Assembly (NCBI GenBank): GCA_029262335.1
Contig: JAJCZQ010000001.1
Span: 1 to 34,015, forward strand
Source: Deltaproteobacteria bacterium
GTDB taxonomy: Bacteria > Desulfobacterota_D > UBA1144 > Nemesobacterales > JAJCZQ01
Length of the DNA stretch: 34,015 nt
Direction of reading: 5' to 3'
Positions 1 through 34,015 of this stretch are shown piece after piece. Within the stretch, counting starts at the first letter, position 1, and each line of letters begins with the position of its first letter. The translations under genes were made by a program, and so were the position numbers. The notes under the pieces were generated by a model that made no database searches, had not been told where the DNA came from, and saw only the letters and a program-made list of their open reading frames with translations.

Positions 1-6
1 AAAGAA

Positions 7-1515
7 CTATCTTTCGTTATCTCTTGTATAAATAAGATTTATAAATGCTCCAAAGATTATCATGCTTCCTGAAAATCCTAGACCGTATTGCAGGCCTTTT
101 ATATAAGATTCCCTGATATGTGGGATTAGTTTGTTAAAGAGCGAGTTGCCAAGTTCCCCCTGGATTGTATTTTCAAGGCTGCTGCCGAGTAAAAATGATT
201 TTACATTGTTGATTTCTACCGTGGTAAGGTTTAGATCAAGTGATGAAACCCTCGAACTAAAATCTGTTATCGCTGTATCTATAAAGATTGTTGAAATTAT
301 CGCAAGCCCTAGTACTGCACCGCAAAGCTGAAACATAAAGATAAGGCCGCTTGCCAGGCTGGCCCTTGATTCTTTTACTGTGCCCACCCCCGCTGTTGTA
401 ATTGCTGGTATTGTTAGCCCGATACCTATTCCGGATATTGATGTTGTTGCGGAAAGTAAGATAAAATTATTAAAACCAAATAAGGCAGTACAATAAGCAC
501 CAAGAGCTGTTATTAACATGCCGGCAAATATAGTTAATCTTGGCCCAAACTTGTCAAATATCTTTCCTGTAAACGGAGATATAATCCCGTATGTAATCAG
601 CATAGGTACAAGGCCTGCACCTGCCTGTAAGGGCGAATAATCTTTAAATTTTTCAAGATACTGGGGAACATATAAAAACAGGCAAAAGAAGGTCGGGACA
701 AGTGTAAAAATAGTTATGCAGTAAGTCATAAATCTTTTATTGTTCATTACATCTGGGGGAATCAGGGCGTTTAGCTGTTTGGGTTCAATTTTTATAAAAG
801 AGATTAAAAATACTGCGGAGATAAGTATTAATCCGCCTGTGCGAAGAGAAAGAAGGCCCCATTCCGTTGACTGATCTAGAGCGTATAGGAAAGTGACTAC
901 TGCTAATGATATTAATAGAATGCCGGGAAAATCTATTCCCTGCTCACCATCTTCGGTGTCCTGTTCCTTAACTACGAGTAATGTTATTATTCCTGCCAGA
1001 AGAGCAAGAGGGACATTTACAAACTGTACCCAGCGCCATGAAAAGTATTCTGTGAGAAAACCTCCTACAAGGGGGCCGGCGGCATTACCAAAACCTGATA
1101 CGGCCATTACAATCCCTATCGCCAGTCCCTTTTGAGTATTTGATACTGAAGCGTAGCATATCCCGATGATAGTTGGCCAAAGAAATGCCCCTGCTGCACC
1201 CTGCAGTACTCTCATTGCAATTAGTAACCCGGCACTTTGTGAAAGCCCCGCAATAAGTGATGCGGTACCGAATAGGCATAGTCCTATAAGAAAGATTTTC
1301 TTTCTTCCGTACATATCAGCCAGCCTGCCGCAGGTTACCATCAATACGGCAAAGGCAAGAAGGTAGCCGTTAATTATCCACTCAATTGTTTTAAGGTCTA
1401 TGTTAAAAGATTTTTCTATTGCCGGAAGGGCAACATTAATGGAGGTGATATCAACGGTTACGACAAGTATGCCGATACCCATAGCCAGAAATGTGAGGAA
1501 GAGTCTGCTATTCAT
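7..1515 (-). CDS. MFS drug-type exporter, DHA2 (EmrB/QacA) family
   Basis: Inner-membrane proton-driven efflux permease of 502 residues, the usual size for the 14-helix DHA2 drug:H+ antiporters. Visible signatures are the helix 1 motif DITSINVALP (residues about 22-31), motif A in the loop after helix 2 (GRLADMYGRKK) and the antiporter motif C with its paired glycines (SGFGNAAGPLVGG). Hydrophobic segments continue to the C-terminus. The substrate cannot be read from the sequence. The start ATG gives a typical N-terminus but has only a weak Shine-Dalgarno. The gene stands alone: it lies downstream of the cold-shock gene, separated by that gene's terminator, and no EmrA-like membrane-fusion gene is adjacent within the window. 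Confidence 0.9.
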   Translation of the reverse strand: MNSRLFLTFLAMGIGILVVTVDITSINVALPAIEKSFNIDLKTIEWIINGYLLAFAVLMVTCGRLADMYGRKKIFLIGLCLFGTASLIAGLSQSAGLLIAMRVLQGAAGAFLWPTIIGICYASVSNTQKGLAIGIVMAVSGFGNAAGPLVGGFLTEYFSWRWVQFVNVPLALLAGIITLLVVKEQDTEDGEQGIDFPGILLISLAVVTFLYALDQSTEWGLLSLRTGGLILISAVFLISFIKIEPKQLNALIPPDVMNNKRFMTYCITIFTLVPTFFCLFLYVPQYLEKFKDYSPLQAGAGLVPMLITYGIISPFTGKIFDKFGPRLTIFAGMLITALGAYCTALFGFNNFILLSATTSISGIGIGLTIPAITTAGVGTVKESRASLASGLIFMFQLCGAVLGLAIISTIFIDTAITDFSSRVSSLDLNLTTVEINNVKSFLLGSSLENTIQGELGNSLFNKLIPHIRESYIKGLQYGLGFSGSMIIFGAFINLIYTRDNER

Positions 1516-1568
1516 AAATTACCAACGTTCATTTAAAAACTTTGAAATATAGTAAATATTAATTAGGC

Positions 1569-1597
1569 AAAAAAAAAGCCCGGTTAGACCGGGCTTT
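1569..1597 (-). terminator. Rho-independent terminator of the cold-shock gene
   Basis: A 9-bp perfect stem pairs 1575-1583 (AAAGCCCGG) with 1589-1597 around a TTAGA loop. Read on the minus strand it is followed by nine T residues (1569-1577). It lies about 30 bases past the cold-shock stop codon, so it should end that transcript and insulate the MFS gene. Confidence 0.9.
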
Positions 1598-1628
1598 ATG
1601 TTTGTTTTAGCAAAATCTAATTTTTAAA

Positions 1629-1841
1629 TTAAAGTGCTACAACATTCTGTGCATGTGGGCCTTTTGGGCCATCAGTAGCAACGGTGAATTCTACACGCTG
1701 CCCTTCATCGAGTGAACGATATCCTTCTGTACTTATTTCACTGTAATGAACAAACACATCTACATCATTTTCGCGCTCAATAAAACCAAAACCTTTGGTA
1801 GAATTGAACCACTTAACAGTACCAGTTTCGCGTTCTGACAT
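1629..1841 (-). CDS. cspA: Cold-shock domain protein, CspA family
   Basis: Single-domain OB-fold nucleic-acid chaperone of 70 residues, the canonical length. RNP1 (KGFGFI, residues 16-21) and RNP2 (VFVHY, 29-33) are intact, as is the N-terminal TGTVKWFN strand. Proteins of this family bind single-stranded RNA or DNA and melt RNA secondary structure in the cytoplasm. The start is fixed by a strong AGGAGGT site a few bases upstream. The gene is monocistronic, bounded by a consensus promoter upstream and a strong terminator downstream. The predicted 5' leader of about 100 nt is in keeping with the long leaders of cold-inducible csp genes, but whether this copy is cold-induced is unknown. Confidence 0.96.
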
Positions 1842-1949
1842 AATTTAGGTACCTCCTGTTTAAAATTGGATCTTTGGGAGTGGTTCAGAAAAAATTTAGA
1901 TATGAATCTTAATTTAGAATGGAACTACGCCTACTATTTCCTAAATAAC

Positions 1950-1977
1950 AAAATACACCTATTTGTTAGAAAGTCAA
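1950..1977 (-). promoter_or_regulatory. Sigma-70-type promoter of the cold-shock gene
   Basis: On the minus strand, TTGACT (1972-1977) and TATTTT (1950-1955) are separated by 16 bp, with no gene between them and the cold-shock start. The predicted transcription start near 1943 gives a leader of about 100 nt. Confidence 0.6.
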
Positions 1978-2025
1978 TAAAATCAGATATTTATAAAAAA
2001 TAATTTTGATCTTATTAATTCTGAT

Positions 2026-2685
2026 TCAAAGTTTTTTACCATCAAAGTATTCCATTGTTGTAAATTCCGAGACCGGTTTGCGAGAAAGTTTTGTAAGCTG
2101 TTTTACAGGTTTTCCAATTGTCATAATGGCGGAAACAGCAAAGTGACCTGGTATCCTGAAATGCTTTTGTAATTTTGTTTCTTCTGCAATTGGTATGGTT
2201 GTTATTCTCCCACCCAAACCTTCATTTTTTGCACCAAGCATAATATTCCATACAAAAGGATATATCGAAGCACCACTTACAACGCCAACGCGGCGAAGTT
2301 CGCTGTCCATGGATGCAACGACACTGAGGTCAACACATACAATTAATACCACAGGTGCATCTACGTATGTCATCTTCAGTTTAGAAGAAGGGGGCGTGTT
2401 TTGTATTGTTTCTTCATCAACTGATGACGGGTCTATTGTGTTAAGAGGGTTTTCACCTGCGAGACGCTGGGCAGCATACTTTTTTGCACATGGCACTGCA
2501 TACTCTGCTATTTTTTCCTTTGATTCTATTTCCTTTACTACTATGACTCTCCATCCCTGCCTCTTGCCCCCGCTCGAGGCAAACCTGGCATTATCTAAGA
2601 TTCTGTATAACAGTTCATCGGATACAGGTTCATCTGTATATTCCCTTGCTGAAAAAGCTGTCCGCATTACATCATAAAGTTCCAT
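2026..2685 (-). CDS. Nitroreductase-family flavoprotein
   Basis: FMN-binding NAD(P)H-dependent oxidoreductase fold of 219 residues. The N-terminus (MELYDVMRTAFSAREYTDEPV) is the classic nitroreductase opening, with the FMN-phosphate-binding Arg region followed by an RFASSGGKRQGWRV segment that fits the SPSxxNxQPW-like flavin site. A C-terminal G-x-GGRITTIP segment matches the conserved GLGxxxxx region. The natural substrate is unknown. A GGAG site precedes the ATG. It is transcribed divergently from the FMN-dependent hydroxy-acid dehydrogenase, with only about 90 bp between them, so both flavoenzymes may share a regulatory region, though no operator is evident. Confidence 0.88.
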   Translation of the reverse strand: MELYDVMRTAFSAREYTDEPVSDELLYRILDNARFASSGGKRQGWRVIVVKEIESKEKIAEYAVPCAKKYAAQRLAGENPLNTIDPSSVDEETIQNTPPSSKLKMTYVDAPVVLIVCVDLSVVASMDSELRRVGVVSGASIYPFVWNIMLGAKNEGLGGRITTIPIAEETKLQKHFRIPGHFAVSAIMTIGKPVKQLTKLSRKPVSEFTTMEYFDGKKL

Positions 2686-2776
2686 TTCATTATCTCCGGT
2701 ATAATAAAAATATGTTGTAAAACTACACGTTCTCTTTAATTCGTCTATTAAGTTTGATAAAATCTAATCAGCCAGA

Positions 2777-3925
2777 ATGAAGATAAAATACAATACAAAC
2801 TATCCAACTGTTGAGGACCTTAGAAAAAGGGCAAAACGCAGAATTCCGGGATTTGCATTTGAATACCTGGATGGAGGCTGTAATGAAGATGTAAATCTAA
2901 AGAAAAACACATCCGATATCAGAAAAGTGGAACTCATTCCAAGATACCTGGATAAGTACACTGGTTCTGATATAACAACTACACTCTTCGGGCAAAAATA
3001 CGATGCACCTTTTGGTATTGCCCCTGTAGGCCTCCAGGGCCTGATATGGCCAAATTCTGCTAACATACTTGCAAAAGCAGCAACAAAACACAACATACCT
3101 TTTGTCCTGAGTACCGTCAGTACAAGCAGTATTGAAGAGATCAGCAATATAACAGAGGGAAGATTCTGGTTTCAGCTTTATCATCCGGCTCAAAATGATA
3201 TCAGGGATAAACTGCTAAAAAGGGCGGGGGACTCAGGGTGCGGGGTCCTTGTAATACTTTGCGATGTTCCGACATTTGGTTTCAGGCCAAGAGACATTAG
3301 AAACGGGCTTGCCATGCCGCCTAAGATGTCACTAAAAAACATATTCCAGATAATAGGAAAACCTTCCTGGGCTTTGAATACATTAAAACACGGACAGCCC
3401 AATTTCGCCTCACTTGTTCCGTATATGCCGGGAGGTTTAAACCTGAAAGGCCTGGGCCAGTTTATGAACGATACATTTTCCGGAAGGCTGAGCGAAGAAA
3501 AAATTGCACCAATCCGGGATATGTGGAAAGGGAAGCTTGTTTTAAAAGGTGTAGCCTCGGAAGAAGATGCCGAAAAGGCTGTAAAGCTGGGTCTAGATGG
3601 AATAATAGTATCTAATCACGGGGGAAGGCAGCTTGATGCCGGCCAGTCGACTATCGAACCCTTAAAAGCAATTGCCCCAAAATACGGTGATAAAATAACA
3701 GTAATGATGGACAGCGGTATTCGATCGGGGCCCGATATCGCTAGGACCCTTGCCAGCGGTGCCGAATTTACATTTATGGGAAGGCCCTTTATGTACGGCG
3801 TAGCTGCTTTGGGAGAAGAGGGCGGCAACCATACAATATCAGTTCTTAAAGCCCAGCTCCGACAGGTGCTGGAACAGGTATGCTGTGAAAAAATATCTGA
3901 CCTGCGAAATCATCTGGCCAAATAA
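2777..3925 (+). CDS. FMN-dependent alpha-hydroxy-acid dehydrogenase/oxidase (LldD/glycolate oxidase family)
   Basis: TIM-barrel flavoenzyme of 382 residues, the normal family length. It oxidises L-2-hydroxy acids such as lactate to 2-oxo acids. Active-site elements seen: Tyr30 in FEYLDGG, Tyr135 in QLYHP, Lys257 in VLKGV, and the catalytic base His281 with Arg284 in SNHGGRQLD. The phosphate-binding DSGIRSGPD and MGRPFMYG strands follow. The position usually Ala in the YIDGGA motif is Cys35 here. Substrate (lactate, glycolate, mandelate or another) cannot be decided from sequence. The ribosome-binding site is weak. It converges on the glutamine-synthetase-like gene with only 3 bp between stop codons and no terminator. 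Confidence 0.92.
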   Translation: MKIKYNTNYPTVEDLRKRAKRRIPGFAFEYLDGGCNEDVNLKKNTSDIRKVELIPRYLDKYTGSDITTTLFGQKYDAPFGIAPVGLQGLIWPNSANILAKAATKHNIPFVLSTVSTSSIEEISNITEGRFWFQLYHPAQNDIRDKLLKRAGDSGCGVLVILCDVPTFGFRPRDIRNGLAMPPKMSLKNIFQIIGKPSWALNTLKHGQPNFASLVPYMPGGLNLKGLGQFMNDTFSGRLSEEKIAPIRDMWKGKLVLKGVASEEDAEKAVKLGLDGIIVSNHGGRQLDAGQSTIEPLKAIAPKYGDKITVMMDSGIRSGPDIARTLASGAEFTFMGRPFMYGVAALGEEGGNHTISVLKAQLRQVLEQVCCEKISDLRNHLAK

Positions 3926-3928
3926 TTT

Positions 3929-5332
3929 TTAATATCTTGTTAAAAGTATCTTCCTTTCTTCCTCAAGAGTTAATTTTTTGAGTTCTTTTTCTTCAAATAA
4001 CTTAACAGCCCTGTAAACCCTGTGAAATTCTGCACCAAATGCATTTTTCAGAACTTCATCATTATCGAGATGTTTTATAGCTGAGGAGACTGAGGTGGGA
4101 AGCAGTTCAATACCGAGTTTTTTCATCTCTGCTTTTGTACATTTAGCAGGATCCTTTTGTATAGGATCAGATAAAGCAGTTTTATTTGCAATGCCGTCTG
4201 TCCCGGATGCCAGTATCCCGGTCAGGGCAATATAAGGATTTGCAGAAAGGTCTGCCGTTTTGAGTTCAAACCTTTCCGGGCCGTCACCAAAGGGGTTATG
4301 AAGGACCCTTACTGCGGCTTCCTTGTTGTCTATTCCCCATACCCTGTAAGCCCCACTCCAGAACTGCGGCTTTATTCGTCTGTATGAATTGGGCGTAGGA
4401 GTTGTCATAGACATTAGCCCCGGCAGGTGGTCTAAAATACCTGCAATAAAATGCTGTCCGTTCTTGGATATGTTCCAATTGCCTTTTTTACTTCCCATTA
4501 TGTTTTTCCCTTTTGATAAAAGACTCATGTGGATGTGACAGCCACTTCCCGTGGCATCTTCAAAGAGTTTTGGTACAAAGGATACAATTAACCCGTGGTT
4601 TATTGCCACTGCTTTTATTGTTTCCCTTGCATAAACAAGCCTGTCGGCACTTGTTAACGGGTCTGTATGATGCAGCGATATTTCATGTTGTCCGGGGCCT
4701 GATTCAACATTGTAGTTTGATATTTCTATGCCCTGTGCAAAAAGTTCATCCGTCATATCATCTATTACATCACGGCCTCTTTCAAAAGCAGAATTTTGTG
4801 CATAAAGGTCATGGTCAATAGGTATAGGAAAATGTTCAATATTTGCTATATAATCATTTAAGTGAAAAAGAAAGAACTCAATTTCAATACCAACCTTAGT
4901 TTCAAAACCTAATTTTTTTAAACTGTTTACGGATTTTCTCAGAATTTCCCTGGGGCAAAGTTCCCAGGGGCCGTCGTCGTCAACAAGATTGCCAATTACA
5001 AGGGCATGGCCGGAAAGGTATTCGGGGATAACGAGTGTTGACCAGTCCGGAATAAGCCTGATCTCTTTTACAGGATCAAGCCCGGCCTCCGGTACAGGTG
5101 CATCATATAGTACCGGCAGGGCCTGAAGTGCTATGCTCTTTGTAAGCCTTCTTTCAATCTTCGTAAGAAAATCGTCTTTGTAACGGGATTTTTTTTTATT
5201 AATCTCTTTCAGGAGGGTTGGTATATGCAGCGCTTTGGATCTGATTATGTTTGCGTTGTCACACCAGAGAATACTCAGGTACCGGATTTTGTGTTTAATT
5301 AAAATATCAGCGGCCAAATTTCGTTTTTTCAT
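3929..5332 (-). CDS. Glutamine synthetase family protein
   Basis: ATP-dependent carboxylate-amine ligase of 467 residues. A divergent N-terminal beta-grasp domain (about 1-110) precedes the catalytic barrel. Conserved GS elements are present: the metal-binding GIEIEFFLF strand, ESGPGQHEISL, the ATP/metal segment GSGCHIHMSL, the NSYRRIKP stretch and an ANPYIALTGILASGTDGI flap-like segment. The expected arginine-rich R-x-E-x-R region reads RFELKTAD, which departs from housekeeping GlnA. No adenylylation-loop Tyr motif was recognised. This suggests a GlnA3/gamma-glutamyl-amine-type ligase rather than the main ammonia-assimilating enzyme, but that is an inference. The ATG has no convincing Shine-Dalgarno. 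Confidence 0.85.
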   Translation of the reverse strand: MKKRNLAADILIKHKIRYLSILWCDNANIIRSKALHIPTLLKEINKKKSRYKDDFLTKIERRLTKSIALQALPVLYDAPVPEAGLDPVKEIRLIPDWSTLVIPEYLSGHALVIGNLVDDDGPWELCPREILRKSVNSLKKLGFETKVGIEIEFFLFHLNDYIANIEHFPIPIDHDLYAQNSAFERGRDVIDDMTDELFAQGIEISNYNVESGPGQHEISLHHTDPLTSADRLVYARETIKAVAINHGLIVSFVPKLFEDATGSGCHIHMSLLSKGKNIMGSKKGNWNISKNGQHFIAGILDHLPGLMSMTTPTPNSYRRIKPQFWSGAYRVWGIDNKEAAVRVLHNPFGDGPERFELKTADLSANPYIALTGILASGTDGIANKTALSDPIQKDPAKCTKAEMKKLGIELLPTSVSSAIKHLDNDEVLKNAFGAEFHRVYRAVKLFEEKELKKLTLEEERKILLTRY

Positions 5333-5377
5333 TGTGGGTCTATGATAACAAAAAAAATGTAATAAAAAAATTAAAGG

Positions 5378-5406
5378 TTGATATTTCTATCTGCGCTGAT
5401 TATAAA
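5378..5406 (+). promoter_or_regulatory. Consensus promoter giving a possibly leaderless mRNA
   Basis: TTGATA (5378-5383), a 17-bp spacer and TATAAA (5401-5406) form a near-consensus sigma-70 promoter. The next gene's ATG begins at 5415, only 8 bases past the -10 box and with no Shine-Dalgarno, so transcription should start at or within a base or two of the start codon. Confidence 0.6.
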
Positions 5407-5414
5407 ATTTAGCT

Positions 5415-5858
5415 ATGAAATATATAACAATTTTATTTTTACTATTTACCCTGGCATGTGAAAAGCCGCCCAAAAGCCAAAATGCGGATAATAAAGTATC
5501 AACAAAAGATATGGAAGTATATATTGATGAGGGATCACTTGTTACTTTAGGAGGTACGAGTGAGATCTGGGTCAAAAGGGTTTTCCCCGAAGGAAAATTC
5601 GATGAGGTTACTTCAATTGATACTAAAGGTAATCAGAAAGTATACGCATATGATGGTATTGCAAGCCTGATTCTTTTTGACTGCAAACAAAAAATATATA
5701 TCCTGGATGAAATTTATTACTTCATGGGAGACACCCCTGTTACTGAAATGGATAACAGGAAAGAAAGGTTAGATGATAAATCATCATGGAGTAAAGTAGA
5801 ACCTGGCAATTACGTTGAGAAAGTGTTTGCTTTTGTTTGTAAAACTGAAGAGAAATAA
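5415..5858 (+). CDS. Exported small protein, surface-adhesin-E-like family (copy 1)
   Basis: 147 residues with a hydrophobic N-terminus ending FTLAC, an imperfect lipobox that would make it a lipoprotein at Cys15. The rest follows the pattern repeated through this region: a VYIDEGSL strand, an IWVKRVF strand, a LILFDCKQK strand holding the first conserved Cys, a Tyr-rich strand, then a PGNYVEKVFAFVC end holding the second Cys. The two Cys could form a disulfide. Function is unknown; the family name comes from remembered resemblance to Adhesin_E-type proteins, not a database search. It is preceded by a strong promoter and no ribosome-binding site, and followed by a second exported protein. Confidence 0.75.
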   Translation: MKYITILFLLFTLACEKPPKSQNADNKVSTKDMEVYIDEGSLVTLGGTSEIWVKRVFPEGKFDEVTSIDTKGNQKVYAYDGIASLILFDCKQKIYILDEIYYFMGDTPVTEMDNRKERLDDKSSWSKVEPGNYVEKVFAFVCKTEEK

Positions 5859-5949
5859 ATTATTTAACATTTTGTCTTTAAACCTATAAAGAATTTATTC
5901 CTGAATAATGATAATTCCAGTATGTTATTAGTAATAATCAGGAGAATCT

Positions 5950-6438
5950 ATGTTAATAAAAATAATTGTTTCATCTTTTATCTTTTTCACTTTCTTTAAT
6001 TTTCCTGCAATTTCCCAAAATGTTATTGATTTCAACGGTACATGGATTGGGGAAGTAGAGGTTTTGTATAGTACGCAGGTACCGGATATAACAGGTGAAA
6101 GAGCTAAAATTAAGCTTGTTATTAACAAAAACAATGTAGAACTTTACACCTACAGAACCAACCTGAATTCCAGGGGTAAGTACCTTACGAGCTGGAAAGA
6201 CTTTATGCGGGATAAACTTATAATCTCAAGATATAAATCCAATGCAGTAATTACGGGTATGCAATCCGGTTCAGATGAAAAGGGAAATTGGGTTGATACC
6301 ATTTCAATTGAACTATCACAGACAGACAGGAAATATGCATCTGTAAATTTCTCCAAGCAAAGTATCGATAACGGAAAGAACGTTTCGGATGTTTTCGGGA
6401 CCGGCAGACTTGAGGTTGTAAATAACAATAACAGGTAA
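5950..6438 (+). CDS. Exported beta-rich protein of unknown function
   Basis: 162 residues, not recognised. A clear signal peptide (Lys-rich start, hydrophobic core, likely cleavage after AIS at about residue 22) is followed by FNGTWIGEVE, a lipocalin-like opening that often marks a beta-barrel or beta-sandwich. Strand-like alternation continues to the end. There are no Cys residues in the mature part, which separates it from the adhesin-E-like family around it. An AGGAG site sits 6 bases before the ATG. Probably periplasmic or outer-membrane associated. Confidence 0.7.
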   Translation: MLIKIIVSSFIFFTFFNFPAISQNVIDFNGTWIGEVEVLYSTQVPDITGERAKIKLVINKNNVELYTYRTNLNSRGKYLTSWKDFMRDKLIISRYKSNAVITGMQSGSDEKGNWVDTISIELSQTDRKYASVNFSKQSIDNGKNVSDVFGTGRLEVVNNNNR

Positions 6439-6462
6439 CTACAGTCGTAACTGAATCAGCTT

Positions 6463-6918
6463 TTATTTTTTACTTCCAAATAATATATTAAACATTTTCT
6501 TTTTGCGTAATTTTGAAAGGACCTCAAGGTCATTGATAAGTTCGGAGTTTTCCCATTGGTGGACTGTAATCACGTTGGTAGGGTTCTCAATTTTGTTTAT
6601 TGAATATGTATGGATTTTATCATTGTATAAATGGTAGTTTTGCCTCACGGCTTCAAATTTTTTTACATACCTTGCTCTTATAAGATTATTTTCATAGTTA
6701 ATTTTGGTTTTATCTGCTGCAGAAACTTCGGAAGGATTCCTGATTTTGGAAGCTGACTTGCTGTCTTTGCCGGAAATGAACAGATCCAGTTCCCTGTAAA
6801 ATATGTTGTCTCTGAAATGGTAATAAATATCTCTATCTTCAAGTATTGCTAATTTATCAAGACCTTCATTAAGTTCGGTGACAGACTGGTCCGCTTTTAA
6901 TTCAACAATATCTATCAT
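6463..6918 (-). CDS. Hypothetical cytoplasmic protein
   Basis: 151 residues, not recognised. Charged, with no signal peptide or membrane segment; predicted mostly helical, with a basic C-terminus (LRKKKMFNILFGSKK). Its ATG lies 3 bases past the stop codon of the Cys-rich exported protein upstream on the same strand, so the two are almost certainly one operon and may work together. Confidence 0.65.
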   Translation of the reverse strand: MIDIVELKADQSVTELNEGLDKLAILEDRDIYYHFRDNIFYRELDLFISGKDSKSASKIRNPSEVSAADKTKINYENNLIRARYVKKFEAVRQNYHLYNDKIHTYSINKIENPTNVITVHQWENSELINDLEVLSKLRKKKMFNILFGSKK

Positions 6919-6921
6919 CAG

Positions 6922-7224
6922 CTAAGTTGCCGGGGGGCTTTCCTCGCAGACTAATTTTTCATCACAAACCCTTTCTTTGTCGCATACTGTTATTGTTTTT
7001 TTGCAGTTTGTTTTCTGTTTTTCGATGCACATACATTCTTTTCCTTCTTCTATAAAGTCAAAACACCTTTCCTGGACACATTTTTCCTTGCAGTCAGTCC
7101 CCTCTTCACGGCAGTTGACGGACTGTTCCCTGCAATTAGTCTCTTCGATGTAACAGTTCTTTTCTTCTGCCATCAAAGGGGTGAATGTAATTAAAAGGAA
7201 TGTGAAAATGAGTAAATATTTCAT
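6922..7224 (-). CDS. Cys-rich exported repeat peptide
   Basis: 100 residues. A signal peptide (MKYLLIFTFLLITFTPLMA, cleavage after about residue 19) leads a mature chain of about 80 residues with 12 Cys. Their spacing is C-x6-C-x6-C-x6-C-x3-C-x4-C-x9-C-x-C-x7-C-x6-C-x5-C-x5-C, an almost regular ladder in which short Cys-ending units rich in Glu/Lys are repeated. This points to a disulfide-stabilised or metal-binding periplasmic or secreted protein. No named family is recognised. The gene leads a two-gene operon with the hypothetical downstream, and faces the small membrane-protein gene across a 180-bp divergent spacer. Confidence 0.72.
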   Translation of the reverse strand: MKYLLIFTFLLITFTPLMAEEKNCYIEETNCREQSVNCREEGTDCKEKCVQERCFDFIEEGKECMCIEKQKTNCKKTITVCDKERVCDEKLVCEESPPAT

Positions 7225-7404
7225 AAAAGAACCTTAACATATTCTTTAATAAATAATCAATAATTATAGACACATAATTACTTTAATTGTTATATTTTAT
7301 TTGACTAACAGGTAGAAAATATTCGATATTTAATTTTAGATATTTTTTTTATTATTTGCCTTGAGTAATATTAGTTTAAATTATTTCTACGGAGGAAAAA
7401 ATAA
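7225..7404. other. Divergent intergenic region, very AT-rich
   Basis: 180 bp between two divergent operons. A possible plus-strand promoter is TTGACT (7301-7306) with GATATT at 7325-7330, an 18-bp spacer. The only clear signal is the ribosome-binding site CGGAGGA just before 7405. No hairpin terminator or gene was found. Confidence 0.4.
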
Positions 7405-7617
7405 ATGAATAAGAAAGGATTATTATTATCTATTGTTGTCTTTGTGTTGTTTCTTGTTTTTATCACATATGCAACATACGAAGAGCCGCTGCAGGACATT
7501 CAAGACCCGATTTGGAAATCAGTTTTCAGGTATGGACGTGATCTTGTCTTAGCCATAGTCCCCGCATATGTAACCTACCTTGTATACCAGGGGTATGAAG
7601 AAATTAATGACAAGTAA
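7405..7617 (+). CDS. Small two-helix membrane protein
   Basis: 70 residues. One hydrophobic helix at about 5-23 and a second at about 46-64, joined by a loop with acidic residues (YEEPLQDIQDP), predict a small inner-membrane hairpin protein. Not recognised. A GGAGGA site 8 bases before the ATG supports it as real. It leads a probable operon with the three exported adhesin-E-like genes that follow (23-bp gap to the next). Confidence 0.65.
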   Translation: MNKKGLLLSIVVFVLFLVFITYATYEEPLQDIQDPIWKSVFRYGRDLVLAIVPAYVTYLVYQGYEEINDK

Positions 7618-7640
7618 ATTATTGATGTAAACTATAAAAT

Positions 7641-8057
7641 ATGAAAAAAATACTGCTTTGTTTAATTACGTTTGTATCCATAACATTTCCTTTGCATGCA
7701 GTTGAGAAAGAAACTGTTGTATTAAGGCAATGGGACAACAATAAAAATATTGAATACCTTGAATATGCTAAAGAAAACAGCTTCGGTGACCTCAGGAGTT
7801 ATATGATAAAGTCGGTCTATGGTGATCTGCAGGACACGGATAATAAAGGTGGTTACAACATATCCATAAAAAAATATTTAATGAACTGCAACGATGAAGT
7901 GTTCATATTAAAAAAGACTTATCTCTTAAATGATGACGACCTTGTACAGTACAACAATTACGATGAGGCCTATTATATGAATGATCCTACATTTGGATGG
8001 AAAAGTCTGAACACAGCTAAGGTCCAGAATAAAATATGGGAGATATTTTGCAAGTGA
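7641..8057 (+). CDS. Exported small protein, surface-adhesin-E-like family (copy 2)
   Basis: 138 residues with a signal peptide ending LHA (about residue 20). The family layout is visible: a YMIKSVY strand, KKYLMNC with the first conserved Cys, a VFILKKTYLL strand, GWKSLN, and a C-terminal KIWEIFCK with the second Cys as penultimate residue. No Shine-Dalgarno is seen; TATAAAAT immediately precedes the ATG. Its stop codon overlaps the GTG of the next copy (GTGA), showing translational coupling. Function unknown. Confidence 0.75.
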   Translation: MKKILLCLITFVSITFPLHAVEKETVVLRQWDNNKNIEYLEYAKENSFGDLRSYMIKSVYGDLQDTDNKGGYNISIKKYLMNCNDEVFILKKTYLLNDDDLVQYNNYDEAYYMNDPTFGWKSLNTAKVQNKIWEIFCK

Positions 8058-8497
8058 GAATAATATTTTTTAGTATATCAATGCTACTGGTACTGTTTTC
8101 CCTTAATGCAGCTGCATTCGAGTGGGTATTCCTCTCTGATATGCAGGGAAGGAAACATTTTATAGACAAAAAGAGTATAAAAGAAGATTCTGGTTTCAGG
8201 TGGGCATATTACAAAAGCGAATATCCAAAAGAACAGACAGGTAATGATTTTCTTACAAAAAAGACCTATGTTTTTATAAGTGCTGTTTCCTATATGGCCG
8301 TTAACTGCGATGCAAAAACGCTTACCCCATTATCTACAAACTATATAAACAGCAGTGGTAAGGTTACGCACAAGATAAGGTATGTAGATGAGAAGGCAAT
8401 TGTTGATGGTGATAAAACCTGGGAGCTTGACAGCAATTCTGAGACTTTCAGACCGGTGGTAATTAATTATGTCTGTAAAGAAAAGGTCTTAAACTAA
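8054..8497 (+). CDS. Exported small protein, surface-adhesin-E-like family (copy 3)
   Basis: About 147 residues from a GTG at 8054 that overlaps the previous stop in a GTGA junction, with GGGAG at 8038-8042 upstream. This start gives a clean signal peptide (MRIIFFSISMLLVLFSLNAAA). An alternative ATG at 8036 would add six residues including an Asp near the N-terminus, less natural for an export signal. Family features: EWVFLSD start, FIDKKSIK strand, MAVNC with the first Cys, NYVCKEK with the second. A longer loop than in other copies separates the halves. Function unknown. Confidence 0.75.
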   Translation: MRIIFFSISMLLVLFSLNAAAFEWVFLSDMQGRKHFIDKKSIKEDSGFRWAYYKSEYPKEQTGNDFLTKKTYVFISAVSYMAVNCDAKTLTPLSTNYINSSGKVTHKIRYVDEKAIVDGDKTWELDSNSETFRPVVINYVCKEKVLN

Positions 8498-8510
8498 ATT
8501 TTATTCCCTA

Positions 8511-8978
8511 ATGATAAAAATTATAATTCCAATATTAATAATTGTCTTTGCTTTACCCTTCAACCTCTTTGCTGAAGAGGAAAAAAAGAAAGATGGGGTC
8601 TGGTACAGGGTGAATAATGAAAATGATGTTAATTCAATTTATGTCGATTATAAAAGTATTAAGAGGAAAGGCGATGAAGTTGGATATGAACAGATGGAAT
8701 TTCTCGTAGAAAAGCAAAAAATAGAAGGTACCGATAAAGAGTACAAATTTATTGTAAGTAAGCGCACGGGCGATTGTGAGAACAAAAGATATCTGATAAA
8801 AGAAGAGAAGTATTATGATGTCCTGGTAAATGAAGAGAAAGATGAAATCAAAGATGAACTTATTCTTAAAAACAAGTTTGAAGACGAAGCAGCTAAAGAC
8901 TGGGTAGTTGTTATCCCAAATACTTTAATTGAAAAAGTATGGAGATTTACCTGCCTCTATAAACCGGAGGATAATTAA
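8511..8978 (+). CDS. Exported small protein, surface-adhesin-E-like family (copy 4)
   Basis: 155 residues. Signal peptide MIKIIIPILIIVFALPFNLFA, then a mature chain with IYVDYKSIKRKGD, a QMEFLV strand, TGDCENKRYLI (first Cys), a highly charged middle (EEKDEIKDE) and PNTLIEKVWRFTC (second Cys). The hallmark Tyr-Val-Asp-x-x-Ser-Ile strand is best preserved here. It is the last of three tandem copies; only 13 bases separate it from the previous gene. Function unknown; likely periplasmic or surface exposed. Confidence 0.76.
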   Translation: MIKIIIPILIIVFALPFNLFAEEEKKKDGVWYRVNNENDVNSIYVDYKSIKRKGDEVGYEQMEFLVEKQKIEGTDKEYKFIVSKRTGDCENKRYLIKEEKYYDVLVNEEKDEIKDELILKNKFEDEAAKDWVVVIPNTLIEKVWRFTCLYKPEDN

Positions 8979-9073
8979 TAATTTAAATATATTAAATAAA
9001 GTTAGGGGTTTTATTTAATTGATATTACATTTATGATATAACAAAACATTCTTTTACAAGGTGAGGGTAAAAA

Positions 9074-9409
9074 ATGTTATCAAAAAAAGAGTGGGAGGAG
9101 CTTTGCTCCGAGCTCAACGAACTGCAGGACTATTTATATCATACGGCTGATAAGCTGGCGAAGGCAGAAACAGCAAAACATCCGGAAAAATATAACAAGT
9201 TATTTGACTATTATATTTCCGATGGCTGGGAAAGACTTATTGTTGTTATGCATGCTCTGGAAAAACTTGGACTTCCCAAGAAGCTTAAAAAGTTTGATAT
9301 AAATGATGAGTACAACAGGCTTATTTCCGAAAGGAAAATCAAGAAAGATTTAATTTCAATTAATAACAGGCCCAAATTAAAAGTTGTAAGTGAAGCAAGC
9401 GAAATCTGA
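9074..9409 (+). CDS. Hypothetical cytoplasmic helical protein
   Basis: 111 residues, not recognised. Predicted all-helical and charged, with no signal or membrane segment; conserved-looking aromatic positions (DYYISDGWERLIVVMHALEKLG) suggest a small helical bundle. Its ribosome-binding site GGTGAGGGTA (9060-9069) is strong and recurs exactly before the ATA-start gene at 13874. It stands apart from its neighbours by about 95 bp upstream and 60 bp downstream. Confidence 0.65.
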   Translation: MLSKKEWEELCSELNELQDYLYHTADKLAKAETAKHPEKYNKLFDYYISDGWERLIVVMHALEKLGLPKKLKKFDINDEYNRLISERKIKKDLISINNRPKLKVVSEASEI

Positions 9410-9469
9410 TTTAGTTTGCTTAGGCCTATTGATTTAATTTTATCTGCTGATGGTGTCCCCCCGGCACAG

Positions 9470-9925
9470 TTATACCTGTAATGACTCGATTTCCTTTAAA
9501 GTGTCCGTATCACCAAAATGAAAATCACCTATTTTCCCCTGTCCTTTAATACCATAGAAAATTGCGGATAACCCGGCAAGTACATGTTCATTGTGACCTT
9601 TAAATTTGTCTACAAGTTCTTTACATATTTCATTTGTTTTTTCATCCGTTGTATTATCACCTGATTTTTTCAATATAAAGTAGACATTCATAAAATGTGG
9701 TAATTCAAGGTTGTATGCATAAATTGTCTTAGCATCATATGTGGAGATAATATCGTGATTAAAATATCTTTGATAACTTGCAACGTATGGCTGCATATCG
9801 AATGATACTGAATATGCCATCATGCAAAGAATGCGTTCTTTGTTTTCATTTAAAAACATGTTTATATCTTTGTTAAACTCTGCAATGGTCTCTTCAGGTG
9901 GTTTCTGCTCTGTGTGGCTGCTCAT
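9470..9925 (-). CDS. Hypothetical cytoplasmic protein
   Basis: 151 residues, not recognised. No signal peptide. The N-terminal stretch is hydrophilic (SSHTEQKPPEETIAEF) and is followed by mixed helical segments with many aromatic residues, including FDMQPYVASYQRYFNHD. An AAGGAG site supports the ATG. It lies 15 bases after the exported protein upstream on the same strand, so both are probably co-transcribed. Confidence 0.65.
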   Translation of the reverse strand: MSSHTEQKPPEETIAEFNKDINMFLNENKERILCMMAYSVSFDMQPYVASYQRYFNHDIISTYDAKTIYAYNLELPHFMNVYFILKKSGDNTTDEKTNEICKELVDKFKGHNEHVLAGLSAIFYGIKGQGKIGDFHFGDTDTLKEIESLQV

Positions 9926-9940
9926 TATAGATTCTCCTTT

Positions 9941-10366
9941 TTAATTAACTGAATACCCGCGTTTTTCGAGGCATGATTTGTAAGCTTTATTATATTCTGC
10001 TTTATTTGATTCGTATTTGTTTATTTCTTCAGCTTTCCATTCCTTCTTTGCTTCCCCGGCAAGGTAGCCTTTGTCCGGTGTGCCTGTGCCTCCGCCGTAT
10101 CCGGCAGGAGTCTTCGGAGGTCCTACATCCTTAATCCCCGGAGGGGGATTCTGTCCCTGGGGTATTGCAGAAGGATCAAACCCAGTCAATTCCATTGATT
10201 CCTGATAACACATAAACTTATCTTCCCGGATCTGTTCTTCAGACTGGCCGCTGTTGGGATAAATAAATATCTTTTCATTTTCAGGGTATGGCATAAGCTG
10301 CCTTTCCTCAGAATGAATGATAGTTATACTCAACAATAGAAATAAAACTATTAACGTAAATTTCAT
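9941..10366 (-). CDS. Exported protein with GQSxEQ...C...TGFDP / CLxxRGY signature
   Basis: 141 residues with a signal peptide (cleavage near IIHS, residue 19). The mature part opens with IYPNSGQSEEQIREDKFMCYQ and ELTGFDPS and closes with AYKSCLEKRGYSV. This pair of segments is familiar from small periplasmic proteins in which a glycine-zipper membrane segment sits between them. Here the zipper is replaced by a hydrophilic Pro/Gly-rich stretch (PPPGIKDVGPPKTP, GYGGGTGTPDKG), so membrane insertion is unlikely. The two Cys probably pair. A GAGG site precedes the ATG. Function unknown. Confidence 0.7.
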   Translation of the reverse strand: MKFTLIVLFLLLSITIIHSEERQLMPYPENEKIFIYPNSGQSEEQIREDKFMCYQESMELTGFDPSAIPQGQNPPPGIKDVGPPKTPAGYGGGTGTPDKGYLAGEAKKEWKAEEINKYESNKAEYNKAYKSCLEKRGYSVN

Positions 10367-10487
10367 TTATTGTTCCTCATGTTTATTATCTGGAAATTTT
10401 ATCAGATAAATAAGTCTACTTAATTTTATATAGAAATTTATTATAAATATTCAAAAATATAATTTTTTTTGTTAATATTATTACACT

Positions 10488-10880
10488 ATGAAAAAATTAA
10501 TACTTCTTGCAGTACTTTTTATTACACCTAATGCATTTGCTGACGGTTGGATACTTGTTTCCGAGGGAGAGACCGGAAGCAAGGTTTTTGTCGAACAATC
10601 ATCAATTGAGAAATCAGATGACCATACAACTGCTTTAATAAAGCAAAGCTTTGGTTCTCCGCAGACTGCAAGTGATAATAAGACAAAATACAATGAAATG
10701 CAGGTTAAATATATATTTAACTGCAAGGACCAGAAAGTAGCTGTTATTGAGGGAAAGAAGCTTAATGCAGCAGGTGATGTTGTACAAAGTGATAAATACG
10801 AAGACGTGACATGGGTTAAGGCTGAGCCGGACACGGTACTTCACCATGCCATGGGATATAGCTGCGATTACGTAAACTAG
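10488..10880 (+). CDS. Exported small protein, surface-adhesin-E-like family (copy 5)
   Basis: 130 residues, the most compact copy. Signal peptide MKKLILLAVLFITPNAFA, then GWILVSEGETGSKVFVEQSSIE, ALIKQSFG, VKYIFNCKDQKVAV (first Cys), a G-D-V-V turn, WVKAEPDT and AMGYSCDY (second Cys). This resembles the typical single-domain form of the family. There is no Shine-Dalgarno before the ATG, as with the copies at 5415, 7641 and 18892. It converges on a small coiled-coil gene with 3 bp between stops. Confidence 0.78.
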   Translation: MKKLILLAVLFITPNAFADGWILVSEGETGSKVFVEQSSIEKSDDHTTALIKQSFGSPQTASDNKTKYNEMQVKYIFNCKDQKVAVIEGKKLNAAGDVVQSDKYEDVTWVKAEPDTVLHHAMGYSCDYVN

Positions 10881-10883
10881 CTT

Positions 10884-11051
10884 TTATTCCGATTCACTAA
10901 GTTTTTGGGAAAGTTCTTCGTTCTCTGAGATTAGTTTCTTTATTCTTTCAGTTATCTGAGAATTATTTACTTTTAGGAGCAACCTTATCTCTGATAGCAG
11001 AATTTCATCTTTTTTAAGTTGTTCCCAGTCTTCTTTATTTAATGGTTTCAT
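10884..11051 (-). CDS. Short coiled-coil hypothetical protein
   Basis: 55 residues from the ATG at 11051 (MKPLNKEDWEQLKKDEI...). The sequence is nearly all helix-forming with heptad-like Leu/Ile spacing (LLSEIRLLLKVNNSQITERIKKLI) and a Glu/Ser tail. The reading frame stays open upstream to 11216, but that extension overlaps the start of the divergent membrane-protein gene and looks like non-coding AT-rich DNA, so the internal ATG, with GAAGG about 10 bases upstream, is preferred. Function unknown. Confidence 0.5.
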   Translation of the reverse strand: MKPLNKEDWEQLKKDEILLSEIRLLLKVNNSQITERIKKLISENEELSQKLSESE

Positions 11052-11136
11052 CTTATATATACCTTCAATTCCTGAAGAGTTATAATATATTAATCTTATT
11101 ATTTCAATATTTTTTATATTATAGGGGACGAAGTTT

Positions 11137-11742
11137 ATGGATATAAAAAAGCTTAATGAACTGTTTGCAGTGGTTGATGGATACATTTCTGCAAATTCTA
11201 CTACGCTTAATTTCATAGTATTGCTTATAGGTGTATTAATAATATTTTTTATACTTTTATCTCTCTATAAAGTAAATAAATCCATAAGAGATCAAAACAA
11301 CAGGTTTATGGAATATTTTAATAATATTCAGAGGAATTACAGGATAGACAGGTCTATGGAATGTATAAATGAATTTAATTCTACAGATTTCAGGATTAAA
11401 GTACTGTCTGTCCTGGAAATCAAGCTTCAAATGCATGAAAATAATCTTGGCGACAACCAGAGTATCGTGAATGATGCGGAGTTTAGGTATGCGTTGGTAA
11501 ACTGTATTCATTTCTTTAATAACACCGGATACCTATATACTAATGATTTCCTGGAAAATTCAATCATTTACAACAATCTGTCAGGTTTGTCTATTGAGTG
11601 GTACAACAGGCTTGCACCTTTCTTTGATTCAAACAAAGACAAAACCATCTACTGGAAAGAAGTAAACGAACTTTTTAAAAACAACAAAGTCTTAAATCTT
11701 GATGAAGAGATAAATCCCATTGGAGAAAAGACACTATTTTAA
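11137..11742 (+). CDS. Membrane-anchored hypothetical protein
   Basis: 201 residues. A single strong transmembrane helix at about 24-44 (FIVLLIGVLIIFFILLSLY) is followed by a cytoplasmic, probably helical domain of about 155 residues beginning KSIRDQNNRFMEYFNNIQRN. The arrangement resembles DUF4760-type proteins, though that match is only by eye. A good AGGGGA site precedes the ATG. It ends 43 bases before the TonB receptor and could be in the same transcript. Confidence 0.6.
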   Translation: MDIKKLNELFAVVDGYISANSTTLNFIVLLIGVLIIFFILLSLYKVNKSIRDQNNRFMEYFNNIQRNYRIDRSMECINEFNSTDFRIKVLSVLEIKLQMHENNLGDNQSIVNDAEFRYALVNCIHFFNNTGYLYTNDFLENSIIYNNLSGLSIEWYNRLAPFFDSNKDKTIYWKEVNELFKNNKVLNLDEEINPIGEKTLF

Positions 11743-11785
11743 ACAAAATCTTATTTGTTATTAATAATAATATACTTTAATTGTA

Positions 11786-13693
11786 GTGCATAACACCCTG
11801 TTAATAATAAGATATATACTAATATTTACTTTTTTATTGTCCTTCGGAAAAACTTTTGCTTCTGAGGATGAATACATGGAAAAAGTTGTAGTTACAGGGA
11901 CTACAATTCCTGTATCCATTACTGAATTTCCATCCGATATTACCATTATAGACCAAGAATATATAGAAAGTTCCCATGCCGCCGATGTTTCGGAACTGTT
12001 AAAGACAGTCCCCGGAGTATTTGTGGACCAGGCAGGTGGGAGGGGCGGTGTGAGTTCTCTTTATCTAAGGGGAGCAGACCCAAACTTTACCCTGATATTA
12101 CTTGACGGCATTAAACTAAACGATCCTAATAACAGCCGTGGGGGATCATTTGATCTGTCTACACTTGGGACAGACAATATAGAAAGGATTGAGATAGTAA
12201 AAGGGCCGCAGTCCGCGGTGTATGGCTCTGATGCTTTAGCAGGTGTAATTAATATTATTACATTTGACGGGAACATGCTGTCAAAGAAAAGTATTGATAT
12301 ATCTGCACAAACAAAAGGCGGCTACAGGTTTTTTACTGAAAGCAGGGGGAAAAGAAACAGTTTCAGCCATTCCCTGAGCGCTTCTTATGTAGATGATGGT
12401 GAACCTACGGAAGGAAGTAATTTTAAGAGCCCTACATTTATCTCTAATCTTGGATATTCTACAGACAAACTGGAAGTTAAATCCGTGTCCAGATTTAGTC
12501 ATATAAAAAGTACAGGTTTTCCTGATGACAGCGGGGGCCCCGAGTTTGCAGTAATAAGAGAAACAGAAGAACGTGAATTAAATCAGTTTCTTACCGGGTT
12601 ACGGTTTATTCATTTGTCGGGAGAGTCCTGGGTAAATAACTTAAATTTATATTTAACTCATACAGATGAAGATATATCTTCACCCGGAGTAGCTCCCGGT
12701 ATTCGTGACCCTTTTGGTATTCCTGCAAATACAAGTGACAGCGAATACACTAGATTTGAAGCCGGGTACACAACTGTTTTAAAGATTGGCCCTGATAACA
12801 ATGTATCATTTGGTATTGATACTCAGTACGAAAGAGGAAAGAGCCGCGGCACTTTATTTACACAGCAGGAGATACCAACAAATTTCAGGGAAGAAAGATT
12901 TACTTTTTCACCGCTTTTAGAACTAAAACTAAATTTAATAAAAGATGTATTTATAATTGCAGGCGGCCGTCTGGATTATACTGATGATTTTGGATCCGAG
13001 TTTAGCCCGCATATTGGAGTTCTTTATAATCTATGGTCTACGGGGACATCAATCAGTGCAAACTGGGGCGAGGGTTATAAACTTCCAAGTTTTTTTGCTC
13101 TGGGTAATCCTATTGTAGGAAATGATGAATTAAAACCTGAGACAAGCAGCAGTATTGATTTTAAAGTCAGTCAGCGGTTCCTGGATGATTCATTATTATT
13201 CGCAGCTTCATTTTTTTACAATGATTTTAGTAACCTTATTGATTTTGATGAAGGCCCGCCGCCAAGGCTTATTAACCGTGACAAAGTCATAACAAAGGGT
13301 ATTGAACTTGAAGTGCAGTCAAAAAAAGTATTTGATACCATCCTGTCGGGCAATATCAGTTATATAGAATCAAATATAAAAAACTCTCCTGACAATCTGA
13401 GAAACAGGCCTGAATGGCTTGCAAATTTTAGTATTATCTGGACGCCTGATCCATTACTGGAAATTTTTACAAATATTAACTATGTCGGAAGTTTCCTTGA
13501 TTCATCCATACCGACCGGGGAAGTGAAGATAGGGGATTACCTGCTTGTAAACAGCGCAGTAACTTTTAACATAAGATCTAATTTTAAAGCTTACGTAGAA
13601 GTTAAAAACATATTAGACCAGAGATATCAGCAGGTCGCTGGTTTTAACGCACCGGGAATAAGGCCGGGTGCCGGAATAAACTGGTCATTCTAA
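11786..13693 (+). CDS. TonB-dependent outer-membrane receptor, BtuB-like
   Basis: 635 residues. Signal peptide to about residue 25, TonB box EKVVVTG at 32-38, an N-terminal plug domain (about 40-155) with LLKTVPGVFVDQAGGRGGVSSLYLRGADPN and the plug hallmark IERIEIVKGPQSAVYGSDALAGVINIIT, then a beta-barrel ending in the expected terminal Phe (INWSF). The plug pattern and length match BtuB/CirA-type receptors for cobalamin or siderophores; the substrate is not determined. No cobalamin riboswitch fits in the 43 bp upstream. The start is a GTG with a poor ribosome-binding site. Together with the CDF exporter downstream it hints at metal handling. Confidence 0.92.
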   Translation: MHNTLLIIRYILIFTFLLSFGKTFASEDEYMEKVVVTGTTIPVSITEFPSDITIIDQEYIESSHAADVSELLKTVPGVFVDQAGGRGGVSSLYLRGADPNFTLILLDGIKLNDPNNSRGGSFDLSTLGTDNIERIEIVKGPQSAVYGSDALAGVINIITFDGNMLSKKSIDISAQTKGGYRFFTESRGKRNSFSHSLSASYVDDGEPTEGSNFKSPTFISNLGYSTDKLEVKSVSRFSHIKSTGFPDDSGGPEFAVIRETEERELNQFLTGLRFIHLSGESWVNNLNLYLTHTDEDISSPGVAPGIRDPFGIPANTSDSEYTRFEAGYTTVLKIGPDNNVSFGIDTQYERGKSRGTLFTQQEIPTNFREERFTFSPLLELKLNLIKDVFIIAGGRLDYTDDFGSEFSPHIGVLYNLWSTGTSISANWGEGYKLPSFFALGNPIVGNDELKPETSSSIDFKVSQRFLDDSLLFAASFFYNDFSNLIDFDEGPPPRLINRDKVITKGIELEVQSKKVFDTILSGNISYIESNIKNSPDNLRNRPEWLANFSIIWTPDPLLEIFTNINYVGSFLDSSIPTGEVKIGDYLLVNSAVTFNIRSNFKAYVEVKNILDQRYQQVAGFNAPGIRPGAGINWSF

Positions 13694-13775
13694 AATAATT
13701 TAATGCGGTGATTATTAAACCAGCTAGATTTATTTCGTCTAATCCTTTAGGATTTTGATGTCTAAGAATGGTGGA

Positions 13776-13814
13776 GCCCGGAAGATATTAATTTATTTTC
13801 CGGGCATTTTTTTT
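13776..13814 (+). terminator. Rho-independent terminator after the TonB receptor
   Basis: GCCCGGAA (13776-13783) pairs with TTCCGGGC (13798-13805), followed by A and eight T. It should end the receptor transcript about 85 bp past the stop codon. Confidence 0.88.
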
Positions 13815-13858
13815 ATTTACCCTTAATTTTTTATAAATAAAAGGAATAATACTGAGTA

Positions 13859-13868
13859 GGTGAGGGTA
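13859..13868 (+). promoter_or_regulatory. Ribosome-binding site that points to an ATA start
   Basis: The 10-mer GGTGAGGGTA also precedes the ATG gene at 9074. Here the GAGGG core (13862-13866) is 7 bases from ATA at 13874; at 9074 it is 6 bases from ATG. No ATG, GTG or TTG lies in the downstream frame near this site. Confidence 0.6.
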
Positions 13869-13873
13869 GTAGT

Positions 13874-14323
13874 ATAAAAAAGTTAACCGGCATATTTTTA
13901 GTTATTTTCTGTTTATGTTTTATTGTTAATACGTCCCATGCTTCCAAATGGGAGTTCAGCCGGGTTGTACTTAATGATGATGTAGTTGGCAGGTATCTGG
14001 TTTATTATGATAAATCCAGTATTAAAAGTTATAAGGATTACCGTAAAATCTGGGTCAAGAAAATTTACGAAAAAAAACAGAGAATTAACGACAAGAAAAA
14101 TTATAATATTTCGGAAGAACTATTTGTGTTTAACTGCCAGAATAAAACCTGGACCAAGGTGAAATGGACATTGATGGACCTCAATATGAAGATTATGGAC
14201 GAAAGTGAATTTTTTAATCCCTTCCGTCCGGAATGGAACACAATGTGGGGTGGTGTCCCGCCGAAAACACTTACTTATGATCTGTATAAAAACGTATGTA
14301 TAGATAAAGTTGTTAAGAAATAG
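13874..14323 (+). CDS. Exported small protein, surface-adhesin-E-like family (copy 6), apparent ATA start
   Basis: 149 residues if initiated at ATA 13874. The frame is closed by TGA at 13853 and has no ATG, GTG or TTG until a GTG at 14126, deep inside the conserved domain. From the ATA the chain reads (M/I)KKLTGIFLVIFCLCFIV..SHA, an ideal signal peptide, then SKWEFSRVV, LVYYDKSSIK, IWVKKIY, LFVFNC (first Cys) and YKNVC (second Cys), the full family architecture at the family length. A well-placed Shine-Dalgarno precedes the ATA. Either this is a rare non-AUG start, or an ATG was recently lost by mutation or sequencing error, making it a nascent pseudogene. It lies 2 bp before the CDF exporter gene. 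Confidence 0.65.
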   Translation: MKKLTGIFLVIFCLCFIVNTSHASKWEFSRVVLNDDVVGRYLVYYDKSSIKSYKDYRKIWVKKIYEKKQRINDKKNYNISEELFVFNCQNKTWTKVKWTLMDLNMKIMDESEFFNPFRPEWNTMWGGVPPKTLTYDLYKNVCIDKVVKK

Positions 14324-14325
14324 AT

Positions 14326-15222
14326 ATGTCCGACCATCATCACCATCATTCATTTGCCGGGAAAAATAAGAAAAACCTGAAAATCGTATTTGTTCTTACC
14401 TTCTGTTTTATGATTGTAGAGGCAGTTGGAGGATACCTTACCAACAGCCTTGCCCTTATTGCCGATGCTGCGCATATGTTTACAGATACCGGGGCACTCG
14501 GGCTGGCACTTATTGCAATTTGGTTTGCAGAAAGACCGCCAACACCGGACAAGACCTATGGTTACTACCGTACTGAAATCCTGGCGGCTTTTATTAATTC
14601 ACTTGTATTGCTCTTAATATCTTTTTTTATACTCTACGAAGCATGGCAGAGATTAAACCATCCTCCCGAAGTATTAAGCAGGCCTATGCTTATAATTGCT
14701 TCATTGGGGCTGGTTGTAAACCTGATTGGGATGAAACTTCTCTCAGAAGGGTCTGCAAAGAGCCTGAATATGAAGGGAGCTTATCTCGAGGTTTTCAGCG
14801 ATATGCTGGGCTCTATTGGCGTGATAGTGGCAAGCCTGTTAATTATGTTTAAGGGGTGGGAAATTGCTGACCCAATAGCAAGTATTGCCATGGGATTATT
14901 TATTTTGCCCCGCACCTGGCATTTGTTAAAGCAGGTAACACATGTACTGCTTGAAGGCACACCTACTCATATTGAGATAGACGAAGTTGAAAGGGAACTT
15001 TCAAAGATCGAGGGAGTAGTTGCTGTACATGATACACATATCTGGACAATAACTTCAGGGATCGATGCAATGACAGCCCATGTTGAAATTGAGGATTTTA
15101 ATAACGGAAACGAGATATTAACAGGTATAAAAAAGATCCTTGTTGAGAAATTCAATATTCTTCACTCTACAATCCAGCTTGAGACTGAGGAGTGTAAAGA
15201 GTGCGATTTAATCAATATTTAA
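14326..15222 (+). CDS. czcD: Cation diffusion facilitator (CzcD/ZitB-type metal exporter)
   Basis: 298-residue inner-membrane antiporter that exports divalent cations (Zn, Co, Cd type) in exchange for protons. Six hydrophobic helices span about 17-205, then a C-terminal cytoplasmic regulatory domain with VHDTHIWTITSG. Metal-site residues in helix 2 are ADAAHMFTD (His50, Asp54). The equivalent helix 5 motif is EVFSD (Glu155, Asp159) rather than the His-x3-Asp of many zinc exporters. An N-terminal run of five His (4-8) may capture metal. It begins 2 bp after the ATA-start gene, so the two are probably co-transcribed. Confidence 0.93.
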   Translation: MSDHHHHHSFAGKNKKNLKIVFVLTFCFMIVEAVGGYLTNSLALIADAAHMFTDTGALGLALIAIWFAERPPTPDKTYGYYRTEILAAFINSLVLLLISFFILYEAWQRLNHPPEVLSRPMLIIASLGLVVNLIGMKLLSEGSAKSLNMKGAYLEVFSDMLGSIGVIVASLLIMFKGWEIADPIASIAMGLFILPRTWHLLKQVTHVLLEGTPTHIEIDEVERELSKIEGVVAVHDTHIWTITSGIDAMTAHVEIEDFNNGNEILTGIKKILVEKFNILHSTIQLETEECKECDLINI

Positions 15223-15227
15223 AGGAT

Positions 15228-15255
15228 TTTTCAGACTGTTATTTTATGTTATATT
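15228..15255 (+). promoter_or_regulatory. Possible promoter of the di-haem lipoprotein gene
   Basis: TTTTCA (15228-15233) and TATATT (15250-15255) are 16 bp apart, upstream of a perfect AGGAGGG ribosome-binding site. The -35 matches consensus at four of six bases. Confidence 0.35.
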
Positions 15256-15289
15256 TATTTAAATATTATTCTCTTTAGGAGGGCTTTGG

Positions 15290-17704
15290 ATGAGTCTCAA
15301 CTTTAATTCTGTAAATTCCATTTTATTATTACTTTTGTTATTCTCACCCCTGATTTTATTTATAAGTTGTGACAATGATGACCCCCGAAATCCCGTAGTA
15401 TTGAGGATAGACCCCGATGATGACAGCTGTGAACCTTTAATAGAGGAATATGCTACATGCGCAGAGGCATGTGAAAACGAGCCCGGCAACTGTGCCAATG
15501 ATATTCAGCTCCATATTGAAAGTGATGGCTTTATAAACAGAAGAATAATCAACCCTACGATTGATAACTCAACCGGAGAAATTCTTCCAGGTGAAGTACA
15601 GAAGCCAAACATACAGTCACCTATGCACGGATTATTTGTACCGGTGTGGAACAACCCGCAGTTAAATGACGCAATTGAAAACGCTCTTATGAACCCATTT
15701 GATAAGTTTGTAGCTCCTGACTGGTCAATTTCGGCAAAAGTTAATAATGCAGTAGAACCTGAGAATACAAACCCGCGTGACCTCAACTGGTCTACCGTCA
15801 TGTATAAAATCCCGGGTTATTGTGTAGAAAGGATATTCCCTGATGATCCCGATGCACCGTGTCTCGGCGGTGAATGGTTCTGGTATTTAAACAGGGGAGG
15901 GCTTCTAAGCTTTGACTGGGATTCGGTGGATAACAGCAGCGTGGCATCGTTTGGTAAAGCCACAGACTTTTGTCTTGACTGCCATGGTGCAGTTGCCGAT
16001 ACGGACTGGCTCTGGATTACCCATGACCTTATCAGGAGAGAGCAGCAACTGCAGGGACTTCCTATAATTGACGGGCATACACCTGGTTTAACAGGGGCCG
16101 CTTTTTGTGAAGGTATTACCGAACTCAGCCCCGACAGGCCGCAGGATGTTCTTTTTGATCCCGCATCACTTAGTGAAGAGCAGGCAAACAGGATGTTTAA
16201 CTGTTACAGCTGGCAGACATTTATTGCACTGTTCTGGCCGGCAAGTGAATCGCAAAGAGGGATCCCGGATAAAACAAAATCCATAGCTGATTCCGGACAA
16301 AGGGTCTGGGGTACTTATAAACAGACCTATGAAATGTTTCAGCCCATGGACCCCGACTGGACTCTTGATGACAGGAATTGGAACGATGACCAGCCGCTTC
16401 CCGAAGTATGCAGAGACGCATTAATTGCAAACAACCTTCCAACAGATACTAAAACATTCCAGGTACTAAATGAAACTCACCAGGCATACGGCAGCCAGTT
16501 TAACAACCTGATAGACCAGAACAACAATGAAGTCCATTATAATGTGCGTGTGAACCGCGATGAATTTGAACGTATGAAAGAAATGGGATTTGCTGATACG
16601 GGGACTTATGATTATAACGGGCCGTTCAGCGTTGAAAATAAAACACGTTTCCAGATGCCTGATAATACAGACGGTTTTACAGGTGAAGGTGCTACCGAGC
16701 TGAAATCAGCATGGAAAATCATGTGCACTGACCCTGAGATATGCAACAATGTTGACGATCCTTCAAGGTATTTTACAGAAACGGCCCTGATTTACACTCC
16801 GCCGACTGTAAAAACCATAGATGCACTAAACATCGATATAATCCCGCAAAACAATATTACTGTCCCTGCGACATGTGAAGTTGCCGAAGTAGGGCTGGTA
16901 GGTTTCCATATAGCTGTAAAAACCTTCTGGGCTCCTCAGTGGATATGGCCAACGTTCGAACATATTGATAATGTGCCGGGTAATACCGCTGATGATGAAC
17001 CAGTACCGGATACATTCAGTTTCTTTGACCCCGAATGCCCGGAGCCTACCGAGGAATTCCTTCAGGAATGCGTCCAGCAGCGCCCGGGTATAATCCCGAA
17101 TGACCAGGCTGATAACCAGGATTTGAGGTGCTGTCCTAACCAGATGGTTATTCTAAATTCGAGCCCGGATCCGGCAAACGAAGAGTCTGACCTTGTAGGG
17201 CTGAGGCCTCCAAACCCCATACCGATACAGGTAAACAGGCTGGACCAGATCGCGGAAAACAACCCTAACCAGGTTTCTGTGCTGGAATTTAATAAACTTT
17301 TCAGAGGTCTTCTTGCCGAAGAAGATTCACCACTTAAAAATTATATTCTGGTTAATACCCAGTGGCCCGGTAACGGAAGGACATCTGCTGATACAGAACC
17401 TCCATACCAGGTTATTAATAAACTGTGCCTGGAAGGTGACGACGAACAGACCTGTTTTGACCTGTTGCCAAAGGGCCTCAGGCTCAGGAATTCCACAATC
17501 GAAACATATGATATGGCTTATTGTGAGCCAACTGGTGAAGATATAGGAAACGAAGGCGGGCCGGACTGCACGGCAGATAATGTTGAAGATAACCCGGTGC
17601 AGCATAGCAGCGGCGGTTGTATGAACTGCCACTTCAGTGCCGGAACAGATTCAAGCTTTATATGGGCCGACGCACTTGAAGAGCAGGTACCACTTGATAA
17701 TTAA
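15290..17704 (+). CDS. Large lipoprotein with two c-type haem motifs
   Basis: 804 residues. A hydrophobic N-terminus ends LFISC, a lipobox with Cys27 as lipidation site. Two CxxCH motifs are seen: CLDCH at 228-232 and CMNCH at 777-781. Between them lie segments resembling a rarely studied family of large haem proteins: NCYSWQTFIALFWPASESQRG (about 303-323), GLVGFHIAVKTFWAPQWIWPTFEHIDNVP (about 540-570) and an IQVNR segment. Cytochrome maturation would occur in the periplasm, so it is probably anchored to the outer membrane or cell surface and involved in electron transfer or oxidation. Its substrate is unknown. AGGAGGG fixes the start; a strong terminator follows. Confidence 0.8.
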   Translation: MSLNFNSVNSILLLLLLFSPLILFISCDNDDPRNPVVLRIDPDDDSCEPLIEEYATCAEACENEPGNCANDIQLHIESDGFINRRIINPTIDNSTGEILPGEVQKPNIQSPMHGLFVPVWNNPQLNDAIENALMNPFDKFVAPDWSISAKVNNAVEPENTNPRDLNWSTVMYKIPGYCVERIFPDDPDAPCLGGEWFWYLNRGGLLSFDWDSVDNSSVASFGKATDFCLDCHGAVADTDWLWITHDLIRREQQLQGLPIIDGHTPGLTGAAFCEGITELSPDRPQDVLFDPASLSEEQANRMFNCYSWQTFIALFWPASESQRGIPDKTKSIADSGQRVWGTYKQTYEMFQPMDPDWTLDDRNWNDDQPLPEVCRDALIANNLPTDTKTFQVLNETHQAYGSQFNNLIDQNNNEVHYNVRVNRDEFERMKEMGFADTGTYDYNGPFSVENKTRFQMPDNTDGFTGEGATELKSAWKIMCTDPEICNNVDDPSRYFTETALIYTPPTVKTIDALNIDIIPQNNITVPATCEVAEVGLVGFHIAVKTFWAPQWIWPTFEHIDNVPGNTADDEPVPDTFSFFDPECPEPTEEFLQECVQQRPGIIPNDQADNQDLRCCPNQMVILNSSPDPANEESDLVGLRPPNPIPIQVNRLDQIAENNPNQVSVLEFNKLFRGLLAEEDSPLKNYILVNTQWPGNGRTSADTEPPYQVINKLCLEGDDEQTCFDLLPKGLRLRNSTIETYDMAYCEPTGEDIGNEGGPDCTADNVEDNPVQHSSGGCMNCHFSAGTDSSFIWADALEEQVPLDN

Positions 17705-17718
17705 TATAGAGAGATTAC

Positions 17719-17745
17719 AGAGGCGTGAATATCACGCCTCTTTTT
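17719..17745 (+). terminator. Terminator between convergent genes
   Basis: AGAGGCGTGA (17719-17728) pairs with TCACGCCTCT (17732-17741) and is followed by T-rich sequence. It sits between the stop of the di-haem lipoprotein gene and that of the convergent small membrane-protein gene (17744). Confidence 0.88.
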
Positions 17746-17995
17746 ATTTATACTCGATCTTTTTCTCACACTCTGATTCGAAATTAGTTGTAGAACCGTT
17801 CCTGCAGGTATAAAGTTCAACCGTGTCGTTAATCCTGTTGTGTTTCTTTACAACCATAAAGTGGTCGTTCTGGTCCGGGGATGTGATGTTGTGGTGTTCC
17901 ACTGTTATTTCTTCATTGTATATAGCGATAAATGTACCTGTCATAAATAAACCGAACATTGCAATTACAAAAAGAATTAAATACCTGTTTCTCAT
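17744..17995 (-). CDS. Small single-pass membrane or exported protein
   Basis: 83 residues, not recognised. One hydrophobic helix (about 5-24) is followed by a hydrophilic, His- and Asn-rich part with two Cys (ELYTCRNGS, SECEKKIEYK) that could form a disulfide in the periplasm. The AGGAGGC site upstream supports the start. It converges on the di-haem lipoprotein gene, with which it shares a terminator region. Confidence 0.6.
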   Translation of the reverse strand: MRNRYLILFVIAMFGLFMTGTFIAIYNEEITVEHHNITSPDQNDHFMVVKKHNRINDTVELYTCRNGSTTNFESECEKKIEYK

Positions 17996-18070
17996 AAGCA
18001 GCCTCCTGAAAAAAATAAAGATATATAGATTATGAAATTGTATAATACTGAATAATAAGGAGTTTAAACA

Positions 18071-18364
18071 ATGAGCAATATAAATTTAATTATTTTAGCT
18101 ATATCATTAATTTTAGTGACGGGTTTAAATCTAAGGGCTGAATCCCTGGAATCAGACAGTGTTTCACCGGGCCAGATATCAGAGTCTGTAGGATCTGACA
18201 CAGTACCGACTGAAAAACTTGAGGATGTAACAAAACCACCGGACGCAATATCAGAAACTGTTGATGAGGCAAATGAAAGTGCGGAAGAGAAGATAAATAA
18301 TCCTGATCTTCAGGAAAAACCACTTGGTGTCAGAGAAGCAGAAGGAAAAGTTATCGGGGAATAG
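18071..18364 (+). CDS. Small acidic exported protein
   Basis: 97 residues. A signal peptide (cleavage near NLRA, residue 23) leads a mature chain that is highly acidic, rich in Ser, Glu, Pro and Val, lacks Cys and is probably unstructured (SVSPGQISESVGSDTVPTEK). AAGGAG upstream supports the ATG. Its stop codon directly abuts that of the convergent lipoprotein gene. Function unknown. Confidence 0.62.
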   Translation: MSNINLIILAISLILVTGLNLRAESLESDSVSPGQISESVGSDTVPTEKLEDVTKPPDAISETVDEANESAEEKINNPDLQEKPLGVREAEGKVIGE

Positions 18365-18793
18365 TTATATAAAGGATTTATACCAAACGCAAAGTTCTTC
18401 ATATATTTTCCTGCTAGGGTTATTATCAGGAACATTACTCCAAATCAGATTTTCAAGGTTATCCGAAAATTTTATTGTATGGACAAAATCAGTACTTCCC
18501 GGGTTAGTCATACCAATTTCAATCACAGAATACTTTTTCTCTTTACAGTTTACTGCAAAGAATATATAAGTTTCCTGGTAATTCTCGCCGTTTTTTAATT
18601 TTTTAGGGTTCTCAAATGATTTTCTTGCCCAGGCAGTTTTTTTGTCCCCAAGCTCTGCTATATCAGAACGGTCAAGTGCAATAGTATAATTTCCGCCTTC
18701 AGGGTCTGAACCCACTGCAATATCTTCCCATCCCTTATTGTCACAGGAAGAGGCTGATATAATTAACAAAAGAAGTATTAAGTATAATTTCAA
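18365..18793 (-). CDS. Lipoprotein, surface-adhesin-E-like family (copy 7)
   Basis: 142 residues. A lipoprotein signal ends SASSC (Cys17), then GWEDIAVGSDPEG, YTIALDRSDIA, AWARKSF, YIFFAVNCKEKKYSV (first family Cys), IWSNVPDN and KIYEELCVWY (second Cys). The start is a TTG with AGGGGGC 7 bases upstream. It is divergent from copy 8 and convergent with the acidic protein, stops touching. The lipobox suggests membrane attachment where most other copies are soluble exports. Function unknown. Confidence 0.74.
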   Translation of the reverse strand: MKLYLILLLLIISASSCDNKGWEDIAVGSDPEGGNYTIALDRSDIAELGDKKTAWARKSFENPKKLKNGENYQETYIFFAVNCKEKKYSVIEIGMTNPGSTDFVHTIKFSDNLENLIWSNVPDNNPSRKIYEELCVWYKSFI

Positions 18794-18891
18794 AGTTACT
18801 GCCCCCTGTTCCTATTAATATAAAACATATTAAAAATTATTGCTACAAAATGCTGGTTAATTTAATTAATGATTATATATTATTGTTCACT

Positions 18892-19320
18892 ATGAAAAAT
18901 ATAATAATTATAAATCTTTTTGTCATACTTTTTGCAGTCCCTGCTTATTCAGACGACTGGCTTCTTATAAGCGAACTATTTAACGGAAATAAGATATATA
19001 TAGACCCTGATAAAATTACATATACTAAGGAGTTTGTCGAAGCACCTATAAAACAGATCTTTAATAAACCTATTACAACACAAAAAGGGACTATGGCAAC
19101 GGCATATGAAACAAATGCCAAAGCAAATTGTGAGTATAAGAAAGTGGGATTTTTCGGTGTCAAGGCATATAACCTTGAGGGAAATGTATTTTATACTGAT
19201 AAGAACTACAACTTCTGGCCTAAAGGTGTTGCCGAACATTCAGCCGGGGACAACATCATAGATTATCTTTGTGACAGGAACTTCAAAGACAATATTCAGC
19301 AAAAAATACTTCAGAATTAA
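18892..19320 (+). CDS. Exported small protein, surface-adhesin-E-like family (copy 8)
   Basis: 142 residues from the ATG at 18892 (MKNIIIINLFVILFAVPAYS), which gives a standard signal peptide. An upstream ATG at 18850 would add 14 residues and spoil it. Mature features: DWLLISELFNGNKIYIDPDKI, IKQIFNKP, NAKANCEYKKVGFFG (first Cys), EGNVFYTD and DYLCDRN (second Cys). It is closest in layout to copy 5 and shares with it a no-Shine-Dalgarno, CACTATGAAAA-type start. Its last 4 bases overlap the end of the convergent gene. Confidence 0.75.
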   Translation: MKNIIIINLFVILFAVPAYSDDWLLISELFNGNKIYIDPDKITYTKEFVEAPIKQIFNKPITTQKGTMATAYETNAKANCEYKKVGFFGVKAYNLEGNVFYTDKNYNFWPKGVAEHSAGDNIIDYLCDRNFKDNIQQKILQN

Positions 19321-19946
19321 AGATTTATAAAGTAAAAAACAGCGGTGATAATAAAAATCAGTACTGCTGCTGGTACTAAATATTTTCGGAATAAACTGTA
19401 GTCATTCTTTAACTTTTTATCTGTTATTTTTATTGAATCTGTAACCGGTTCATAACTGCACCTGCAATAGGAATGGCCGTTTCTGTAAAGATCGAAAGAA
19501 CACATGGGATTTGGAAGGGGCATTTTATTAAGTGCTTCTGTAATATCAACAATTTTATCGGATAAAGCCTTACATTCCCTGCAGCCTGCGTCTCCGCAGT
19601 TTTTAATCCTTACCTTGCTGTACCCAAGCCTTGAGTACTGACGGAGGGACAATCTGTGCATGTTTCTGATTGTTTCTACAGGATTATCTCCGTCTTCTGT
19701 GGCAATGAATGTTGCGAGCTTCTCATAAACACCCTTTGCCTCTTCAAGGTGTCCCTTGCTTCCGTATTTTCTTGCCTCGGAATCCAGGATCATTTTTATT
19801 ATATAGTTGTCTTCGGTTTTGGAAGTGAACTGATTCTTAAATTTTACAAACTGTTTTGGGAAAATACCGTATCTTGTAAGTTTTTCCTGGACTTCATTTC
19901 CCAGCTCATGCACTTTTAACACATTTGATGTATGTTGAATACTCAT
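19317..19946 (-). CDS. Tail-anchored protein with a Cys-rich motif
   Basis: 209 residues. A soluble, mostly helical N-terminal region is followed by a Cys cluster (CGDAGCRECKALSDK at about 117-131, then PLPNPMCSF and SYCRCSYEP) and a C-terminal transmembrane helix (about 188-207) with only a few residues beyond it. C-x2-C plus P-x-P-x-C and CRC spacing recalls the metal-binding end of phage head-morphogenesis proteins, but no phage genes surround it, so that resemblance may be superficial. Zinc binding is plausible. Function unknown. Confidence 0.6.
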   Translation of the reverse strand: MSIQHTSNVLKVHELGNEVQEKLTRYGIFPKQFVKFKNQFTSKTEDNYIIKMILDSEARKYGSKGHLEEAKGVYEKLATFIATEDGDNPVETIRNMHRLSLRQYSRLGYSKVRIKNCGDAGCRECKALSDKIVDITEALNKMPLPNPMCSFDLYRNGHSYCRCSYEPVTDSIKITDKKLKNDYSLFRKYLVPAAVLIFIITAVFYFINL

Positions 19947-20018
19947 ATTCTTTTTTATATCCCAATAGTTGTTACAAACTCAATTTTACAACAGAAAACA
20001 GTTCTTAATCAATATATC

Positions 20019-20046
20019 TTTTCAATTCTTCTGAACAGATTATAAT
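20019..20046 (+). promoter_or_regulatory. Likely promoter of the Na+/H+ antiporter gene
   Basis: A perfect TATAAT (20041-20046) has TTTTCA 16 bp upstream (20019-20024), followed by a GGAG ribosome-binding site at 20071-20074. Confidence 0.5.
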
Positions 20047-20083
20047 CATTACTCTAAACAATCTAACTCAGGAGAATCTGATT

Positions 20084-21910
20084 TTGTTAACAGTAATAGT
20101 TATTGCACTGTTGGCCGGAGTACTGGCCCAGATAATAGCAGTTTACCTTGGAATACCCAGTATTGTATTTTTACTTGTGTTCGGTGTGATCCTGGGGCCG
20201 GAACTGCTTGGTTTTGTTGATCCCAGGAATTTTGGGACAGGATTTGAGGTATTAATAAAACTGTTCGTTGCTATTATTCTTTTTGAAGCGGGCCTTAACC
20301 TTGAAAAGGATGAGATTAAGAAACACAGGGCAGTAATACTGCCGCTTATTACGGTCGGGGCAATAATTACAATGTTTGGTGCTGCATTTTTTGCCTGGTT
20401 AATAAGCGACTTTACCTGGTCGCAGGCATTTCTGTTCGGATCACTGGTAATTGTGACAGGGCCAACTGTAATTCAGCCTCTGTTAAGAAGAATAAACGTC
20501 AGGTCTAACCTTAAAAATATATTGGAATTTGAAGGTGTATTCATAGACCCTATCGGCGCTATCATCGCAATTTTTGTGTTTGAAGTTGTCCTTCGTATAG
20601 ACCAGTCATTGTTTACGATTGTAAACCTGGTTTTTCTAAGGTTTGGAGTAGGGCTGATTATAGGTTTGATCGGCGGGTATCTGATAAGTTATTTAATCAA
20701 CAAGTTTGCGATACAGCTTGACGAAAACCAGGACTTTTTTGTACTTGCATTTGCACTTGGGATATACGCCCTTGCCGAGTCACTTCTTCCTGAATCAGGA
20801 TTAATGGCAGCAGTGGCATCAGGTGTGGTTGTAGGCAATTTACATATACCGAATGAACAAAACCTTAAAAAGTTTAAGGGTAAAATATCCATACTTTTTA
20901 TCTCACTTTTATTTGTCCTCCTGGCCGCGAGTCTTGAACTGGATTATGTGTATGCACTTGGTTTCAAAGGAGTGCTGATAGTGCTTGCTCTTATTTTTAT
21001 TGTAAGGCCGCTAACGGTATTTGTATCGTCGGTTAATTCTGAACTTAGTTTCCGGGAGAAGGCCTTTATTTCTTATATTTCTCCGAGGGGTATTGTTGCA
21101 GCATCGATTGCTTCCTTAATTGGCATTGAACTCAAGAAAAGAGGTATCCCGGGCGGTGAATCAATACAGGGCCTTGTATTTCTTACTATTGCCATTACTG
21201 TCATTTTCCAGGGCCTGACTGCTAATGCCGTTTCAAAATTTTTAAAGGTTACCGTTGATACCCAAAGGGTCGTGATTGTCGGTGCAAATCAATTTGGCAG
21301 GTTAATTGGCAAATTACTTTTAAGGGAGAAAATGGAAGTATGCCTAATTGATACAAATGACAGGCTGATTCAGGATGCATGGCAGGAGGGGCTTGCCGCC
21401 GTTGAAGGTAACAGCCTTGATATAAATCAGCTCGAAAAAACAGAGATCGATAATGCAGAAAGCATTATAGCAGTAACTACAAGTGATAAGGTAAACCTTT
21501 TTGTAAGCAGGCTGGCAATGATAGATTTTGGCCTCAAAAATGTACTTCCCGTTATAAACCAGTCAAAAGTGGGTATTGATTATGATGCAATTAGTAAGCT
21601 GAATCTTGACATTGCGCTTGGAAAACCACTTAATATTTTTGAAATTAATTCCAAAATATCGCATAAAAATTATGTTGTGATCTCTTTAAAAATATTAAAT
21701 TCCCTTGAGGTCGAAGAAATTGAGAATCTGCTCATGAGAGAACACATTGTCCCGGTTATATATAAAAGAGATGCGAAAAGTAAGGCCATGATATATAAAA
21801 AAGGGATAAAACTTCTAAAAGGCAGCGAAATTACCCTGATAGACTTTAACCCTACATCAACAAACCTCGAATTTATCGGTGACAATGAAAAAGAGATAAT
21901 AGATATTTAA
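20084..21910 (+). CDS. Na+/H+ antiporter (CPA1, NhaP-like) with C-terminal RCK/TrkA-N domain
   Basis: 608 residues. About twelve hydrophobic helices fill residues 1-395, including ILFEAGLNLE and a TGPTVIQPLLRRINV...LEFEGVFIDPIGAI stretch. The latter is the variant of the TDP / EG-x-DP ion-site pair found in NhaP proteins with RCK domains. Residues about 403-520 form a Rossmann RCK_N domain (VVIVGANQFGRLIGKLL, acidic end CLIDTND), and a further roughly 80-residue regulatory tail follows. It exchanges Na+ or K+ for protons across the inner membrane, probably gated by a nucleotide on the RCK domain. The start is TTG, chosen because of GGAG 9 bases upstream and because the chain enters helix 1 directly. 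Confidence 0.9.
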   Translation: MLTVIVIALLAGVLAQIIAVYLGIPSIVFLLVFGVILGPELLGFVDPRNFGTGFEVLIKLFVAIILFEAGLNLEKDEIKKHRAVILPLITVGAIITMFGAAFFAWLISDFTWSQAFLFGSLVIVTGPTVIQPLLRRINVRSNLKNILEFEGVFIDPIGAIIAIFVFEVVLRIDQSLFTIVNLVFLRFGVGLIIGLIGGYLISYLINKFAIQLDENQDFFVLAFALGIYALAESLLPESGLMAAVASGVVVGNLHIPNEQNLKKFKGKISILFISLLFVLLAASLELDYVYALGFKGVLIVLALIFIVRPLTVFVSSVNSELSFREKAFISYISPRGIVAASIASLIGIELKKRGIPGGESIQGLVFLTIAITVIFQGLTANAVSKFLKVTVDTQRVVIVGANQFGRLIGKLLLREKMEVCLIDTNDRLIQDAWQEGLAAVEGNSLDINQLEKTEIDNAESIIAVTTSDKVNLFVSRLAMIDFGLKNVLPVINQSKVGIDYDAISKLNLDIALGKPLNIFEINSKISHKNYVVISLKILNSLEVEEIENLLMREHIVPVIYKRDAKSKAMIYKKGIKLLKGSEITLIDFNPTSTNLEFIGDNEKEIIDI

Positions 21911-21959
21911 CGGTTTTGTATTGTTTAATAATTTGTGAATATATACAATATGGGTTGAT

Positions 21960-22184
21960 ATGGAAAAATTTGAAGATAAATTAGAAAAATTAAACAATAT
22001 TGTGGAGAAACTTGAATCGGGAAATATCTCGCTTGATGAATCCTTAAAACAGTTTGAAAATGGTACAAAACTACTTGGAGAATGCTTTAAATCACTTGAT
22101 AAATATAATAAGAAAATTCAAATCCTAACCGAAAAAAAAGACGGCGAAACTGAACTTAGTGATTTTGAACCGGAAACTGATTAA
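21960..22184 (+). CDS. xseB: Exodeoxyribonuclease VII small subunit
   Basis: 74 residues, typical length. The helical hairpin pattern FEDKLEKLNNIVEKLESGNISLDESLKQFENG is diagnostic of XseB, which binds XseA to form the nuclease that degrades single-stranded DNA in repair. xseA is not in this window. The stop codon is followed at once by the ATG of ispA, so these two genes are translationally coupled, the order commonly seen in proteobacterial-type genomes. Confidence 0.95.
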   Translation: MEKFEDKLEKLNNIVEKLESGNISLDESLKQFENGTKLLGECFKSLDKYNKKIQILTEKKDGETELSDFEPETD

Positions 22185-23081
22185 ATGAACTTTAAGATTG
22201 AAGAATATATAAGTTCTAAAAGACAGTTAGTAGATAAAAGATTAGAAAAAATATTCCAGGCCGGAAATAAGAAACAATCAAAACTTAAAGAATCGATACG
22301 TTACAGCCTTCTTGCAAGCGGAAAAAGGCTAAGACCTGTTCTATGCCTTGCCTCATGTGAAACTTTTGGTGGCCGTACTTCCCAGGCACTTCCGGTTGCC
22401 TGTGCAATAGAGATGATACATACCTATTCGCTTATACATGACGATCTGCCGTCTATGGATAACGATAATCTCAGGAGGGGAGTGCCCACGAATCATAAGG
22501 TCTTTGGTGAATCTGCAGCCATACTTGCCGGAGACGCTTTACTTACAGATTCATTTAACCTGATAATAAAAGAAGGAATAAAGAAAGAAATATCCTCTGA
22601 TAAAATATGTGAATTAATTGCTACATTATCAAATGCAGCAGGTTCAGCCGGTATGGTGGAAGGGCAGGCTATAGACCTGGAATTTGGTTCGAAAAAGAAT
22701 GTTTCCCCTGATGACCTGAAGAAGCTGCATTCACTTAAAACAGGTGCATTAATAAGTGCTTCGGCAGTTTCTGGTGCAGTTGTGGCAGGTGCAAAAAAAG
22801 ATGAGATAAAACACTTGAAAAAATTCTCAGACTCTATTGGACTGGCTTTCCAGATTAAAGATGATCTGATAGATGATACGGGGGCTGGCAAAACCGGGAA
22901 ATCAGGCGGTTCAGATAAAAAAAACAAAAAGTCGACTTACCTGACCGTGCTTGGCGAAGAAAAGTCACTAAAATTAATTGATAATTTAACCACTAAATCA
23001 AACGGCTACCTGGACAGGATAGACCGGGACACATCAATACTCAAAGAACTGGCCAACTACCTTGGTAAAAGAAACCGCTAA
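22185..23081 (+). CDS. ispA: (2E,6E)-Farnesyl diphosphate synthase
   Basis: 298-residue all-helical prenyltransferase that adds isopentenyl diphosphate to allylic diphosphates to make C15 farnesyl diphosphate for quinones and undecaprenyl carriers. The first Asp-rich motif is HDDLPSMD with the two-residue insertion of bacterial farnesyl synthases, followed by RRG. The second is KDDLIDD. The residues before the first motif, IHTYSLIHDD, match IspA with Tyr at the chain-length position. The ATG directly follows xseB; the 3' end overlaps tlyA by 20 bases. dxs, which often sits between ispA and tlyA, is absent here. Confidence 0.95.
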   Translation: MNFKIEEYISSKRQLVDKRLEKIFQAGNKKQSKLKESIRYSLLASGKRLRPVLCLASCETFGGRTSQALPVACAIEMIHTYSLIHDDLPSMDNDNLRRGVPTNHKVFGESAAILAGDALLTDSFNLIIKEGIKKEISSDKICELIATLSNAAGSAGMVEGQAIDLEFGSKKNVSPDDLKKLHSLKTGALISASAVSGAVVAGAKKDEIKHLKKFSDSIGLAFQIKDDLIDDTGAGKTGKSGGSDKKNKKSTYLTVLGEEKSLKLIDNLTTKSNGYLDRIDRDTSILKELANYLGKRNR

Positions 23082-23808
23082 AAAAATAAGGATTGATAAA
23101 TTAATCCATGAAAGGGGGCTTGCTGAAAGCAGATCACAGGCGCAGGCCATAATTATGTCGGGTTCTGTATTTATCAATAATCAAAGGGTAGACAAACCAG
23201 GGACTGCAGTAAAAGCAGACTCTGAGATTGAGATTAAAAACAATAAGATCAGGTATGTGGGCCGGGGAGGGCTGAAACTTGAAAAAGCCCTAGATCATTT
23301 TAATGTTGAAGTAAGTAATTTAACTGCCCTTGATATCGGTGCCTCTACAGGTGGGTTTACTGACTGCCTTTTGCAAAAAGGTGCATTAAAAGTATATGCA
23401 TTTGATGTTGGTCACGGACAGTTTGACTGGAAACTAAGAAACAACGAAAAGGTAGTGGTAAAGGAGAAAATTAACTGCAGGTATCTTGAATACTCTGATG
23501 TAGGCGAACTTGTGGACCTTGTTGTTGTTGATGTATCTTTTATTTCATTAAAGCTAATTGTGAGTCCTGCGGTAAAGTTGCTGAAAGAGGGCGGGGTTCT
23601 GATAGCACTTATAAAACCGCAATTTGAAGCCGGTAAAGGCGAAGTTGGTAAGGGTGGAGTAATAAAAGACGAAACCAAACACATGGAAATAACTGAAATG
23701 ATTCATTCACACTTCAAAACTCTAAATCTTAATGTCATGGGGGTAATACCTTCACCAATTGAAGGTGCTGACGGGAATAGAGAGTTTCTAATCTGTGCAG
23801 TTAAATAA
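23062..23808 (+). CDS. tlyA: TlyA-family rRNA 2'-O-methyltransferase (S4 + FtsJ domains)
   Basis: 248 residues. An S4 RNA-binding domain (RIDKLIHERGLAESRSQAQAII, about 9-65) is joined to a Rossmann methyltransferase with SAM motif DIGASTGGFTDCLL (about 90-103), a VVVDVSFISL segment and IKPQFEAGKGEVGKGG. Members methylate ribose 2'-OH of cytidines in 16S and/or 23S rRNA, some also behaving as haemolysins. The start is a TTG inside the end of ispA with no strong ribosome-binding site, pointing to coupled translation. It converges on the transaldolase gene with 5 bp between stops. Confidence 0.94.
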   Translation: MVKETAKKIRIDKLIHERGLAESRSQAQAIIMSGSVFINNQRVDKPGTAVKADSEIEIKNNKIRYVGRGGLKLEKALDHFNVEVSNLTALDIGASTGGFTDCLLQKGALKVYAFDVGHGQFDWKLRNNEKVVVKEKINCRYLEYSDVGELVDLVVVDVSFISLKLIVSPAVKLLKEGGVLIALIKPQFEAGKGEVGKGGVIKDETKHMEITEMIHSHFKTLNLNVMGVIPSPIEGADGNREFLICAVK

Positions 23809-23813
23809 TATTT

Positions 23814-24458
23814 TTACTTTTTACCCCAGTCCGCAAGAAATCTTTCGAGCCCTATATCTGATAAAGGATGATTATAGAGCTGTTTAAATATCTTATAAGG
23901 CATTGTGGCAACATCAGCGCCAAGCAGAGCTGACTCTGCTATATGCATGGGGTGTCTGATACTGGCAACAAGCACTTCGGTCCTAAAATCATAATTTTCA
24001 TAGATCTGGACAATCTCTTCAATTAGCTGCATGCCCGAAGTTGAAACATCATCGAGCCTTCCCACAAAAGGGCTGACATAAGCTGCACCGGCCTTAGCTG
24101 CAAGAAGTGCCTGTGAGGAAGAAAAAACAAGAGTAAGGTTAACATTGATACCCTTGTCAGATACATGTTTGGTAGCCCTGATACCGTCCTCAGTCATTGG
24201 CATTTTAACCACAATATGTTTATGTATCTTAGCAAGGACTTCGGCCTCTTTGACCATTTTTTTATATTCAGTACTTAGTACCTCTGCACTCACCGGACCC
24301 TGTACGATTTCGCAAATTTCTTTTACAAGTTCATGAAAACCTTTTTGTTCACCCTGCTGTGATACAAGTGAGGGATTAGTTGTTATTCCATCTAGTAAGC
24401 CGGTTGAAGCTATTTCTTTGATTTCATCCAAATTTGCAGAGTCGAGGAAAAATTTCAT
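23814..24458 (-). CDS. tal: Transaldolase, small (TalC/fructose-6-phosphate-aldolase-like) type
   Basis: 214 residues, the size of the short transaldolase group. N-terminal [13 protein letters not shown] and [12 protein letters not shown] are diagnostic. The Schiff-base lysine is Lys85 in IVVKMPM, and [11 protein letters not shown] and [11 protein letters not shown] follow. It transfers a dihydroxyacetone unit in the non-oxidative pentose phosphate pathway, or acts as an aldolase. It stands alone, and the lasso-peptide methyltransferase gene ends 61 bp upstream on the same strand, so read-through from that operon is possible. Confidence 0.95.
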
Positions 24459-24519
24459 AAAAGGTCTCCTGGTGAATTTTTAAATACTATGATAAATGAA
24501 AAAACAGGGAAATAAACAG

Positions 24520-25671
24520 TCAGTTGCCATATTTTAATGATAGTAGTCCAACGTATTGTAATGCTTCATCAATATTTTTGAAATTACCCGGGTATTTCTT
24601 TAATAACATTGCTGCTGTTTTTTCATTACTGGATCTTTTTTTAAACATATTCAAAATATCAAGTTCCCGCAGGCCCCATGAATTTAAAGATGTTTTGTAG
24701 CCTGGAGCTTTCTTTATAAACTCATCAGGTGATATCAGTTTGTTTAAAAAAGTGGACTGTTTAAATTCTGCGAATGGGACTTTTGAGTATTTCTTGAAAA
24801 CTTTTGTTTTCCAAGACCATATGTAGCTGTCTATATTTAATGAGGCCGAAATTTCAATTTCTATTCTGGTCCCGTTAGTTAGTTTTACCGGCCGGGAAAA
24901 TGGAAAAAATCCCCTTCCATAAACCTTTGAGCCCTTTACTTCAGGAGAGTTTAATAATCTGGTATCTTTCGTGAGGTTACTGTTAAACCATAATACAATG
25001 CCGTGTGCAGTACCTGTTTTAAGTGACTTTAACGATAATTTCTGTTTAAAACTGTTTTTTTTAAGTCTGTAATAATCTATCTCAAGCCACTTTTTTGATT
25101 CGGTGAGAATATTTATTCTATTTTTACCTAAAGGGTATATACCATTTGTGCATATGGCCCGGCCGTCACTTAGATCAAGCCCGCTAACGCCCTGCTCCCA
25201 AATTTGCGTAATATCCCTGTAGAGTCCCTGCGCTCCGGCAACGGAGCAGATAATCTGGTCTTTACCTGGAATTAAAACTCCACTTTTTTTAAGAAACCTG
25301 TCCCTGGCATCCATAATTACTTCCAGATTATTCCCATATAAGGGAAGCATCCCTCTTATGTCTGAAATAAGAATGTCTGCTTTTTCCGGCAGTGTTACAT
25401 CGGTCGAAGATTTGTTGATGAACGTTATTTTATCTTCATACCCGTTCTTTTTGGCTGATTTTACCCCGAGGTTTAATGCATGATTTGGTTCGATTGCATA
25501 TACTTTTTTAGCACCGAGTTTGCATGCAAGAAGTGAAAATATCCCCGTACCGGCACCCAGGTCTACCACTATTGAATTTTCTTTTACGGAATTCTTCAGT
25601 GCAGATACATACGCATCCATTCGCCATTTATCATTAATCATTTTTCCATAATCAGAAGTTGTATAGGCCAT
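24520..25671 (-). CDS. PRMT-like class I methyltransferase of the lasso locus
   Basis: 383 residues. The N-terminus (YGKMINDKWRMDAYVSAL) and SAM motif DLGAGTG (37-43) with Glu61 (AIEPN) match protein arginine methyltransferases, and the AHGIVLWF strand matches their beta-barrel domain. The catalytic double-Glu loop is changed: the usual two Glu fall at Asp104 and Gly113 in ISDIRGMLPLYGN, so arginine methylation is doubtful. A C-terminal stretch (about 330-383, LDILNMFKKRSSNEKTAAML... YP) looks like a small winged-helix domain that might bind leader peptide. It is last in the minus-strand lasso operon, 8 bp after the kinase. The predicted core has no Arg, so the target is unknown; an O-methylation or an inactive role is possible. 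Confidence 0.75.
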   Translation of the reverse strand: MAYTTSDYGKMINDKWRMDAYVSALKNSVKENSIVVDLGAGTGIFSLLACKLGAKKVYAIEPNHALNLGVKSAKKNGYEDKITFINKSSTDVTLPEKADILISDIRGMLPLYGNNLEVIMDARDRFLKKSGVLIPGKDQIICSVAGAQGLYRDITQIWEQGVSGLDLSDGRAICTNGIYPLGKNRINILTESKKWLEIDYYRLKKNSFKQKLSLKSLKTGTAHGIVLWFNSNLTKDTRLLNSPEVKGSKVYGRGFFPFSRPVKLTNGTRIEIEISASLNIDSYIWSWKTKVFKKYSKVPFAEFKQSTFLNKLISPDEFIKKAPGYKTSLNSWGLRELDILNMFKKRSSNEKTAAMLLKKYPGNFKNIDEALQYVGLLSLKYGN

Positions 25672-25679
25672 GTTATTTT

Positions 25680-26603
25680 CTAATTTAAACAGTTTTTAAT
25701 AACGAGTTTATATGCTTTCTCAAGGGCTCCTTCGTCATGTGAATAGTTTAATTTATAAAGTTCTAAATTATTGATCAAATCAGTAAGGAACCTGAAATCA
25801 TATTCATTTTTCTTCCTGTCCTCAAAGTCAAACCTGTAAAGGTTTTTTATTAGAAATGAAAATGATTCTGATTGAGATATTTCTTCAACGGATGTTGATT
25901 CTGCTCTGTTTAATATATAGATTGCACTTAGAGCCGTTGGCCTGCTTTCAGTTTTGATTAATCCGTTAGTGCATTTAACTACCTTTTTTTCATTATACTG
26001 GGACACATCACTCAGATCATGCTGGTTATCAAATAGCATCTCCACAGATGAAGGCCAGAGTCTTATACCTGGATAGCTGGGCACTGCCAGGTAGCTGTCT
26101 TTTCCTTTTTTTACCAGTATAGAATCATCTGAGATCAATCGTTGATTCTTAAGGGCGAAATATGCTGCAAGAGTGGACTTGCCTGACCCACTAGGGGCTA
26201 TGAACGAAACTGCCAGGTCACCAATCTTTACGGTACTTGAATGAAAAACCATATTATCAGAGAGTGTTAGAATATTGGGTATTACATGATCGGCAATTAG
26301 ATGAGTAATGGTGTTAGAAGTAGCACCCGGTTTTAAGAAGGTGTATATGATCTCTTCATCCCTGTCTATTGTAAAGTCTGCAAACTTATGGAACCTCATG
26401 GCAAGTGTTTTGCCATTTCTTAAAAACGATGCCCAGGGCCTGCCCTCGAATTTAATCTGGTGATAAACCTCAAAACCTTTGTCTATAGGGGATTTGTTCA
26501 GGGTCTTAATGCTGTAGTCTTCAACGGTACTGTCAGAACTGGGAATGTTATTAAGTTCTATTTCGGATTTGATATTTTTATCAAAAATTTTATAAATGTT
26601 CAT
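25680..26603 (-). CDS. HPr-kinase-like lasso-peptide kinase
   Basis: 307 residues. A divergent N-terminal domain (1-115) precedes the HprK catalytic core: FHSSTV with His121, Walker A APSGSGKST (136-144), the acidic pair Asp159-Asp160 in RLISDDSIL, and VPSYPGIRLWPSS (174-186). This is the layout of the peptide kinases of lasso clusters such as those for paeninodin and pseudomycoidin, which phosphorylate a Ser near the peptide C-terminus using a nucleotide donor. HprK homologues in exopolysaccharide loci are an alternative, but adjacent B1, B2 and precursor favour the lasso role. It lies 50 bp after B2. Confidence 0.85.
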   Translation of the reverse strand: MNIYKIFDKNIKSEIELNNIPSSDSTVEDYSIKTLNKSPIDKGFEVYHQIKFEGRPWASFLRNGKTLAMRFHKFADFTIDRDEEIIYTFLKPGATSNTITHLIADHVIPNILTLSDNMVFHSSTVKIGDLAVSFIAPSGSGKSTLAAYFALKNQRLISDDSILVKKGKDSYLAVPSYPGIRLWPSSVEMLFDNQHDLSDVSQYNEKKVVKCTNGLIKTESRPTALSAIYILNRAESTSVEEISQSESFSFLIKNLYRFDFEDRKKNEYDFRFLTDLINNLELYKLNYSHDEGALEKAYKLVIKNCLN

Positions 26604-26653
26604 AATTTATCAGAGAAAAAGGTTTTCCTGAAAGTGAATTAAAAATAAAAAGA

Positions 26654-27097
26654 TTAAAATGCAGAATATTTTTCCAGTGGATTATCCTGGCCGTTTAGAA
26701 CAATACCTTCTTTTTCAACCCAGGCATGTGCACTAAATCTATTTTCACTGTTTTCTACCCCGATTTTTAACTCACTCTTTATGCCGTTTATACCGAGAAT
26801 AAAATAGGTAAAAAGAGATTTTTCCAGGCACGTTGAATTAAATAAAGTATTTCCAAGTGCTAGATTAATTATTTTAGAAAGATTATCTGCTTCTGATAAA
26901 CTCTTGTCTTTATTAGATCCGGTCCGGCGACTGATTATGTATTCAACAAGATTTCTCGCTTTTTTATACCCGGCCGTCCTGAATAAAAGAAGATAAAGAT
27001 TGTAAAAGAATGAATATTTTATAAAACTCCATTTCTCAATATTTGATAGAGTAGTAAACCTGCCGATCTTTGATTTAACTGAGTGTAATAATTCCAT
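26654..27097 (-). CDS. Lasso-peptide leader peptidase (B2, transglutaminase-like)
   Basis: 147 residues, typical for a stand-alone B2. The Cys-His-Asp triad is visible: Cys90 in NSTCLEKSL, His124 in FSAHAWVE and Asp138 in NGQDNP. The flanking signature LGINGIKSELKIGV is likewise characteristic. B2 removes the leader at the bond after the residue following the conserved Thr, delivering the core to the cyclase. The 5' end overlaps the B1 gene by 23 bases, the tight coupling expected of B1-B2 pairs (fused in some clusters). Confidence 0.93.
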   Translation of the reverse strand: MELLHSVKSKIGRFTTLSNIEKWSFIKYSFFYNLYLLLFRTAGYKKARNLVEYIISRRTGSNKDKSLSEADNLSKIINLALGNTLFNSTCLEKSLFTYFILGINGIKSELKIGVENSENRFSAHAWVEKEGIVLNGQDNPLEKYSAF

Positions 27098-27356
27098 TGC
27101 TTTTGAGTTCTTCTAAGAGAATGTCTAAATCTTTCTTTAGTTTAGTGGGTGTTACATCAAATATTTCAAGTAAATTATCATATGCGGTTTTTATATCGGC
27201 TGTATTAGTTAACTCTTTCCAGAAAATTGTACCCGCACTATCCAGCCCATAGTAAGTCTCGTTGTCCAGGTTAAGAAAGACAATTTCGCCATTTGAAAGT
27301 TCCTGAAACATAATATCGTCCGGGACTTTTAGTGTTTTATTGAATATAGTTGTCAT
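27075..27356 (-). CDS. Lasso-peptide leader-binding protein (B1, PqqD/RRE family)
   Basis: 93 residues of PqqD-like winged-helix fold, the RiPP recognition element. The pattern VFLNLDNETYYGLDSAGTIFW, then a helix pair ending ELKSNGIITLS, is diagnostic. It binds the precursor leader (here the YxxPxL region) and presents it to B2 and C. It is the first gene of the minus-strand lasso operon. A 12-bp perfect palindrome lies about 22 bp upstream of its start, and the upstream spacer is shared with rpsT. Confidence 0.92.
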   Translation of the reverse strand: MTTIFNKTLKVPDDIMFQELSNGEIVFLNLDNETYYGLDSAGTIFWKELTNTADIKTAYDNLLEIFDVTPTKLKKDLDILLEELKSNGIITLS

Positions 27357-27377
27357 AATATTTAGCTGAGTACCTCT

Positions 27378-27389
27378 AGTATATATACT
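27378..27389. repeat. Perfect 12-bp palindrome in the divergent B1/rpsT spacer
   Basis: AGTATATATACT is its own reverse complement and includes TATACT in a position that could serve as a -10 for B1. It might be an operator, or a chance product of alternating AT. Confidence 0.3.
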
Positions 27390-27412
27390 GATTTCGGTTT
27401 AATAAATATAAT

Positions 27413-27441
27413 TTGACAAATGACCTAAAGATGTCAATATT
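27413..27441 (+). promoter_or_regulatory. Probable rpsT promoter
   Basis: A consensus TTGACA (27413-27418) is followed after 17 bp by AATATT (27436-27441), with a GTAGGAG ribosome-binding site just before the rpsT ATG. Confidence 0.55.
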
Positions 27442-27472
27442 AATGCTCTAATTTTTAATTGTAGGAGTATCA

Positions 27473-27754
27473 ATGGCTTTAAGAATAAAATCAGCTAAGA
27501 AAAAACACAGGCAAAGTCTTAAAAAAAGGGAAAGAAATAATTACGTAAGAACCACCCTTAAAACAAAAACAAAGCTTTTTAATGCCGCTATTGAAGAAAA
27601 AGACGTTGAAAAGGCCAATGAAAGACTTAAAGAAATAGTTTCTGCATATGATAAAGCCGCTACAAAAGGTGTTATTCATGCAAGGAACGCATCAAGGCAT
27701 ATTTCAAGGTTTTCCAAGAAAGTACACAATCTTTCTTCAAATGCTGATGCCTGA
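27473..27754 (+). CDS. rpsT: 30S ribosomal protein S20
   Basis: 93 residues, basic and helical. The N-terminal RIKSAKKKHRQSLKKRERNN and the C-terminal IHARNASRHISRFSKKVH are standard for S20, which binds 16S rRNA at the base of the small subunit. It sits between the divergent lasso B1 gene and convergent holA (6 bp between stops). rpsT beside holA is a conserved neighbourhood, so the lasso genes appear to have come in around it. Confidence 0.97.
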   Translation: MALRIKSAKKKHRQSLKKRERNNYVRTTLKTKTKLFNAAIEEKDVEKANERLKEIVSAYDKAATKGVIHARNASRHISRFSKKVHNLSSNADA

Positions 27755-27760
27755 CGGGTG

Positions 27761-28711
27761 TTAGTTTTCGCATATCTTTATTATAAACCTGCTTATTAAG
27801 TTGTACTTATCCTGGCTATACGACTTTATTTCTCTATCCAGTTTGGCAAGTCCGCTCATTGCAGATGATATTTTTTGATAACTGAAGTTTCCAGCCTGTT
27901 TTTTTAAATAGTACAAAGCCCCGGAAGATATTTTTAGTTTTTTTATTATCTCGCTATCGTTCATCCCGGATTTTGATATTTCCTTGAGGTGCCATATCTG
28001 TCTGATCCTCCAGCTTAAAGTTGAAACTATTGAAACCGGATCATAATTAATACTCCTGAGTTCATTTAAAACTTTTACAGCGGATTTTTTGTCTTTTCCT
28101 GCAATGGAATTTAAAAGCTGAAAAATATCGTCATGACTTCTCTTTGTAATAAAACCGAGTATGTCCTTATCGCTGATAATTTCTTTACCCCCAAAGTACT
28201 GAGCAATTTTTAAAAGTTCATTGTTTATTACTTTAAGGTCATCCCCCAAAAGCTTTTGTAGTTCATGTGCTGCTTTGGGTGTGAGTTTTAGTCCTATTAG
28301 CCTGGCTTCCTGAATTACCTTCTGTTCGATCTTGTCACCTGATTTGAAGATTTGTGATTCAAGATTATTATGCTTTTTAATTTTTGGCTTATTTGTTTCA
28401 TTTGAGAAAAGGACAATAAAACAGTCCTTAGCAGCGGAATCTATATATTTTTCAATGGCTGAAATATCGTCTTTTTTCAGTTTTTCACAGTTTTTTACGA
28501 CTATTAATTTGGTCTCCTGAAAAATAGAGTAATTATTAGCATTACCTATTATTTCCTCAATAGAGTCGGATTCGGTATGATATGTAAATTGCTGGTATCC
28601 GGGAAAGTTAATTTCTATGGTAGTTCTCAGTTCATCTATATATCTTTCGATAAGCAGTGCCTGGGGCCCGGCAAGAAGGTATACAGGTTTTAAGTTGGTT
28701 GACTGAGACAT
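27761..28711 (-). CDS. holA: DNA polymerase III subunit delta
   Basis: 316 residues. The opening PVYLLAGPQALLIERYIDELR is the HolA P-loop-like start without a functional Walker A. RSHDDIFQLLNSIAGKD and SILSWRIRQIW-type segments match the delta C-terminal collar domain. As part of the clamp loader it opens the sliding clamp during replication. Typical length. It is divergent from lipB with 51 bp between starts. Confidence 0.94.
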   Translation of the reverse strand: MSQSTNLKPVYLLAGPQALLIERYIDELRTTIEINFPGYQQFTYHTESDSIEEIIGNANNYSIFQETKLIVVKNCEKLKKDDISAIEKYIDSAAKDCFIVLFSNETNKPKIKKHNNLESQIFKSGDKIEQKVIQEARLIGLKLTPKAAHELQKLLGDDLKVINNELLKIAQYFGGKEIISDKDILGFITKRSHDDIFQLLNSIAGKDKKSAVKVLNELRSINYDPVSIVSTLSWRIRQIWHLKEISKSGMNDSEIIKKLKISSGALYYLKKQAGNFSYQKISSAMSGLAKLDREIKSYSQDKYNLISRFIIKICEN

Positions 28712-28762
28712 AGTAATTTTTAATAATATTTATTACAAGAAGCATATTTAAGAGATAAAAAA

Positions 28763-29461
28763 ATGCCAGTTAAAAGATCAATATTTTATAAGTTCCTTGG
28801 CCATGTCCCTTATTCAAATGCGCTGCAAATTCAGGAACAACTTCATAAATCTGTTCTTTCAGGAGCATTGGGCATGGACGGGTGCATTTTGTTTCTGTCA
28901 CATGAACCTGTAATAACATTTGGGAAATACAGCTCTGAAACCAACCTCCTTGTTGATGAAAATAAGTTGTCCGAACTAGGAGTAAATGTTTACAGGTCAT
29001 CCCGCGGGGGTGATATTACCTGCCATGAACCGGGGCAGTTGGTTATATATCCGATACTGAATTTAAAGAAGATGCACCTTGGTGTTAAAGAATATGTCGG
29101 GATGCTTGAGCTTACTATTATAAATTTTTTGAGTGAGTTTGGGATTTCCGGTGAGACGGTAAAAGGGCGTCCGGGAGTGTGGGTTGAAAATAAAAAGATT
29201 GCTTCAGTTGGAATCAATATTTCGAAATATGTTACAACACATGGATTGGCAATAAACATATATAACAGTTTGGAGAGTTTTAGTTATGTGAATCCATGCG
29301 GTTTTTCTGATATTGGCATGACATCCGTTAAACTTCTTAACGGGGAATGCGGTGACCTCGATAGTGCCGGCACAATATTCTTAAAACATTTTGAAAATAT
29401 ATTTAAGGTCTCAGGGGTTAAATACCAAAGTATTAAGGAAGCTGCCGGAAATCTAATTTAA
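28763..29461 (+). CDS. lipB: Octanoyltransferase (lipoyl(octanoyl) transferase)
   Basis: 232 residues. Moves octanoyl from acyl-carrier protein to lipoyl domains of 2-oxoacid dehydrogenases and the glycine cleavage H protein. The diagnostic SRGGDITCHEPGQLVIYPI stretch (about 76-94) holds the substrate-binding RGG and HxPGQ elements. The catalytic Cys is in NPCGF near residue 178. GRPGVWV and KIASVGINISKYVTTHG follow, the latter with the catalytic Lys. lipA is not adjacent. The last four bases overlap the end of the convergent DUF218 gene. Confidence 0.95.
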   Translation: MPVKRSIFYKFLGHVPYSNALQIQEQLHKSVLSGALGMDGCILFLSHEPVITFGKYSSETNLLVDENKLSELGVNVYRSSRGGDITCHEPGQLVIYPILNLKKMHLGVKEYVGMLELTIINFLSEFGISGETVKGRPGVWVENKKIASVGINISKYVTTHGLAINIYNSLESFSYVNPCGFSDIGMTSVKLLNGECGDLDSAGTIFLKHFENIFKVSGVKYQSIKEAAGNLI

Positions 29462-30099
29462 AAAATTTCACCTTTGTAATAATAAATTATTTTCTGATAC
29501 TCAAGTACTATTTCTTTCCAGTGGTTTTTATTCTTATTCAGATTGTTCGGGTCAAAACTGTCATATTTGCTGGGCCTGATTGTTATATCTATACCGGAGT
29601 TCTTGAAGATTCTTTTAAATATTAATGCTGACCTTTTTGAATGGCTTTTAGATGTTGTAACAATTATTGATTTGTAATCATTCTGTAAAGCTATCTTTTT
29701 GATTGCTTCGGCTTCTTCCCTTGTGCTGTAGACCCTTCCCGGTAATAGAATAATTTCTTTATCGTTAACACCAAGTTTATTTGCAACAAACTTGTTAAGG
29801 TCAGCTTCTTCCGGGAAATCTATATCTTTGGAATTTAGGTATTCCAGCCCTTCTGGTTTTCCTCCCCTCGAAATGATTAACTTTGAGGCATGGCCATTGT
29901 TTATAATGTCTATTGCTTCTAATACCCTCGATGGAGAACTGCCGCCAAGTACTGCAACAGCATCGGATTTTTTAATCTGCTGATCCACAACAAGGCCCGT
30001 TGCAAGCAGTTTTAGTATGGGAGCGGAAAAAATAAATAATAAGGAACAGACAGAAAATATTAAAATTATTAATATTAATAAAAATCTGCCTGCTCTCAT
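29458..30099 (-). CDS. DUF218/YdcF-like membrane-anchored protein
   Basis: 213 residues. An N-terminal transmembrane anchor (about 6-34) is followed by the DUF218 core: AVAVLGGSSPSRVLEAIDII, ASKLIISRGG, a ELL-like ILLPGRVYSTREEAEAI segment and IIVTTSKSHSKRSALIFKRIF. Family members such as SanA, YdcF and ElyC are linked to envelope barrier function and undecaprenyl-lipid metabolism, but the reaction is not settled. It follows ndk by 5 bp on the same strand, a probable operon. Confidence 0.87.
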   Translation of the reverse strand: MRAGRFLLILIILIFSVCSLLFIFSAPILKLLATGLVVDQQIKKSDAVAVLGGSSPSRVLEAIDIINNGHASKLIISRGGKPEGLEYLNSKDIDFPEEADLNKFVANKLGVNDKEIILLPGRVYSTREEAEAIKKIALQNDYKSIIVTTSKSHSKRSALIFKRIFKNSGIDITIRPSKYDSFDPNNLNKNKNHWKEIVLEYQKIIYYYKGEIF

Positions 30100-30104
30100 T
30101 TTAT

Positions 30105-30521
30105 CTAACCAAATATTTGTAAGGAGTTGAAAAAATAGTTTAGTTCATAATCAGCCGATTCCTGTGAATCCGAACCGTGAACTATGTTATGTTCTATGTT
30201 ATCTGCAAAATCTTTCCTGATAGTCCCTTCTTCTGCTTCATCAGGGTTAGTTGCACCCATAATACCTCTTACTTTTGCAATTGCACCTTCACCCTGTAGG
30301 GCCATTACAACACATGGTCCGGATGACATAAATTCCGTGAGACTTCCAAAAAAAGGCCTTTCCCTGTGAACGTAGTAGAATCCCTCAGCCTGACTGATAG
30401 ACATATGAATCATTCTAAGGCCTACGACTTTGATACCATTTTTTTCGAACCTTCCAATAACTTCGCCGATGACATTTTTTGAAGTCCCGTCAGGTTTTAC
30501 GATAGATAGTGTAGTTTCCAA
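30105..30521 (-). CDS. ndk: Nucleoside diphosphate kinase
   Basis: 138 residues, standard length. Transfers the gamma-phosphate between nucleoside di- and triphosphates through a phospho-His, here His115 in [32 protein letters not shown] and [17 protein letters not shown] are all canonical. The start is a TTG at 30519-30521, fixed by GGAGGT 8 bases upstream; no ATG exists in the right place. It is divergent from the lasso cyclase gene. Confidence 0.97.
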
Positions 30522-30569
30522 TTAAATTACCTCCGTTATATTTTGAGAACTTAAATCTTTCATTTTAAA

Positions 30570-30598
30570 TTGATGATGTCAATATTGTTAATTATAAA
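30570..30598 (+). promoter_or_regulatory. Promoter of the cyclase-precursor operon
   Basis: TTGATG (30570-30575), a 17-bp spacer and TATAAA (30593-30598) lie upstream of the cyclase start, predicting a leader of about 36 nt. The 12-mer GATGTCAATATT overlapping it (30575-30586) also occurs in the rpsT promoter (27430-27441). Confidence 0.5.
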
Positions 30599-30640
30599 TT
30601 AAAATAGCATTCAGATTTAATTTACAAAAAACAGTTCATC

Positions 30641-32491
30641 ATGAGCGGAATATTATTCCAGATTAACCACAACGGTTCACCCATAGACAGAAAAAACTTT
30701 CTTAATATGTTTTCCCGGATTGAACACAGGGGAGGGGACGGCAGTAACCATGTCTTTATGGAAAATGCTGCAATGGGATGCCATTATTTCTGGACAACAC
30801 CAGAGGATGTTGGTGAGATTCAGCCTGCTATTTCAAAAGAAAGGGACATATACCTCCTGCTTGACGGCAGGATAGACAACAGGCCGGAACTGATATCGGA
30901 CCTTGATATAGATCAAAAAGAAGCGAGCTCACTGCCTGATGCCGGATTGGTCCTTAAAGCCTATCAAAAGTGGCAGGAGCGGATTTTTGCAAAACTTGTC
31001 GGATCATTTGCCGCCATTCTCTATTTGCCTGCAGTTAAAAAAATTCTTGCAGTCAGGGACCAGGTTGGTGACAGGACACTGTTTTATTATAATGACAATA
31101 GTAAATTTATTATCTCCTCTGAGCCATACTCCATTCTTGCAAACAGTGAGGTCCCTCAAAAACTCAACAAAAACAAGGTGGCTGAATACCTTGCGATTAA
31201 GCATCAAACTGACAACTCAACTTATTTTCAGGGTATTTACGAATTACTTCCCGGCCATTACATGCTTTGTAGAGAAAAAAAGACTGCGTTAAAGAAATAC
31301 TGGAATTTTAATTTTTCGGAAAAAGTCAGGTACCGCAATCATAATGAGTATGCCGAGCATCTTCTTGAAATTCTGGATAAAAGTATTTCCAGCAAAATGA
31401 GGTCGGTAAAACCACCCGGGATTATGATGAGCGGCGGACTAGACTCTACTGCTATTGCAGCTATCGCTGCTAAATATGCAAAGGGAAGGCTTAAAGCATT
31501 CTCCTACGTTTTTAATAAATATAAGGATTGTGATGAGAGCGGGTATATAGATGAATTTTGTAATATGTATGATACTGACAGCTTTAGGCTGAACGGCGAC
31601 GATTATCTGCCTTTAGTAGATATAAAGAATCCCTGTGTGAGCCCGAACTTTCCAAACCAGGATTCGTATCAGACGCTTAAGAATGAACTCTACAGGCAGG
31701 TCAAGAAGTCCGGCAGTAATATTTTGCTTACTGGCTGGTATGCAGACCAGTTATTTGCAGGGGAAGAACACTGGTTAAAAGAAAGTGTAAGGGATATTCA
31801 AATTTCCATATTATTTAGAAACCTAAAATCACTGGTTTCCAGGAGAGGGCTTCTGGGCCTTCGAAATGAAAGTTCAGTAAGGACAGCACTAAGGCCCTTT
31901 CGTAATATTAAGAACTTTATTTTAGGACCCCCGCCCACATATGATAAATATTCCTATATGACGCCTTACGCAAAATCTTTGCTTTTTAATGGCAATGGGT
32001 GGAACAGTAATCCTGAAGGAACAGGACGTACCGGCCAGATTTTAAATGTACTTGGCCTTCGGACTGCTTATGATGCCTCTGCATGTTCTCACTGTACGAC
32101 GGGGGTGAATATTGATTTCAGGTATCCATACAGAGACATCAGACTGATAGAATATTTTCTTAAGCTGCCGGCATATCAGCTGCATGACAACTCGGATTAT
32201 AAAAATAAGTATATTCTTAGAAATGCAATGAAGGGGCTTTTGCCCGCTGAAATACTGGAACGAAAAAAGATTACCCTTTTTATCGAACTGCTTGACCAGA
32301 GTTATAATACAAATAAAAAGGATATGAACAGATTGATAAAAATGCATAATGATGAATTAGGTGAATATATTGAAAATAATATTCTTAATGTTATTCTTAA
32401 TAAGAATTACAAAGATTTTGAAGGTTTAGAATCAAATCTGTTCTGGAGTACGTATACTTACCTGGAATGGAAATCAAGAATATTTAAGTGA
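30641..32491 (+). CDS. Lasso-peptide cyclase (C, asparagine-synthetase-like)
   Basis: 616 residues. An N-terminal class II glutaminase-like domain (1-190) starts MSGILF with Ser rather than the nucleophilic Cys at position 2, so it cannot release ammonia from glutamine, as expected of lasso cyclases. The C-terminal ATP-pyrophosphatase domain has SGGLDS (264-269), a TGWYADQLFAGE segment and VNIDFRYPYRDIRLIEYF. It would adenylate the Glu8 side chain of the core and join it to the Gly1 amine. It heads the plus-strand arm; the precursor ATG follows its stop by 5 bp. Confidence 0.9.
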   Translation: MSGILFQINHNGSPIDRKNFLNMFSRIEHRGGDGSNHVFMENAAMGCHYFWTTPEDVGEIQPAISKERDIYLLLDGRIDNRPELISDLDIDQKEASSLPDAGLVLKAYQKWQERIFAKLVGSFAAILYLPAVKKILAVRDQVGDRTLFYYNDNSKFIISSEPYSILANSEVPQKLNKNKVAEYLAIKHQTDNSTYFQGIYELLPGHYMLCREKKTALKKYWNFNFSEKVRYRNHNEYAEHLLEILDKSISSKMRSVKPPGIMMSGGLDSTAIAAIAAKYAKGRLKAFSYVFNKYKDCDESGYIDEFCNMYDTDSFRLNGDDYLPLVDIKNPCVSPNFPNQDSYQTLKNELYRQVKKSGSNILLTGWYADQLFAGEEHWLKESVRDIQISILFRNLKSLVSRRGLLGLRNESSVRTALRPFRNIKNFILGPPPTYDKYSYMTPYAKSLLFNGNGWNSNPEGTGRTGQILNVLGLRTAYDASACSHCTTGVNIDFRYPYRDIRLIEYFLKLPAYQLHDNSDYKNKYILRNAMKGLLPAEILERKKITLFIELLDQSYNTNKKDMNRLIKMHNDELGEYIENNILNVILNKNYKDFEGLESNLFWSTYTYLEWKSRIFK

Positions 32492-32496
32492 CCATT

Positions 32497-32646
32497 ATGA
32501 AAAAGAGTACAAAAGATAAAGCCAATAAAATTAAATATACAAAACCCAAACTACAATCATTTGGTAAGCTTGCAAAGCTTACTCTGGGTTTTTCTATGCC
32601 GGATGGTGAATCCGGAATGACCAATACACAAATGGCTAGTCCTTAG
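32497..32646 (+). CDS. Lasso-peptide precursor (A)
   Basis: 49 residues. The leader (1-30) carries Tyr14, Pro17, Leu19, Gly23 and Thr29, fitting YxxPxLxxxGx5T exactly. Thr29 is the conserved penultimate leader residue, so B2 should cut after Leu30. The 19-residue core GFSMPDGESGMTNTQMASP starts with Gly1 and has Glu8, giving an 8-membered Gly1-Glu8 ring; Asp6 would make too small a ring. Thr, Ser and Met dominate the tail, with no bulky aromatic plug. Ser18 is penultimate and is the probable kinase target. The gene lies between cyclase and nucleotidyltransferase; the AAGTGA ribosome-binding site is weak, so coupled translation is likely. Confidence 0.9.
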   Translation: MKKSTKDKANKIKYTKPKLQSFGKLAKLTLGFSMPDGESGMTNTQMASP

Positions 32647-32677
32647 GTTGGAAGCTTAATTTTTATAGTGCATATTT

Positions 32678-33871
32678 GTGCCACCTGAATTCCAAATAGA
32701 AAATAGATTTATTATTAACTCGCTCGAAAATACACTTTCGGGTAAACCTATCGATCCAGCTTCATTTGATAACGGACCTCTAAACTGGGACTACATTATT
32801 GCTACTTCAGAGTTAAATGGCGTAATCCCTCTTGTTTACAAATCACTTAACCTCTTTGATAAAGACCTTGTCCCCGTGGATGTGGCTGAAACATTTTCCG
32901 AACTCAACCGCGAATCGGCTGTTAGCAACCTTATAAAATTAACAGAACTTTTTAATATTAATAAAAAATTTAAGGAAAGTGGTATAGATTCACTCGTCCT
33001 AAAAGGGGCGGGTCTCGGCTGTGATGTATATGGGGATATTTCCCTAAGGCCGTTTGGTGACCTCGACATATTGATCCGGGAAGAAAAATTGATTTCAGCC
33101 GTAAATATTTTAACTGACTGCGGGTATGAACATATTTTTGTATATACAGATAAACAGGCCGCACTTTATAAGCAGTCTGCTTTTTATTTAAAAGACCAGG
33201 AGCTGCATTATTCTTTTTATAACCCGATAAAAAAAATATATTTAGAACTTCACTGGGCACTGATGCCCATTAAATATTCGTTTTCTCAGGATGTTGAGGA
33301 AATTTTTGAAAATGCTGTTTCAGTCTCAGCCGGGCAGGGAGAAATTTTTGTTCCGTGTATAGAAGACCTGATAATATACCTGTCGCTTCACGGCTCTAAA
33401 CATTACTGGTCAAGGCTGATCTGGGTATTTGATATTGCAGTTTTTATAAAAGAAAAGAAAAATGTTAACTGGGAACTCGTTATTGCTAAATCTGAGGAGC
33501 TTAATTGTAAACGTATGTTATTACTGTCCGTTTATTTAGCAAAAAATTTGTTTTCATGTGATATTCCCAAAATATTATTAAATTACCTGAAGGCTGACAA
33601 TTCGGTCTCAGTGATGGGTGAAATTGTAATTAGTAATTTTAAAAACGGTCTCAGCTATGAGGAAATTGAAGCAGAAAATAAAACATTTTTTCTAAGATCA
33701 ATGGATAGTAATATTGATAAATTATGGTTTGTATCAAAAATAATTTTCAAACCAACAATTTATGAACTTGAGGCAGTGTCTCTTCCCAATAAATTGTCTT
33801 TTTTATATTACCTTATACGTCCTCTAAGGCTTTTAAAAAAGTATTTATTAAGGCTCTTTTCTTACAACTAA
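32678..33871 (+). CDS. Nucleotidyltransferase-fold protein of the lasso locus
   Basis: 397 residues of the uncharacterised nucleotidyltransferase family (PF14907-like). The polymerase-beta-type core reads LVLKGAGLGCDVYGDISLRPFGDLDILIREE (about 108-138), with the G-D-x-D metal-binding pair; the His-containing YLSLHGSKHYWSRLIWVFDIAVFI stretch follows near 230-255. A protein of this type in the pseudomycoidin lasso cluster acts after the kinase to add sugars to the phosphorylated Ser, a plausible role here. The start is a GTG with a weak ribosome-binding site. Its 3' end overlaps the convergent O-antigen-ligase-like gene by 24 bases. Confidence 0.85.
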   Translation: MPPEFQIENRFIINSLENTLSGKPIDPASFDNGPLNWDYIIATSELNGVIPLVYKSLNLFDKDLVPVDVAETFSELNRESAVSNLIKLTELFNINKKFKESGIDSLVLKGAGLGCDVYGDISLRPFGDLDILIREEKLISAVNILTDCGYEHIFVYTDKQAALYKQSAFYLKDQELHYSFYNPIKKIYLELHWALMPIKYSFSQDVEEIFENAVSVSAGQGEIFVPCIEDLIIYLSLHGSKHYWSRLIWVFDIAVFIKEKKNVNWELVIAKSEELNCKRMLLLSVYLAKNLFSCDIPKILLNYLKADNSVSVMGEIVISNFKNGLSYEEIEAENKTFFLRSMDSNIDKLWFVSKIIFKPTIYELEAVSLPNKLSFLYYLIRPLRLLKKYLLRLFSYN

Positions 33872-34015
33872 ATTCGGCCCTATATCGTCCCTTCCGTCAA
33901 ATCCGGAAAATATAATACCGATTAAAAGGGCAAAATATATTGCATTTGCGGGTATGTGAAGGTTGAAGTCCACGAGACTGTGAATAAGAATTGCAATTAT
34001 TCCGCAAAAAGCACC
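33848..34015 (-). CDS. O-antigen ligase/polymerase-like membrane protein, C-terminal part
   Basis: The last 55 codons of a gene that continues beyond the right edge. The end reads HSLVDFNLHIPANAIYFALLIG, the typical C-terminal signature of Wzy/WaaL-type O-antigen ligase-like membrane proteins, then a charged tail ending VVRKEP. The stop codon TAA is at 33848-33850. It overlaps the nucleotidyltransferase gene tail to tail by 24 bases and points to surface-polysaccharide genes further right. Confidence 0.75.
   Translation of the reverse strand, partial: GAFCGIIAILIHSLVDFNLHIPANAIYFALLIGIIFSGFDGRDDIGPNLVVRKEP

What the first reader, a model, noticed from the sequence alone, without database searches (positions are those of the whole stretch)
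32497..32646. A complete lasso-peptide precursor with predicted product GFSMPDGESGMTNTQMASP
The 49-residue gene is short enough to be missed by gene callers, yet its leader matches every conserved lasso position and it sits beside a lasso cyclase. A Gly1-Glu8 ring is predicted with an 11-residue tail rich in Ser, Thr and Met and no aromatic plug, which is unusual for keeping the thread locked. The host lineage appears to be a little-studied one, so the peptide is likely undescribed.
Basis: partly seen in the sequence, partly recalled or inferred. Interest (0 to 1): 0.93.

Follow-up and report, generated by a model that had tools for sequence, protein, structure and literature searches.

The report
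Lasso peptide with scattered modifying genes
A tiny gene in an uncultured bacterium encodes the precursor of a knotted (lasso) peptide, and one of its helper genes belongs to a recurring kind of methylating enzyme, not described in the papers searched, that turns up with methionine-rich peptide tails.

Summary
Window 32497-32646 encodes a 49-residue lasso precursor with core GFSMPDGESGMTNTQMASP, five bases after a lasso cyclase gene. B1, B2, an HPr-type kinase (K), a nucleotidyltransferase (N) and a methyltransferase (M) lie in the same window. No transporter was recognised before the contig ends.

Three things go beyond the finding. First, the lasso genes are interleaved with a housekeeping block (tlyA-tal-rpsT-holA-lipB-ydcF-ndk). 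The only other lasso cyclase found in 56 class-level relatives is interleaved with the same block differently. Second, M is an arginine-methyltransferase homologue whose first arginine-binding Glu is Asp; the precursor has no Arg. In another order its strong relatives lie beside lasso genes in 21 of 22 genomes (two seeded the search). Third, M tracks tail methionine: 20 of 21 M+ cores against 2 of 17 M- cores, ignoring relatedness. All 21 M+ cores have Ser/Thr at position 2 or 3, which fits ring phosphorylation as shown for BsfK.

Best reading: a phosphorylated, methylated Gly1-Glu8 lasso of a Met-tailed subfamily, mostly without aromatic tail residues. Boldest reading: M makes methionine sulfonium in the tail. 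Exceptions exist, and no product has been observed.

The parts
32497..32646 (+). A: lasso precursor, 49 aa (32497-32586 leader, 32587-32643 core GFSMPDGESGMTNTQMASP, stop 32644-32646)
30641..32491 (+). C: lasso cyclase (Asn_synthase + GATase domains; starts MSG, so no Cys2 for glutaminase, a point recalled from asparagine synthetases)
   Evidence: Pfam; NF033535 E 5e-97, below cut-off; 31% identical to G017 cyclase; PDB asparagine synthetase relatives
32678..33871 (+). N: nucleotidyltransferase (Pfam NTP_transf_5), starting 31 bases after A
   Evidence: PF14907 E 4e-55
27075..27356 (-). B1: PqqD-like RiPP recognition element
   Evidence: PF05402 E 2e-11; 48% identical to G017 B1 over residues 1-92
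26654..27097 (-). B2: leader peptidase, transglutaminase-like
   Evidence: PF13471 E 7e-17; NF033537 E 6e-17, above cut-off
25680..26603 (-). K: HPr-kinase-like precursor kinase; His121, Lys142-Ser143, Asp159-Asp160 at the spacing given for BsfK
   Evidence: TIGR04352 E 7e-12 (below cut-off); residues; BsfK residues from PMC10368454
24520..25671 (-). M: PRMT-family methyltransferase with altered double-Glu loop (SDIRGMLPLYGN) and a C-terminal domain of about 80 residues
   Evidence: PDB 1g6q E 1.3e-24; family alignment
27473..30521 (.). Housekeeping genes that split the lasso genes: rpsT (+), holA (-), lipB (+), DUF218/ydcF (-), ndk (-)
   Evidence: Pfam/NCBIfam for holA, lipB, DUF218; synteny in relatives; rpsT and ndk named by recall from sequence
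23062..24458 (.). tlyA (+) and transaldolase tal (-), left flank of the same block
   Evidence: synteny; tlyA and tal named by recall from sequence

Best explanation
It is a lasso-peptide gene set of the phospholasso kind whose genes are scattered through a housekeeping block. B1 binds the leader (YTKPKL). K, helped by B1, phosphorylates ring Ser3. M methylates the precursor or product, most likely in the Met-rich tail or at the C-terminus. B2 cuts after Thr(-2)-Leu(-1). C activates Glu8 and closes the Gly1-Glu8 ring round the tail. N adds a sugar or nucleotide to the phosphate. Shown on sequence: the precursor, the enzyme families, the gene order, the recurrence of M beside lasso genes, and the association of M with tail methionine. 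Inferred: every chemical step, the phosphorylated residue, the methyl acceptor and the export route.
For: Leader and enzymes. Same leader pattern and Gly1-Glu8 after the cyclase in G017. K keeps the H, K-S and D-D residues of BsfK at equal spacing, and BsfK phosphorylates core Ser3 with B1's help (PMC10368454, Results part 1 read). 21 of 21 M+ cores carry Ser/Thr at position 2 or 3, against 7 of 16 M- cores. M lies 8 bases from K, K 50 bases from B2, and B2 overlaps B1, all on one strand, as in an operon. M relatives lie beside C, K or a precursor in 21 of 22 strong matches, two of which (L195, L199) seeded the profile. N is of the kind reported to add hexose to phospho-Ser in pseudomycoidin (PMC9266682 section on phosphorylation; the kinship of N to PsmN rests on the shared annotation, not on an alignment).
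Against: No product or expression data. K scores below the curated cut-off of every kinase model it matched. The precursor model match is just below cut-off. No lasso-type ABC transporter was recognised among the window's reading frames (by eye), and the contig ends 144 bases after N. One of 21 M+ cores (L259) has no Met at all, and one M- cluster (L301) has a terminal Met. I found no report of a tested enzyme of this M family in the papers searched.
Confidence: 0.75

Rival explanations
1. M is a C-terminal carboxyl methyltransferase like StspM; tail methionine is only an inherited trait of the same lineages.
For: Works for all 21 M+ cores, including L259 without Met. C-terminal methyl esters are known in lasso peptides (PMC9266682 section on methylation).
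Against: StspM was modelled on mitomycin-7-O-methyltransferase, whereas M is a PRMT homologue. It gives no reason why M+ tails are 47 of 210 Met and M- tails 2 of 259, or why three M-less relatives (L299, L300, G017) have no tail Met.
Confidence: 0.35
2. M methylates ring Asp6, giving an aspartimide at Asp6-Gly7 as TceM and LihM do.
For: The window core has Asp6 followed by Gly7; Asp6 is the TceM/LihM site (PMC9266682 section on succinimidation).
Against: Asp or Asn at position 6 occurs in only 3 of 21 M+ cores, and Asp-Gly at 6-7 only in the window. M resembles PRMTs; no isoaspartyl methyltransferase family is among the listed matches (one search lists the best 25 of 35).
Confidence: 0.06
3. 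M is an ordinary arginine methyltransferase that acts on some cell protein and is next to K by chance.
For: Clear homology to PRMT1 (E 1.3e-24). One other PRMT-like gene that keeps the Glu pair (L205) lies about 0.5 kb from a K hit in a lasso region, so PRMT-like genes of another type can also be neighbours.
Against: First double-Glu residue is Asp in 23 of 23 M-family proteins, while it is Glu in the four plasmid relatives inspected and in L205 and L160. The window precursor has no Arg, and only 6 of 21 M+ cores have one. 21 of 22 strong relatives lie beside lasso genes.
Confidence: 0.05
4. The scattered genes are a decaying, non-functional remnant.
For: Genes are split and rearranged; no transporter recognised; of 57 genomes of the class (own included) only the window's and G017 carry a lasso-like cyclase.
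Against: The window's A, B1, B2, C, K, M and N are open frames of normal length. G017 keeps A, B1, B2, C, K and N as open frames although its core is quite different. A starts 5 bases after C.
Confidence: 0.1

Closest known systems
bsf cluster of Bradymonas sediminis (BsfK phosphorylates core Ser3)
   Same: A, split B1/B2, C, K and N present; kinase residues at equal spacing; Ser3 in the core
   Different: bsf is one 7-ORF cluster with a D transporter, Ile(-2) and no methyltransferase. The window has Thr(-2), M, no D recognised, and scattered genes.
Paeninodin/SyanA-type phospholasso peptides (C-terminal Ser phosphorylation) and pseudomycoidin (K + N)
   Same: HPr-type kinase and, for pseudomycoidin, nucleotidyltransferase beside lasso genes
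   Different: Window core ends in Ser-Pro, not Ser, so the known C-terminal site is absent.
Lassomycin/StspM and lihuanodin/TceM-LihM methyltransferases
   Same: A methyltransferase tailors a lasso peptide
   Different: Those are O-methyltransferases likened to other families in the review; M is PRMT-like with an altered substrate loop.
Eukaryotic-type PRMT1/Hmt1
   Same: Residues 9-229 align (E 1.3e-24)
   Different: First double-Glu residue is Asp, second is Gly; extra C-terminal domain; lasso gene context.

Membership tests
Lasso peptide | Leader with YxxPxL ... Thr(-2) and core with Gly/Ala1 and Asp/Glu at 7-9 | tested here: met
   YTKPKLQSFGKLAKLTL then Gly1-Glu8; NF033521 E 0.003, below cut-off
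Lasso peptide | B1 (RRE), B2 (peptidase) and C (cyclase) in the same genome | tested here: met
Lasso peptide | Threaded isopeptide product | not testable with these tools
   needs mass spectrometry and NMR
Lasso peptide | Contiguous A-B-C(-D) cluster (usual, not strictly defining) | tested here: not met
   Five housekeeping genes separate B1/B2/K/M from C/A/N; no D recognised
Phosphorylated lasso peptide | HPr-type kinase with H ... K-S ... D-D | tested here: met
   against residues listed in PMC10368454; one listed Gly is Ala136 here; curated models hit only below cut-off
Phosphorylated lasso peptide | C-terminal Ser acceptor (paeninodin type) | tested here: not met
   core ends Ser-Pro
Phosphorylated lasso peptide | Ser/Thr at core position 3 (BsfK type) | tested here: met
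   Ser3; activity not testable here
Protein arginine methyltransferase | PRMT catalytic domain homology | tested here: met
   PF22528 and PF17286 below cut-off
Protein arginine methyltransferase | Two conserved Glu that hold the guanidinium group | tested here: not met
   Asp and Gly in the window; Asp for the first in 23 of 23 M-family proteins, Glu for the second in 2 of 23; role of the Glu pair is recalled
RiPP recognition element in M's C-terminal domain | Profile similarity to PqqD/B1 | tested here: inconclusive
   hhalign probability 22.5% over 23 columns; no PqqD match in Pfam for the window's domain

The most novel reading that the evidence does not exclude
M belongs to a lasso tailoring family, derived from arginine methyltransferases, that S-methylates methionine in the tail. 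The bulky, permanently charged sulfonium would then serve as the steric lock in place of the missing aromatic plug, next to a phosphorylated ring. Such a peptide would be a zwitterionic lasso of a kind for which I found no report.
Probability: 0.22. Interest if true: 0.88.

Novelty: new variant of a known kind. Interest (0 to 1): 0.64.

Why it matters
Lasso peptides are prized for stability, and most are held by bulky aromatic locks or disulfides (PMC13352647 and PMC8498205, passages). Here is a subfamily, in two lineages, in which 16 of 21 cores have no aromatic tail residue and none has Cys; instead they are rich in methionine and tied to an uncharacterised methyltransferase and a kinase whose likely target is in the ring. 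Three naturally M-less relatives without tail methionine make the link testable with a few synthetic genes. If M modifies methionine, it is a RiPP reaction I found no report of; if not, it is still a lasso-linked methyltransferase type that NCBIfam did not name for the three members scanned. The window also shows that lasso genes can be interleaved with housekeeping genes, so cluster-based miners may miss them.

Tried and rejected
Aspartimide at Asp6-Gly7: attractive from the window alone, rejected as a family trait because the motif is in 1 of 21 M+ cores.

Structure of M: single-sequence AlphaFold gave mean pLDDT 43, so no fold search was made.

M's C-terminal domain as an RRE: looks like a winged helix by eye, but the profile match to B1 was weak; left open.

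Candidatus Dadabacteria came to mind but was not tested; a paper search with that name and lasso peptide found none.

First genome-contig scan with the cyclase alone found no relative; the second, with the two-sequence alignment, found G017's contig and one weak hit, L063, used only as a handle to its phylum.

Clustering baseline: 59 B2 regions were fetched as a control for how often C lies near B2, but detection with divergent cyclases was too insensitive, so no rate is claimed. They were used for M- precursors.

How M- was decided: for L167, L188, L193, L198, L203, L209 and L212 no M hit in the fetched 20 kb; for L269, L271, L276, L277, L279 and L289 no M hit in the locus (about 1.5 kb each side of the cyclase match) and the genome not among the 28 of 396 matches; L278 and L301 lie in G782, which has M in another cluster; G017; BsfA by the paper's gene list. 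M- cores are only those whose leader fitted my patterns, so the set is small and not random.

Rows dropped before counts: precursor-like strings in L156, L163, L205, L253 at 6304, L245 at 4812, L246 at 4945, L265 and three extra strings in L199, L292 and the second string in L297 were left out by eye as spurious or unclear. L196, L204 and L200 repeat the cores of L188, L193 and L198 and were not counted again; L270, L273, L274, L282, L288 and L297 are M+ clusters already counted. No core could be found for L243 and L258. L301's precursor was found after the first counts and added only to the tail-Met counts; it has Phe in the tail and Ser2. In the tree, L301 was fetched in the belief that it held the cluster of L278; it is another cluster of the same genome. 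The six weaker M matches were left out of the 22.

Full report
WHAT IS THERE. The 150 bases 32497-32646 on the + strand encode a 49-residue peptide and its stop. The start codon lies five bases after the stop of a 616-residue gene (30641-32491) whose best curated match is the lasso isopeptide cyclase (NF033535, E 5e-97, 326 bits, below its 525-bit cut-off). The leader has Tyr(-17), Pro(-14), Leu(-12), Gly(-8) and Thr(-2), counting back from Gly1, and the lasso leader model matches residues 14-33 with E 0.003 (17.5 bits; cut-off 19). In a search of 56 genomes (own included) for that leader model this place scored best (E 0.0136; next 0.37); 12 of 56 had a match at E 10 or better, none over the cut-off, and 7 of 14 control genomes also gave sub-threshold hits, so the model alone proves little. 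The weight comes from position and partners. Taking Gly1 as the first core residue gives GFSMPDGESGMTNTQMASP, ring Gly1-Glu8, tail of 11. Computed masses: linear 1943.770, cyclised 1925.759, plus phosphate 2005.726.

PARTNERS. On the other strand lie B1 (27075-27356, PqqD, E 2e-11), B2 (26654-27097, NF033537 above cut-off), an HPr-kinase-like K (25680-26603) and a methyltransferase M (24520-25671). B1 and B2 overlap, K follows B2 by 50 bases, and M follows K by 8, so they look like one operon. (One search prints one TAA inside the B2 match; the match runs 3 bases past the gene's own stop.) After A, 31 bases on, comes N (32678-33871, NTP_transf_5, E 4e-55). The window is the whole contig (34015 bases) and ends 144 bases after N, so a transporter could lie beyond.

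SCATTERED GENES. Between B1 and C lie rpsT, holA, lipB, a DUF218 gene and ndk. HolA has a match in 34 of 42 genomes searched, the window's and G017 included. I fetched the region in G017 and in 7 of the 32 others and compared them. In these 7, rpsT, holA and ndk were together in 7 of 7, lipB in 6 of 7, and tal directly beside rpsT in 5 of 7; none gave a hit for C, K, M, B1, B2 or N (tblastn, E 1e-4) in 17-19 kb. The cyclase search covered 60 genomes: the window's own, 1 of the same genus, 41 of the same order, 14 of the same class and 3 of other groups. 18 matched at 1e-20, but outside the window only G017 has a lasso-like one (E 1e-99; the next, in G017 itself, 1e-34). B2-type genes over the cut-off occur in 6 of 56 genomes (own included), four of them without a lasso-like cyclase. 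G017 belongs to another family of the order. There K, C and A lie between tlyA and tal, N lies between tal and rpsT, and B1-B2 lie on another contig with no A, C or K in the fetched 20 kb. The two G017 contigs that meet inside tal share an exact 141-base end, which supports that order. Thus in both genomes lasso genes are threaded through the same housekeeping string, in different places. Dispersal is not unique to this group: in the distant order below, L245 and L248 have A and M but no C or K hit within about 8 kb.

G017 PRECURSOR. TTG-started, MNKKNTDSKVKDYKKPELKVFGKLMELTK|GSDPGPQESGGSLCNSNLQSCFPTSP: same leader pattern and Gly1-Glu8, a different core with two Cys, no Met. M gave no match in G017; in 42 genomes (own, 1 of the genus, 40 of the order) only short weak matches (E 9e-7 to 9e-6) occur besides M itself.

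THE KINASE. PMC10368454 (abstract, introduction, discussion, results part 1 of 2 and passages read) reports that BsfK phosphorylates core Ser3, that B1 speeds this up, and that His, Lys, Ser and two Asp matter. The window's K has His121, Lys142-Ser143 and Asp159-Asp160 at the same spacing. One of the three listed glycines is Ala136 here. The core has Ser3. Known C-terminal-Ser kinases (paeninodin type, PMC9266682 phosphorylation section) act on a terminal Ser, which is absent here.

THE METHYLTRANSFERASE. By sequence M is a PRMT homologue (yeast Hmt1 1g6q, E 1.3e-24). In the printed alignment the PRMT stretch S-E-W-M-G ... Y-E is S-D-I-R-G ... Y-G in M. The precursor has no Arg. On plasmids eight records hold distant relatives; four were inspected. 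Three have annotated neighbours without lasso genes, and the fourth record has no annotation there. All four keep Glu at the first position. In a sample of 398 genomes of the phylum of L063's genome (a MAG titled Gammaproteobacteria; that this is a phylum other than the window's is inferred), 44 carry a B2-type gene at 1e-8. Of 59 B2 regions fetched, two (L195, L199) have M beside a precursor, C and K; two more have PRMT-like genes that keep the Glu pair (L160, without other lasso hits; L205, about 0.5 kb from a K hit in a region that also has C, B1 and N hits but no precursor I could recognise). A profile of the window's, L195's and L199's M then matched 28 of 396 genomes of L195's order at 1e-30. 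22 strong matches (E 8e-65 or better, L195 and L199 among them) lie beside C, K or a precursor in 21 of 22 (not L258); the 6 weaker ones (2e-34 to 1e-30) lie beside none. Across the window and these 22, the first Glu is Asp in 23 of 23; the second is Glu in only two (L259, L261). The window's loop (SDIRGMLPLYGN) is closest, by eye, to the L259-L262 group (L259: SDIRGGLPLFEH). NCBIfam gave no match over cut-off for the three M proteins scanned (best 25 families of each seen). In one genome (G811, L253) the M frame has an internal stop, and in three others (L256, L257, L258) the aligned frame is short or diverges at its end.

M AND METHIONINE. Precursors were found beside M in 20 of 22, plus the window: 21 M+ cores. 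For three of them (L249, L250, L253) the core end was taken, by assumption, at the Ser before an S74-type domain. Tail Met: 20 of 21 M+ (not L259); 2 of 17 M- (L279 and L301; L301's and L278's genome has M in another cluster); Fisher p 1.3e-7. Residues: 47 of 210 against 2 of 259. Phe/Trp/Tyr in the tail: 5 of 21 M+ against 13 of 16 M- (L301, found later, not counted; it has Phe). Ser/Thr at position 2 or 3: 21 of 21 against 7 of 16 (L301 not counted; it has Ser2). Cys: 0 of 21 M+. These p values ignore relatedness, and the M- set is only what my leader patterns recognised. A cyclase tree (34 rows) needs at least 4 changes of the M label: M+ rows form most of one large group, most of a second (L259-L262), and the window. 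M-less rows sit next to M+ ones: G017 beside the window (100/100), L300 with L259-L262 (100/100), L299 and L301 inside the large group. L299 and L300 have C, K, B1, B2 and D hits with a precursor but no M hit, and their genomes are not among the M matches. Their cores, GSSGDLGDGNVAKRGPK and SGSVSNPETAGNQTTAKHI, have no Met. Against: L259 has M and no Met, and L301 has one Met at its very end.

HOW IT WORKS, MOST LIKELY. Ring phosphorylation at Ser3 (about 60% likely), methylation by M (that M acts on this precursor, about 85%; on tail Met, about 22%; on the C-terminal carboxyl, about 35%), cleavage, ring closure and N-type elaboration of the phosphate. The lack of an aromatic plug is shared by most M+ cores, so the thread must be held otherwise: by Met, by a modified Met, or by the phosphate or its sugar. 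These shares are judgement, not computed.

KNOWN OR NEW. A lasso precursor in an unstudied lineage is by itself a new member of a known kind. The M family, its link with Met-rich aromatic-poor tails, and the interleaved genes make it a new variant. Searches of the held library for lasso peptide with arginine methyltransferase (1 paper, PMC12637814, listing only, an antimycobacterial agent acting on the ribosome), PRMT (0), sulfonium and methionine (0), Dadabacteria (0), and methyltransferase + kinase + Sphingo (16; one listed) turned up no description in what I saw. Of the 16 I opened four: PMC10368454 and PMC9266682 (named sections), PMC8498205 and PMC13352647 (passages). The passages of PMC13352647 mention C-terminal methylation and aspartimide formation as lasso methylations and say that most steric locks are bulky aromatic side chains. 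Papers outside that library were not searched.

Noticed in passing
S74 domains self-cleave (recalled), which might free the lasso tail. The search for both terms listed one unrelated paper.
   Followed up: partly
L044 4289-9397 (G005), similar ORF order in L043 (G025): Cassette PqqD - HPr-type kinase (below cut-off) - B2-like peptidase - NTP_transf_5 - ABC-2 transporter without a cyclase or recognised lasso precursor in the fetched 20 kb (Pfam run on L044 only); a possible cyclase-less relative of phospholasso systems.
   Followed up: partly
window 5415-10880 and 18365-19320: Six small genes matching Pfam Adhesin_E above cut-off (5415, 8036, 8511, 10488, 18365, 18850): an expanded local family.
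   Followed up: partly
window 11786-13693: TonB-dependent receptor about 11 kb from the M-K-B2-B1 genes; no evidence that it is linked.
   Followed up: no
L301 4768-5031 (G782): Lasso precursor with leader like the M+ group but a Cys/Phe tail, next to a cyclase without other lasso hits in 12 kb; G782 has three lasso-like cyclase loci (L243, L278, L301).
   Followed up: partly
L205 1629-2690 (G283): PRMT-like gene that keeps the Glu pair, about 0.5 kb from a lasso-type kinase hit in a region with C, B1 and N hits: perhaps a second PRMT-like type near lasso genes.
   Followed up: no
window 32497-32646 and L003 3364-3531: The window's and G017's cores both end in Ser-Pro (MASP, PTSP) despite otherwise different cores; 7 of 21 M+ cores end in Pro.
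   Followed up: no
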